From: Coniferiporia sulphurascens
Taxonomy: Eukaryota > Basidiomycota > Agaricomycetes > Hymenochaetales > Hymenochaetaceae
Reading direction: 5' to 3'
Assembly: GCA_002794785.1 (NCBI GenBank)
Contig: NBBA01000009.1
Location: 372,001 to 436,000, forward strand
Length of the DNA: 64,000 bases
Shown here: one piece after another, positions 1 to 64,000 of the stretch
How positions within the stretch are numbered: the first letter of the stretch is position 1
How the letters are laid out: the number at the start of each line of letters is the position of its first letter
Notes under the pieces: model-generated
Databases searched by the model: none
The model's input: the letters and a program-made list of their open reading frames with translations, nothing else
Told to the model about the DNA's origin: nothing
Program-made: the position numbers and the translations under genes

Positions 1-288
1 AACTAGATTCGGTTTCGGGTTCGGAATCGTCTCAGCCTCGCGTCTTCTTCGCTGCGCCACACATTACAACGAACAAATCAGCTGGACCGCTTCTCCTTTG
101 CTCGCTTTTTTCTCGAGATTTGTCTATTTCAGGTCAGGCCCGCACGCCAGGCCCGAGCGCGAGGTTGCAGCACGCGATCTAATTAGTGAAGTGGCAGATA
201 GAATCGTGCCCTTTTGCCTTTTACGGCCACGCCACATTGCCCCTCTACTCTGTACTCTTCAGGCTGTCCTAGCCATACAGCCATCCAC
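1..288. other. Upstream region of the mL49 gene
   Basis: No gene is visible here. Short open frames overlap the mL49 leader, but none resembles a known protein. The last 250 bases are C/T-rich, as expected for a fungal promoter and leader. No TATA box stands out. Confidence 0.5.
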
Positions 289-732
289 ATGGCCTCCTTT
301 TTCGCAAGCCGTCTTCCGCAGTCAATCCCACTGTTCCCGGTCCTGCGTTCTCGCTCGTACGCATCGCTCACACACCCGCCATCCGGCCCCTCAAAGCAGG
401 TCACGTACAAGTACTTTGTCCCCCGCAATTCCCGCGGGTCTCTTCCCGTCTATTCCGACATCCGCAACGGCGGCACACGCCATCTCGTCCTCGTCAAGAA
501 CATTCGTGGCAGCGCCAACGTAAGCTCTTTCTTCGTCCCCAATTTCAATTTCCCTCATTCGCATCCGCCTCGCCAGACGTTGCGCGACGACCTCGCTTCC
601 TCGCTTTTCGAATCCGGCTCTCCAGACGCGGCGCGCCTAAAAACCCATATCGTCCGCACTGATACCCTCGTGATCTCGGGTGGCCGTTGGAAGCTTCGCG
701 TCATGGACTGGCTGCGTTCTAGGGGTTTCTAA
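289..732 (+). CDS. IMG2: Mitochondrial large-subunit ribosomal protein mL49
   Basis: This encodes a 128-residue protein of the mL49 (yeast Img2) family, a component of the mitochondrial ribosome large subunit. The N-terminus (MASFFASRLPQ, rich in Ser and Arg) looks like a matrix-targeting presequence. The family core follows: TYKYFVPRNSRGSLPVYSD, then LVKNIRG, and a C-terminal segment with a Gly-Arg-Trp-Lys stretch. One intron (520-576, GT...AG, 57 nt) is a multiple of three without a stop, so an unspliced reading also stays open. Removing it joins RGSAN to TLRDDL, as the family expects. I chose the start at 289 because an upstream in-frame ATG at 214 would precede the presequence. Family assignment is seen in sequence; location is inferred from the family. 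Confidence 0.88.
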   Translation: MASFFASRLPQSIPLFPVLRSRSYASLTHPPSGPSKQVTYKYFVPRNSRGSLPVYSDIRNGGTRHLVLVKNIRGSANVSSFFVPNFNFPHSHPPRQTLRDDLASSLFESGSPDAARLKTHIVRTDTLVISGGRWKLRVMDWLRSRGF

Positions 733-1807
733 CATCTGCCAGCGTGTTTCTTTGTACATACTTCTTAGTGCTCCCATACCATCCCAATTTTATCCAAGGC
801 CATGTTGTGCCCAGACGGTCACCCGGCATATCAAATCGGGCTGTGTTTATGATGTCTGTTGCTCCATGACGGAACTGATCCTCCGTCTGCTATGCGACGC
901 GGCCTTGTCGGTGCGGCAGAGAGCTCACACCACTCGGGCGATACCCCTTTCTGGTCATGCACACAACACCTGTTGCCCCCTTATTCCCCATCCTCGACTT
1001 CGTCCGGCAAAAACAGCCCACGCCCAGTGTATCCAGTGAGCAAGCGCCATAAATGTGTAATTACACGAAGCCCATCCACAAAAACTCCGTGACGAATAGT
1101 GTGCATCTGAAGTGAGGCTTGATCGATTCTCCATTACATACCACGCCGCTTGGCTCCCTCCGGTCTATATACGCCTCACCCGGTCGTGGTGGGACACGGT
1201 CGACCTTCTGGCGAAACCATATTCCCACTCAGGATCGGTTCTGCAAGCGCGTTTCGCAGCTATTAATTGTCGTATCACTACTGGCTATCCACGCTTTGCT
1301 ATCACTACCAGCCCCTCCTTGTTCCCGTTTTACACTCGATCATTTCTTTAGGGCCTTCACTGCGTTTCCCGAGTTTGGGTACTACACAATAGATGGCCGG
1401 TGTGCCCTTGTCCAAGGACTATATGAACATGAAACATGTCTCCAAGCAACGTTGGTCGGGATAGAACATTATTCTGCTTCGAACCATTCAGCACACATTG
1501 CACACGGCTTGCATGCAGAGAATGGTTACGTTATCCCTGAACATTAATATAATTTAAACAGAACAGCGCCCCATGATCACCGACAATTAGTGACTGCATA
1601 AAATAGAAACGATGCTCTTGTTTATAAAGAAACAAACACCCTCAAAAAAGAAAAGAAAAAGTAAAAAGGCGAAAAAATGCAGGACGCGCTAAACGGGATC
1701 ACGTGCACTGTGCGTGACGTTCAGCCACTCGCCTCGCGTTCGCCTCGTTCGTTCGGCTTTGTCCGAAAACACAACCCGCCAAGTTGAACTACGACGACCG
1801 CCTCCGA
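733..1807. other. Intergenic stretch of about 1.1 kb
   Basis: I find no gene that I can support. An open frame of 142 codons at 1119-1547 (+) has no recognisable motif and overlaps another open frame, so I leave it out. The part from 1,600 to 1,680 is A-rich, and a CACGTG hexamer lies near 1,700, about 100 bases before the next start. Confidence 0.5.
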
Positions 1808-4800
1808 ATGTCGTCCGCGAGGAAGGAAAACACGCCGACCCCGTCCAGGCAAGGGGGCTCGATGGACAACACCGAGTTCGACAGGATATTCGGCTCGCCA
1901 TCATCGGTAGCACTTCTCACAGCGGAGGGAGACAGGCCACAGCTCATGCTGAGCCCGCCTCCAGAGGAAGAACTGAGATACATGAGGCGCTCTGTACGTA
2001 TCGCACGCCCCCTTCCGCTGATTGTGTCTTTCATCGTTCTCATCGCGCGCGTGTTTCTAAGAATAATGAACCGAGTTCGGCGTCCAAGCCCCTTGCGAGC
2101 TCTGTACGCTCCAACCAGCCGCCCCAGGAGCCGCACTCGTCATCGAAACGCAAGCGTACGAACGCAGCCAGCCGAGGGTCTCCCGCTGGCTCGCCCCAGG
2201 GCCTCCCAAGTGTCCAGGAGCAAGGAAACGCGCTGCATACACCCAACCCGCGACTGCGCAAACAGGTCCGGCACGCAGGCCTGTCGCTTTCACCGACCGC
2301 CGCCTTCAACCACGGCGGCGATGCGCGCCTGCTTGCCCAAGACGGCTCACCGAGCCCACGCGAGACCATATCTACACGTAGAGGAGAAGACGCCCTGACA
2401 ATGTCGCCCACACGTAAGAGTCACGGAAAGGCAAAGGCCCTTGTTCCACAGAGTCCGCATGCGGCAAATCCAAGCGCAGACTATATCCCACCCTCACTTC
2501 TTACAGTCACTTCGGCTGGAGTAAGTGTTAGGAGACGTTCTGTCACGCCGATTCCACCTTATGAACCGCCAAAGGAGCGCTACACCCCGCCGCGCGAGAT
2601 CATTGGCACGCCTATTGCGGAACGCAAGCCTACGCGTCGCGCTGCTGCAAAGAAGAAGCGTCCTCAGGGAAAAGGCGATAAGCCCATTTCTCAACTACGG
2701 ATCAAGACAGAACCACCCGAAATCAACCTGAAGTCACCACCCCCGCCCGCGTCGCCGAGCGAAGACCCGATCCTGCTCATCGGGCCACCACCGGCGGTGC
2801 GAGTCCAGCGTCCCTCCACCCCGCCTAGAGTATCAAACAGGTCTACAAGCCTTGTCGATTTTGAAATGGATCTAGACCTCCCTGGGAATGAACAACGTAA
2901 TGCTTCGCGCTCCGTGCCGCTCATATCACCTAGTCCCATTCGCTCCGAATCATCCATCCCACCAGTGTTCGACTTTGCTGGAATGGATGATGATGGAGGC
3001 GGAGTCAACAATGGCTGGACTGATTCTAGCAGCGACGACGGTTTCGGAGGCGGCCCTGCTAACGAAGTTAGCTTCGGTGGTGACATTGGCGCTGGTATGG
3101 CTGACGACGGCTGGTCGGACTCTGACAGCGGCAATGAAGGAGAGGAAGAAGGACCTTCAATGGGCGAAGGCGACTTTACGGGGAAGTTCCTGGCTTTCAA
3201 GGTGCCGACGAAGGTGGACCCTCCGACGAGCGAGACACTCGAGAGAATGGAAGAGTGGGGGAGGCCTATCAGTCCCCACCCGAAGAGGCTCTCACTCGGG
3301 AAAACTGGGGATGAAGATGCTGGGAAGGCTGTTGAGGATGAGGAAGAACATGTGCCGTCTAAAGACCAGGTCACTCAGGACGAGGGCGAAGAAGTTGGCG
3401 AGAAGCGTCCAGGCTACGAAGACAAGCGCGGTCGGCGGCTGACTTTGAGCGAGCTAGAAGCAGTCAAGTTCGGTCCGAAGAAACTGCCGCCCAAACATAC
3501 AGACGGAGACCAAGAGAAAAATGACGAGCAAGAGGATACTTCGTGCGAACAGGACGAGTCTATTGAACAAGACGAATCTATGGAAACGGAAGCTAGCATA
3601 GAGGACGAAGTTTTGGATAAAGAACGCGCCGTTTTGGATAATCACTTGGAATCTAATGAGGAGATCAATCAATTATTACTGGAGGGTCAGGATGATGAGG
3701 TAGGCTCCAAATATTATTTACGTCCGTTTCAAAAAGACGCATATATCAATTTGCTACAGGGTAATACTTCCGACGGAGGAGAGGGGAATAAGCTAGTACA
3801 AAATCCCGTGTGCGACCCCGAAGAAGTTCATAATTCTTCAGGTGATCGAAATGGAGAGAACAAGGTTGGTCTTTTATTTTTGTCATAGTCATGCATTCTT
3901 ACAAGACTTCTGTCCCAGAAGGATGCTGTTTCTAACCAAGCAGGAGACTCTTCTCATGAAGGGGTCGGACAGGTTCATTTAGATCGAGAAGCCTCCGTTC
4001 CTCCGAACGGCAACCTCTCCGGCTGTGAGACCGATGTCGCAACAGACGAACTTGAAAGTGATTCCGATGGAGGAGCTGGCGACTTGAGTGTCATCAAGAT
4101 CATGTCTGATGACCCCATGGCAGCCGCAAGGGCAGCGGCGATCCTAAAGATGGTACGAGTCGAGATGTTCTTTCGATCCGACAAACTGACACTGATGGCT
4201 TCCCAGCACGATTACGACATGGTAGCACGGAAACTCAAAAGAAGAAGGACGGCTACTGGCGGCATTTCGAAGGCCTACAGCACACCTCAGAAGATGCAAG
4301 TGTGGCGGCGGCGCACGGTTGCCGGGCTGACTGCCGAGGAACATATAGTAGACAATGTCGCCCTGCCCGAGCTCCTGGAGAAGGCTGAACAGGAACTGAG
4401 GTCGTCTCCTGCGAGAAGCCGATCTGGAAGCGTTGCCCCGAGCTCTTTCGGGTCGCCATCCAGGACAGCGCATCGCGAGCTTCAACGTCCTGCTTCTGGT
4501 CTGCGGGAGTGGACAAAGGCAGACTGGAAGTCGCTTGACAGCTGCTTTACGGACGAGCGATATGACCTTGCGGAGGAACAGGGCCTTGAAGCAGGCTGTC
4601 TCGCTTCTGTCGACGACATCGTATTTGAAAATGTCGTCAATAGATTTATAGAGCTGTCAGGAGGTGCGGAAGTCGCTGAGAGTCATGGCCCTTCTTGGAC
4701 TAGGTGAGTGGTATCACGAACTTGATGCAATTGTTGTTGTGCTGAATCACGGTTTTAGTGAAAAGCTGCTGAACAGGGTGCGGGCACTCTGCAAGCGCCA

Positions 4801-5704
4801 GCGCTCCGGCGATGGTGCTCCTCCGACCCCGGAAATGTATTCGCGCTTTGCTACCCCATCGCGATACTCGACCTTGAGTCCTTCTTCGAGTATGATCGTA
4901 CCCGACTTTACACCTATGACTACCAACCGCATCCGACTTTACGAGAAAGCTTCCCTTCCTACGCCATCTTCGGAACCGTTCTTTAAGATGCCTTATTTAA
5001 CCTCTACGATGCCTGCGAGACATTCTCGCTTGCGTCAAGAAGTCACTTCATCCGCTCCCGGGACGCCGCAATCAAAGAGTGCCCTAGGGCTATTCGGCTT
5101 CTCGACTCCAACCATGGCCGTTCAGGATGATGATAGCGACGATGAATCTGTTGCTCAAGAGGTAGAGACGATGTTGACTCCGAAAACAGCTCGTATGCAG
5201 AGGCAGACGAAGTCCGGAAACCCCGTCAAGCGTTCGCTGAATTATATCAGTTCGTGGCTGAAACCGGACATGTTCAAATCCAAACAGGAACAGCGTAAAG
5301 GACAACAGTTTCCCGGCCTGCCAGTCCCGCCTTCCGATGTCTTATCCAGACCCCGCGGACCTGTGGAGACACCTGCAGCGAAGCCGCCACCGAAGATCAT
5401 ACCGCCGAAGGAACTGGTTACTCTACAGCAAGCTCCGCTCCCTCAGCCTTCCAAAACTCCGAAAGTGTCGAAGCCGCAGCGACTGGTCGACTTGCAGCAT
5501 ATACCCACGCCGCAGCCGAAACCGGCGCCAGCGAAGACGATATCACGGCGGTCAAGCACGGCGAGTGTGAAGGACCTCGTGAAGGAGTTTGAGCAGATGG
5601 ATGAGGTGAAGGTGAAGGCTGTCCCGCCGCGCGTTGCGGAGCTGCGCAAGATGGCTAGTGTGGGGTCATTGAAGTCGAAAGGGAAGCCTGTATGGAGGCC
5701 ATGA
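1808..5704 (+). CDS. Large, mostly disordered nuclear-type protein, function unknown
   Basis: Splicing four introns (1994-2061, 3865-3918, 4153-4206, 4704-4758) gives a continuous protein of about 1,221 residues. The first exon encodes a short Ser/Pro-rich head that includes a FDRIFGSPSS motif. A long low-complexity part follows, rich in Pro, Ser and Lys/Arg with acidic runs between about residues 320 and 640. The only part that looks folded is near residues 790-880, with WTKADWKSLDSCF, DDIVFENVVNRFIELSGG and EKLLNRVRALCKRQ, predicted helical. Basic clusters such as RRAAAKKKR suggest nuclear location. I do not recognise the family, though a conserved helical patch late in a disordered protein resembles fungal chromatin or cell-cycle proteins. 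Codon phase is kept across every intron, so the gene model is good even though the role is unknown. Confidence 0.75.
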
Positions 5705-6024
5705 TGTTAAAGTTTATTCTTTTTCTTGCTTCTTTCCTCTTACTTTTTGTTTGTTTCAACCTTCACCGATTGATTTTCATTATTCCCCTTGATTTTTTCT
5801 TTTCTTCTTCTCCATTTGGAACCTTATTGAATACACACACACACACAGCTGTTACGGGAATTGGAGCTTGTATATTATGTCTAGAAGCGTATATCTGACG
5901 GATATATGAACATTATGAACGGCTCATGTACAAGACGACATACGTCGAAATTCATTTCAATGGTATTTGCGCTGGAACTCGCCTTGAGCGTACTAAGTAG
6001 GTATAAAATAGCAAATTAGTTCGA
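5705..6024. other. Convergent intergenic region with pyrimidine tracts and a short AC repeat
   Basis: This lies between the 3' ends of two convergent genes. It holds T/C-rich tracts at 5,720-5,820 and a short (AC)n microsatellite near 5,832-5,847. No gene is seen. Confidence 0.6.
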
Positions 6025-7179
6025 TTACTTGCTCCGGTCGACAATCTTCCCGAAGCTGCCTACGCCCTCGCCCTTTATGATTTGCTCGTCGCTGATACCT
6101 TCCAATCGCACCAGCTCTCTGCGAATGTACTGCACGAGCGTGTGCATCAACTCCGGATACCGCACGTACAGCCTGACGTCCTCGCCGACAAAGTCGTACA
6201 CACCAGACCCGTCGTCCGTCTCCTCGAGCTCGCGGAGGCTGTCTTCAGGTTTTTCCTTCGACAGCTTCTCCTTACCATACTCGCCCGAGATGTTCACCGC
6301 GCGGCGCACGCGCCCCGGGTCGTCGATCCCGTGTGCGCCACGCGCACCGAGGAAGTTGCGCCAGACGGCGGCGGCCATCTCCGCGTCACCACCGCCGCTC
6401 TTCGCACCGGCCGCGGAACCTGCGTAAGGCGAGGAGAGACCGAGAGAGTAGTCGAGTGCGAGGCCCACACCGGCCCATTGTTCGCGCAGAATTTTCATCT
6501 GCCGCGAGACGAGTCGCTCGGGTGCCTTTCGCGAGAGGGCCTGGCGGATACGGTCTTCAACGTCTAGGAAGAAGTGGTCGACGAGGCCTTTTATTTAACG
6601 AATTATCGTAAGTGTGTTAGTTGCTGTTATGAGAAGGAAAGCACGCACCTTGCACGAAATTCTCGCCATAAGGAGACGGAAGGGCGCGAAGACGGACAGT
6701 GAGGAGCCATACATGGAGGTTAGTGACCGTGAACCATGTCTGGAATGTAGGCGGCAGGCGGCACTCTGAAGACAAGTTCAACAAGCGCCAGACAGGGCAT
6801 AGTACACCGACGTACCCTTGTGCCAGAATTCGCGCTCCTCGAGTTCCCGGACAGCGCAGGCGTTTTGGTAGTAATGAAAGGATACTCGGCCACCGACTTG
6901 TCTAGGGTTCCCCATTCCCAGAACACCGGTTATCGAGGTGAATGCGGCCAAAGCCCTCGGAGACCGTCTGAGGTACTGCGCTAGCCATGTTTCCGGATGT
7001 GGCGCTGGTTTTTTGTACTCGTACACTGTCTCCGTCCCCGACGCGGACGCGGGCTGCTGCTTTTGTGCCTCAGGGGGAGAAGAAGAGGGTTTCGTGCTCA
7101 GAATTCTAGCTGAGGACGAGGCAAGGGATCGATAGCGCAGACCCGAGGACAGTGCGGACCTGCGAGTTGCGCTCAGCAT
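6025..7179 (-). CDS. CBP3: Cbp3-type ubiquinol-cytochrome c chaperone
   Basis: Cbp3 (UQCC1 family) binds newly made cytochrome b at the mitochondrial ribosome and helps build complex III. Exons 7179-6816, 6765-6649 and 6587-6025 join to a 347-residue protein. The N-terminus (MLSATRRSALSS, Arg/Ser-rich) suits a mitochondrial presequence. The chaperone domain is clear: PETWLAQYLRRSP, a VRELEEREFW stretch, then CRLPTFQTWFTVTNLHVW and LTVRLRAL, the hallmark of the family, followed by FFLDVEDRIRQAL. Intron 1 (6815-6766) splits a Glu codon just before the CRLPTFQTWF motif. The start at 7179 is preferred over an upstream in-frame ATG at 7371, which would place the presequence internally. The gene is divergent from PDX1 with 195 bases between the two start codons. 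Confidence 0.9.
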
Positions 7180-7374
7180 TGTTAAGGTCGAGGCTCGAGG
7201 GGGTTGCGCAAACGCCGATCCCAGAAAAATAGGCTTCCCGCCAAAGGTGCACACGTGACCAATGACCACTTTAAGCAGCAGCCTTTCCAACCAAATGCGC
7301 ACAAGTATATAAGCTCCCTGTACGTCTCTCCTTCTTCTCTGACTCACTCGAGAAAAAAAAACTGCAAGCACATC
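7180..7374. promoter_or_regulatory. Shared divergent promoter of CBP3 and PDX1
   Basis: The 195 bases between the two start codons contain CACGTGAC (7252-7259), immediately followed by a CCAAT box (7259-7263), and a TATATAA element at 7306-7312, 63 bases before the PDX1 ATG. CACGTGAC is a typical bHLH (Cbf1/USF-like) site, and CCAAT is the site of the HAP complex, which controls respiratory genes in fungi. The motifs are seen; their use is inferred. Confidence 0.55.
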
Positions 7375-8977
7375 ATGAGTACCGTTCCTCAGACTGTTGT
7401 ACCTCCCCCGCAGATCGCAAACGGGAATGGCCCACCGCCTGCGGCCCCCACTCGCTCGACAGTCGGTCGGGACGGCGTTGGCAGCAGCAGCCTGGGTACC
7501 TTTGGGGTAAGTGGGGTCTGGCTCTCACATGCATAGTTGAATGTTGAAGGGTTTGCCACAGGTCAAGTCCGGTCTGGCGCAGATGTTGAAGGTAACTTGA
7601 CAGCCAGCTACGAGTTCCTTCTATGAAGTGCGCTAACTAGTGTCATTAAGGGGGGAGTCATCATGGACGTCACCAATGCTGAACAGGTTTGTATGCATAC
7701 GTCCGGCGGAACTAGTCAGATGTGTGACCACTTTCACAGGCCCGTATAGCAGAGGAGGCTGGCGCTTGCGCAGTCATGGCGCTGGAGAGAGTTCCTGCGG
7801 ACATCCGACGGGAGGGCGGCGTCGCCCGTATGGTATGTGTGACTAGTCGTGCGGCCGTACTATGTTCCGATTACCTTCTCTATATAGAGCGATCCCAAAA
7901 TGATTAAAGACATTATTGAAGCTGTGACTATCCCGGTGATGGCGAAAGTACGCATAGGCCACTTCGTCGAGGCTCAGGTTAGCTAGCTACCTTGTATCAC
8001 GATGCTATGAGATGAGGTGTGCTAAAGTTATATGCTCTCCCTAGATCATTCAATCAGTCGGCGTAGATTATATAGACGAGTCCGAAGTGCTCACTCCGGC
8101 AGACGAACAGCACCACATTAACAAGCATCCCTTCAAAGTTCCCTTTGTTTGTGGGGCTAAAAACCTCGGCGAGGCGCTGCGGCGCCTCTCGGAGGGTGCG
8201 GCGTTTATTCGCACAAAAGGTGAAGCCGGCACAGGAAACATCGTTGAGGCGGTACGGCACCAAAGGGCGGTTATGTCCGACATCCGGCGGTCGAGTGCTA
8301 TGAACGACGAAGAGCTTTACGCGTTCGCAAAAGAAATCTCCGCGCCGTTCCATCTCCTCAAGGAAGTTGCAAGGCTGAAGCGACTCCCCGTCGTTAGCTT
8401 TGCCGCTGGGGGTATCGCTACGCCAGGTATGCTCTGTTGCATACATACAGCCTGCAGTACCTGAGAGTCTCCTAGCCGATGCCGCGCTCATGATGCAACT
8501 CGGATGTGATGGAGGTGCGTGATGAAAGCCTCTAGACTTCTTACGTGTATTGAGACTTTTTCTTGTAGTTTTCGTTGGCTCCGGCATCTTCAACGTGAGC
8601 GTTCTCACGAATTGATTTGATTTTGTGTCTAATCAAATTTAAATGGACAGTCTGGTGACCCGGCCAAGCGTGCTCGTGCCATTGTTCAGGCGGTTTGTCC
8701 CTTCATTGCACAAAGTCATACGATTGCTGACCTTACCTCCGCCAGGTGACACACTACAATAACCCTCAGATGCTCGCGGAGGTACGTATAAGCGAGCGCT
8801 ACCAAGTCGTGTTTACTCACGCGTCCTTCAGGTATCAGAAGATTTGGGTGATGCTATGGTCGGCTTAACCATGTGAGTTTTATGCATGCGGCACCTGCCA
8901 ATATGTCTGATTCAATTTATTTGTTACGTAGTAATGATGATGTGAAAGGCGGACGTATGAGCGCCCGCGGCTGGTGA
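7375..8977 (+). CDS. PDX1: Pyridoxal 5'-phosphate synthase, PDX1/SNZ subunit
   Basis: PDX1 makes pyridoxal phosphate (vitamin B6) from ribose 5-phosphate, glyceraldehyde 3-phosphate and ammonia supplied by the PDX2/SNO glutaminase. Twelve exons rejoin to 330 residues, in frame at every junction. Signature parts are all present: [19 protein letters not shown] with the first substrate lysine region near the N-terminus, [27 protein letters not shown], the GEAGTGN motif, and [20 protein letters not shown]. The last exon ends in the usual Gly-Gly-Arg-Met tail region. Exons are strikingly small (several of 26-42 nt) in the second half. The N-terminal 45 residues are Pro-rich and variable, as in other basidiomycetes. 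The gene lies next to the hydantoin cluster, but I see no reason to count it as part of it. Confidence 0.96.
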
Positions 8978-9482
8978 ACGGTCTGGCTTGACACGCCAGG
9001 ATTTGTGAGAAGTGAGACAGGAGTGGATTCTTTTAGACTATCGCTATTGCTAGGTAGACAAGGAATTGACATAAAATTATGTATAAACCCGGCTTTTATG
9101 GCGTCTTGTTTTGTGTACTATTGAAAAGAGACAATTGCGACTGGTGCGAGGTTTCGATTGGACGGAGGTTGACAAATCGAAACAGGATCGGGAAAAGTGA
9201 AGGAGTTTCCAGACCCTCGGTGACCGCGCAGGCCAATGTGCTTCGGTTATGGAGGTTTGTGTTCAGCACCGCGGGTCATTTGGGGGTCCCCTTAATCCTG
9301 ATTGGATAATCCCGAATTCTATTTACTTTTCAATAATCAAAAAGCAGCCGTATGTTTTCCACTTCACAGTCAGCAACGCAAACGGGACCTATTATATTAC
9401 CTAAAATTATGGACATGATCACAGTCAAAATCCGCTTCACTTACATAAGAAAAGCAGATAACGTTAATGAACAAAAGATTAG
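8978..9482. other. Intergenic region
   Basis: No gene is recognised in these 505 bases between PDX1 and the tRNA gene. The stretch just below the tRNA 3' end has an A-run on the + strand (TTTT on the tRNA strand, near 9,474-9,478), which would serve as a pol III terminator. Confidence 0.5.
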
Positions 9483-9579
9483 CTGCCCCACTGAGGCTTG
9501 AACTCAGGACCTTATGATCGCCGCCACCTAGGGTGGAACCGTAACAGTCATACGCTCTAACCAACTGAGCCATGGGGCA
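9483..9579 (-). tRNA. tRNA-Asn (anticodon GTT) with a 23-nt intron
   Basis: On the minus strand, a seven-pair acceptor stem (TGCCCCA with TGGGGCA), a D arm with GCTC/GAGC, an anticodon stem TATGA/TCATA and a T arm CTGAG-TTCAAGC-CTCAG fold into a canonical cloverleaf. The loop reads CT-GTT-A, then a 23-nt intron at 9541-9519, then A38, so the anticodon is GTT (Asn). The discriminator base is G, as usual for tRNA-Asn. The intron sits one base 3' of the anticodon, the standard eukaryotic position, and can form a CCACC/GGTGG hairpin. The mature length is 74 nt before CCA addition. It marks the left border of the hydantoin cluster. Confidence 0.93.
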
Positions 9580-9985
9580 CATATTATTTTTGCTGTTCTT
9601 AGTTTGTATCACCCGCCACAACGACAGGGGGAGAGTCACTTGACTCTTTTACTTGATCATTCGAGGATGTGTGGGACAACCTCCGCCGGCGCATCTTAGT
9701 TTCTTCAATTTCATAATACAACCTAAACCTCTGTGAGGCGAGAAAGAGTTCCAGAGGACTACCTACAAATTATGGAAGGATCTACTGTATGTCTCGTGAG
9801 TTGTCAGTCTTGATTTGATCCCCCCAACTTCCAATAAGTCAGTCGAAGAGGTGCCTAGTTCCTTCCGTCGGACGAGATTTACGCGTATACACAAGTCGTA
9901 CACTCTCCACGTCGTGAAAGTTTCAACATCCAGCAGAGGTGTCTTACATTTGCTTCTAACTTGATTATCCGATTTTACAAAATGT
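9580..9985. other. Intergenic region between tRNA-Asn and the cluster
   Basis: I see no gene or clear repeat in these 406 bases. It would hold the 3' untranslated region of the racemase gene and upstream sequence of the tRNA gene. Confidence 0.5.
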
Positions 9986-10766
9986 CTATGAGCGGGATAT
10001 TCTGACTAGTCCAGCGAGTATTTCGATCCCAGCTTTTGCCCCGTCAACGACCTGCACCTCGCCAAGGCCGGCTTCTCTAACGCCCTGCTTGACTAATTCC
10101 TCCATGCCGGCCATTCCAGCACAGCCCAGAAGTAAAACGTCCGCACCCTTTTCTGCGACCTTGGCTGAAGTGCTCTTCATTAGAGTCCCGACCCTGGTGC
10201 GGTCGCCCTCACGCAGCTCCACTACGCCTAGACCGCTTGTTACGACTCCAGCAAAGCGCCCCGAGCTGCCCCCCATGAATGCGCTCACGCCGGAGACGAG
10301 CGTATACTTCATGCCAACCCCGGTCGTAACGACGCCGAAGCGTCGTCCCACGAGGAGGGCATGCGTGATTCCTGCCTCGAAGATACCGATTGCGGGCTTC
10401 TTCGACTGGATCGACGCGAGATGCTCTCGTAGCATATGAATCAAGGGGTGATCGGAAACTACATGGATAGCACCAGAAGTCGGTGAGCAGGAAGAAGCAA
10501 TACAAAGTCCGAGTGCACGCACAACAGCACACCAGAAAGCCATCATATTCATCAATGGCCTTGTCCTGTATCAGTGATTCGTAACAGTATGTCGCGGTCT
10601 GGTTTGCAGTGATTATGTTACTGATTGCTGCAGGAGCATGCGGGGGAGCGGTGAAATAGGAGAGTTGCGCCCCGGGGGGTGTGAGTGGGTCTAATGACTC
10701 CTGAAGACCATCGGTGATGCTTTTCGAAGAATTTGGGTTGATAACGAGAAGGCGGACGGTGGTCAT
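9986..10766 (-). CDS. Hydantoin racemase / Dcg1-family Asp/Glu racemase
   Basis: The protein (238 residues, one intron at 10522-10459) belongs to the Asp/Glu/hydantoin racemase superfamily. Yeast Dcg1 in the allantoin cluster is a relative, and bacterial HyuA-type racemases equilibrate D- and L-5-substituted hydantoins. The N-terminus LLVINPNSS is the family opening. Both catalytic cysteines are present: one in the CC pair at residues 80-81, just before FSDHPL, and Cys194 in LLLGCAGM. FGVVTTGVGMKY (near 122-133) is also typical. The two-cysteine centre suggests an active cofactor-independent racemase. It is divergent from the aldolase gene with 220 bases between starts. Beside a hydantoinase and carbamoylase, hydantoin racemisation is the most likely role, but allantoin racemase activity cannot be excluded from sequence. 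Confidence 0.88.
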
Positions 10767-10986
10767 TTTTTCTCTGCGATTTTGGCCGTTCCCGCTGGGC
10801 CGCCTCGGTTTATCAGCCGCCGTAGGCTCCGGGCATCAGAACCTAATCGGGATTCGCCGACGGGCAGATATCGCCCTCGGCCATTATGCTCATTACATAA
10901 TTTACGCCCCTGCGATTGATTGACACAAACATGGTCCAATATAAATCCGCGAGTGTACGCAGTGAATGCTCATGTTTGACTCGAAA
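10767..10986. promoter_or_regulatory. Divergent promoter of racemase and aldolase genes
   Basis: This 220-bp region is GC-rich and carries GCCGACGG at 10856-10863 and several other CCG/CGG triplets, such as CGCCGTAGGCT near 10818. The same GCCGACG core occurs in the other two divergent promoters of the cluster. The triplets are the half-sites typical of Zn2Cys6 factors. Regulatory use is inferred. Confidence 0.45.
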
Positions 10987-12206
10987 ATGTCTTCTCCCGG
11001 TACTCTCACTCTCACCGCGTCCCAGGATCCGATCCCATCCGCCGCAGCTGCAAAGCAGAATGCAGGAGACCTGGCAAAGAATCCTCTCGAGCGCACCTGG
11101 CGAAGCAATAAAGAAGGCACTGTGCGCCTCCAATCCGTCCCTGACTTTGGTGACGACAAATACGCTGAACGCGAGTGGGTCAGGGTAAGTGTTCACAGTT
11201 TCGCCCCCGTTCTCCCGGGTGTTCACGGAGGCTTGGCGCGAATTTAATTTAGCAACACCTTGCTGCGGCATTCAGGTACTGGGGAAAGCTCGGGTACGGC
11301 GAGGGTGTCTCTGGACACATTACCGTTCGCGACCCTGTTTGGCCCGACCACTACTGGATGTACGAACCGGCTCCTGTGTTCCCGGAGAGATTGAACTGTC
11401 GCTCACACCGCTAAACTACCCCAGGAACCCTTTCGCAGTCCATTTCTCATCCATCAAAGTTTCCGACCTCGTTTTGGTTAGCCCTGACGGGTATGTGACT
11501 GAGCACGGGGCACAGTTGCCTATCAACATGGCAGGCTTCCATATCCATTCTGCCATTCACAAGGCACGTTGTAAATCATAATTTGCCTCCGCATCTTGTG
11601 CTTATGTTAGTGTCCAGGCGCGCCCAGAGATCAAAGCTGCTGCGCACTGTCATTCGATTCACGGGAAATCGTGGTCTGTCTTCGGCAAACCAATCGATAT
11701 TCTCACACAGGACAGCTGCCTCTTCTACGAGAACCTTGGAGTGTACAAAAACTTTGGCGGAATCGTGCTCGCTCCGCAGGAGGGCAAGAACATCGCAGAA
11801 GCCCTCGGACCAAAATCCAAGACGTGCATTTTGCAAAATCACGGTCTGCTCACACGTAAGTAAGGTGTCTGTATGTGTAATTCTATTCACATGCCCTCTT
11901 CTCTCTGTGCAGTTGGACACACAGTCGACGAAGCGGCATACCTATTTTCAGCGCTCGAGAACCAGTGTCGGGTGCAGTTGATGGTTGAGGCCGCGGCTGC
12001 GAACGGCCTTAAGAAGCAAGTCATCGATGACAAGGTACGTGCTGCACGCCGCGTGCTCATGCCTACAACTGATCGATCTGTGACCCGGTGTGTAGGACGC
12101 TCAATTCACAGCGTCGACTATCCAGTTTTGGGAGAACACTTACATCAACTTTCAGCCGGAGTACCGGCTGCTTGTGGAGGAAACCAACGGCGCGTTCCTG
12201 AAGTAG
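10987..12206 (+). CDS. Class II aldolase/adducin-family protein
   Basis: Six exons give 304 residues of the class II aldolase/adducin fold. Members are zinc-dependent aldolases, dehydratases or epimerases acting on small sugar-type or hydroxy-oxo-acid substrates. The core is intact: YWGKLGYGEGVSGHITVRDP, LVLVSPDGYV, INMAGFHIHSAIH, AAAHCHSIHGKSW with the His-x-His metal ligands, and ILQNHGLLTLGHTVDEA. Introns are 11185-11252, 11360-11424, 11564-11617, 11856-11912 and 12035-12095. The third starts with GC rather than GT (exon ...CACAAG|GCACGT); only this reading joins AIHK to ARPEIKAAAHCHS. The gene is similar to fungal proteins annotated as meiotically up-regulated 14-like. Its place in the cluster suggests it handles an oxo- or hydroxy-acid product, which I cannot specify. 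Confidence 0.87.
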
Positions 12207-12877
12207 GATTCTTCTCATGAAATGTATTTTAGGAAAGCGGAGACCAGGGGTCTTCGGAGATATGTTGTCTGCAGTTGTGCAGACGCTAACAGCCCCTACA
12301 AGTTCTGAATCAGCCAATTTTTATATCATAGACAATTGCGACAGCGGTGGCCTGAAAAGACCGGCCAATTGCGGCAATTAAAAGGGGGCGCGCCACCCTG
12401 AGAAGCGCGTCGATCGTTGTTTTTAGACTTTAGAGGAAACGCATCCCGATGCCGCGCTTCTGGATGGAACTGCTGGAAGCATGTGCATCTAAGATGCAAC
12501 GTGCGATTGATGCTTGCCCGCTGAGATCTCTGGGAAGCCCCCTTATTTTCACTCTATTGCCCGCGGCGTGCAGAATACATCAGGCGCAGCGAGTCCTTCT
12601 GGTCCTGGAATGTTTGTGGCCGCCATCGCCGTCTCTGCGTTCTTCTGCCAGAGAATGCGGCTTAAACGTAAACATTAAAACACGTATCTTATCGCAAATC
12701 CAAAGAGCAACGGGCAACAAATGCTGATTCGCAATTTAGCTTCGTAGTCGGATAAATAAACAGGCGCAGGATATGACAGGTACATACATTAAGACGGGAA
12801 CAATCTGTCAGCTTAGGAGGTACGAATTTGCAAATCATAACGGCCAAGACACGGACGTAGCAGAGGGCGAACACCGC
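12207..12877. other. Convergent intergenic region
   Basis: This 671-bp gap lies between the 3' ends of the aldolase and permease genes. An open frame of 92 codons at 12449-12727 has no recognisable feature. No repeat or RNA gene is seen. Confidence 0.45.
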
Positions 12878-15031
12878 CTAAAAATCATTCTTTTCATCAA
12901 CTGACTTCTCCGCCTCTCCGCAACTCTCATCATCTATGACTGATGCCGAGCGCCCATTACATGGAGGGAACACCTTGCTGAAAAATGCATATGACGCAAG
13001 AGAGACTGCGAATCCAACCGGCCACACACAGCTGTACAAATACGACGTGCCGATAGGGATATTCGTGTACCCGCCTACGGCGCGAACAAAGCCGGGCAGG
13101 TTCGGTACGATTCCGAAGACGAATGCGACCATCGCACGCCAGTTCCAACCCGCGTTGTACCAATATTTCGTGTTGTTCGCGCCCTTGCGATAGAGTCCCG
13201 GGACATCGAGGTGACGGTGCGCGACGAGCCAGTAGTGCGCAATCAGGATGCCGCAAACGGGGCCAAGAAAAATGCTGTAGCCGCCAAGGAAGTTTGTGAA
13301 GGTCGTGGCCGAGTTCTGAATTTTCCACGGCACGGTTACAAGCCCGAGAACGGCGCAGATGTACTGGCCGCGGCGGATGTTTATGTATTCTGGGAAAACA
13401 ATCATGAGGTCGTTGGCCACGGCAGTCGAATTAGCGGAAATGTTCGTCGCTATCACACTCAGGGCCCAGCAGAAGGCGCTGAAAAACTGTGCCGCGCGGC
13501 TCTCGAAGAGTGCACTCACTTGGAGCGGAGACCAGGTGCTAACCTAAAACATTTAATAAGCGTGCAGGATCTTACGTTAGGCCATTCGTGTGTGCCATAT
13601 CATAAGCGAAGGCAGTGCGTACCCCATAGATAACCTGTGTAGCCGAAGTGACGACAACGCCAAGAACAGCGCAAAGCGTGACGAGAATGGAAAGAGATAA
13701 TATGTTTGTCCAGACGACTGTCCGTGGACTCTTCGCGTAGCGGGTGAAGTCGGGTATGTTCAGGGCGAGAGTCGCCTTTGGGGCGATGGCGGAAGTCATC
13801 GCAGAGAAGAAGACCACGGCGGCCGGGCTGCCATCCTTAATGGAGGTTCCTTGCTTGAAGATAGGTCCAAAGCCGTGCGCCCTCCCGACTGCCCAGCCTG
13901 AAGGAGAACGACGCATTTGTCAGCGCATGTTTCTGAGGTTTACTTTTACGGGATAGGGTTTAAACAGAAGCTCACCGAATAGTGCAAACCCGAAAAAGGG
14001 CATGAGAATCACCTTTACGAGGAAGAGATATCTCAGCTTCGACATGTGAATCCACAGAAGAGGAAGCTGGATGACGTAGAAAAGCTAGGAACGCCATAAA
14101 TAAGTTGATATAATTAGAATTAATTTTGTCTGCGTTCGCTTCCTTCATCGGAACAAAAATTGGTGTACTTACAAAAAAGCAAAGCAGCATGGATGACGTA
14201 ACACTTGCCTGGAAGAGCACGTCGATCGTCAGTAGAAATTCAAAGGCGCTCGGCCGATCAATGAACGTACCGACTCGGGCAAATGATTGGGAAATCGCTT
14301 GAATGAGGGCCATATCGCCTCAATCATAACTTGCAAGCACTGGCCTCCCTGATAACTCTGCGTCCCAAACCAGAAAATAGCCGCAATGGATCGGCAAAGG
14401 AGCGCAACGTACACCCCGCGCGTGCCAAAGCTTGCCCGTGAGAATATCGGAAACTGTGCAAGATGTGAGCAACTCGCCAATCTGAATGCAAAAATGACAG
14501 GCATACGTTAATGCCGTAGTGGGCGCCGACCCAGCCGTTCAATGCATTGGGAATAGAAATGATGAAGTGACCGAGAAATACAGCAGCTCTGTAATGGCCA
14601 CGTGAGTCATTGTCTGGGTGTGCCTGTCTCCAAAGACGGAAGCTTACATCGTCGTACCGGGCGCCAGTCCAGCCCGGACAGCGGAGGAGGCAACTTGGTA
14701 CTGCGACACACCGAAAGCCTCAGCAACCCAGTAGCCTGGGTGTACGGCAGCCAAGTGAGAACCGATAGTCCCGCCAAGTATGAAAAAAACTCACCAGTAA
14801 GGTGAAACCAATCCCAGCGTCTCAGTTCGCTGCCTAGCTGACCCACAGGGGGAACCGGGACAAGATCAAGCTCGCACTGTAGTGAGCATGTTTTAGGCAG
14901 TGAACCGGACTACTGGGCGAGGGGGGAGAGCTGACCTCAATAAGTTGCCCCCTGCCTTCGGAGTCATTTGACGCAGCGTTGAAAACGACACTCTGTCTTG
15001 GGATGCGAATCCGTTGAACTAGGGAAGCCAT
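12878..15031 (-). CDS. NCS1-family permease (allantoin/uracil/hydantoin-type transporter)
   Basis: A multi-exon gene for a fungal Fur-type nucleobase-cation-symport-1 permease, the family of yeast Dal4 (allantoin) and Fur4 (uracil). Bacterial Mhp1, a hydantoin transporter, is in the same superfamily. Recognisable parts in order: GYWVAEAFGVSQYQVASSAV (TM1), FLGHFIISIPNALNGWVGA, FPIFSRASFGTRGVYVALL, FWFGTQSYQGGQCLQ, IWPSF..NHLPES, WAVGRAHGFGP, LNIPDFTRYAKSPR, then NISANSTAVANDL and INIRRGQYICAVLG, and a final YNAGWNWRAMVAF segment. Exons stay in frame through the full transporter, so it looks intact with about twelve membrane spans. The start at 15031 gives a short cytosolic N-terminus. It shares a 755-bp divergent promoter with the hydantoinase, which argues that its substrate is the hydantoin (or a related ureide) used by that enzyme. 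Confidence 0.9.
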
Positions 15032-15786
15032 GGTCGAGTTGGGGGACTTTGAGCTCGATAAGAGTCAGCTTCGAAGCATTATGTGGCCAGTTTATAGTCA
15101 AATTGAATGTGAGGCCTCGTTTGGATTCTACTAACCTCCGGACCTGCCGCTCGCGCCGTCGGCTAGACTTCCGGTTAAAATTAGCGAGCTGATTGGCTCC
15201 GCAAAGTTTCGCAAGTAGCCGCAGGAAGATAAGGGCCGGAGGTGGCCTCGAGTGTGAATAGATCAGGTCCGAATTACTTGGCCTTTAGGACGTCGAGCTA
15301 CGACCGCAATCATTTCCCCCGGATATAAATGTCGCCCCCGGCTTCGCATGCCAAGCCGAGCGATGGGAAAAGGAAAGGAAAAACATCGTCGAGCCCCAGG
15401 CGTGCTCGCGATTTTTGCCCAGACGCTAGCCATTTTTTGTGAGTACGGCATTGGTCTAGGACCATCAAAATCATAAAAAATGCAATTGCTCGGCGCTCTG
15501 CGCGACGGAAGAGGGAAGCTTCCGACGAGGCTAGATAAGATGACAAATCATTCCTCATCGGGCGTGTGAAATCTACTCCAAATATACACAAAGGCCGCCG
15601 CGATCCGAAGCGCTAGTTTGCCGCGGCAAGAGACGCTCGCCAGTCCGACTTGCCGCTTGGTCCCTGCCAGTGCTGCTATAATCACTGTTTTACTATAACA
15701 ATGTTTTCTATATTTCCCCCTCCCCTCTCATCCGTTTCCCCCATCTCCCCCATCTTTCCCCCTTCTCGCCTTCCCAGCTCATAGTC
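15032..15786. promoter_or_regulatory. Divergent promoter of permease and hydantoinase genes
   Basis: The region contains a perfect 12-bp palindrome TTGCCGCGGCAA at 15618-15629, 158 bases before the hydantoinase ATG, with a second TTGCCGC half at 15650-15656. A GCCGACGG element lies on the minus strand at 15156-15163. A long pyrimidine-rich tract (about 15,715-15,780) directly precedes the hydantoinase start, as is common in fungal leaders. Inverted CCG/CGG triplets are the usual target type of Zn2Cys6 factors. The use of these elements is inferred. Confidence 0.5.
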
Positions 15787-17781
15787 ATGTCGTCGTTCTT
15801 CGACTTCGATATGGTCATTAAGAATGGCATTGTCGTGACCGCCTCCGACGAGTTCCCCTGCGACATCGGAATTAAAGATGGCATCGTCAAGGTCCTTGCT
15901 CGTGATCTTCCCATCACCCCGGGCACCACCGTCATAGACGCAGAGGGTGGCTATGTTACCGTACGTGTTTTCTCTTCGTTCGGCATGCCATTGTATTCGA
16001 CTCATTTATCTGCTTCCATGCCTAGCCGGGAGGCATTGACTCGCAAGTTTCTTATTTCCTTTGTCCCTAGAGACGCGCATTCACCTGATGTACATCCTAC
16101 AGACACGTCCACATCGCCCAGTCCGGTGAGTAGTTATTTCTGGCTGTATTATGGCCCTTCTTTTTTTTTTTTGACGTTTCACTAATTTATGCTATTCAGG
16201 TTCTGGCAAGCATCTCGGTGCGAGATCTGCCGATGACTGGACCTCCGCCACGCGCTCTGCGATTGCCGGTGGCACAACAAGTGTCATTGCATTTGCCGTA
16301 CAGTCCCGTGGAACTTCGATGAATGACGCCGTGGATGAATACCATAAACTAGCGGAGGGCGCTGCCCTATGCGATTACAGCTTCCATGTCATTGTCACCG
16401 ACCCAACCGAGGAACAAATGAAGATTGAATTGCCCCAGCTAGTCGAACGAGGCATTACAAGTGTCAAGGTGCGTGAGAGCGTTTTGACTGGGACGCCCGA
16501 TGCAGGATACTAACTCTTTTGCGCAATCAAGATTTACATGACTTATCCGGCGTTAAAGCTGACGGATGGCCAGATTTTAGACATGCTGTGCTCCGCCCGG
16601 CGGACTGGAGTAACCACAATGGTGCACTGCGAGGTCCGTCTGCATTCATTTTTTATGCTTTACACTGAACTTACGTAGTTCCTCTCACTCCGCAGAACTC
16701 GGACATGATTGATTGGATGTCAAAGTCCCTAGTCGAGCGCGGCATGACTGAGCCTTGGCACCACGGGACCTCGCGCCCAAACATCGTTGAGTCTGAGGCC
16801 ACAAATCGGGCTATCGCACTCGCCGAACTCATGGACGCGCCGATGCTCATCGTACACGTCTCTGACCCATCTTCAATGCGTACAATTAGAAAGGCACAGA
16901 CTCGCCTTCTCCCGATCTATGCGGAAACGTGCCCGCAATATCTCCTCCTAAGTGCTGACAAGATGCGCGCACCAGGCTTTGAAGGGGCCAAATGTGTTTG
17001 TGCCCCTCCGCTTCGCGACGATCCCCAGGACAAGGAGAAGATTTGGGACGGTCTGAGTAATGGCACATTCACTGTTTACTCCAGCGATCACGCGCCGACA
17101 AATTACTATGACGAGCGCGGGAAGCAGGTACGGCACTTACTTCTTTTTTTTGCAAACATGTGTTTTTAAAAAGAGACTTGTGTTCTCAGCTCGGGATGAT
17201 CCACAACCCGAAGAACAACCCAAGAGGCAATTTCCGGGCCATCCCTAACGGACTTCCCGGTGTTGAAACACGAACAGCGCTTTTATGGAGCGAAGGCGTC
17301 CTCAAAGGAAGAATTTCCCAGCAGCGCTTCGTCGAACTCAATTCATCGAATGCCGCGAAATTATGTACGTCTTCGGAATTCCTTTGACCGGCTCTATATC
17401 TGCGGCAGTCTAATTGAGAATTCTTGAAACACATCAGATGGAATGTATCCTCGTAAAGGCACAATTCAACCGGGATCGGATGCGGATCTCGTCATCTGGC
17501 GCCCAGACTCCGCGCGCGGGCCGCACACCGTTATGAATGACAAACTCCACCACAAAGCCGACTATACACCGTATGAGGGCATGGTCCTCGCAGATTGGCC
17601 GCGCTACACGATCTTACGCGGCAAGATTGCGTATGATGGCGAGACAAATGTAGTTACGCTCGCCGTGGGCGAAGGTAGATTTGTCGCGCGCGGTAAGAGC
17701 ACACTGCCTGGTCCGCGCGACCAATGGCTTAGCGCATGGAGGCCCGATGAGGAGTGGGAAGCAGCCCAGAAGCAGAATTAG
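15787..17781 (+). CDS. Dihydropyrimidinase / D-hydantoinase
   Basis: Eight exons give 511 residues, the usual length for dihydropyrimidinase-type cyclic amidases, which hydrolyse 5-substituted hydantoins or dihydropyrimidines to N-carbamoyl amino acids. All metal ligands are visible: His65 and His67 (IDSHVH), the carbamylated Lys161 (SVKIYMTY), His193 (VHCEN), His249 (IVHVSD) and Asp326 (SSDHAP). Further family motifs are GGTTSVIAFAVQ, CPQYLLL and GSDADLVIW. Introns: 15961-16025, 16043-16102, 16126-16199, 16469-16531, 16634-16695, 17128-17189, 17365-17437. The second has a GC donor (GCAAGT); it is required to make the His-x-His motif. Sequence alone does not separate hydantoinase from dihydropyrimidinase; the neighbouring D-carbamoylase, racemase and D-amino acid oxidase favour the hydantoin reading. 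Confidence 0.93.
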
Positions 17782-17843
17782 TAAGGATTTCGTTATCTAA
17801 ACGATATAATAGCGCTACGACGAATGTATTATAAACTCGGCTG

Positions 17844-17956
17844 TACAGTAGTACCTCTCTACAAACATTAATCATGCCTTCAGCGGACATCCCTGCCCTG
17901 TCAAATGAGGTACGCCCGCCTATCGGCAGTAATGGTTATAGAGAGGTTCTACTGTA
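17844..17956. mobile_element. Small MITE with pogo/Tc1-mariner-like ends
   Basis: Terminal inverted repeats start GTACAGTAGTACCTCTCTA (17843-17861) and end in the complement at 17939-17957, 18 of 19 bases matching. The similarity extends inward to about 25 of 28. The element itself would begin CAG (17846) and end CTG (17954), 109 bp, flanked on both sides by TA, the target duplication of Tc1/mariner/pogo transposons. It contains no open frame of note. It sits between the convergent hydantoinase and regulator genes. Confidence 0.7.
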
Positions 17957-18068
17957 CTTACTATACACGACACACCACTAAGTATGTTAGATGTTACAGA
18001 CTGGATCTGGTGATGATCTCTACAATACAACAGATGGAGCAACAGCGACTACCGATAACCGCGCCAGA

Positions 18069-21000
18069 TTACCATCCGGCAGGCCGTGCAAAATTGTAAT
18101 TGGACAGCGTTTCGTCGATGTTCCCGTTCCCATCTATCCCAATATTAGACATCCAGGGGGTCCAGAAGGTCACGCCGTCCATTCCAAGCATGTCCAACTC
18201 CGGTCCCATCCCCTGCAGCTCGGGCGTCTCGCCCAAGTCTGGCGGTGTTTGCCCAGAGGCGTGGGCTGCAGGGACAGGTACCCTGCCGCCATATGCATCC
18301 GCGTAAATCTGTGGAGCTGGCTGGGGCGGTGTGGGCGTGCGATGATCAACCGCACCGGATAAACTAGGAGAGGCGAACCCGTGCTGCGCAACGGGGTTAG
18401 CGGACGTCGGCGTCTGATGGTGGTGGAGATGTGGGCCCTGAGGGTACGCATATGCGGCGGAGGGCGCCATCCCGATTCCCACTTCGGAGTTTATCGCCAC
18501 AGGCGCGGCACGATGTTGGGGCTGCATTGCATGTGTCCCCTGCGCTTGCAGCTGCTGGGCTCGCTGCGGCTGAGCTTGCTGTGGCTGAGCTTGTTGTGGA
18601 TGAGCATGCTGTGGCTGAGTCTGCTGCGGTGACGGACGTTGAGGCGACGAAACTCTGTCATGCTGCCACTGCATCGGTTGGGACGGAAACGGAAACAGCT
18701 GTCCGTCAAGCGCGAGTATCATATCTGTGTTCTCCGGACTCTCCTCCCAAGTCTTCAGACGGCTAATAACCGACGATGCTCGTGTTAGGGCCGGATCGGC
18801 GACGTCCCATTGACCTTGAGCACGAGCATTGCGCAAAAATCCGGTGAGTCGGGAAAGAAGGTGAAGAGCAACCGCGTGTGCATACGGCGCATCAACTAGC
18901 GGCGCCGTACTCCGCGGAGACCATGCGTGCTGACCCGAAGAGTTTGGCTGTGAAGACATTTCAGTATCCACATCCTGCTCCACTTCGCCCGAGCCCAAAG
19001 AAGCGAGGCAGATACGAATGAGCGAGGACAATAATGAGGAGATTATATGTGATGAGTCTGAATGGGGTTATGTTAGCTGCAAAGATGCTCGCATCAGTTG
19101 GGGAAAGAACACGAACAACATAACCAGTATTCTTCAAGGTCGTCATCCGATAGTTTCGTTATGTACTCCACTGCTTCGGAGAAAATCGCCAGAGTATCTT
19201 GATCGGGACGGAATGGTCCGCCAACGCCTGCCTCAGTCTCGATATAGATACGACGAAGCATACAGCGAAAGCACAACACGAGTAAAAGCAACGATTCTGA
19301 AAGCCATCGAATCCCCTGTTCAGATCGTAACACAGAAATGCATAAGACAAGAACGCGATACTTACGGACACCGGGCTGCCTTTCCGCAGGCCTTGCGATT
19401 GTATCCCTCCACTTGAATGCCAGGTCGCTTGTCTCTCTCTCAAGTGCAGCCACCTCCTCCAACTTAACATGCTTTGGCTTTTCCTGGCTCTTAATTGTGC
19501 AAATCTCATTTTGTAAACGCGCGACAATTTCAGCCAGGCGACAAAGAGACGAGAATGCTTGGCAGGACCGAGTCATGTTCGGGTTTTCGACGGCACTCGA
19601 GAGAGAAGATGCAGATGGAAGCGGGATGTCCGTATTGTGGACTTGCATATGCGATGGTCGCGAGTTCAGGAAAGACATCCTAGTCAATCGTTTAAGTCTT
19701 TGCACAATTATAATCTCACTGGACGTGTCTTACCATGCATCGTGGATCTTCAACCCCCACCACAGGCGGATCCGTAAATCCTTCTCCCATGATGGAATAG
19801 ACCACTTCGTTGGGTTCAGGTGAAGACCCAGCAGTTGAGCATGAGCTATGGTCTTAAGATTTGCGTCAATCTTCGCAACAAGATACGAATGCAGCGGACA
19901 CGCTAAAATTCACCTTCGCTAACGTGAGGTAGTTACCTCTCGGATCAACTGTAGGCCGTGCGCCAATGTCCAGAACCGCGGCCGCTATGGTGCTCAATCG
20001 TGGACTATCTATACACGGATCTGTGACATTTGGCGCATGCACAAAACTCCATGCAGCTGCAGACATTTCTCGCAAATCTTTCCTATGATTGAAGGCCGTT
20101 GCATAGATGGCGGATAGAAGATAGGGAGGGAATTCACCCATATGTTTCAAAAGCGGGAGAATAGGGAATGCGGGGTGAACATGGGTAAAATAAATTTGAA
20201 GGAGTTCCTGTCCAACAAATCATAATTAATTAAACGAAAAATACGTGACCTCGGTCGATTGATGGCGATGGTACTGACCTCCTCCTTCGCACGACATGGT
20301 AATGCTTTGAGTAATGATCGAACCCTATAGAGCACCTGCACGCCTGGATCATGTGCAGTCCGGACTAGACAAAACGAATGGGGATGAAAAAGAGGTTAAT
20401 CTGCTAAATTATTTTTGTAACTCACCATCGGGTCTCGGCGCAAATACGACATATACCGGTCTCTGGCTATTCGTCGATATCTGCCTGGCATGCGACGCGC
20501 CGGGATGATTGGCTCCCGTTGATATAGGAAGGAGATCGTCCGTCAGGATAGCAGTGAGGACGTGAGGCTCGTACGATTCAGATGCAGCCAAGTCGAGCGA
20601 GGTCACAGAGTGTGGCGAGGGCTGGTAAGATAACGACCCCGTTCGGAAAGGGCGAGATGCGCGTCATCAACGGCGAAAAGGGCCCGGAACAGGCACAATT
20701 CATCAAAAACGGATGCAAATTGACAGAGTTTAAAAGGTGCGCACATGAATGTTACCACCCACGGCATCAGGGGAGCCAGAGGACATGAGGCCGGTCGTGT
20801 CGTGGTCCTTGCGACGGGCGCCCGCTGATGCCGGCATGGAGGCCGCAGCGGCGGCGTTTGCGAGTGCATGAAGGGCGCCGACGGTCTCCGCCGGTTTTTC
20901 AAGCATGCTAGTGCGGCTCTTGCGCGCAGGCGGGCCCTCTTCAAAAGTGCAATTCTTCTTTGTCTGCCTGTGGGGGTCGGGTGCGCGCGCCGGGCGAGCG

Positions 21001-21312
21001 CCGTGTGGTCAAAGGAATGCACGTAGGGGGCGAGAAGGGCGCTGGGCGTTCACTCACACACACTCGAAGCAGGGCGGACCACCCGGGCCAATCGTACATC
21101 TCGTCTTTGTCCGTCGCTGAGAGGAGAAAAAGTCAGGAAGCGATGGGAGACGCGTCGGGCGAACCGTGCCAAGGCAAGATGATACGCACGCAGGAGTCGC
21201 AGGGGCGGTTCTTGCGCGACCTGAAGGGTCTGCCGCCTGGTTCGAAGTAGTAGTGCGTCGGATGGTGTCTCTGCTGCGCCTGGCTGCTCTCGTCCGTCGG
21301 CTGCGGGGGCAT
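18069..21312 (-). CDS. Zn2Cys6 transcription factor with fungal-specific regulatory domain
   Basis: A multi-exon gene for a binuclear zinc-cluster factor. The DNA-binding domain is built from three exons: CDSC, then RRTKTRC..CFEC, then VQTKKNC. Together they give the exact pattern C-x2-C-x6-C-x8-C-x2-C-x6-C starting near residue 38. The middle part has PHVLTAILTDDLLPIS, LLQIYFTHVHPAFPIL and LWWGLKIHDAW joined to LSFLNSRPSH, the hallmarks of the fungal-specific transcription factor domain. The C-terminal 300 residues are Gln/Pro/His-rich with an AQPQQ repeat and end with FARPAGW, likely an activation region. The start at 21312 gives a short tail before the zinc cluster. Embedded in the cluster and 215 bases downstream of the carbamoylase gene, it is the natural candidate pathway regulator. 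Induction by hydantoins or D-amino acids is inference. Confidence 0.9.
18537..18645 (-). repeat. Gln/Pro/Ala coding repeat in the regulator gene
   Basis: Degenerate tandem units encode repeats such as QQAQPQQAQPQRAQ in the C-terminal region of the zinc-cluster factor. The DNA shows recurring GCTGTGGCTGAGCTTG-like units. Length variation between strains is likely. Confidence 0.6.
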
Positions 21313-21527
21313 GGCCGTCAGATTCAAGAGCTGGCAATCATTTGTCGACTTCAGAGCGCCGTTGCCCTCAGATATAGGTATTGCCTTTTTCGTCACCCAC
21401 TTCCAATCGCGGCTCGTGAGCGCGCCGGCTCGACCCGGGCTATTCAAGAGTGTACCACTATAAATTTCGTAGTCTAACAAAACATTCACAAAAAATCAAA
21501 TACCCGGTGCACAACCTCCAACTGCGC

Positions 21528-22867
21528 TCAGACGTCCACGCATCCATCGGGGGGCTCAACAACACCCTTCTGTGAGACTATCATCCCATAGTGTTCTGGC
21601 CGGCGGTGCTTCTCGAAGCAGAACGTGCGCTCCTTTCCCTGCCTGCAGAAGTGTCGGTCAGCATCGCGGCAATGAAGCATCGAAGCAATCAGAGAAGAAG
21701 CTCACAAGCACGCATCAAGGTCGATTTCAGCTACGACGAGCTCGTCATCGGCCGTCTGGCTTTCTGCCATGATGTGGCCTTCGGGATCAACTATCATGGT
21801 GCCCGCAATGAGCTCAAAGTGGCCGTCATCCCAGCCCGCACGCGCAGATGTAATACAAAACATTGCATTCGTATATGCGTTTGACTGCACGACCACTGAA
21901 AGATATGAAATGAGCCCGGCCGTGAGGAGGGAGGGTGGTCCCACTGACACTTGTGATGGAACATGGCCTCTTCTCTTGCATGCTCTCGTGTGATATTCTG
22001 GTCCCCACCCCATAGTTGCGGCGCGTATGCTGTGGTGTTCTGAAAAAAGAAGGCATCAGTAACGGTGACATGGCTGGGTACTCTAGCAAGCGCTATTTAC
22101 ATAACCAATACACATGATCTCGACGCCCTGCAAGCCATACACCCGCCAGCCCTCGCTCCAGCGGCGGTCATTGCAGATCAACTGACCGATAATAGGGGAT
22201 CCGGATTTGGGCGAGGAGGTAGCACGAGGAACGAGAGAAGGTACCCGGAAAGCCTTGAAGCCAAGGTCCCCCGGTGTAAAGTACCTGATGTTTGTGTCGA
22301 GGGGTTAGAGACCATGCGCGATGCACGCACAGGGGAGCAACGTGCACCTTTTCTCCAGTTGGTTTGTAGTGAGGGGATGTTCGTCGAACGGCTCCATCGT
22401 TCCGGGCAGGTGGACCTTCCGGTACTTGCCGATTACCTTGCCTGACGAGCCACTCACGTAGCACGCAGTGTTGTATGGGACACCTTCAGGGGTCTTTTCC
22501 GCATAGCCAATGGTGACATCGATGTTAAGCTGCCTTGCTCGGGAAAAGAAGCGATCAACGTTGGGGGCGTCGACGACGCCGCCTTCGGAAGACTCGCGCT
22601 CAAAATAGGAGTCGAGTTCGGCTTCATCACGAATAATATATCGGGGGAAGAAGGTGGTGAAAGCTAACTCTGGGAAGACAGCGAGCTGGACGCCTTGCGC
22701 AGCTGCGGCATCTAGAAGGGCGACGAGACGGTCGAGAACGACAGCACGCGGGGTATTGCGACCGATGGCACCAACCTAGGGGATCAAGAATGAAGATAGA
22801 GAGTCTATGAGGGTGTAAAAAAAGGGGGGGCTACCTGGACAGCAGCGACCTTGAGGAGACGAGGCAT
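21528..22867 (-). CDS. N-carbamoyl-D-amino acid amidohydrolase (nitrilase superfamily)
   Basis: Six exons give 346 residues of the nitrilase/carbon-nitrogen hydrolase fold, matching D-carbamoylase (DCase), which converts N-carbamoyl-D-amino acids to D-amino acids, CO2 and NH3. The Glu-Lys-Cys triad is intact: Glu47 (FPELAFTTFFPR), Lys131 (KYRKVHLPG) and Cys191 (LICNDRRWSEGWRVYGLQG). Motifs shared specifically with DCase rather than with nitrilases or beta-ureidopropionase include LEKRYFTPGDLGF, NDRRW and the tail CFEKHRRPEHYG. A roughly 15-residue insertion (about 168-185) precedes the catalytic Cys strand compared with bacterial DCase. Introns: 22834-22776, 22347-22285, 22100-22040, 21948-21896, 21705-21643. 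It is divergent from the D-amino acid oxidase gene, which would use its product. No signal peptide or SKL tail; cytosolic. Confidence 0.93.
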
Positions 22868-23477
22868 GGAGTGAGGTGCGCGGTGCTGGAGGCGCAGGAG
22901 GGCGGACTGATACTGGGAGACTTAAGTATACTGTAATGATATTCTAACTGCGTGCTAGATCCAGCGCATGTTCTCGATCGCATACGTGCGCCCGGCCTTG
23001 CCGGTGGCCAAGGACGGCCGGGACGGCGCATTCCCGGAAGCGGGGCGTATTTTCCACGGTCTGGCGCAGCGTTCTTGAAAAGGACGTAGCCGCGGAAAAT
23101 AAAAGATGTGCGAATAGGCAAGGGCGGACTGGTCTGTTAAAAGCATTAATTAATTCGCAAGGGGGCGGCGTGCTTTAGCTGCGATCGCGGAGTCCGAACC
23201 TGGTCATGCAAGCGATCGGAAGTCGAAGATCCCGAAGCCGCGATCGGCACCGTAGATGACGTTGCAATTCACTCGCCGACGCCGACTCCCGACGCCGGCG
23301 GCACCGACGTGACCCCGCCAGCCGCCGTTCAGCACCGTCGGGGGCATGCGCAGGCAGCGGTAGCCATATAATTCTCATCGTCACGTCCGAACCTCAGAAC
23401 GCCCACTGTCACTGTGATTGAATGCTGATAAGTGCATCCCCCTGTTTAATCTCGATCGCTCACCTTCTCTTCCGCCC
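22868..23477. promoter_or_regulatory. Divergent promoter of carbamoylase and D-amino acid oxidase genes
   Basis: The 610-bp region has an imperfect inverted repeat TTGCCGGTGGCCAA (22998-23011), nested inside CCCGGCC (22991-22997) and GGCCGGG (23016-23022). Near 23,245-23,345 there is a dense set of CCG/CGG elements: CGGCACCG twice, GCCGACGC at 23275-23282 and CACCGTCGG. The first palindrome resembles the TTGCCGCGGCAA of the hydantoinase promoter, so both promoters may be read by the same zinc-cluster factor. The sequence is seen, the use inferred. Confidence 0.5.
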
Positions 23478-24762
23478 ATGTCCGCACAGAGGCCCACCAT
23501 CGTCGTCGGCTGTGGTGTTGTAGGTCTGACAACGGCAATCCGTCTGCTCGAGTCGGAAGGCCATCCCCTCGTGCACATTCTCGCCGGCCGCTTCCCCCTC
23601 GATCCCTTTGATCCAGAGTATGCTTCTTCGGCAGCTGGCGCCCACCATCTCTCGTTCGCCGCCGACCAGGATCTCAGGCAGCGCCGCCTCGATGCTCGCA
23701 CGTTCGAGGTCATGTGGAACGAGCTGGAAACGGAATTGGCCACCGGCGGCGAGCCGACCGGACTCATGAGGGTCACGCAAACGGAATACTACGATGGCGA
23801 CGAAAAGCACCTCGAGTTCCTCGCCGGTCTCCCCGATGTGCATGAACAGTTTCTTTCCCCAAACGCTGTCCTGACATATGCGGTATGCAGTTTGCGGTTA
23901 ATCCCGCGTCTTCGCTCCCCGCGTTTGCCACCCACTCGGTGTCCTTTACGTCTTTGACGGTGGCACCCTCGCACCACCTTCGCCGTCTGCTCGCCCGCTT
24001 CCACCACCTCGGCGGCCAGCTCCACCGCGTTCACCTCTCGTCCCTCCGCGAAGCCCTTACTTACGTCACCGGGCCCGCGCCAAAGGCCGTCGTCGTCTGC
24101 ACTGGTATCGGCTCGCTCCGCCTCGGGGGCGTCCAGGACAATGACATATACCCGACACGCGGTCAGGTTCTCCTCCTCCGTGCGCCCTGGTGCAAGTCCG
24201 GCTGGACATACCAGGTCGGCGCCCTTGACGGCGGAGAGGGCGGCGCACGCACGTATATCATACCCCGGTTCGACGGCCATGTCATTGTCGGCGGGACGAG
24301 GGACGTCGGTGACTGGTCAGTATTACCACAGCTCCCTCTTCCCCCGCCGGCAAAGGGTTTGACCCCCCCTTTTTTTTGAGGTACCGCAATGCACGACCCG
24401 AAACATCGCTCGACATCCTTTCTCGCGCGCTGAAGGTCTGCCCGCTCCTCGCCCCGCCCAGCGTCCGTCTCTCAGGCAGCATCGCCACACCAACCGATTT
24501 GCTTCCGCTCGTCGAGTCAGAGATAGTCGGCTTCCGGCCCTCGCGAAGGTCACTCTCCGGATCCGGCTCGGGCCTGCGGCTCGAGAAGGGCAAGCAGCTA
24601 TCTTCGGACGACGGCCAAGTCGAGGTAGTCTATAATTATGGACACGGGGGTTTCGGCTGGCAGAGCTGTTGGGGTTGCGCAGAAGCTACAGTTGAGCTTC
24701 TGGGCGGCCCGAAGGCGCCTGAGGTGGGCAGAAAACTAAGGAATGCTGCTGGCCTCGTGTAA
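23478..24762 (+). CDS. D-amino acid oxidase (FAD-dependent)
   Basis: Three exons (introns 23838-23890 and 24316-24380) give 388 residues. D-amino acid oxidase converts D-amino acids to 2-oxo acids, NH3 and H2O2. The FAD-binding VVGCGVVGLTTAIRLLE (GxGxxG at 11-16) opens the protein. HSVSFTSLTVAPSHHLRRL, AVVVCTGIGS, IYPTRGQVLLLRAPW, TYIIPRFDGHVIVGGT with substrate-binding Tyr242 and Arg246, DWYRNARPE and NYGHGGFGWQSCWG are all typical. The first intron is needed to join LPD to FAVNPASSLP; unspliced, the frame shifts. The protein ends NAAGLV and lacks the C-terminal SKL peroxisome signal usual in yeast and animal DAAO. It is the terminal enzyme of the inferred pathway and shares a promoter with the carbamoylase. 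Confidence 0.93.
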
Positions 24763-25396
24763 GAGGCGCTCCCCGTTAAACCGTATTTCATTTCTTATCC
24801 CCCAGAGCTTGTTTACACACCGTGATAGAGGAAACTCGACTTCGGAGCCATTTCGAATCTCGATGATAATATTAATGTTGATCCGCATCATCGTTTTTCG
24901 CATAGGGCCCGCCTCCTTCCGGAACTTCCCCGGATACTGTCCGCCGGGGCAAATCGTCTCGCCGCCCCTGCAAAACACACAAGGTGCTAGCCTCGCCGAC
25001 GGTAAAGTAAAGTTGGAGTATGAAGGGACGTGTGTCTCGCGCCGTCCTCACGGACACTCAAAGTTCAAGCATTAATATATCTTTAACTTCTCATTCCCCT
25101 GATATATGGCATCTAGATCGCCGATCCGCTTTCATTGTCGCGGAACTCCCTGCGCAAATGACACCTCGCGCCTGCACGACGCTAATACATACATAGTCGC
25201 AAGTCGTATCTTTTATGGACTTCTGTAAGAATTCTAGCACCAACATTCACACTTGTGGAGTATTAACTCGATTATCGGTTACCATCCAGTGTGAAGCTCC
25301 TATTATTGACAACTCACAATTTACAAAAAAGTGTACCTGAAGCACTAGTATGCCAACGGTGCGAGAACCTCGAGGATCAATCATCAGTGCACCAAA
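24763..25396. other. Convergent intergenic region
   Basis: This 634-bp AT-richer stretch separates the 3' ends of the oxidase and Argonaute genes and forms the right edge of the cluster. A 110-codon frame at 24743-25075 overlaps the oxidase end and has no known motif. No repeats or RNA genes are seen. Confidence 0.45.
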
Positions 25397-28300
25397 TCAC
25401 ATGAAATACATATTTGTGTGATGGTTTTTATGCAGTCCTCCGAAGCCTTCCTTCCACTCCTTGAGATTAAATTCGCCGCCCGAGGATAGGTCGTCGCTGT
25501 AGTTGAGTTCCGAGTTGAAGTGGTAGTCAGCGCGCGCGCATACGATCTAAGGGTGAATAATCAGCACGAAGGGTGTCCCCCAAAATAATCCAACCTCACA
25601 TCTGCATCTGTGGGGGGGCTTAATCTCGTACTCGAAAGAGAAAAAAGACCTGTTACTTACAGTAGCAAGGCGCAGGGATTGAGACGGAGCGTGTTGCTCG
25701 TGCGTAAGTATGGCAAAGTACGAACGAAAACGACTGTAACCTGGGAAGTCCCGGTATTGAGTACTTATTTAACGCAATCCCTTTAATGAGAACTTGCTCG
25801 TCCGAGGTGAAATTATTTTCATCCTTTACCACAATGTAGTGACTTGGCCTCGAGGCTGAGGTAGATTTAGCGCGGTTCGTATTTTTTTGAAGCAATGTCG
25901 TGCACTTACTGCCAAGCAAACCTGCATGGGACTGCAGATAAAAGTCGAATATCCCCGGAGAAATTATGTCCTTATCTACAACAAGTCCGGCGGGAGCATT
26001 GCCGCTTCTGTCCCCTCCATCCTTCGGGAAAAAGCGAACGTGATGGCGTTTTCCCACGACGATGAAGGTGAGTTTTGGTTTGATCCCCTTGTGCTGGCGC
26101 ATTAACTCGAGAAGATCTATATAAAAATGTCAGGTATGTACAATCGCACCAGAATTGTAAAGCACACCAGAGATTTGCTTAATTTCTTCCTCCGCTACCT
26201 GTTGGATCTCTCCTTCAGAAACACCGTCTCTGTAAAAAATGATTTGCTCCGGCCAGACAGGAACGACTGCAATCTTGCCCTTGTTTTCTTTGTTAATATA
26301 TACCCGATACTTGTTGAACATGTCAAGTGCATCCTGTAAGTACAAATCGTCAGCTGTGTACAGTGCAAGATGATTGCCAACTCACTTTAACCATGCCTTT
26401 AATTCCCTGTATAATTTCGAGCCTCGGCTCTTGTATAGTAGAACAAGCAACATATTTTGCAGCCCCAGAATCCACTGAAGAGACGAGAGAGGCTATGGAT
26501 GGGCGCAATACACCGGGGCCAGGGTGGGTAACATCAGCACCTGTTTTCTCGAATTGATTAGCTCATTCTGCAAAGGGCTTGCCTGAACTTCACGTCCCAT
26601 ACCGATTATCATCGTTTTGCCCTGGGAAAACCAGTCGAAGGCCGGACCAGAAGGGACTGTATTGACTCCGCCGAGTTTCGCGTTGATTCTGTCATCAAAT
26701 CTTAGAAACGCTACAAGAAGCAAGATTTATGACCTTTTACTTCAGTATCAAGTTGTTACAGTATTGGTTGTTTGCAGACGTAACCTTGTCCTCGCGCTAC
26801 AGAGAATCCTAGTCAGATTAATCGCAAATGTAAGGCTTGACACTTACGACGCATTGTGTCACCATGCCATGAAGAACATCGCCAAACCGCTTCACATCCT
26901 TTTTTATCGGTGCAGCGTTTTGTGGCAGAATGACAACGATCATAGTCGGGGGAGCTTTAAATTTTTTCTGCATCCATCCGCAGATACTTCCGAGTTCCTA
27001 AAAAAATAAATTTTAACAGAACGGATGAACAATCTCCAATGGGACACACATTCTGTACTTGAGCCGGGTTGGCTCGCTCGATTTCTGGATCATTTCTGAC
27101 GACTTCCAGAGAATTATTGTCAGGACAAGTTCCCGTGGAAGCGAAAGAATGTATACCTATGCCTGGGGTACAGTTGGATGGAAGGTCAGAAAGGGATGTA
27201 CTTATCGCGCTCACCAGCAGACGCCATCGCTTCCTTTAGAGATTTTATGAAACGTTGAACAGAATCCTTTTCAATAATCGCAAAGCAAACAACCGCCCAC
27301 GTCTCGATAGGCATTGGATCCTTGAGCCGTCGTCCTACCATGTTCCAGGAACCGGACTTTGGCTACAGGGGATGACGTTGCGTAAGAGCTATCACGATAT
27401 GATACGAAGGGATTCACCTTCTGCGGCGGGACATTTCCTCCATAAGACATCGCAGGAGGATCTAAAATACGACCACGAACAGTCATCGGAGTCGACGAAA
27501 TGTGCAGGCCAGCCTGCATGACAAAAGGAGAGGTTTCGATTTGCAAACGCTTCGATATTCTCTTTATGTCAAAGTGTACAATTAAGCAGAGATTTTCACA
27601 AACCTGCATCCCGTTTTGAATTACCGCAAGCCTTTCGGCAGGTTTCTTTTTTGAGAACGCTAGCATCCTCGCCATTAGCTCAGGCGATGCCCTCTTTTTA
27701 TAGAGCTGCCCTTCTTTAATGTCGCAAAACTCGAATGGGATAACTTCCCCCCGAGTCGTGCAAATGCCAGGCATCTTTGGGAACCTCGTCTCTAGATGGT
27801 GATGTCGCCTGAAGTAATCCTGATGCTTGTAAGTACCACTCCAGCAGACTTGACTGGTGAGCGCTATCCACCTGAACAGTGATGTTGCCATCCTTAGTGG
27901 TAAATTCGTAAAATCCGGCGTTTGGCACGAGAGATTTGATCGTCCGCAGGCGGTCTTTGGGTTTTTGGATGACTTGGACCCCAGAGAGGATCATTTTCAT
28001 GCGAGACCATTTATCATTTCCTTCACTGAGTCCAGAGAGTTCCCGGCTATCGCGCATGTTGAAAAAGGCTAAAAGAAATTTTATCAGGGGCCCTCGCCCA
28101 AACCTACGAATCAAAAGAGACATCAAAATGTCTTTTCCTTGAGAACAGAAATTATCGAAAGCGCATACATCACGCTGCTCGCCATGTCAACATTTACAAG
28201 TAACCTTCCCGGAGACGGTCTTACACTCCTATAAACATTTTAATTTTCGTGATTTCTAAGGTTAAAGGAAGGGACGAACTGGAAGAAGCCCCGCCAAATC

Positions 28301-29148
28301 TCTAGGCCACTGGATGCTTCGACTTTCCCATCCTCGATAAAGAATTTCTGTCTAGTGTGTACAGGGAATTTCCTAGAAAAAAGGTTAGTCGGTTCCATCT
28401 GCAACTGAAAAGGATGTCGCACAGCGCAGCAGCCTGTTGGACAAAAACGTTTAGGGCTTGAAGAGGTGTTGTAGATATGGGCAGTCCGCCAACGAGACCC
28501 TTTAAGATCTTGTCCAATTCTCTAGAAGGTGTTGAGTGTTTTTCATACATTGAGACAAGTTCAGGCTTACGCCGGTCTGATTTCTCCCACTTTTTTTAAT
28601 GTCACTCTGTCGAAGGACCTGGTCGCACCAGACTCTGCGGCTGGGCGATCGCTCCTATTCACAGTGAACTACTTAGTCCCGAATAAGTCACTCTATGACA
28701 CAGGGGAAATGCAAAGGTTACAACCGTCATCGAGCCTTCTTTAAAGAGATTATCCTTTAGAGTGAAGAGATTCTTGGCGCCATCGTACGCTGTTGCGTTC
28801 CGAAAGATCTCGGGAGCCGAGTTCTGCAGTCGATGCATAATCTTGTGGAGACGCCTTACATTTTTTCTCTCTTCTTCTCCTTCTTTTTCTCTTGGGATTC
28901 CAGATTGGATCACTAAAATTATGTTCATCATTAAGTAGTCGACAGGACGCACGCAGTATGCAGCTACGGACCAACTATACACGGGTCGTTTAGAGCAGTA
29001 TATCTTGGAGGGTCGATGGGCAGGTCTTACCATCGTAATGCATGATGACATCCTTTGGAAAATTCCTCACTTCGAACAAGTTGGCCTGCACTTCATAGGG
29101 TTCGCCAAGTCTGCCTGGCTCAGGGCGATTTGCTAATGCGAATGCCAT
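25397..29148 (-). CDS. Argonaute (AGO/QDE-2 type)
   Basis: A gene with many small introns encodes a full Argonaute: N domain ([20 protein letters not shown] at the start, [12 protein letters not shown]), linker with [13 protein letters not shown] domain ([32 protein letters not shown]), MID ([12 protein letters not shown] nearby) and PIWI. The slicer tetrad appears intact: Asp in ADVTHPGPG, the glutamate finger in LEIIQGIKG, Asp in [12 protein letters not shown] and His in RPSHYIVV. The C-terminus HTNMYFM is normal. Exon phases agree where I checked them, but I did not resolve every intron. It would bind small RNAs in quelling or heterochromatin pathways. The start at 29148 agrees with family N-termini. 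Confidence 0.9.
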
Positions 29149-29539
29149 TGACGAGAGGTGGTAGTATGTGGCGTATGGGTCTATGCGTCGGAAAAGACGA
29201 GAGCAGATGCAGAATCGGGGGGAGAGACATGGAAGTAAAAAGAAGGGGTAGTACTTATAGTGGAGATGTGGTTCGACGGGGCGGTTTCCGCGAGGCTGCC
29301 AGTGAATGGGCTGAAGGCCTTTGGAAAAGTTCGAAAGCTAGTATTAACTTCGGCGCCAGCTCAGGTCGAACGCGGTTCGTGCGCGTTTATGGAAATGCAT
29401 GGAAACAGACCACAACAACAGGACCCTGGCAGCGCGTGGTCCAGGGCGGTACACATCATCGTTCGACGCCGTCCTCCTCCGTACCCACACCGCAGCACAA
29501 CCGTAAACCTCGTCCTCCCTCGCTACCACTCCTCCAGCC
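29149..29539. other. Divergent intergenic region between Argonaute and YPT1
   Basis: The region holds both promoters. Open frames on the + strand here run into the YPT1 first exon but have no known motif. The last 100 bases before the YPT1 ATG are C-rich with ACC/TCC runs, a normal leader for this genome. Confidence 0.45.
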
Positions 29540-30612
29540 ATGCACGCCAGCGAATACGACTACCTTTTCAAGCTTCTTCTTATCGGCGACTCAGGTGTTG
29601 GCAAGGTGCGCCTTTCTCTGCGACCGCCGCCCGTTCCGATTCGGCACCACTCATACGTATTTCTCCCCCAAGTCCTGTCTTTTGCTGCGTTTTGCCGACG
29701 ACACCTACACCGAGAGCTATATTAGCACCATCGGTGTTGACTTCAAGATCCGGACAATTGAGCTTGATGGAAAGACTGTGAAGCTCCAGATCGTGAGTGA
29801 CCGCCTTTCATCTCTTACGCACGTCTGCCCCCTACGTGTTCTCGAGTGAAGCCGGATCTTTGAGTGTCTTTCGTTGGACCACTCGTTTTCCTCCTCCAGT
29901 CTCTTACCCGCCTTTTTTGGTCTGGATATCCCGTATCGTGAACGTATGCTAACGCGTTTTTAGTGGGACACAGCGGGCAAGCCGTTTCTACTATCTTTAA
30001 CAAACTCCGGGATAAATAAGGTATACTTTCTTTTTAGGTCAGGAGCGGTTCCGTACCATCACTTCATCATACTACCGCGGTGCTCACGGCATCATCGTTG
30101 TGTACGACGTGACCGATAACGGTATGCTCGTCTGTGACCCCTTTCTGGGTATGTATTGTCTCTGACTTCCGACGACAGATACATACGTGAATGTCAAGCA
30201 ATGGTTGCAGGAAATCGACAGATATGCTTCGGAGGGCGTGAATAAGCTGCTTGTTGGTAATAAGTCCGATCTTACGAGCAAGAAAGTCGTAGAATACAGT
30301 GTTGCAAAGGTGAGTAAATGAAAGATGTGAGATGCCCAGCGGATGCTGAGTTATTGCGCAGGAATTTGCAGATACACTTAGCATCCCGTTCCTCGAGACG
30401 TCTGCAAAGACTGCCGTAAATGTTGAACAGGCTTTCCTGACAATGGCGAAGAATATTAAAGAGCGGTGTGTTATCATTTTTCCAGTTTGCCTTGTCTCTG
30501 ACGTATCACTAGCATGGGATCGACCACAACGACCCCCTCTGGAAAGTCATCCTCGACGATTACACCAGGGAAGTCTCTGCAACAGCAGGCTGGCGGAGGC
30601 TGCTGCTCTTGA
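29540..30612 (+). CDS. YPT1: Rab1/Ypt1 small GTPase
   Basis: Ypt1 controls ER-to-Golgi traffic and autophagy. Seven exons give 205 residues. G motifs: GDSGVGKSC (P-loop), the effector region [39 protein letters not shown] and ETSAK. The tail ends with two cysteines followed by Ser, for prenylation. Introns: 29606-29672, 29793-29963, 29977-30037, 30122-30178, 30310-30361, 30466-30512. The third intron (29977-30037) begins with GC (GCGG|GCAAGC); no GT donor yields the invariant WDTAGQERF. The 13-nt exon 29964-29976 between introns two and three is unusually short. The second intron, 171 nt, is long for this locus. Confidence 0.96.
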
Positions 30613-31002
30613 TTGGGTCCGACTGTTGCCGTTTCATCGCTTTATGATGTGAACGAAATATTAGCTTTGACGCCCTTCTGGATGGACTTCCCTTCTACTT
30701 CATGTCGTTATACACATGTCCATTCACTCCCTCATGAAGCCGTTCCAGTTTGACATCCTCTGCATGCGGAGGCGTACATTTTGTTATCGTTACACGCACA
30801 TCCCGTTTCATGCAGTACCTTTATTATGGATTGACTCTCACTTAATTGGTTCTCGTCCAATCTTTGCTTGGTGTTCTCAGCCTTACCTCATGCACAGTTC
30901 TGGGTCCTCGGCGGTAGGTTTAATTCTGAAAAGTGGGAACGAGCTGAGTGCGAATGAAACTCACAACTGGGGTGTCAGCCAGCATTCGAATTGAACCAAT
31001 AA
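30613..31002. other. Intergenic region
   Basis: The 390 bases between YPT1 and the protease gene contain no gene I can support; a 92-codon frame at 30716-30994 has no motif. Confidence 0.45.
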
Positions 31003-32996
31003 TTGTCCGTTAACGTTGATTTTCCAGCCTCTCTTGAAGGCTGGGTTGAGAAAATACACGCCTCTTTGACTACATTAATTCTTGTTGTTCTTGCTGTGCT
31101 TTGGAAGGCTGGTCTGGTATTCTCGATCGCTGCGGAGTCCCCAACTGTGTCTCACTCGAATTTCTCTGAGCGGTCTGCAATGGGGTTTACTGTGTCTCTT
31201 TCCCTCGTTCCTAGATACCCAGCGATTTCGCCTCGACCATGGAATGGAAGGGACACATTAAGTGGTAGCAGCGACATCCAGTTGGAGAATGCTAACGAGT
31301 TGTAAGAGAATTACAGCTGTGTTTACCTCGTTCATGACACTGACCGATCAAAACGAAAACATTTAGTGCCTATCTTGTACCCTTAAGGTATTGCATGCTG
31401 TGCAAAGCCTTTGACATTATTCGGGAGCTCACAATGACAACCAAAAAACAGCGTCGGAGGCCAGCATTTTGAGGCCATATTTGACACTGGATCTTCTGAT
31501 CTGGTGAGCCTCGAATTCTTGCTTCCCGGCCTCTTGCCACTTCATCTCACTAGAGTGCAAGTGGATCGTTTCTTCCGCCTGTAATGATGACGATTGCCAA
31601 AACATAGAAGAATATGACCCTACTTCCAATTTGTTGTTGTCAAATGCGCCCTTCAACCTCACCTACCTGACTGGGGCTGTATCCGGCGCAATAGGTTACG
31701 AAACAGTAGCTGTGGGACCCTACGTGGTTTTTTCTCAAGCATTAGGTGAGTCCATATGAGTGGAGACGCTGATGTACGTCCGTTTATCTGTCTAAGGCCT
31801 TGCAAATTCCACCAGAAACATGGGACTTTCTACTACTGGCACCAGCGGCAGGTCTCAGCCTCTGATGTCCTCACTTTGAAACTCATCCCTCAGACTTAGG
31901 TGTTTTAGGTCTTTCATTTCCCATTGAAGCCTCCATACCTGTCACAGTAGGTCGGACACTACTTGAAAACATTTTTTCAAGCCTCGAACCTGCGAACCGC
32001 TTTTTTTCATATAAACTGAGCACAGACTCGGTCTCAAGCTCTTTTTCAATTGCGCAAATTGATCCTGTCTACGCAAGCCGCGAATCTGAAATCGCCTACT
32101 CGCCGGTGTATGCTTCTGAAGGTGCTGACTACGACTACTGGAAGCTGCCTCTGCTCTCGCTCTCTGTGAACTCAAACTCTGTGTCTCTCGCCTTCTCACC
32201 ATCCAAAGATCCCCGTTCTTCGTCGCCGCTCGCCATTCTCGATACGGGAACCACACTGATTCTCGGGCCGACTCACGATGTCGACGTCTTCTGGACGGCT
32301 GCTGGCGGCGCGCAGAAGGGCGCTGATGGGAGCTGGCAAGTGCGCTGCAACCACGCCTTGACTGTCGGCCTGCTCCTCGGCAACGATACAAAACGAACGG
32401 AAATTATCCTGGACCCATCAGATGTGAGCTGGATGCCCGCGACGCCCCCATCAGATGGGTGGTGCTCAGGGGGCATTCAAGGCAACGACGGGGTTGGTAC
32501 CTTCTCTTCCGCACTTCGATTTTCGCCGCTCACCCGGGCCTGAACCTCGACAGGTCTTCTCCGGAGATTGGCTTCTTGGGGACATCTTCCTAAGGGTGCG
32601 TTATTTCTCCGCTTCGGACATCGTCCTCGTCCTTTTGTATTCACAAGTTACCCTTCCTGCCGCATGCTAACTTAACTCTCACGCCGCTTTCGTTAGAGTG
32701 CCTACGTGGTACATCATGCAGCGACATCGTCTTCTCCTCCCTTGATCGGACTGCTGGGCACTACGAATGCCTCACATGCCCTGAGTCTATTTCAAGCCAG
32801 CCGTGGAAACGACACATTGTCGCCTCCTTTTGTACATTTTGGTCTGTTGCTCCACAATCAACCGACAGTGGGACCCAGATTGATCATCTCAGCTACCTGC
32901 GTCTTTCCATTTCTCAGCGGCGCAGCACTTGTGGTTCTGTTCCGCATGTACCGGGAGAAGGCCAATTGCAAATGCGAAAAATGGCTGCGGCGTTAA
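31003..32996 (+). CDS. Pepsin-like aspartic protease with C-terminal membrane anchor
   Basis: Eight exons give 510 residues of peptidase family A1. A signal peptide or signal anchor is seen at 22-44 (LTTLILVVLAVLWKAGLVF). The two catalytic motifs are complete: FDTGSSDLW, assembled across intron 31504-31561, and LAILDTGTTL. Other family parts are DLGVLGLSF, GDWLLGDIFLRSAYVV and a disulfide pair SSACNDDDC. Near the end, LIISATCVFPFLSGAALVVLF is a membrane span followed by a short Lys/Arg/Cys-rich cytosolic tail, so the enzyme is probably tethered at the plasma membrane or vacuole with the catalytic domain outside. Introns: 31302-31366, 31388-31451, 31504-31561, 31746-31815, 31852-31893, 32493-32553, 32596-32696. 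Active-site residues are intact; substrate unknown. Confidence 0.9.
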
Positions 32997-33121
32997 TGAA
33001 ATATATGTGGTAAAAGATGTTCCAAAATAATAGCAAGGCAAATCATATACGTAATATACAACGACTCCAGTAGGATCGGAATCAGTCCAATCATTCTCTC
33101 TCGCTAGCAAGTGAGAAGATG

Positions 33122-33768
33122 CTATCGCTTCTGGTTTTGATTCATGTATGTAGGAGCATAGCCGGAGGGCTGAGGCGATGACATCGGGCCGGGGCTATGG
33201 ATGGGCTGGTTTCCTTGCTGCGCATGCATCCAACCAGGTGCAAAACCAGCAACTGGACGCGCAGGCTCCCATCTGTGACAAGTAGCGTTCTTAGCAGGAT
33301 CCTCAGCTTATTTCTGAAATTCACGCACCCCTGCTGTAAAGGAACCTGCCAGTGACATATGCTACAACACCAGATATGACTCGAGTTCATGGGGATGAGG
33401 GGAACCCAGCAAAGCTCGAACCAGGTACGGGACTTGGCCTGGAAGACGGATGCTGGGTAAAAAATGAGTCATCGAAGCCTCTGTGAAACACACTGACTAA
33501 AAACATACCGTTGTTACATCTTGGGCAGATGCGGGGGGACGGATCGCCATCCGGTTTTATCTTTGTAGGGCAACCAACTACGCGCGAAGGTCAATCAGTA
33601 CATTCGCCTTGCATGGCCGGGAGTCTCGTGAGACCGGCCTCGGCCCTAACCCGGAACGGGGACACCATGGAGAAACTTACAAACAATGGGTAAACAGACT
33701 GGCGAGGGCTGATTAGAAAGGACGTTGCTTTCAGAGTGAACAGACGTCTACGCACAGAAGAAATCCAT
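33122..33768 (-). CDS. Small zinc-ribbon protein (fungal zinc-ribbon 15 type)
   Basis: This gene has only short exons and is easily missed. Joined exons read GCPTKIKPDGDPSPRICPRC, then NNASVFQAKSRTWFELC, WVPLIPMNSSHIWCCSIC, HWQVPLQQGW and a Gly/Pro/Met-rich tail ending YMNQNQKR. The two CxxC pairs (CPRC and CSIC) with the intervening KSRTWFELCWVPLIP match a family of small fungal zinc-ribbon proteins of unknown role. Introns near 33,508-33,450 and 33,327-33,272 (approximate) join perfectly in frame. The 5' end is less certain: an ATG at 33768 (MDFFC) with one or two more introns before GCPTK is my best model. It is divergent from the MFS gene. Confidence 0.72.
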
Positions 33769-34207
33769 TTGGTCGAGACAAGGTGGTCGAAGACAAGTTC
33801 TGAAGTGGTGCAGGAGCTGCTCGGAAGCTCGAAGACCCAGGCTGCCCGCAGCGCACAGCCCATAACGTCACCGAAAGTGGCAGCAGGCTCCCATGCATGC
33901 GCTGAATTACAGTAGGCCTATCCGACCTAAACCGGACCGGACTCAGATCGGGCACGTGACACCGCATATACAGGCGCATAAAACACTTCCCACTCGGCCG
34001 ATATCCGTCCGTGAATTCCGTTCCGGAGCTGCAACAGCCACCACATATTAGTAACTATTGAACATGAGTAAGCAGAATCATGGATCTTAACTGTAAAATA
34101 GTAATTCCTTGTCCCATGCCCTTTTACCCGCCGCCGTGCCTTTTATAAGCGACTTTTGCCATGCGTCCTGCGGACCGTCGTTTCCATAAGTCCACATACT
34201 CACCATT
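33769..34207. promoter_or_regulatory. Divergent promoter region of the zinc-ribbon and MFS genes
   Basis: The 439-bp gap carries CACGTGAC at 33953-33960, the same octamer as in the CBP3/PDX1 and Rab4/ATP15 gaps. CCGGACCGGACTC near 33,933 forms a short direct CCGGAC repeat. No gene is seen. Confidence 0.4.
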
Positions 34208-36401
34208 ATGCAGAGTGTACCCGACAGCTCAGTGTCTCTCTCGTCTATGGTACAGCCCGCCGGCAGTGACAAACTTGACGAAAAGCCCCCCGGCTCGCAT
34301 AGACAGCCCGGTGCCGGTGCTTTGAAATCCCGCAGGGGGTCAGTAGATGAGCGGACGCTCAACGATCCCGAAAATCTTCTTCGTGAAGAACGAGAGGCGA
34401 CGAGAGCCGCCATCCACGAGCCACAGCTTGGCAAGGTCGATGACTTTCCTGACGGTGGCTTGCGTGCCTGGCTTGTGGTATTTGGCGTGCGTCCCCTTTT
34501 ATAGCCTGCTTATGAGTAGTTGATCTCAATCGCTTGTTCAGGGCTTCTGCACGACTTTCTCGAGGTGTGGCTGATCCCCTTATTTGTTCGGGCCGATGAC
34601 TCACTTTCCCTCAATTAGCTTCGGCTTTGTAAATTCTTGGGGTGTAAGCTAGAAGAGCTTTATAAAGGGGTCGTTCTGAACTCTTGTATAGGCCTTTCAA
34701 TCCTATTATGAGCAAAACCTTTTGCAGAATACTTCCGCGTCAAATATGTGAGTTCCGATTGTTTGATACTGCATCCTTTAAATCTCACGCACCATTATCC
34801 AGAGCATGGATTGGATCGATACAGGTGTGTCCGTAAAATTCGACGCCCGTGCTACCTGCTCTTATTGATTCCCCTCGTACCTTAAAGTACTCTTTCACCT
34901 TTTTACCGGCTATTATCACCGGCCGTCTCTTTGATCTGGGCTATTTCAAGCTCCCCCTATTCCTTGCCTGCTGCTTGATGGTTATAGCGACGTTTCTGAC
35001 AGCGGAGTGCACAGAGTATTGGCAGTTTGTTCTTTGTCAGGGGATAGCCGTAGGCGTGAGTACAACGGTGCAAATTTGCATAGATGGTATTGACAACCTG
35101 TTTGCCTCGTCTTGTAGTTGGCGTCTGGCGTCATTTTTGGACCAACACTCGCTGTTATATCACATTGGTTCAAAAAACGTAGGGGACTGGCGTTAGGGAT
35201 CATTGCCTGTGGATCGTCCACGGGTGGCACCATTCTCCCCATAGTTGTTAACCAGCTAGTCGGAAAGATAGGCGAGCTCTTATACTCTTTAAATATGTGA
35301 TTTACTGCCCGCTAACTCATCGGAAATGTTCCATTTACTAGGGTGGGCTGCTCTTAATCGATTATCGAGTCACTCATAAGAGAGCTCAGTGTCTATGATT
35401 CACCCACACCAGATTTCCCTGGACAATGAGAGTAATCGGCTTCATCCTCATGTTAACTCTGGGCATTTCCAATTTCGTGAGTTGAAATGAGCCTATAAAA
35501 TCTTAATGCTAATATTTATCTGAATGCTTATAGACGCTGACCCGTCGCCTGCCGCCTGTGAATGTGTCGGGTGGTTTGCTGAATTTGCGTTCTTTCAAGT
35601 CTCTGCCATACACAATATACACTCTATCAGGATTCCTAGCATTTTTGGGTCTTTACACAGGTATTTTTCCCCTGGTACGCTACTGCTTATAGTACGAACT
35701 AACGATTTGCTTGCAGTCCTGACGTATATCGACGTAAGCGCGTCTGTGAATGGGGTGGACGGCGAATTTGCGTTTTATCTTGTGTCTATCGCTAACGCCA
35801 CATCTATGCTTGGCCGGTTAGGGTCTGGCTTCCTCGCCGATAAAATTGGTCGGTTATCTATTTTGGTGCAAAAATGGTTATTTATTTTTGTGATAATACA
35901 GGTGCTATTAATATTATGTCGCCGTTTACTCTCGTTGCGGGTATTTTAACCTACATCTGGCCTTTCGTTCACGGAAAGTCAGGGTACATTGCGGTTGCCG
36001 TTGTCTACGGGTGAGTTGCTGCCAGGTATATGCGGCGCGCCCGTCCTGCAGATTATCCGATGTGCTTTTAGTCTGTCTTCGGGGGCATATGTGTCGCTTA
36101 TAGCAGCGCCTATGATAGCACTCGGTGACACAAGCGATGTGGGCCGTAGAACCGGCATGTACATGTCCGTTCTCGCTATTGGGGCTCTCGCAGGGCCGCC
36201 AATATCTGGAGCAATAAACGTAGCCACGGGTGGCTACAAGGCCGTTGGGATCTATGCAGGTGAGTCAGAATATATAATAGATCTTGCTTGGTGGATCTGC
36301 TGTTGATATCTGTCTGCCCAGGAACCATGATAATTTTATCAGTGGCCGTAATGTGGACTTCCAGATGTTTGGTTTTGGGACGGCTATGGGGAAAATTCTG
36401 A
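34208..36401 (+). CDS. MFS transporter, monocarboxylate/riboflavin (MCT/Mch) type
   Basis: A many-exon gene for a major facilitator protein of the fungal monocarboxylate-transporter-like family. The cytosolic N-terminus (about 75 residues) leads to the signature DFPDGGLRAWLVVFG. Then come FGFVNSWGAFQSYYEQNLL, AWIGSIQYSFTFLPAIITGRL, SGVIFGPTLAVISHWFKKRRGLALGI, the central TYIDVSASVNG, MLGRLGSGFLADKIG (MFS motif), GYIAVAVVYGLSSGAYVSL and GRRTGMYMSVLAIGALAGPP. The last exon ends LGRLWGKF. Exons agree in phase where I checked; introns are about 45-60 nt and some exons are tiny (23 nt). Yeast Mch5 carries riboflavin and others carry carboxylates; the substrate here cannot be told. No sign of inactivation. 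Confidence 0.85.
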
Positions 36402-36741
36402 TAGACGGGCCTTTGGACATGTACACTAATAACGCTTTTTCTGGGCATAAGTGCGAATGGCGGTAGTACTAGATGGATAGACGACATTCAATAAAGACTA
36501 GGAACTTGGACTATAACCACAAGTAATTGATGACGTAATGTGAAACTTCTCACGAATACAAAAGCAAAAAGGAGTCCGGCAAAGTCCGGAGACCGTACCG
36601 TCTTGGAGACGAAAAGAAAATTTCAAGCAGAGACCATCACTCATCGATAGACGTTCCCGTCGACCGCCCTTACCCGCCTTCGTTGTTCAGGATTTTGTCG
36701 GCAGCACTGTCGACTCTTGGACTACCAGCACTTATACACTC
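36402..36741. other. Intergenic region before eIF4A
   Basis: No gene is seen. The stretch holds the 3' end of the MFS transcript and the eIF4A promoter and leader; no clear TATA box. Confidence 0.45.
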
Positions 36742-38322
36742 ATGTCGGCGTACGTTGTATTCTCAAATCAGCCGTGGAGGAAAACTGATGGAAGGTTTAT
36801 AGCGAAGAGTTTAACGATGTCGAAGCAACCGAGATCGAGTCCAATTGGGACCAGGTCGTCGACAAGTTCGTGCCTATATGCTACGTTTCGAAGTCTTTTG
36901 GACCCCTGACTTATTTGTAAATTAGCTTCGACAACATGGACCTGAAGCCTGAGCTGCTGCGCGGCATCTACGCATATGGGTGGGTCTGATGTGCATGACA
37001 ACAGGTCGGGTTGTTCTCTTACTAACGGGCCTTTAAACTCTCACAGTTTTGAGCGTCCTTCTGCGATCCAGCAGCGTGCTATCGTTCCTGTTGTTAAAGG
37101 ACACGATGTCATTGCCCAGGCACAGTCTGGCACGGGCAAAACCGCGACCTTCTCCATTTCCATTCTCCAAAAGCTCGATATGTCCATCAAGGGCACTCAG
37201 GCGCTTATTCTCGCACCGACTCGTGAACTTGCGCAGCAGATCCAGAAGGTAGTCATTGCGCTGGGCGACTACATGAACATTGAGTGTCATGCATGTGTTG
37301 GTGGCACGAATGTCCGTGAGGACATGGCGAAGCTGCAGGAGGGTGTGCAGGTTGTCGTTGGAACGCCTGGTCGCGTTTTCGACATGATCAACCGCAGAGC
37401 CCTCCGTACGGATAACATCAAGATTTTCTGTCTTGACGAAGCCGATGAAATGTTGTCCCGTGGTTTCAAGGACCAGATCTACGAGGTCTTCCAGCTCCTG
37501 CCGCAGGACACGCAGGTTGTGTTGCTTTCCGCTACAATGCCAGCGGATGTTCTTGAGGTCACGAAGAAGTTTATGCGCGAGCCGATCCGCATTCTCGTCA
37601 AGCGTGATGAACTCACGCTCGAAGGTATTAAGCAGTTCTACATCGCTGTTGAAAAGGAGGAATGGAAGCTCGATACGCTTTGCGATCTTTACGAGACGGT
37701 TACGATTACCCAGGCCGTCATCTTCTGCAACACACGCCGGAAGGTCGACTGGTTGACGGAAAAGATGCACTCAAGAGAGTTCACGGTATCTGCCATGGTG
37801 AGTTGTGGTCTCGCATGAGATAACTCCTGACTTCAGCTAAACATCACATGCCGGTGATTTAGCACGGCGACATGGAGCAAAAGCAGCGTGAGGTGCTGAT
37901 GAAAGAGTTCCGTTCCGGGTCCTCTCGTGTCCTGATCACGACGGATTTGCTTGCTCGGGGTATCGATGTCCAGCAAGTTTCACTCGTCATCAACTATGAT
38001 CTGCCCACGAACCGGGAGAACTACATCCACCGTATCGGTCGTGGCGGCCGATTTGGTCGTAAAGGTGTTGCGATCAACTTTGTGACAACAGAGGATGTAC
38101 GGATGCTTAGGGACATTGAACGTGGGTGACATCTTGTTCGGATATGGCGGAGGTAAAAGGGCATTACTGACGATGATCATGATTCACCACACAGAGTTCT
38201 ACAACACGCAGATTGACGAGATGCCCCTCAACGTCGCGTACGTATTTTTCTCGAGGGCAGATTTGAGCATGCGGCTGACTGATGGGACCTATGGTGTTTC
38301 CTTTTGCAGCGACCTCATCTAA
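36742..38322 (+). CDS. TIF1: Translation initiation factor eIF4A, DEAD-box RNA helicase
   Basis: eIF4A unwinds mRNA leaders during scanning. Seven exons give 396 residues. Helicase motifs: Q motif ([12 protein letters not shown]), I AQSGTGKT, Ia [10 protein letters not shown], Ib [45 protein letters not shown]. The protein ends LNVADLI, close to the eukaryotic eIF4A end. The first coding exon is only 8 nt (36742-36749); the intron 36750-36802 then continues with EEFNDVE. Further introns: 36866-36925, 36980-37046, 37798-37862, 38122-38194, 38238-38309. The intron placements are set by conserved residues such as VVDNFDNMDL. Confidence 0.97.
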
Positions 38323-39298
38323 ACGACTGCAGGCCGAGAATAGAACACGAACGCCAGGATTTTGATAGTGGAGCGAAGTTCATTTCCTGGGATCACGCGG
38401 TAATCTACGAAGAAGAAACGAAGCAAAGACGATTTGATGTAGCCCACGTCAGCTTACTGTTGTTCTTTTATGTCGTTTTTCTTTCTCACCTCTTTTCTTT
38501 CCTCCGTTCATTCTCCCTTTCTTATCGTTTCTTTACTTCTTTTTTTTTGTGTCAATTTGCACCGCTTCGCCGTGTTTGTCTGCATCCCTTACGCGCTACG
38601 ACTTACTATCTACTTGCCGCCTGTACTGAGCAGAGTACCTGCATTCGCTGATCGTCGGGAACCGACAAAATAAAAGAAAGCGGTGCTGTATTTCCCATTC
38701 GCTGGAGGCATGCTCATCACACGTTGCAACCAGGATGGGTTATCCATCACATCACATCGGTCTGATACCTATGTCTGGTCTTCGCTGAAGGCGGTGTTTG
38801 TTGGACTGTTGGGCACCCACCGTCCGTTCTGGGCTGCCGTGGCTGGCATCCGGGACGAGCGAGGGCCCGCAGAAAGGAGTCCAGGCTGGACGTCGGCCCA
38901 TGTACCTCCACTCGGTGGGATTCACTGTTGTCCGCCCGCATGCCCGAGTCGCGTGCTGATGAGAGCGTTCACATTGAATGCGTCCAGAACTCTCCCGCCC
39001 ATGATCTATCGCCAACAATGCGACCCGTCGAGGGCCACAGATGCGGAAGCCACCGCTGGGCCGCTGGCCGGGCGGGCCACGCTACCGTGCTTAAAAGCCA
39101 ACTCTCCAGATGTCCTCCCCCTGCTACTTACCTTCTGATCCGAGCGAGCGCCCGCCGACCCGCCTAGCAAGCTCGCCTACCTGCCTCTGCCCCTTGCTGC
39201 CTCGTCGCCATCTCGCTCCCCCGCTCTTCTCTCCTTGTTCTGTCTCCTGGCACGCCCGAGTCTGCCATCATTCCCAACGCGCGAAGCTACAGTCTATC
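38323..39298. other. Intergenic region of nearly 1 kb
   Basis: The first 300 bases are strongly T/C-rich (38,450-38,570), matching an eIF4A 3' untranslated region. An open frame of 151 codons at 38683-39138 has no known motif and I do not call it. The 200 bases before the phosphatase start are C-rich leader. Confidence 0.45.
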
Positions 39299-39802
39299 AT
39301 GGTACGTATCGCGTTCCTGACCCCTCGCGGGTATAGCACATGCTCAGCTCGATCTTCTACACAGGTCGCTGAGATAATTCCCGGCTTGTACATGTCCGAC
39401 CTCACGGCAGCGGAAAGCGCGAGAACTCATGCCACGCTCGGTATCACGCATGTCCTCTCTGTAATGCCCGGCAACGTGATACTGCCCAAAACCGGTGGCC
39501 CCACCCCGAAGACGCTGCAGATACCGATCCGCGACACGCCGTTCGAGGAGCTCGCGGCCCACCTCACTCTGACGAGCGCGTTCATCGCGGATGCCCTGCG
39601 CACACGTGGGAGCGTTCTCGTACACTGTGTGCAGGGCATGAGCCGCAGCGCCAGCGTCGTCGCCGCGTACCTTATGGCCACGCAGGGCTGGTCGGTGCGC
39701 GAGGCGGTTGAGTTCGTGCGCAGTCGGTGCAGCACCGCACAGCCCAATTCCGGCTTTTTGTCCCAGCTTCAGGAGTACTACGATGCGCTACGCCAAAGGT
39801 GA
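39299..39802 (+). CDS. Small dual-specificity protein phosphatase
   Basis: A compact DUSP of 146 residues. The catalytic loop is HCVQGMSRS with nucleophile Cys89 and Arg95, and the general-acid region IRDTPFEEL comes before it. AEIIPGLYMSDLTAA opens the domain, and a VVAAYLMATQGWSVREAVEFVRSR helix follows the loop. The only intron (39302-39364) directly follows the start codon, so exon 1 contributes just the ATG. Because the intron is 63 nt without a stop, unspliced mRNA would add 21 residues to the N-terminus. There is no targeting signal. Substrates could be phosphotyrosine or phosphothreonine proteins; not deducible here. Confidence 0.88.
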   Translation: MVRIAFLTPRGYSTCSARSSTQVAEIIPGLYMSDLTAAESARTHATLGITHVLSVMPGNVILPKTGGPTPKTLQIPIRDTPFEELAAHLTLTSAFIADALRTRGSVLVHCVQGMSRSASVVAAYLMATQGWSVREAVEFVRSRCSTAQPNSGFLSQLQEYYDALRQR

Positions 39803-40109
39803 CACGGCTTGGGGGGTCCCCCATTCCTTTGTTCCGCATTTCTGCATACCACCGCGAAATGCCCGCCTTTACGACGCATTCATGCCCACAACCTCTCTGA
39901 TCTCCGATCTGATTCTTACATCTTTCCATTGTTGTAATATTATCTCTGCCATTACTCCCCTGTACAATAGATGGTATACCCAGAGCTGCTGAGGTCCACA
40001 TACTAGGGCGGGCAAAATTAAAAGTACATAACCTGTGCACCTGAGTGTACACTCACCAAGTATACAACGTGAAAACAACGAAAATAGAGATGGGAAACAA
40101 ACAAGAACG
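39803..40109. other. Convergent intergenic region
   Basis: No gene is seen between the convergent phosphatase and Rab genes. Confidence 0.45.
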
Positions 40110-41004
40110 TTAGCCGCAACAGCCTTGCTCCACTGCGGGCGTTTCCAGCGTCAACGCGTTATTGTTCGGTTTAGACGGCTTCACGCCCAAGGACTGAGCC
40201 GTGCGAACAAATCAAAATTATTGGACTCGTCTGGGGACAGAGGCAAAAAGAGTTATAACATATGACGCACCTTGCCCTGATCAAAGACCCCACGCTTGAC
40301 CTTGTCAAGAATATCGCGAGACGCCGTAAAGAACGCAAGCTCGACGTTCTGCCCACTCTTCGCGCTCGCTTCTACAAAGAGAAGGCCGTTCTCTTTCGCC
40401 CACGCCTCACCCTCTTCTGTCGTCACCCCACGCTCGTGTACGCCGTTCTCGCACAGATCCACTTTATTCCCGACGAGAATACACGTGAGATTTGGATCGG
40501 CGTGTTCCCGTACGTCAGCAAGCCACGTTCGAATATTGTTAAAGCCTGTTTTAACACGTCGTTTAATCAGCATACTGTGCGCCAAACAAGGTGGAATAAC
40601 CGCACTGGTCCGCGAGGTTACGTCGTACACAAGGAGACAGCCTGCCGCGCCCCGGTAATAGGAGCGCGTTATTGATCGAAAAGATTCCGTCCCAGCCGTA
40701 TCCCAGCCTACACACGCGAGAATCGGTACTGGTGGACAGGCCAGGTGTTTTGGGAAACGCACATTGAAGTTTCACAGTCTTGTCCTCCTCAGGGATGGGA
40801 ATTAGCTTCGAACCGAACTCCACGCCTAGCTGTCGTTCGAGTTAGTCCATTCTGCAAGCACATTGTTGGTAGTTCCGTATGACGCACTGTTGGATCCGGG
40901 TTTGCGAGGAACCTCTGGTCTGTGAGGCGCACAAGGAGAGAGCTCTTGCCTACCGCAGCATCGCCACATATAATGAACTTAAGCACATAATCCCACTGTG
41001 CCAT
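40110..41004 (-). CDS. Rab4-type small GTPase
   Basis: Five exons (41004-40888, 40829-40763, 40707-40606, 40545-40271, 40193-40110) give 214 residues. G motifs: [22 protein letters not shown] (effector), [25 protein letters not shown] and EASAK. The tail ends GCCG, which suits geranylgeranylation. The N-terminus [12 protein letters not shown] and the [14 protein letters not shown] stretch place it near the Rab2/Rab4/Rab14 group, most like fungal Ypt4/Rab4, which acts in endosomal recycling. The start codon lies 252 bases from that of ATP15 on the other strand. The subfamily call is a judgement from memory of the family. Confidence 0.9.
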
Positions 41005-41256
41005 TTATACAAATAGAGTAAGAATCAAGCAAAGATTGAGGGTAAATGTTTCGTTTGTCGTAAAAAATCGTGGCGGCAGAGGAGGACGAGAGGCGTCTCG
41101 CTCAGACTCACTGTATGTCGTGCACGTTCAGTCGTCATGCCACATGTGCTTCCGGTCACGTGGTTCTCCCGGGTTTTACCGACAGATGTGTCGTCCATCT
41201 GGTCGTCCACACCGAAGCGGGTGACAGTAGTCTTTCACTTCGACCATCGGTGCACC
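41005..41256. promoter_or_regulatory. Divergent promoter of the Rab4-like gene and ATP15
   Basis: A GTCACGTG box (41155-41162; CACGTGAC on the other strand) lies 95 bases before the ATP15 start. It is the same octamer as in the CBP3/PDX1 promoter. Use is inferred. Confidence 0.45.
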
Positions 41257-41586
41257 ATGAGCAGTGCTATCTGGCGTCAACATTTCTCGTACGGACTCGT
41301 AACTGCTACTTGCGTTGGTCTGATTTTCACCTATTTTCACGAACAGTTTCAACAAGTACAGCCAAATCACGGCTCGTGCGGTGCGCCAGTCGCTCAAGGA
41401 GTCTGAGCGCGTAAAAGCGGAGAAACGCGGTCTTACCGCCCTGCGTTTTCAAAACTGGGAGAATGGCAAGGGTGGCGAACAGGTTTGCATTTTTTGCGTT
41501 CTAGTGGACGCTACGCGAGTTAATTACATGTCCAGTTCCACTTGAACCCCCCAGTTGAGGAGAAAATTGGCAAGGCGGCCGTCTGA
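41257..41586 (+). CDS. ATP15: F1Fo ATP synthase subunit epsilon, mitochondrial
   Basis: A tiny three-exon gene (introns 41289-41346 and 41483-41535) encoding 72 residues. The eukaryotic epsilon subunit sits on the central stalk of F1. Family features: MSSAIWRQHFSFNKYSQI at the start, ITARAVRQSLK, then AEKRGLTALRFQNWENGKGGEQ, and the end VEEKIGKAAV. There is no cleavable presequence, as is usual for this subunit. The first exon is only 32 nt. Splice junctions keep frame and recover the conserved Tyr-Ser and Trp-Glu-Asn segments. Confidence 0.92.
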
Positions 41587-42051
41587 GCGGAAAGCGAAGG
41601 CTTTGGAATGGTGCAGCGAACGTCCTAGAGCGAAGATATATTAGACAGGGTCATAACGTTGCTGCACTTCCGGAATTTTTCTCTTATCCAATTTTTCGCC
41701 ACCTTAAATCCGAACGCATGCTTGTGAACAACGGCGACTTTACGACAAGCTTAAGCCCTGAAAACTTCTATAGGCATTAAATTGATGCACTCGCACGCTG
41801 GACTGCTCGTTGCTTATGTACAAATCCCGACAACTTCCGCACCGAATAGAAGGATTGTAATTGTCTCGTTGATGAGATTAACAGCCACTTCAGTGGCGAA
41901 AAGATATAAATTACATCCCCCTCCATCCTTACACCAACTTCTCCAGCCCGCAGCAGAACCAAATTCAAGACCGGCAAGGACAGAACCTTGCACAGCTTGG
42001 ACAGAGCACAGTTGGCGTTGACAGAAGGGACGATATCTAGTGAGAGAGCAA
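41587..42051. other. Convergent intergenic region
   Basis: The 465 bases between ATP15 and COX4/5 hold no supported gene. Two overlapping open frames on the minus strand read through from the COX gene if its last intron used a GT donor; see the note at that gene. Confidence 0.45.
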
Positions 42052-42806
42052 TTATTTGCCTTGGACAAAGCCCTTTCCAGAATACCCCTCCGAAGAAATA
42101 CCTGCAAAATACGAAGGATATTTTTGTTAATAAAAAGGAAGACGGATGTACTAGCACACTTGCCAGAAATGGGGTTCATCTGTTGCTCCTTCGCACGCTC
42201 GTTCATGGCCTCTTGCCATTCTCTAGTCAGAGTTTTCGGAGGGGGTGCAGCTGGGTACGGCAGGCACAAAGAAATGATCAGCCTGGGGATATCTTTACGC
42301 GTTTTATCCAAAGCAGAGCGCACCAATTGCACGGATACCGTAGAACATCCCCAAAGCAGCGGTGATGGCAGCTATGGTCCCCAGGAATACTTTGAGCGGC
42401 TGACCAGCAGGAGATGAGGGTGTGCGGGGGCCATGTGGACCGAACGCTACGTAGTACGCTATTAAGAAAAAAGTAGGCGTAACCAACTCGGTAGTCAGGC
42501 AGCTGAAGAGTAAAAAAGAACGAAACAACGAAACAAAATCGCCAACGTACCGGCCTTTTTCTCGTCAATAGACAGGGTTTTCCAATCTCTTTTCTGTAGC
42601 TGCTCAAGCTGCTGGTGCACGGCGAGCTGCTCGTCAGTAGAGAGCTTCTCCCATTGCGCTTCGACGTTCGACAGCGGTATCACTGCAGAGGCAGACGCCG
42701 AGGACGGTATAGCAGAAGAACCCGGGTGAATGGCGGCGGATGCAAAGCACCGTCTAGAGAACGCGAGGCGCGCGCGAGAGCGGACGAGTGGGAGAGCGGC
42801 TGACAT
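42052..42806 (-). CDS. COX5: Cytochrome c oxidase subunit IV (yeast Cox5 homologue)
   Basis: Four exons give 175 residues of nuclear-encoded COX4, a complex IV subunit with one membrane span. The N-terminus (MSAALPLVRSRARLAFSRR) is a mitochondrial presequence. The domain runs PLSNVEAQWEKLSTDEQ, LQKRDWKTLSIDEKKAAYYV, AFGPHGPR, LKVFLGTIAAITAALGMFYGI (membrane span), TREWQEAMNERAKEQ, NPISGISSEGYSGKGFVQ. The last intron (42163-42102) has a GC donor (TCTG|GCAAGT). A GT four bases inside it would give an unrelated tail, while the GC choice produces the conserved NPISGISSEGY end. Other introns: 42550-42459 and 42323-42251. Confidence 0.93.
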
Positions 42807-42991
42807 GGCGAGCGACGGGGGTTGAGCGTCGAATGGATAGAAATGACAAGAAAGAGATATATTCGCGAGCTCCAACCCAAACCCAAATGCGGAAAAACAC
42901 GGCTAGTTCGGGTCCAATCGGGTTCCCTTTATTGCACCTCATCCCGGTCGGACGACACAAATTGTAAATGCAAATGTATTCTAGATATATC

Positions 42992-45900
42992 TTACTCTTG
43001 CGCTTTACCCGCTCGTGCATATGTTTTGCCTACTCGGCGGTAGAACAATAGATACGCGCAGTCCCGCTCACTCCCAAACACGTCCTGCTCCCGCAAGTCG
43101 GATACCAGCTCGTCGTCGATTCGTATCCAGCCCTCACGCAGTTTCGCATTGGGGTTCGAATTTCGATTGGGGTGCAGCACATCGAGTGTATAATGTCCGC
43201 CAGCGGCGGACTTTCCGTGGTGGTATAAAACTGGTAGAGCATTTCGAATACATTATCGGAGACCGGTGGACTGGTGTATAAACCATTTACTCACTGGCGA
43301 AAAGTTTGTACTTGTCGGGGTGCGGATTTCTCCGGGCTACTGAGATTGCATCTTTGGCAAGGGTCAGAACGGATCAAATGCTAGGAGTCGCACACGTCAA
43401 AGACTAACCCGATGGTATTTCTAATTCTGGCCCAAAGGCTACTTGCTTATGGAGTTTAACGACATCCTTCAAATTCGTATCATATAAGAACCGCTTTAGA
43501 TGCAGAACTAGAATTTGAGGGAGTGCCTCCACAAGAACTTGTTGGATGGCATCCACGGGGACGCCGCCCTTTGTGACGGACGACACTTGCACCTGCTGAG
43601 GATGTGAAATATAGCGAAGGGCATCCTCAATCGAGTTCACTTGCTCGCGCTTTTTGAAGAAATTGATCAACGCAAAAGTAATACTACATGCAAGACAGAA
43701 GACAGACCTGAATATCCAATTGTAACGATCTCCAATCCTCGACCATGACCGAATCTCGCTGTCCGGGGACTTTCAGTGTCGAGCGGAATTTGCCGCCAAA
43801 AATGCGTGTCATTGGCGAGTCCACCGATTTCACCTTTAAGAAATGGTGAAATTTTAGCACAAGCCAAAAGCATTTCATCTTCGTCTTACCGTTCGAGTAA
43901 AAACCGCTTTGTTTTTCCTCCCAACCTCTAGCCATTCATCATCAACAGAATCGGGTCCTTGAGCCTGTGGCTTTGTGTTCTGTGTAAGCGAATTGGTAAT
44001 CGAAAGAAGTTCCTCCTCGATCGTGTCCAAAAAGAAACCGAAGAACTCTTCTGCGTCTTCCTGTTGTCCACCCTAAAGAGTGGTCAGCCCACATCGAGCA
44101 TTAAAGTTGAAAAAGGCGCGTACTCCCATATTATCGAACCTGCTCTTCTCTTTCATTGCATCGTATACGTATGTTGGAATAAACGAGTCAATACCTTCAA
44201 ATTCGTCCTCCTCCTCGTATCTATCTTTGGAAGTACTCCCGGATTTTGGCTTGAACTCCTTTAAGAAATTAACGGTTGCGTCCACAAGTGGCGTCGTCTT
44301 CCCATTCCACTTCATCGAATTTGCCCCTGTCCCAGGGATATACACCCCAAGCTCTGTGAACAAGCGGAAGAAAGGGAGAGTATACACTAGCGTCTGTAAG
44401 ACTGCATTTGCGAAGCACATGTTACCAGTATTGACCAGCCCGCGAGGTTTAATTTGCGGGCTGCTATCACCGATGTTCGGGCCGTTGGTCAGTAGGCGAA
44501 GTAGACCGCTCTGTTTTGCGGACGAGTCAGTATTTGACGAGAGCGAAAGTTCGGCCCCGATGGCTGGGACAGAAAAGCCAATTACAGAAGACGTAGGAAG
44601 TGATGCTTTGGAATTTAAGGAACCCTCTGGACGTAAGAGCGACGCCCAAGACTTCTTGGCGGGTGGCAGAGGAGTAGCGCTCGAAGAGGGAACGGGAGGA
44701 GGATTTCCTTCCATCAATGGGTTCTTCAGAGACTCTGCCTCAAGACTGGGAACTGTCGAAGCATAGAGGAATGGATCATGTAAGTCCTTCTCGACGGGAT
44801 CGTCTGATTTAGGGGGCGCAAGAGAAGCAGAAGTGGCTGTAGACAATGGAGATTCAAGCACAAACGCATCGGGAACTGTGGAGGCCCGAGAATCGGTTTC
44901 AGTACCCGAACCGGACAACGGTTCAGAATTTGACATGGCGGTGTCGGATTCCTCCAGTCCCTCTGAACCAACCGGTAAGCTTGGGGTGCGGGGTACGGAA
45001 ACTCTGGCGTATTTCTTTGAGGATTTCCGCAAATGTATTGTCGGAGGAGCTTGAATTCTGTGCTCCATGGCGCCTTCGAGGATGTGCGCCGAGGGTTTTG
45101 CTTTTGGCGAAATCATTATTCCAGCTGCGTCAGCTGGATTCTCAGGCCGATATGTAGCTATGACCCATTCTTGTGGAGCGGGCTCATCATCTGAGGATGT
45201 CAAGTCAATTTTAGCGCTTGCTGGAGTTTGTGTAAGCGATATTTGTATTCCTGATACAGGTGATACATATGCTTCGGAGGATGGGGGACTTGTCGATTGC
45301 CGCACAGCAGGCTGTGGTGAAGGACTTGCATCTTGTGGTATGTCCGCTGGAAGATTTTGAGTAGAAGGGCCCTGTTCATCCTGTTGCTGCAAAAGCAGAG
45401 GAGTAGGGGTAAGTTGTGAAGGCTGAGGAGATGAGACATAATCCTTCTGCAGCCCTAAGGAGTCCACCATCTGCTCGGGGGGAGCCATCATTATTGGCGA
45501 ATTCACGTTTTGGTGGTTAGGATAGGGATATGGGGAGTGGCGGAGTGGAGGGGTAAACGCAGGGTTAAATGACTGCATATGTGCTAGCCCATGTTGGTAT
45601 TGATACATCGGGGAGGATGATTGCGATGGCACCGGGGGCGGATAAGGTACAGGATGGGGGCTGTATACATGCGCAGGGTGCAATGCGGGCGATCCAGGGG
45701 CCTGGTAGCTTATTGACTGCGGTGTTGGCCCCGCCCGCCGTGACGGTGGAATCCCAGTATGCCCATGGTTGTAGTGATTATTCAAGGGTACATTGTTCAT
45801 CCCGTTGACTGCAGCAGGGTACCCTGAATAGTGTGGCATGTGTGCGCTCGGGGGGTAATACGGTTGCTGAGGCTGGTGGTACACACCATTCGATTTGACA

Positions 45901-46076
45901 TTCCTATAGTTGTTGTGCCCCCGTCCCCTTCCGTAAGTAAACTGGGGTGGCGGGCGCGCGTCGTGTGCGTATACGTTTGAAAAGTTCGAAGGCCCGGCTT
46001 GGTTGTGTGTTAGGTGTTGAGGCTCCATTTTTATGTAGTTTTGGAGCCCAATATGAAGGGTCAAGCTGATGTCCAA
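42992..46076 (-). CDS. Ubiquitin C-terminal hydrolase, Ubp3/USP10 type
   Basis: A large USP-family deubiquitinase. The first 450 residues are Pro/Ser/Gln-rich and disordered, starting with an N-terminal stretch that includes QFTYGRGRG. The catalytic domain starts with the Cys box GLVNTGNMCFANAVLQTL, then GQQEDAEEFFGFFLD, LPQILVLHLKRF and the His box YHHGKSAAGGHYTLDV, ending with a DCAYLLFYRR stretch. All hallmark residues are present, so the enzyme looks active. At least six introns lie in the 3' half. Translation could start at 46076 or at the in-frame Met at 46028 (MEPQHL). Ubp3/USP10 works with Bre5/G3BP and removes ubiquitin from 40S ribosomal proteins; a link to Hel2 nearby is only suggestive. 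Confidence 0.9.
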
Positions 46077-46673
46077 GACGCACGACTATCGCACTACGTG
46101 ATCGGGTGATCCCAGCTAAAGATGACTAGCACCCTTGGTGTCGAATAATAAGTGATGGGCCTTCTTTTGAGCCGAAGCCTCCGCAGTGGGCAGGTGTATG
46201 AGCTATCTAGTGCATGTCGTACAGGACTCGTGAACCCACTGTATCACATCACAGGCAGTTGAACTGTTGACTCACGTTACTCAAATTTTGCCGCCAAACA
46301 GCAGCAGTAAACAATGAACAAATCCACTCAAATGCAGGGACGATGTCCAAGACTATCGTGGTTAGCGTTGTAGACGTCGAGTGCAGAGGGTAGGAGGGGA
46401 AACTGGGGATTGCACAACGCTGCGGCGAAGTCCCATTCGCAGTCTTTTCCTGCGGCCATAATTAGTCACGAGCTTTCAGGCTCTCTTCGTGGACGCGCTC
46501 GGCGCGCTTACAATTGCGTACATATATATGGACTACGACGATACAAACAATTACAGGACAGGCAGACGTTTTAGTACAGGGTGCTATCTATGTACTTCGT
46601 TTCAACTCATTATTCAAATGAAAATCAGTATCGTGAAATGGTGCATAAGCACTTCAAACCCGCGTCCGCCAAA
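46077..46673. other. Intergenic region
   Basis: About 600 bases with no supported gene. It includes the USP10-like promoter and the 3' region of the polyQ gene. No repeats stand out. Confidence 0.45.
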
Positions 46674-49037
46674 CTAGCTCGCATCCGCGCCGTAAAGCTC
46701 TTGGACCGTATTGATCAGGACCGCTCTGTCCGTCTGCAACAACGCAATTAGCGCTTGTATATGAGCTGTTGCAGAGTGGTCGACCATGTCATCGCGCGCT
46801 ACGTCCGCAGGAAATACCACGGCGCTTTTGTCGTCGATCACTCCGGCATCGACCTCCAGTCTTTGTGGAAATGGACGATCGTCAAGCGCACAGAACTCGA
46901 ATAAAACTTTAGTCAACCTACAAGCAGAGTCGACATAGAAATTCGCCTGTCTTCAACGACTTATGATACAGCACCTCCATGCGCTGACTATTTAGCCTAG
47001 GAGTCAGCTCCGAATCTTCAGTGCCAGCCAGTAGGTCTTCCCTGCTAAGTTCTGTAGAAATATCATCCCTATTGATTGCTGTTTCGCGTGGGACCTCGCC
47101 GTCCTCTAATGGTTCCCGTGACGAGACCCCGGACGGATTCGCTATGCTAGAATTTGCACTGTCGTCGATTATCTCGCCATCTTCCACAGAAACCCGAGAA
47201 GCCATCTCAAGTCCTGAAGTGGTCTCCGCATACGCCGAGCGAGACTCGACGACTGTCAGTAACTCTGTATCTTCAGGACGTAACCGCTTATGTGCTGGTT
47301 CATCTCCGTCGCCGCCCCCGTCGCCGTTACGTTTAAGGCTGCCATCCTCGACCGGAGGTCGGGTAAAATGATTTGATAGGTGTATGGGCTGGAGCTCGCC
47401 CATACTTGGAGGAAGACATCTAGCAGACTCATAGGACAGCGACAAATTTGATGAAGTACCGGTTGAATGCGGAATGGAGCATACGTTTGGAAGCGATGCA
47501 GCGTGAAAGGGAGGAGGTTCAGGAGTGGGTACTTGACCCATTTCGAGGTGTATATTCGTGCAATTAACAGAATACGTTTCGCGTAGAAGTGGTTCGTCGT
47601 TCTCCCGAGTTGATGATTCGGCTTTAACCACACTGAGGACATCGTGTGATGACTCCACTGCAGGCTCTCGTTCGACCAACTCGGTGACGGTGCTCACTTC
47701 GCTCTTGGGCTGCCACTCGCCCGCATCGGAGCAACGGTCTTCATTTACCACCCGAGGATCATACATGTCCGGGGATTTTGGAACAAAGGTTTTGTAGTCC
47801 GCCCCCAAGTACTCTGAAATTGGTTTAATTAGAGCATCTGATGGTTTATCCTCATACTAAAGGCAAGCTGGTAAGGGCAAAGCGGTGGTATATTAGGACA
47901 TGGTGCCTACTCCTTTTAGCCTATGCTCCAAATCCGCCACCCGTTTCTGGAGATAGCCAATGATGGCAGGAGAGTTATCAAATGACGGGGAGTCAGCATT
48001 CATCGGAGCCTCTTTCCTCGTTTGCAAGAGCTCGTTTTGTCGCAGGGCCAACTGGCAAATCAGCTGATACTGATTCTGCAAAGCAACAAGCTTGCCTTTC
48101 GTTTCATCCAGGCATATCTTATACTGTTTGGCTTTTTCTAGAATGCCTTCGCTGGTCTGTATGACATTATCCAGCTTTTCTCTTGCCTGCTGTTCTGCGT
48201 TACGGGCCATAGTTGCCTCATTTTTAAGTCTTCCCATCTCTTGTAAGTGCACCGCGTGGACTTCTAAAAAATCTGCGGCGAGTGTATTGCGCATAGAATC
48301 CCACAGAGTCTGGAATGGGGTTCCAAATTTATGGAGAACTCTGTGAGCATGAAGACTAGCATATTCAAGGTGTTCTGGAGGAGGTCCATTCGTACTAATG
48401 TAAAATAAATTAGCACATGTATGACCTACGTGGAAAATGAAGAAATGACGGACGAAAGAGTTTGATGTTCTCTATTAAGGGTAGGAACACCCGAAGAACC
48501 GGAAACAGCTTGATGAGGGCCAGAGGCTTGATTGACAGGCGCGTTTGGACTGGCTGGGTGCAGCGGCATCTGAACGGCGGTCGATAAGGTTTGACTCGAA
48601 AACGTAGCTTGCGATTGTATCGCCATGCTTGGATGGTGCGGCGGCTGCTGGCCTCGAGGATAGGCCTGCGTCCGTCTACCTTGTTGGAAAGGAACACTAG
48701 TCATGCCTTGTCGGGTGGCCCCGTTATTTATTGATGTAGAGGACACCTGGACAAGAGGAGCGGTATGCTGGACATCGTGAGGGTATTGGTGTTGTCGTCG
48801 TTGCTGCTGTTGCTGTTGCTGTTGTTGTTGTTGCTGCTGCTGCTGATGGGCATGGGGGTACATTTGCGTCGGTGGCCGGACCGGATGAAGAGAAATGGCG
48901 GGCGCTGAAGACCGCTGAGATTGCGTATGCCGCTGAACCTGACTGAATTTACTAAGTCTAATGGGAGTCGAAAGGGAACAGAAGACCCAGACTGAATCCG
49001 GGCCGGATAGCGTACATGTTGTTCGACCATTCTGCAC
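46674..49037 (-). CDS. PolyQ, coiled-coil and C-terminal zinc-finger protein, function unknown
   Basis: Several exons join to one protein. The N-terminal part is Gln/Pro/Ser-rich with a run of 15 Gln (48845-48801). A coiled coil follows (DFLEVHAVHLQEMGRLKNEA to LEHRLKG, about 130 residues). The centre is acidic and disordered. The end has a finger: GEFLCRLC joined by an intron (46921-46861, GT...AG) to LLEVDAGVIDD, FPADVARDDMVDHSATAH and a final LINTVQELYGADAS. The C-x2-C ... H-x4-H spacing suggests a C2H2-like zinc finger. Other introns are 47910-47857 and one near 48,425-48,390 (about 35 nt, uncertain). The start at 49037 is tentative. I do not recognise the family; the finger plus polyQ suggests a nuclear role. 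Confidence 0.68.
48801..48845 (-). repeat. CAG/CAA tract coding for polyglutamine
   Basis: About 15 consecutive Gln codons, CAG mixed with CAA, in the 5' half of the polyQ zinc-finger gene. The codon mixture would keep it more stable than a pure CAG run. Confidence 0.8.
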
Positions 49038-49277
49038 TAGTACTGTCGGTAGATTCCGTTGTGGGCCAAGGGGCAGGCTGTAGTGGCCTCGACATTTAAC
49101 TAGCCAGCTACAGACTCCTGTGGGGGCTGAGGAAGAAAAAGAGTGAGTAACGAACTGGACCCATCCATGTTCAGCTTATACCTTTTATCTTGTGCAGGGG
49201 CGGAGGGTCACTTTTTTTTTTTTTTTTTTAAATGCATTTCTATAGCGCGTCATGACTATCTAGTACAAAATACGCTC

Positions 49278-49297
49278 CAGGGGCCTTTAGGCCCCTG
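49278..49297 (-). repeat. Hairpin in the LINE 3' UTR
   Basis: CAGGGGCC and GGCCCCTG form a perfect 8-bp stem with a 4-base TTTA loop, about 50 bases before the poly(A) tail. Position and form resemble 3' hairpins recognised by the reverse transcriptase of some LINEs. That role is inferred. Confidence 0.6.
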
Positions 49298-49409
49298 TAT
49301 TTAGTGAGATGGTGATTGTTATAGAGAGAATAAATCGTGATGGGACGCCGTAAGCGGAGACGGAGGCTGGACAGGCCAGCGGAAGGGTAAAGTTTGTATG
49401 GTGTCTGAC

Positions 49410-49820
49410 CTAGTTGCCGGTGGCAAAGCCTAGGGCAGAGATATGCACCACAGTGGGGCCACCCGGGTCAAAGACGAGGATGGGTTCCGCCTCGAAGGCG
49501 GGGTGAGAGTCGAGGAAAGATGCCAAAATGGGGAGACCATCTTTAGAGAACCATTGGGCCTCGGTGGATGGTATGGGGGTCTTCCACACCGCTCGTCTGG
49601 CGGGGAGGGTGTTAGGGCAGGAGAGCAGGAGGTGGGCTCGCGTCTCCGGGACATGGCAGAATGGGCACATGGGATCGCGTCCCGGAATCCGTCCAAAGTA
49701 CGCGCCAAAGCCGGCGTGACCTAGGAGTGTCCGGAAAACTTTACACTTAGTGCGGCGACCGAGTGTGAGGTTCTGCATTAGGGCGGACGGCTTGGTCGAG
49801 GGATTTAACTTGACACCCAT
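49410..49820 (-). pseudogene. C-terminal fragment of LINE reverse transcriptase polyprotein
   Basis: The 136-codon open frame is the end of a LINE pol protein. The zinc-binding region typical of these elements is seen as HAGFGAYFGRIPGRDPM, followed by CPFCHVPETRAHLLLSC (C-x2-C-x7-H-x4-C). No reverse transcriptase or endonuclease part is left, because the element is truncated right at the first Met (49820). The frame has no stop, so the insertion is young, but the fragment is non-functional alone. Confidence 0.85.
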
Positions 49821-49999
49821 GGCGGAGGGTCACTGCAACTCACTTAGCATACGAGGCTCCTATCAATATTATATATATTCGCGCTTTTCTATATATGGGA
49901 ATCATAATAACGACAGACAGTTACGGCACGCGTGCACTAGTACTGCGGGGTACTTGTCCGGCTGGCAGTCCAGTCTGACTCTCTGGGTGTACGTCTAAC

Positions 50000-52900
50000 A
50001 TGTCCGCGGACGTTTCGCTCAGCGAGGAACATCCTCTTGCTCTTGAACTCCTGAGCCTTCACCAAGCTATCACTCATTACCAGCTCGAGGCGCACAGAGC
50101 AGCAATCCAGCTCCAACATCATTCCCTCGAGACCGCCGCAGCCTTACAACGACTTCATGCGCTCGAGGGTGAAAACTTGCAGCTTCATACGGAGCTCGAT
50201 ATACATCGCAAGCACGCAGATGCAGGGTCCGGGTCTTCACTTCGTGATGCTCTTCAAGTACAGGAACTCTCTCTTTCACTCCGGCGTCTTTCCGATAAAC
50301 TTGACCTTACAGAGAAAGCCCTACTTGTGCGAAACGAAGAGCTCATTTCCGTCGCGCGAGACAGAGACACTGCCAAAAACGCGGAAGAGGGTGCGCTGGA
50401 GGTTGTTATGCGCCTGAAGATGGAGCTCGAAACAAGTCATGCAGAAAGGAGGGAGCTTTTGAACCGCGCGAAAGCAGCAGAAGAGCAAAGAAAGATGACA
50501 GACCTTGTCGTCGAAGAATATGCGAATCTGGTGAGATCTATTGAGGGAAGGCCGTCCTTGAACTCTCGAGGAATTACGAATAATGCAGGAATTGGATCCA
50601 GGAGTTCTCTGGACGGGCTAAATCATGCACGCCAGGGCCTGCAGAAACTTCTCCAAGATTCAAACTCAGACTCGGAGAAGCTTCATGCCGAAATTGGGAG
50701 GCTCCATGATGCTCTGGAAATGGCGCGGGCGAGTTTGCAGGCAGAGAGGGCGACTGCGGAACATGATAAACAGCAGCTAGCCCTCGCGCAATCTGAGTTA
50801 CACCAGCTAAAGACCGACGACAATGCCGCCGCGAAGATGGTATCACGATATATGTAAGTCCTAAGTCCCTCCTTCGGTTCTATGTTCCGTCGTATATTGA
50901 TATACTAGAGCGCAGGAAATTCTCACAGTCTTCGACGGATGTCCTTCATAGCGCAATAGAAAAACTGAAATCGCGTCATGCCGCAACAGTTTCTACTTAT
51001 GAATCCCGACTTGCGCAAATGGAAAATAGACTTGCGTCGGAAACACGCCAATCTAAGCGCTTTCACCGGGCTCTCGACGAGCTTACCGAAGATATTTCGC
51101 GGGAAGCGTACGGTCGAAGGAGAGAGGTTTCTCTCAGATTGGCGTTATTGGGAAGGGAGGAAAGTCTCTCAGAAAGGCTGAAAAGATGGCTTATAAGGGC
51201 GCGCGAATTATTGCAAAAAGCTCGCTTGCTGGAGGAGGGAGGGCAATCTTGTGCAGCTTTTGAGGAAATTCTGCAAGTCGGGGAAGACATATTAGTAGCG
51301 GTTGATAATCCCACGGTGCTAGATGGAGATTCTCTCGGTTCTATGGCACGTGTGCTTGCAGCTGAAGCAACAGCGTCCGGCCTACGGAGAGAGCTACAGA
51401 GCGAAACTGATAAGAGATTATTCTTGCAGCGACAAATAGCTACTTCTCAACTAATTGACACACAGGCAACGGTTCGCACTTTGCAACCTGGCGGTATTGG
51501 TCCAAGTCGGTACATTCAGCCGCCGACTGTGTCATCTTCGCACATCATATCAGTCACTCCCGAACCATCTGGTACTGCCCCAGCCGACTCTGCCGCTGAG
51601 GTTACACAACCTGATTGTCAAAAAACCCATCCCGCGAGTTCTCCTATATCTACGCTTTCCGCTCCTAACATCTCGGATACGCCTAATGAATTCCCCGATT
51701 CTCCGGTCTTGCAACACGTCAACTTGCGACAACCCATTCGGGAGAAGCTAAATGGTGACAGTAAAAGCGTCGTCTTTTCAGATTCTGCGCTAATTCTTGC
51801 GCATCCTCCCAAAATTCCTCCCTCCCCTTCCGAGCCTCTGCCATCTTTAAAGATCGATTCCCCCACTATTGTGACAACTGACTGTGGCGTTGTATGCAAC
51901 ACACTTGATTACCCTGGTGAAAGTGACACTTCGGGTCAGACTCCAGTGTTTATGTTGCCAGATATTCCGCAGCCAAAGGCTCCCGAGAACGGAATGCAAG
52001 ACTCACCCGAAGGATCAGGTTTGATGGGCTTTGGAATGCGTCCGACAGGTACTTCCAGCCCCGACGAAACTAATATCTCAGAGAATCATGTGGAAACGCA
52101 GCACCCAGTTCATGCCGACTCTGAGGTAGCGCACCTCGAGGAGCCTTCCGTCCCTCTCACCGTGGATCTTTCAACGATACATGAGCTAAAATCTTCTGTA
52201 AGCGACTCAGGTTTTACTGCGCGGTCACAAAGCTTGGACGACAACGGCCGCACCCCGCTCCCCACGGAAACGCAGCACTCTATCCGGAAATCAGCTGATC
52301 CCGAACCTGTGAGCTTTGTGCAATCAGACGCAATGACGCAGGAACAGCGTTACAAGAACAAGGAAGACCCTCCACCGACAGCGTCAAACGTCCTCAACGA
52401 GAATTACCTACTCGATGATGCCCTTGCAGATGGACGGTCTCCGTCTGGACAGGCTTTTAACTTATTATCGCTTATGCCGGGGCTCACTGGGACAGAACAA
52501 CGGTATAAAGATCTTCAACACTCACTCCGGGATTGTCATCTTGCTCTTCAACAGCTGAAGCAGTCAATAGGTGGGGTTTCCAACCCATCTGGCACTCTCC
52601 AAGCTGCCGTAGAGAGGCTAGATGATTACTGCGAAGACGCGCGTGTTGAACTCGAAATACGTGTTGCGGATGAGGAACGCATCACTAAGGGCTACCAAAC
52701 GTTGCTTTCCGTTCCCGGGGCACTCTCCGACGAAGTTAGTGAAAGCGAGATCAAATCGCAGATTGAGGCATTCGTGGATGGATCTGATCCTGCGGTGCGT
52801 AGAGTGCAAGATATGATGAGGCGCAAATTAGACGATCTTCAACACGACATCGCATCGATAAAACTCGCGATATATGAATCGCCCTTACCTTCTCCCGGAT

Positions 52901-53358
52901 CACAGGATATTCAGAACTACTCTACTGAGTCGCTTAAGGCTTCGGCTTCTAGCTGGACGTCATGGACAGGCACCTTTTTATCTTCGTCTCGTTCTCCCAG
53001 TCCAGCCCCAAGCTTTGGAGCTGTTATGACTTCTCCGCGTCTGCGTCACTCAACTTCCTCCCAGCGAGTACGTGTCGACTCCAATAATACACAAAACCCT
53101 TTTGTCGGCCTAGGTCTTCGCATTCCTATGCCTTCACAGTTCCCAGGCCATGCTCCATTGACTCTGCCTTCCCTTTCCCACACACAAGGGAGTCCGAGGC
53201 CACGTGTCCCATCAAATATGTTTGGTTTAGGGCTTCGAGGTGGAGAGGGACTGCTCCAGAGCGGACGGAAACCTTCATTCGCTTTCACTTACGAAAAGAC
53301 ATTTGGACAGTCCGAGACTTCCGAAGACTCTAGGGAATTAGATACCGATATAGATTAG
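50000..53358 (+). CDS. Long coiled-coil protein, function unknown
   Basis: One intron (50854-50915) joins two long exons into 1,098 residues. Residues 1 to about 440 are nearly continuous coiled coil (LELLSLHQAITHYQLEAHRA, ELSLSLRRLSDKLDLTEKAL, VVEEYANLVRSIEGR, RFHRALDELTEDISREAYGR). The centre is Ser/Pro-rich and disordered with several TP/SP sites. A second helical segment (about 780-920) contains YKDLQHSLRDCHLALQQLKQ and DDYCEDARVELEIRVADEE. The last 150 residues are Ser-rich with short basic patches. Scaffold or cytoskeletal roles are possible, but I recognise no family. No membrane segment or signal peptide is seen. Confidence 0.8.
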
Positions 53359-53604
53359 AACAGTATATTATGTTATTCACTCTCGTTCCTCTCCCTTATG
53401 CCATACATTTCCTTTATCTCCTGTGTAATGAGATTCGTACTACATCAGCATTGATATTTATAGGTGTAAGGCGGTGCCGCGGCATCTAAAGAATTTCCTA
53501 TTTGCGATTGCGATTATTCATCGTGAAGAGTGACCTGCCAGCTGCACCAGTCTTCATCTAAAACTTGCTGCCCGTCCAGTATTTTCGATTGCAGTGCCTT
53601 AGTT

Positions 53605-56123
53605 ATGGCTACTCGAGTTTCTCAGTCTCAGCCTAAGAATTCCGGCAGGCGAACCAATAGACAAAGGAATCGCAACCACAAGGAGGCCAGTGTTGTGGCA
53701 CCGACTGGACCTCAGCCAAACGATGCCAGTAAACCCGTAGGAGAAGAGAAAACGAGCACTATAAGTGTAGAAACTACGGAGACAGTAGAAGGGGATGAAG
53801 CAGATGTCTGTTGGATCTGTGCAGAACCGGTCAAGTTTTACTCCTTATCACAGTGCAACCATCGTACCTGCAATGTATGCGCGCTCAGGCTGCGGGCGCT
53901 CTACAAGAAATTGGAATGTACATTCTGCAAGGTTGATATTCACGTTATCTCTTTGCCCAACACGAATTGATCATATACCACGGAAGCATCCACAAGCCTT
54001 GGTCATATTTACATCATCGCCGTCCGCCCTGTTCGACGAGTTCCAACTGGACGATATGAATTTTAAAGACGCGAAGCTTTCCATAGTGTTCGAAACACAG
54101 GAAATGATGGAGGAAACTCTTATTCTCCTCCGCTTCAACTGTCCGGATGAAGAGTGTCCGTTTATAGCCAAGGGCTGGAACGACTTGAAGGTCCATGTTC
54201 GAGCCATGCACAGCAAGGTGATATGGTGCGTAACTCCAGGCTGCTGTTCGAGCTTTCCATAGACAGCGCAATATTTGGACAGTGATATATGCATAAGATT
54301 CAAGAAAGTATTTTCACACGAACACACTTTGTATACCTCGGCCCAGCTCCAAGTACATATGCCTTCCTTGTTTCAACGCTCCAACAAGTCGACAACCAAA
54401 GACAAAGATGTGGTGGAAGGCGGCATCCATCCTCTCTGCGAGTTTTGTAGAGAATGTTTCTTCGGCGACGATGAGTTATTCTCTCATATGCGTGAGAGGC
54501 ACGAAGAATGTTTCATATGCAAAAATCAGGGCATTCGTGACCAGTAGTAAGCATTAGTTCTTAATAGTCATGCTAACGTTCTAACATGTGTTTGGATCTT
54601 TCTACTAGTTTCTTAGACTATAACAGCCTAGTGCGTCCCTTGTTGCTATCGCTCAAGTTCATAAGACTTACTTTCGGACAGGAACGACATTTTACCAATG
54701 CCCATCATCCATGCACCCAGTCGTCGTGCCTCACCCAGAAATTTGTGGTCTTCGGTTCGCTTATTGATCTCAAGGGTCACATGGTAGAGGTGCATGGAGC
54801 AAATATGACTGCAAAAGACATGAAGGACGCCAGGAGAGTGGAAACTCACTTTGATTTTGATCGTGGCACAGGAAGGCGAGGGGATAGAGATAGGGGTCAC
54901 GATCCTGGAAGGGAGCAAGAGCGCGAGCCTCCGCCAATGCTGACTTCCCAACAAAGGCATTTAGATAGGCGGAGAGAGGGATTTGGAGCGGCACTGACGA
55001 TTGAGGACGCCCTCGGATCTGGAGCCCGTACTCCCGTATTACAACAGGGAAATGGCCGCTCGAGCCCATCCCCCTCCGGTGATGTGGACCCTGAGACTTC
55101 TCGGTGTGTATACCGTACCTAGCCCCCTCGCCTTCCAATTTAACGCGTTGCAACAGACGACACGCTACGTTCATGACCCGTGTAGCTAACCTGACCTCGG
55201 GTTCTTCCGCCGCGGCGACCTCCGCTCGTTCGGCCATCAGGTCGTTCAGGTCTAACGAGTCCGCAGCTCGGGATCTCATAACAACGTTCTATAACATTGT
55301 TGACCGAGACCTTGAGGCTACGGCCAGCTTAATTGTACCGCTTGTGGATATACTCGATGACGAGGACAAAAAGAAGGAGCTGCTCCAGTCCTTCAACGGG
55401 TTCAAAATTGAAGTATGTTTTTTTGTAATCCAGTGCTAGTGCTCCGCATTTACCATTTTATTCCTTAAGCAACAACAACAGTTTCCTGACTTGGTTCCTG
55501 GAGGACAGGAACCAGCCTATGCAGGCGTTGCAAGTGGTCGCGTATTAAACGTCAAACAGTCTACCCAACCGCGTCGATCGACAGGTCAGGTTTGGGATAG
55601 AGTCGCGCGAGCGGCAACGTCTTCTTCAACAGTTCCGGGCGCCGCTGGTCCTTCGACGCGTCCTACAGAACGTTTCCCGGCTTTGAAACGTAATACACCT
55701 TTGCCCCCTACAGTAGCCGCTCCAGCACCTGCCTTTCGGCAGCCTCAACGTACTACACCATGGGCATCATCATCTGCTGCCCCGGCGCCTACGCCTGGCC
55801 CACGGATTCACTCCGAAAATAAATCAAATGGTTCATCCGGAGGTACTGCCAATTTGTCCAAAGCAGCATTCCCTTCTCTCCCATCGACTGCACCGCGTGT
55901 TAAGCCCCCAATGAGTGGCAACCAATCGCTACGCAAGATTATCGGGGGTCAGGGACCAGCAACCAACGCTTGGAGTTCCAGTGGCGCAGAAAGCACAGAA
56001 GCATCGGTCTCGAGCAGAGATTCAGAAGAGGCCCTCGAAGACGTTTCTTCACAGCCGAAGAGGGGAAAGAAGAAGGGGAAAGAAAAGCTTACGCTGTTCA
56101 CTTTGGGCGCTTTCCCAACCTAA
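53605..56123 (+). CDS. HEL2: RING-type E3 ligase Hel2/ZNF598 family
   Basis: Hel2 senses collided ribosomes and ubiquitinates 40S proteins to start ribosome-associated quality control. The N-terminus is basic. The RING is CWICAEPVKFYSLSQCNHRTCNVCALRLR..CTFCK. The typical series of C2H2 fingers follows: NCPDEECPFIAKGWNDLKVHVRAMH, HPLCEFCRECFFGDDELFSHMRERHEECFIC, and ERHFTNAHHPC...DLKGHMVEVHG. A long Pro/Ser/Ala tail with Lys-rich end (KRGKKKGKEKL) completes it. Several introns interrupt the finger region, for example one starting near 53,931; exon reading stays open throughout. The start at 53605 (MATRVSQ) precedes the RING by about 65 residues. All zinc ligands I could check are present. Confidence 0.9.
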
Positions 56124-56217
56124 TAACTGTATTCCCGGATGTTTAAGAAAAGGCGTTACATAAACCGGGTTGCAATATATCACAAATGTCTACCTACTTG
56201 TATATCTAAGTAGGGTG

Positions 56218-57761
56218 CTACAGACGGCTTTCAGTACTATTGCTACTGGCTCGTAATTTCATGACAATCTTTCCGAACTGATCTCCTCGCTTCATCAACT
56301 CAAAACCCTTCTCAAAGTCTTCTAGACCGTCGAGGATAATAGAGACTATCGGCTTTATGTTATGAATCGTGATAAATTCCGTTGCCTCGATCAGGTCTTG
56401 CTTAGAACCCATCGTAGATCCTACGAGCCAGAGAAGCATATGAGTTGACACGTATGAGGAATTCTGAAAGAGTAAAGAAACTTACCTATCAACTTTTGGT
56501 TCCTTAGCACTTCTCTCATAGTGAAAGTTATCTTCGGTTGAGCAGTCCTAAAAGTATGTCTGTAAGCACCCAATGGCCACTTGGAAGTTTATATGTAACT
56601 ATACACACATTCCATAGCAGACAAGTTTCCCACCGGACTTGAGTAAATTTCCAGCCTTCTTAAACAGGTCTCCTCCTCCAGAATCTATGATTACTGAAAG
56701 CTCCGTTTTATCCGTTCCTAATATGTCCGCGAGGGCTGTGGGCCAGCTTTCTAGATGTGCCGATACATCGCGATCACGATTGATAATACCTTCTCTGGGA
56801 AGTAGGCTTACCTGACTTGTAGTTAACGCCGTTCCTTGCGCCGAGGCCGACCGCCTTGCTAATTTTATCGTCGCTCCCACTAGTAACATAGACGGTAGCG
56901 CCCTTGGCGAGGCAAAGCTGCATCGCAAGAAGCGCAACTCCCCCTCCTATGCCCGTGATGAGAACACTGTCGCCTCTCTGAATATTTGCGGCGACAGAGA
57001 CGGTCCTATACTCGGAAAAGAGTGAGACTGGGTACGTCAGGGAACCTAAACGGTTTACCGCCAGGCGGTGACGCCCGCAAGTGGCCATGCCGCCGCATGA
57101 TGATCTTCAAGATGGTCAGGGGCAACAATCACTTGGTCCCTTTCGACGGCGATGAAATCTGAGAAGACTCCAAGTGGGGGGAAGCTGCCTCCACCCAAGA
57201 TGCCAAATCTGGATCCGGCACAAAAGCGAACTAGGGTCAGTCCCAATACGGTGTAAGTACAAAACCGGTACGTACCGAGATTCGGGAGCGTCTGGGGACG
57301 ACGTCCATCCCCTCATAGGCACCAGAAAGACCCGTTTACCTAAAAGTTGGTCGCCGTCCATCCCGGAGGCGACAACAATCCCTATGTCGAGCAAGACGGC
57401 AGTAGTAGGTAGACTCGTAAACTCCAAGAATCAGCGGCCGCCTGTGACTTACCGAGAGCATCTGACCCCATTACGCTACCGAAGTTAATGCCCGGATACT
57501 GGCCTTTTCTGATCCATAGCTGATAGCTCGGAAAAAGTGCGAGGTGAACGAAGTAGGGTGCAAGAAGGAGTACTACATTAGTGTGTATATTGATGCACTA
57601 CTTACGTCGCGATGATTGAAAGCAACCGCCGAGACTTTGACTAGAATTTCATCCGACCGAAGATTATAATTGAGCTTCGTAATTTCCAAGGTAGCATCAT
57701 GATAGATGGGCGATGAGTTAAGAAGAGACCTTTTTATCACAATAGATCGGTTCAGCTGCAT
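56218..57761 (-). CDS. MDR-family zinc-type alcohol dehydrogenase / quinone oxidoreductase
   Basis: A multi-exon gene for a medium-chain dehydrogenase/reductase. Features: an N-terminal GroES-like domain (LEITKLNYNLRSDEILVKVSAVAFNHRD, WIRKGQYPG, GSVMGSDALG), a lid with GILGGGSFPPLG, AAAWPLAGVTAWRAV, then the cofactor fold with VLITGIGGGVALLAMQLCLAKGA, SVIIDSGGG and YGMT. The end is FGKIVMKLRA. It lacks the four-Cys structural zinc site, so it is closer to zinc-free NADPH quinone reductase or YogA-like proteins. Substrate unknown. The start is at 57761; an intron follows at VAFNHRD. It is divergent from a small gene at 58142. Confidence 0.85.
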
Positions 57762-58141
57762 CGTCTCAAGTTACCCAGAGTTGTACTTGCTGAGGGAGAA
57801 GTCGCCACAGTTCAGTATCACTAGTACTACTAGTACTATGATAGTACTTAATATATCGAAAACCCATTCTCAGGCAATTACCAGGTTGGGCAGCCGGCGT
57901 CGTGGCTTCGATTAATCATACGTTTCGATCTCATCAGCGAACTTCATCTTCTAGTCGGCGGTCGGCGACATCGGCGACTTCGCCGACTCAATGATGTGAT
58001 GACCTTCTTCGCCGCCATCCCATACAGGTTTTCGCCGATTCCTCGTTAGACTCAGACGGAATCTGTCTGAGAGTACAGTATATAAGGCTCTCCGAGTCCG
58101 TGTGCGGTCCTTACTACCATAGTCACTCCAGCAGAACCCAC
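57762..58141. promoter_or_regulatory. Divergent region with CGGCG cluster, short tandem repeats and a TATA box
   Basis: CGGCG units occur at 57956-57960, 57963-57967 and about 57972-57976. Inverted CGCCG copies lie near 57,982 and 58,033. Two tandem copies of ACTAGTACT (57820-57837) are followed by a related ATAGTACT. TATATAA at 58079-58085 precedes the small gene on the + strand by 57 bases. The motif density is high for 380 bases. Function is inferred. Confidence 0.55.
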
Positions 58142-58673
58142 ATGAATTTCAACACTCGTCCAAACGACAGATACGCACTGCCAGCACTGGCGCCCTCCCA
58201 ACATGATATTCCCGTAGCTGTGGCAGAATGCCTTACTGTGATGAAACATGCATATTGCCGGATTGAAACCCTCCTGACACATCAGTACGGACCCGGCGTC
58301 CCCGGCCCAAGGCCGGGCGTGCCTCAGGGATACCCCTATCCTCTTCGGGCCTTCCCTGCCGGCGGGATCCTGATATACGGAGTTCAACCCAAGAAGAACC
58401 AAAGACCCTGTCATGGTTGTCGGACGCGGAGGAAGAAGGTACGTATTGTTGTTGCGTAATCTTCAATAACTCTGAACATTGAACTGGACTGGCCGTTACT
58501 ACTAGTGCAATTTGATCTCGTTTTTCCCTTATTTATGCAAGAGATGCTCGGACATGGGATTGCATGCGTGTCCTCTTCCTAACCATGTTAGCAACTTGAA
58601 CGTTGCAGTCAATAAGCCTGTCAAAACTGAAGTACATATTCCTTCATTCCCCACGACTGGCGAGTTTGGCTAA
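58142..58673 (+). CDS. Small protein with Cys-rich basic motif, unknown function
   Basis: A strong TATA box upstream, an ATG at 58142 and one intron (58439-58541) give 142 residues. The first 85 residues are Pro/His-rich (YALPALAPSQHD, GYPYPLRAFPAGG). A Cys motif is then assembled across the intron: RPCHGCRTRRKK joined to RCSDMGLHACPLPNHV. This looks like the first half of a Zn2Cys6 zinc cluster, but the spacing is C-x2-C-x7-C rather than C-x2-C-x6-C, and the fifth and sixth Cys are not in place. The protein stops 44 codons later. It could be a reduced DNA-binding protein or a decaying transcription factor gene. Confidence 0.55.
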
Positions 58674-58966
58674 TACCTCCCGCAGCCGAAGGACGGCGAC
58701 TTTATGGACAAACATTTGCCCGGTACTGAAGGAAACTGTGCTTGATCCACCTGGCCGCACTTCGGGATTCGGCCTGATACAAGACCAGACTAATCTATGC
58801 GTCTTGACAAGTACGAAATCTAAGTTGGGCCCGCAAACGAATGATTTGCGTCCGGTCGTACGACCTCATTTCGCTTTTGTTATACGTTTTGTTACCGAAT
58901 TTTCTTAAGGCTTTGCATAGAGCTTGACAAGCGTAGCTATGTCCGTACTATCTGTCAAGTATCTGC

Positions 58967-61891
58967 TTATTCTTCATCATCTTCCTCCATTTTCCCACTG
59001 TCCATCTCCCCTCTTATATACTCCACCCCCCCATACGGCACCCTGTCCCTTTGAAGTTGTCCCAATAGCCAATCTATACGACAGAGGCCGCTTGCTGTGG
59101 CGGAGGCAAGGAGTGGTGCACGAGCGAGGCCCCCACCATTATTCCAAACCACGCGTGTGACGGATATTTCTGGGGACCACGCACCCGTGCCAAAGGCGGG
59201 AGCTGAGGAGTCTGCTGACTGTTTACTAGCTTTCCGTCCGGTGCTCGATCTGTCTGGAATTTCCTAGAAGTGGCTATGTATGAACTGAAGTCATGGATAA
59301 ATAAAATTTTATTTATGTACCTGAGGAAGGAATTGCTCAAGCATCCTAAATTCGCGTGTTTTCCTACTGTAATCCAGTTGAAAGATTTTGTAGTATAAAA
59401 ACGGCTATGCACAAAATTGAGCTGTGAATGAATATATGAACAACAGTTTCTTACAGTCGCGGCACTTCGTCTGGTAGACTTTAATATATTTGTAGACAGG
59501 ACCGAACCATCGGCTGAGCCAACTGCAAGTTGCGAATGATAGTCAGACGAGTGCAAGCTCTGCGTGAGGAGCATGTGAGTATAGCGACAGTCAGCAATAT
59601 AAAAGGCGTACCCAAATTGGACCCCCGGCCTCAACCAAGTGATGACCTCGCCCAAGCATGCTCGGAGACAATGTAAACGTTTTAACAATGTTTTCCAAAT
59701 CGATACTTATGACACCTGTTGAATATCGAGAGTATATTATGGCCGCAGCGACGTCTACAAAAAAGCTTCGTTAAAAACAACCAAAGAAATCGTCAAGAAA
59801 ACTTACCCCGTGTCCTGTTAACAATGTTACCGCACCCATCCCTAAGGTCAGTCAGGACTTCACAGCCATCGTAGCCGCCACTAGTAATCATGCACGGATC
59901 CTCTGTGAATTTCAGGCATCCGTCAGGAGAGACCCTGGGTACTTGGACCCATTGTACCGAGCGGATAGCAGATTGGTGAACCGATAAATAATGCGTTGGA
60001 AGCAAGTCCACTATTGACAAATAAATATATGAATAAGACCGTGAATAAACACGTCGTACCTTGAAGCGAGCCACGCGCAAGAGCATCCTTAATGTCATAG
60101 ACGGCGATAGACCCTTCGAGTAGTAAGTTAGTTATGTGGATTTATAAATCATAAATTGACGTACCGTTTGCGCAGCCGACTGCCAAGCGTTCGCTGTTTG
60201 CCCAATCAATGGTCCAGATGCTCGTCTCTTCCAGCTCTATTCGGACAACAGGGTTCACCTTAACTGCAGGTAATGGTTTAGAGTCGAAACATTCTTTTCG
60301 CGAAGCGTCCTAACCGTAGATCGGACTCTCCGTTGCCTGGGGCTGTAGATCATCTGGATCGGGAATAACAAAAACTGACATCGATCCGTCTTCAAAGGTG
60401 CCTGCCAAAACACCGAGTTTTCGAATACCGGTTTCCCGTTTCGATACCCACTTTTTGAGTAGACTGTCAAGCTGAGAAGCGAGAAGAAACAGGGAGTAGA
60501 GATAATTACCGAATCGTTTGAGGGGAGCGGACACCATTTTATCTCCTGCGCGGGTCCACAATCGATACATATAACCATTTCGCATTTAGTCACCCCAATA
60601 TCCCAGCTCTCCTCAACGGCCTTCTCTTTGCCCTTAGTTGATCCGTGTGCGGCTGTTTGAACATATTCTGGACTGAAGCTCCATATCTGGATACATGCTG
60701 GGGATGGGACAATGCATTTCACGCCGATGTCAGGCGAATGTGAGTCTGAAGGCAGAGGAGCAACGGCTATATACTGTTTGTAAGAACGATCTTGTATTTG
60801 GACCGGATGAGTAAGTAATTGTTCCAAGTTGAAGCTAAAGCGCGTTCATTACTTACAAGGATGGTCTTCAACATATATGGGGCACCAGTCGATCCCCCAC
60901 ACAGGCCCGCCGGCATAAAAGACATGAGCCTTTGATCCATTGATATGTTCAGCTGTTGCGAGAATTAGTGCAACTCAAGCAGACGGAAATTAACATACAT
61001 ATCTTGATGCTATCGAAAGTCCTTAATTCTCTTTTGACATCCTTTCCTGGCAGACCAAAGTAACAATTTACGGAAGACAAATTTGGTGATTCGAAGGAAC
61101 TGCCATTCATCGGAAGATATTTTTTTGCTTCTCTGTACCGTGAATGAGTCAAAGTTATCCCTATGCGTAAATCTCAGAACATACTGTCCGTCAATAATTA
61201 CGATGTCCCCAACTTCCACGGTCTCGTGTACTTTTGGTCTCCGCGTCGCTTCTGTCTCGAGTTTTCCATCCTCCACGGGATTTGACTCCTTCCACCAAGA
61301 TCTGTCTTCCATGAACTCCCATATAGGACCATGCCCAACATTATGCCCGCTTGCTTTGTTGTACCTGTCCATGACAAGCTTGCTAAATGTCCAGTTGTTT
61401 GTTGGGATAATTACAGACGACCCGAATGGTTTAGGTGACTGAATGAGCCGCTCAACCCGCGCTGTACGCCAGTACAAGGGACTTGCACGGTGCCTGTGAT
61501 CGGGCGCAGGCATTGGCAACGCATACTGTTGACGGTTTCCGGGTCTCGAAAGAACGGATTTCTGAGTAAGTGGCTGCCGAGGGGTGCCCGAAGCAGACGT
61601 GGGCCGCTTTTTTGACCTTTCAGAAGCCTTTTTTGGTTTGGACGCTCTGCTTGCTACCAACATACTGTCTTCGTTGCCATCTCCAGATGTGTTCACAGAA
61701 AGTTGAGTCGACTCGGCAACATAGTCGATTTCTTCTGCGTCATCTTCAGCTTCCTCCTTGTTATCTCCCAGCTGGAATTCGTCGCTACTAGCCCCATCAT
61801 CAATGTTTAGAATAGCTTCATTGTCCGAACCAGCCTCAAAAGTAGCAGCATAGCTAGGACGCGCCTTTCGTGGGCGCAGTTCTCTTGCCAT
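58967..61891 (-). CDS. TFIIIC subunit, Tfc6/GTF3C2-like WD40 protein
   Basis: A multi-exon gene for a WD40 protein of the TFIIIC type, which binds tRNA and 5S gene promoters. The acidic N-terminus (RELRPRKARPSYAATFEAGSD, runs of Asp/Glu) precedes a region with YWRTARVERLI and NNWTFSKLVMDRY. The propeller follows with VFYAGGPVWGIDWCP, QYIAVAPLPS, CIQIWSFSPE, EIKWCPLPSND, LGVLAGTFEDGSMSVFVIPD, TIDWANSERLAVGCANG, MITSGGYDGCEVLTDLRD, LAVGSADGSV. The C-terminus has AWSPEISVTRVVWNNGGG and ends GKMEEDDEE. The GGPIWALDWCP-type motif is typical of Tfc6/GTF3C2. Exons run in phase where traced; not every intron was resolved. Start at 61891. Confidence 0.8.
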
Positions 61892-62065
61892 GATGTCTGA
61901 AGAATGAGCCTGAGTATGTGGCTGGAATTAGTAACCAGAAGGGGAACCATTTTCCACGGTAGATGCTTTGCCGCTTCAGAAGTTAAGAGACGCGTTTTGA
62001 CTCTCTTCAACGGTCCTTCTGCCTGCATTTCGCTTCAACCGCTCGTTTTATTTCCCGCTGGTGCA

Positions 62066-62492
62066 ATGCGTCCTATTCCAAGCATTTACAAGGCTGCACT
62101 CAGGAGGTCTATCGTAGTCAATAGGTGTACCTGCGCGCGCTTTTACTCTGTAGAGGCTTCCACGGAAGCTGCGCGATCAGGCAAGACCAGCCGGAAGGGA
62201 GCGGAATGTGAGTACCGGCTATACTTTTCCTCTTTTACGGCGAGACTTATCCTTTCTAGCGGCTCCCTTATCGACCTGTCCGGAGAACACCATTCTGGTG
62301 GGCTTGAACTATCTGAAGGGACAGACTCCGGTCCTTGCGCTGAAGGACGAAGAGTATCCGCCATGGTTGTGGAACCTTTTGAAGCCTAAGGTTTACCCGG
62401 ATGATGGACCCGGAGGAAAGGGTCAGAAGATGCGACTGCGGGCAGCGAACCGGCAACGGATAAAGGAGCAAAACTTTTTGAAGACGCAATAG
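62066..62492 (+). CDS. MRPL37: Mitochondrial large-subunit ribosomal protein mL54
   Basis: Two exons (intron 62208-62259) give 124 residues of the mL54 family (yeast Mrpl37), a mitoribosome component. The N-terminus is a presequence rich in Arg and Ser. The family core is CPENTILVGLNYLKGQTPVL, LKDEEYPPWLWNLLKPK and a basic end with RLRAANRQRIKEQN. The start at 62066 was chosen because the upstream in-frame Met at 61904 lies in the leader. The gene is divergent from the Tfc6-like gene, 174 bases apart. Confidence 0.9.
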
Positions 62493-62942
62493 TGTCTCTG
62501 GGCTTCCAGCATCTTTGGAGATCGCATGGTTTCCTTGTACGTCCTTGACGCATTAATTCAGGCTTCCGTTATCTAAAAGGTGCTCAGGTCTTTCCTATAC
62601 AGCACTGTTATTGTGGCTCTTCATTAATGTAGACGTGGCTTCATACTTCATACTCTCTAGCAACTCGCGCGCCTAACCCGTTACGCAAGGGTAAATAGAT
62701 AATCATAATCTGCGCCCTGATGCCTCTTATGACATTATCGGGCATTTGAGGGGCTCATGTCTTTCAGTGTGACAACAGTATGCGCCAAATTGGAATGGCC
62801 AAGACATGATAGAAATTGGATAATATTTTACAGCCGACAATGCAATGAATGGTATATGTATCTACTTATAATTCAGCAACTCGAACCATTAACCCTGAGG
62901 GCGAGGTCCGAGGATGTAACGAAGGTAGATGCATCTATTGGA
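62493..62942. other. Convergent intergenic region
   Basis: No gene is seen between the convergent mL54 and choline-transporter-like genes. It is AT-rich. Confidence 0.45.
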
Positions 62943-64000
62943 TTATACATAGTCGAGTCCCAGCATCATAGAATCGTCACTCTCGCGACTCTCGTCTAAA
63001 TTTCTCGAATGAGAAAGAGCGGGGGAATGAATGCCCAGCTGAGTGTCCCTGTGGGATTGTCCTATTAATTGCCGCGTTGTTAAGTCCTCATCACTTGAAT
63101 CCAGTGGCAGGGCCGTATGAGCAAGTAGACGTGGCGGCGGGGCGGCTGGCTGGGGTGTACGCATCGCCATGCGCGAATGCCGCTCCTGTGCATGCACTTG
63201 GGTGGGCGTTTGCCATTCAAACTAGACATAAAGAAAGGGTGTTAAAATTCAAAGGGTATTGAAGATCAAGGAATGTTTAAACATACTGCACGGAAGACGT
63301 CCTCACGGTGTATGGCACCTACATCACGATCGATGCAATAACACATGTAAAGTGTATCCGCACTATGGATAGGGGTCAATAGACGCTTGATATTGTAGGA
63401 TGAACACGCACGTATCCTCGACTAAACCGACACAAAACCTTCCAACAAGGACAGTCACTCCACCGGCTAATAAAGTAGCCACAGGGGCGTAGCCTGGCGC
63501 ATTCAGCGTGTGCGCCACGAAGAGGTAAGTGCTCAAAGCAAATGGAAATGTAAGGGTCAATGGGGTTATCGTCAAGATGGCTAGAGAAGCTTTAAGCAAT
63601 TCAGGAATGCTTAAATATATTATTAAGTGATGAGGAAACGTCAGCTTACGGTCAAGTCCGGATCTCCGGTACCTTACTCTCCCCCCCGAATTTGACACAG
63701 CTAATGTTAGAGCACGAGCGCGTTTTGCGCTCGAAAAAAACGCGTCTCCCGTCAAGCCAACATACACCAGTGCAAGGGTACTGAGAGTTCCGGACATGTT
63801 CTCCAACAGATTCAACGGGAAAGCGAACCAGGGTATGAATGGCATGGGAGCCTTTCTTAAAAGATAGGAAAGAAGCGACAATATACGGACCCCCGTGAGC
63901 AAGAGGGCAGATAACACAATCGATCCCAGTGACATGTCCGTGGACCTTTGCAAAGCTGCATGGGCTCGGTAGGTATCCATCGGAGGAGGTTCGGGTGCTT
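62943..64000 (-). CDS. Choline transporter-like (CTL/Pns1) membrane protein, partial
   Basis: The 3' part of a CTL-family gene; the 5' part lies beyond the window end. The visible protein has several membrane spans: SLGSIVLSALLLTGVRILSL, IPWFAFPLNLLENMSGTLS, LVYVGLTGDAFFSSAKRA, LAILTITPLTLTFPFALSTY and a last span GYAPVATLLAGGVTVLVG. The typical end is GLVEDTADTLYMCYCID. The family signature DTLYMC requires an intron with donor within VEDT and acceptor before GCGGAT (about 63,402-63,353). The cytosolic tail (63,220-62,943) is Pro/Ser-rich and acidic, ending MMLGLDYV. Yeast Pns1 is of unknown transport role, so the substrate is not assigned. Confidence 0.82.

What the first reader, a model, noticed from the sequence alone, without database searches (positions are those of the whole stretch)
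9986..24762. A complete hydantoin-utilisation gene cluster in a basidiomycete
Seven adjacent genes encode every step of a coherent pathway: NCS1 permease, hydantoin racemase with both catalytic Cys, D-hydantoinase/dihydropyrimidinase with all metal ligands, nitrilase-fold D-carbamoylase with intact Glu47-Lys131-Cys191, and D-amino acid oxidase, together with a Zn2Cys6 regulator and a class II aldolase. Bacterial hyu operons combine racemase, hydantoinase and carbamoylase. A eukaryotic version with a dedicated oxidase and its own regulator is not one I know to be described. All genes carry fungal introns, so this is not a recent bacterial import or contamination. Inferred result: hydantoin ring nitrogen and carbon feed into NH3 and 2-oxo acids.
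Basis: partly seen in the sequence, partly recalled or inferred. Interest (0 to 1): 0.93.

Follow-up and report, generated by a model that had tools for sequence, protein, structure and literature searches.

The report
Fungal hydantoin-breakdown gene cluster with oxidase
A fungus carries seven neighbouring genes, most of which look like successive steps for breaking ring-shaped nitrogen compounds (hydantoins) down to D-amino acids and then oxidising them, and the core of this set sits together in many other fungi.

Summary
In detail: seven intron-bearing genes lie exactly at 9986-24762 and their families are confirmed. Six form three head-to-head pairs. The core is conserved: among basidiomycete species that could be paired, carbamoylase and oxidase are linked in 16 of 19, carbamoylase and hydantoinase in 10 of 13, hydantoinase and oxidase in 13 of 16. 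Racemase and carbamoylase are fused in 31 of the 120 best carbamoylase rows.

Two readings change. The oxidase is of the D-aspartate oxidase lineage (9vpf 1.5e-100 against 2.8e-30 for yeast DAAO); 19 of 21 cluster-linked relatives keep the acid-binding arginine, but the window's copy has Tyr227. So natural substrates may be acidic hydantoins, not benzyl- or methylhydantoin. The hydantoinase's best solved relative is a yeast dihydropyrimidinase, but no dihydropyrimidine dehydrogenase was seen in the genome, and allantoinase-like and allantoicase hits lie elsewhere.

Substrate, regulation and the aldolase's role are untested. I rate it an oxidase-coupled eukaryotic variant of the bacterial hyu pathway.

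The parts
9986..10766 (-). Asp/Glu/hydantoin racemase family protein, 238 aa, exons 10523-10766 and 9986-10458; Cys81 and Cys194
   Evidence: model; PF01177 2.7e-43; only locus of the family hit in the genome; 34-39% identical to the racemase half of 31 fused proteins
10767..10986 (.). divergent promoter region racemase/aldolase
   Evidence: gene models; no shared-word enrichment with the other two promoters
10987..12206 (+). class II aldolase/adducin family protein, 304 aa, 6 exons (one GC-AG intron); role unknown
   Evidence: PF00596 8.7e-45; about 50% identical relatives on C8 and C1
12878..15031 (-). NCS1 nucleobase/allantoin/hydantoin-type permease, 538 aa, 9 exons
   Evidence: PF02133 6.5e-105; only solved relatives are Mhp1 hydantoin permease, 3.4e-16; further family hits on C18, C1, C8, C3
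15032..15786 (.). divergent promoter region permease/hydantoinase
   Evidence: gene models
15787..17781 (+). hydantoinase/dihydropyrimidinase (cyclic amidohydrolase), 511 aa, 8 exons (one GC-AG intron); His65, His67, Lys161, His193, His249, Asp326
   Evidence: TIGR02033 495.5 bits, cut-off 393; best solved relatives 2fty 2.1e-134 and 1nfg 3.7e-103; no second copy beyond a weak C20 exon
18069..21312 (-). Zn2Cys6 fungal transcription factor, 859 aa, 10 exons modelled by eye
   Evidence: model; PF00172 1.2e-4 and PF04082 2.4e-10
21528..22867 (-). N-carbamoyl-D-amino acid amidohydrolase-like protein, 346 aa, 6 exons; Glu47-Lys131-Cys191
   Evidence: PF00795; 1fo6 4.7e-67; all genome hits here; 96% identical to Coniferiporia weirii M0805_008964
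22868..23477 (.). divergent promoter region carbamoylase/oxidase
   Evidence: gene models
23478..24762 (+). D-aspartate-oxidase-type FAD oxidase, 388 aa, 3 exons; Tyr227, Arg257, Arg314 at the human Arg216, Arg237, Arg278 positions
   Evidence: PF01266; 9vpf 1.5e-100; tree and residues; 91% identical to C. weirii M0805_008965, the next tag after its carbamoylase

Best explanation
A catabolic gene cluster for 5-substituted hydantoins (or for N-carbamoyl-D-amino acids derived from them) that ends in oxidation of the D-amino acid. Proposed order: the NCS1 permease takes up the hydantoin; the racemase interconverts its enantiomers; the metal-dependent hydantoinase opens the D-ring to an N-carbamoyl-D-amino acid; the Cys-Glu-Lys amidohydrolase removes the carbamoyl group as CO2 and NH3; the FAD oxidase turns the D-amino acid into a 2-oxo acid, NH3 and H2O2; the Zn2Cys6 protein is the likely local activator. 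Because the oxidase is of the D-aspartate oxidase lineage, the amino acid in most basidiomycetes is probably acidic (D-Asp or D-Glu, from hydantoin-5-acetate or hydantoin-5-propionate); in the window's own lineage Tyr227 may have shifted this. Shown: gene structure, families, catalytic residues, linkage of three enzymes across fungi, racemase-carbamoylase fusion. Inferred: every reaction, the order, the substrate, the regulation, the aldolase's part.
For: Families and residues. Linkage in public genomes (from the best 120 rows each): carbamoylase-oxidase 16 of 19 species (nine with locus tags 1-3 apart), carbamoylase-hydantoinase 10 of 13 (four with tags 2-5 apart), hydantoinase-oxidase 13 of 16 (five with tags 1-4 apart); the others by equal contig length. 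Racemase-carbamoylase fusion in 31 of 120 rows. In the best 80 of 580 bacterial relatives a racemase lies in the fetched flanks in 33; a hydantoinase-profile hit in 28, but strong (over 500 bits) in only 6. The window's hydantoinase and 23 basidiomycete rows form a clade at 99 that excludes the yeast dihydropyrimidinase. Acid-binding Arg in 19 of 21 cluster-linked oxidases, 0 of 12 in the other clade. PF14691 hits only a glutamate synthase frame; allantoinase-like and allantoicase hits elsewhere.
Against: No activity or expression data. The window's oxidase has Tyr in place of the acid-binding Arg. Armillaria, Stereum and Rhodotorula toruloides have carbamoylase and hydantoinase rows but no oxidase row among the best 120; in Kwoniella shivajii and Meredithblackwellia the listed oxidase is on another contig. 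The cluster label is not one clade on the oxidase tree, 14 changes. No promoter word shared above shuffles. Agrobacterium His144 is Gln here. Equal contig length (up to 13 Mb) is weaker evidence than neighbouring tags. No control was run for how often a racemase falls by chance in such bacterial flanks. The hydantoin-5-propionate amidohydrolase model is failed (207 bits, cut-off 650).
Confidence: 0.68

Rival explanations
1. Reductive pyrimidine degradation: permease imports uracil or dihydrouracil, the amidohydrolase is a dihydropyrimidinase, the nitrilase-fold enzyme a beta-ureidopropionase; racemase and oxidase are bystanders.
For: Best solved relative of the amidohydrolase is chain 2fty, dihydropyrimidinase (Lachancea kluyveri, recalled), 2.1e-134; NCBIfam names the best models dihydropyrimidinase, PRK13404 622.8 bits (cut-off 647) and TIGR02033.
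Against: The amidase is far closer to D-carbamoylase (4.7e-67) than to chains named beta-ureidopropionase (7e-11 and 1.4e-5). The only PF14691 site is a glutamate synthase frame (intron-split genes could be missed). Racemase fusion and oxidase linkage make no sense for achiral intermediates. The yeast enzyme lies outside the 24-row clade, but on a long branch.
Confidence: 0.1
2. A ureide (allantoin) cluster like the yeast DAL cluster: allantoin racemase, NCS1 allantoin permease and an allantoinase-like enzyme.
For: Best solved racemase relative is an allantoin racemase, 1.2e-15; permease resembles allantoin permeases (215 bits, cut-off 620). The yeast DAL cluster holds a cyclic amidohydrolase, an NCS1 permease and the racemase-family gene DCG1 (recalled).
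Against: Allantoicase hits lie on contig C3 and an allantoinase-like exon (my reading of its translation) on C20; the amidohydrolase scores 227.5 on the allantoinase model (cut-off 358) against 495.5 on D-hydantoinase (cut-off 393). Carbamoylase and D-oxidase have no place in that route.
Confidence: 0.06
3. D-aspartate/N-carbamoyl-D-aspartate scavenging or detoxification in which hydantoins are minor: the core is carbamoylase plus oxidase, and the cyclic amidohydrolase handles dihydroorotate-like rings.
For: Carbamoylase and oxidase are the pair with most neighbouring tags; the oxidase lineage holds the D-Asp enzyme of Vanrija humicola (9vpf = P0299); in Cryptococcus gattii the annotated D-aspartate oxidase CgDao1 showed starred activity on D-Asp alone of the substrates tabulated (PMC4489021, passages).
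Against: Does not need a racemase, yet racemase and carbamoylase are fused in other fungi; window oxidase has lost the acid-binding Arg.
Confidence: 0.12

Closest known systems
Bacterial hyu D-hydantoin operons (hydantoin racemase, D-hydantoinase, D-carbamoylase)
   Same: Same three enzyme families side by side; of the best 80 bacterial relatives, 33 loci have a racemase hit and 6 a strong hydantoinase hit (over 500 bits; 22 more at 28-165 bits are probably other cyclic amidohydrolases)
   Different: Fungal genes are intron-bearing, in divergent pairs, with a fungal regulator, an NCS1 permease and a D-aspartate-type oxidase; the oxidase and NCS1 profiles hit 0 of the 80 bacterial loci (15 of the 80 are shorter than 12 kb). 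One bacterial locus (L036) has ABC transporter genes between carbamoylase and hydantoinase
Agrobacterium-type N-carbamoyl-D-amino acid amidohydrolase (1fo6)
   Same: Full-length match 4.7e-67; Glu47, Lys127, His129, Cys172, Arg175, Arg176 positions kept (alignment; positions counted by me, roles recalled)
   Different: His144 position is Gln in the window, in 119 of 120 listed relatives and in 75 of 80 bacterial relatives; insert before the Cys strand
D-aspartate oxidase of Vanrija (Cryptococcus) humicola (9vpf)
   Same: Same lineage, 49% identical; alpha-carboxylate Arg kept
   Different: Tyr227 replaces the side-chain-carboxylate Arg; Arg257 where the Vanrija enzyme has Met
Lachancea kluyveri dihydropyrimidinase (2fty)
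   Same: Same family and metal-ligand motifs
   Different: Outside the 24-row clade of the window's enzyme (long branch)
Yeast DAL allantoin cluster (recalled)
   Same: Clustered cyclic amidohydrolase, NCS1 permease and racemase-family gene
   Different: Allantoinase-like and allantoicase hits of this fungus are elsewhere; carbamoylase and D-oxidase instead

Membership tests
hyu-type D-hydantoin pathway cluster | racemase, cyclic amidohydrolase and D-carbamoylase encoded together | tested here: met
hyu-type D-hydantoin pathway cluster | catalytic residues intact in the three enzymes | tested here: met
   (residue roles recalled)
hyu-type D-hydantoin pathway cluster | conserved linkage in relatives | tested here: met
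   for carbamoylase, hydantoinase and oxidase; racemase only by fusion in other fungi
hyu-type D-hydantoin pathway cluster | turnover of 5-substituted hydantoins | not testable with these tools
   no assay
N-carbamoyl-D-amino acid amidohydrolase | Glu-Lys-Cys triad and Cys-Asn-Asp-Arg-Arg motif | tested here: met
   motif in 120 of 120 relatives
N-carbamoyl-D-amino acid amidohydrolase | release of D-amino acid from N-carbamoyl-D-amino acid | not testable with these tools
   no assay; His144 of the Agrobacterium enzyme is Gln here
D-aspartate oxidase | phylogenetic placement with the Vanrija enzyme | tested here: met
   57-row group at 100
D-aspartate oxidase | Arg binding the side-chain carboxylate (human Arg216; role from PMC8260693, passages) | tested here: not met
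   Tyr227 in the window; Arg in 19 of 21 cluster-linked relatives. So the window enzyme is called D-aspartate-oxidase-type, not D-aspartate oxidase
reductive pyrimidine pathway | dihydropyrimidine dehydrogenase in the genome | tested here: not met
   the one PF14691 site is a glutamate synthase frame (my reading of the translation); exon-wise search
reductive pyrimidine pathway | third enzyme is a beta-ureidopropionase | tested here: not met
allantoin (DAL-type) cluster | allantoinase and allantoicase in the cluster | tested here: not met

The most novel reading that the evidence does not exclude
Dikarya hold an old, conserved pathway for acidic hydantoins (hydantoin-5-acetate and/or hydantoin-5-propionate): racemase, hydantoinase and D-carbamoylase feed a dedicated D-aspartate-type oxidase, peroxisomal in red yeasts (10 of 21 cluster-linked oxidases, all Microbotryomycetes by recalled placement, end in a PTS1-like tripeptide), so that damaged or cyclised acidic amino acids return to oxaloacetate or 2-oxoglutarate; the Hymenochaetales lineage re-tuned the oxidase by Arg-to-Tyr (His in Phellinidium) for another side chain.
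Probability: 0.33. Interest if true: 0.75.

Novelty: new variant of a known kind. Interest (0 to 1): 0.62.

Why it matters
Hydantoin utilisation is known (recalled) as a bacterial trait exploited to make D-amino acids. A conserved fungal version coupled to an oxidase would give eukaryotic racemases, hydantoinases and D-carbamoylases for biocatalysis. It would give a biological setting to fungal Asp/Glu/hydantoin racemases: one survey counts 17 transfer events in this family, 15 of them into fungi, and found no clear role for the Candida glabrata one (PMC5169069, passages). And it offers a concrete test of what natural hydantoins fungi meet.

Tried and rejected
Promoter motif: 7-mers shared by the three divergent promoters, 3 against a mean of 2.5 in 60 shuffles; 8-mers 0 against 0.17; spaced CGG/CCG pairs gave nothing I could use. 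Rejected.

Charge in the hydantoinase gate loops as a sign of acidic substrates: Lys170 in 24 of 28 rows of the basidiomycete set but also in 47 of 93 others. Not specific; not used.

Allantoin and pyrimidine readings: see rivals. Contamination or recent bacterial import: rejected; all seven genes have introns, and in a tree of 50 chosen rows the 33 fungal carbamoylases are one side of a branch at 100.

Cautions: the trees are quick searches on chosen rows; 2fty and 1nfg are long branches. In one search I used only named basidiomycete rows, for the oxidase only P0241-P0306; species in one list only could not be paired. Fistulina has a hydantoinase row and an oxidase row of the second clade on different contigs. 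ARAGORN in bacterial mode found no tRNA; Rfam found one. Literature searches; one search gave nothing on the organism.


Full report
What is there. The window lies on contig C9 (372001-436000) of an unnamed 39.3-Mb genome in 31 contigs. The nearest public proteins are from Coniferiporia weirii, 96% for the carbamoylase and 91% for the oxidase, so the source is probably a Hymenochaetales fungus close to it (order recalled). I spliced them by eye: 37 introns in all, 43-141 bases, 35 GT-AG and two GC-AG (aldolase, hydantoinase). Six genes form three head-to-head pairs (racemase/aldolase, permease/hydantoinase, carbamoylase/oxidase); the regulator lies between hydantoinase and carbamoylase. A SOR/SNZ (pyridoxine-type) exon is upstream and an Argonaute-like gene downstream (the Argonaute matches are below Pfam's cut-offs), which sets the borders.

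Families. Pfam confirms six proteins and the regulator. The carbamoylase matches N-carbamoyl-D-amino acid amidohydrolases over its whole length at 4.7e-67; the next families start at 1.2e-11, and chains named beta-ureidopropionase are at 7e-11 (3ivz, also named nitrilase) and 1.4e-5 (6ftq). The hydantoinase passes the NCBIfam D-hydantoinase/dihydropyrimidinase model (495.5 bits, cut-off 393), stays just under its best-scoring model PRK13404 dihydropyrimidinase (622.8, cut-off 647) and fails the allantoinase (227.5, cut-off 358) and hydantoin-5-propionate amidohydrolase (207.4, cut-off 650) models; by sequence its best solved relative is a yeast dihydropyrimidinase, then bacterial D-hydantoinases. 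The racemase is only distantly like solved allantoin and hydantoin racemases (1.2e-15 and weaker), with both Cys in place. The permease's only solved relatives are the hydantoin permease Mhp1 (3.4e-16). The oxidase matches 9vpf at 1.5e-100 and the D-amino acid oxidase 1c0i (Rhodotorula, recalled) at 2.8e-30; 9vpf is identical to P0299, the Vanrija humicola D-aspartate oxidase.

Copy number. Racemase family, hydantoinase and carbamoylase give hits only here in the genome, apart from a weak exon on C20 (32% identical) that reads to me as an allantoinase. The oxidase has partial relatives on C11, the aldolase on C8 and C1, and the permease family on C18, C1, C8 and C3. Allantoicase hits are on C3. 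The only PF14691 site is in a reading frame that I recognise as glutamate synthase, so no dihydropyrimidine dehydrogenase was seen; these searches go exon by exon and could miss a fragmented gene.

Conservation. I paired named basidiomycete species present in two lists. Carbamoylase-oxidase: 16 of 19 share a contig length, nine with tags 1-3 apart (for example M0805_008964/008965 in C. weirii, JCM10207_002955/002954 in Rhodosporidiobolus poonsookiae, I303_104138/104135 in Kwoniella dejecticola); two do not (Kwoniella shivajii, Meredithblackwellia) and one pair is from different strains. Hydantoinase-oxidase: 13 of 16 linked (five with tags 1-4 apart), of which one (Cryptococcus sp. DSM 104549) only by a 4-Mb contig; two not; one not comparable. 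These species span Hymenochaetales, Agaricales, Tremellomycetes and Microbotryomycetes (placement recalled). Equal contig length is good but not perfect evidence of one contig, and on long contigs says little about distance. Against it: Armillaria, Stereum and Rhodotorula toruloides have carbamoylase and hydantoinase rows but no oxidase row among the best 120. Of the 120 best carbamoylase rows 31 are fusions with a racemase domain; 25 are named, all ascomycetes as far as I know, and six are unnamed. The fused racemase aligns to the window's at 34-39%. In a tree of 50 chosen rows the fungal carbamoylases are one side of a branch at 100 and the basidiomycete ones a clade at 99. In a tree of 53 chosen hydantoinase rows the window's enzyme and 23 basidiomycete rows, including every cluster-linked basidiomycete row in it, form a clade at 99 that excludes the yeast dihydropyrimidinase; four other basidiomycete rows (Suillus, Gloeophyllum, two Tricholoma) fall outside it (long-branch caution).

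The bacterial counterpart. Of the best 80 of 580 bacterial relatives, 33 loci carry a racemase hit. A hydantoinase-profile hit occurs in 28, but only six are strong (over 500 bits: L036, L101, L102, L103, L105, L106); the other 22 score 28-165 bits and are probably other cyclic amidohydrolases. No locus was hit by the fungal oxidase or NCS1 profiles (many flanks are cut by contig ends, and no chance control was run). Looked at one by one: Robbsia L036 has carbamoylase, ABC transporter genes, hydantoinase; Bradyrhizobium L105 has hydantoinase A/B, a class III aminotransferase and an AMP-binding enzyme upstream of carbamoylase, racemase, hydantoinase. The oxidase therefore looks like a fungal addition; other kinds of bacterial D-amino acid oxidoreductase were not searched for.

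The oxidase and the substrate. On a 69-row tree the window's enzyme, the Vanrija enzyme and all 21 cluster-linked oxidases fall in one group of 57 at 100, apart from a second group of 12 that includes another C. weirii copy. Within the 57 the cluster-linked rows are not one clade (14 changes), partly because linkage could not be read for many rows. Human D-aspartate oxidase binds the side-chain carboxylate with Arg216 and the alpha-carboxylate with Arg278, with Arg237 as gate (PMC8260693, passages). The Arg216 position is Arg in 19 of 21 cluster-linked rows, 26 of 35 other rows of the group and 0 of 12 in the second group; the Arg278 position is Arg in all 68 relatives and the window. In the window the first is Tyr227, as in C. 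weirii and Phellopilus, and His in Phellinidium. So in most basidiomycetes the cluster points to an acidic D-amino acid, and in this lineage the pocket has changed. Ten of 21 cluster-linked oxidases, all from red yeasts and kin, end in PTS1-like tripeptides; the window's does not (the PTS1 pattern is recalled).

A smaller difference: Agrobacterium His144 is Gln here, in 119 of 120 listed relatives and in 75 of 80 bacterial relatives, so the enzyme belongs to a Gln subfamily whose substrate is not fixed by the Agrobacterium precedent.

Novelty. Open-access searches listed no paper on a fungal hydantoin cluster; I judged from titles and abstract starts of the rows listed, and read passages of PMC12735256, PMC8260693, PMC4489021 and PMC5169069 only. 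Subscription papers are not covered. I rate it a new variant of a known kind: hyu chemistry in a conserved eukaryotic cluster with its own oxidase. Not shown: any reaction, any induction, the aldolase's role, and racemase, permease or regulator linkage in other basidiomycetes.

Noticed in passing
window 8045-8464 +: Exon of a SOR/SNZ (pyridoxine-type) gene just upstream of the cluster (PF01680 1.9e-57)
   Followed up: partly
window 9483-9579 -: tRNA gene of 97 bases, so probably with an intron, between the SNZ gene and the racemase (Rfam RF00005; ARAGORN in bacterial mode missed it)
   Followed up: no
window 27271-27990 -: Argonaute-like gene (weak ArgoL2 and PAZ matches, below Pfam cut-offs) downstream of the oxidase
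   Followed up: no
window 39095-39802 + and 36946-37818 +: Dual-specificity phosphatase (PF00782) and DEAD-box helicase (PF00270) exons
   Followed up: no
window 11564-11617 and 16043-16102: Two GC-AG introns, one each in the aldolase and hydantoinase genes
   Followed up: no
L105 1247-7891: Bradyrhizobium locus with hydantoinase A/B, class III aminotransferase and an AMP-binding enzyme next to carbamoylase, racemase and hydantoinase
   Followed up: no
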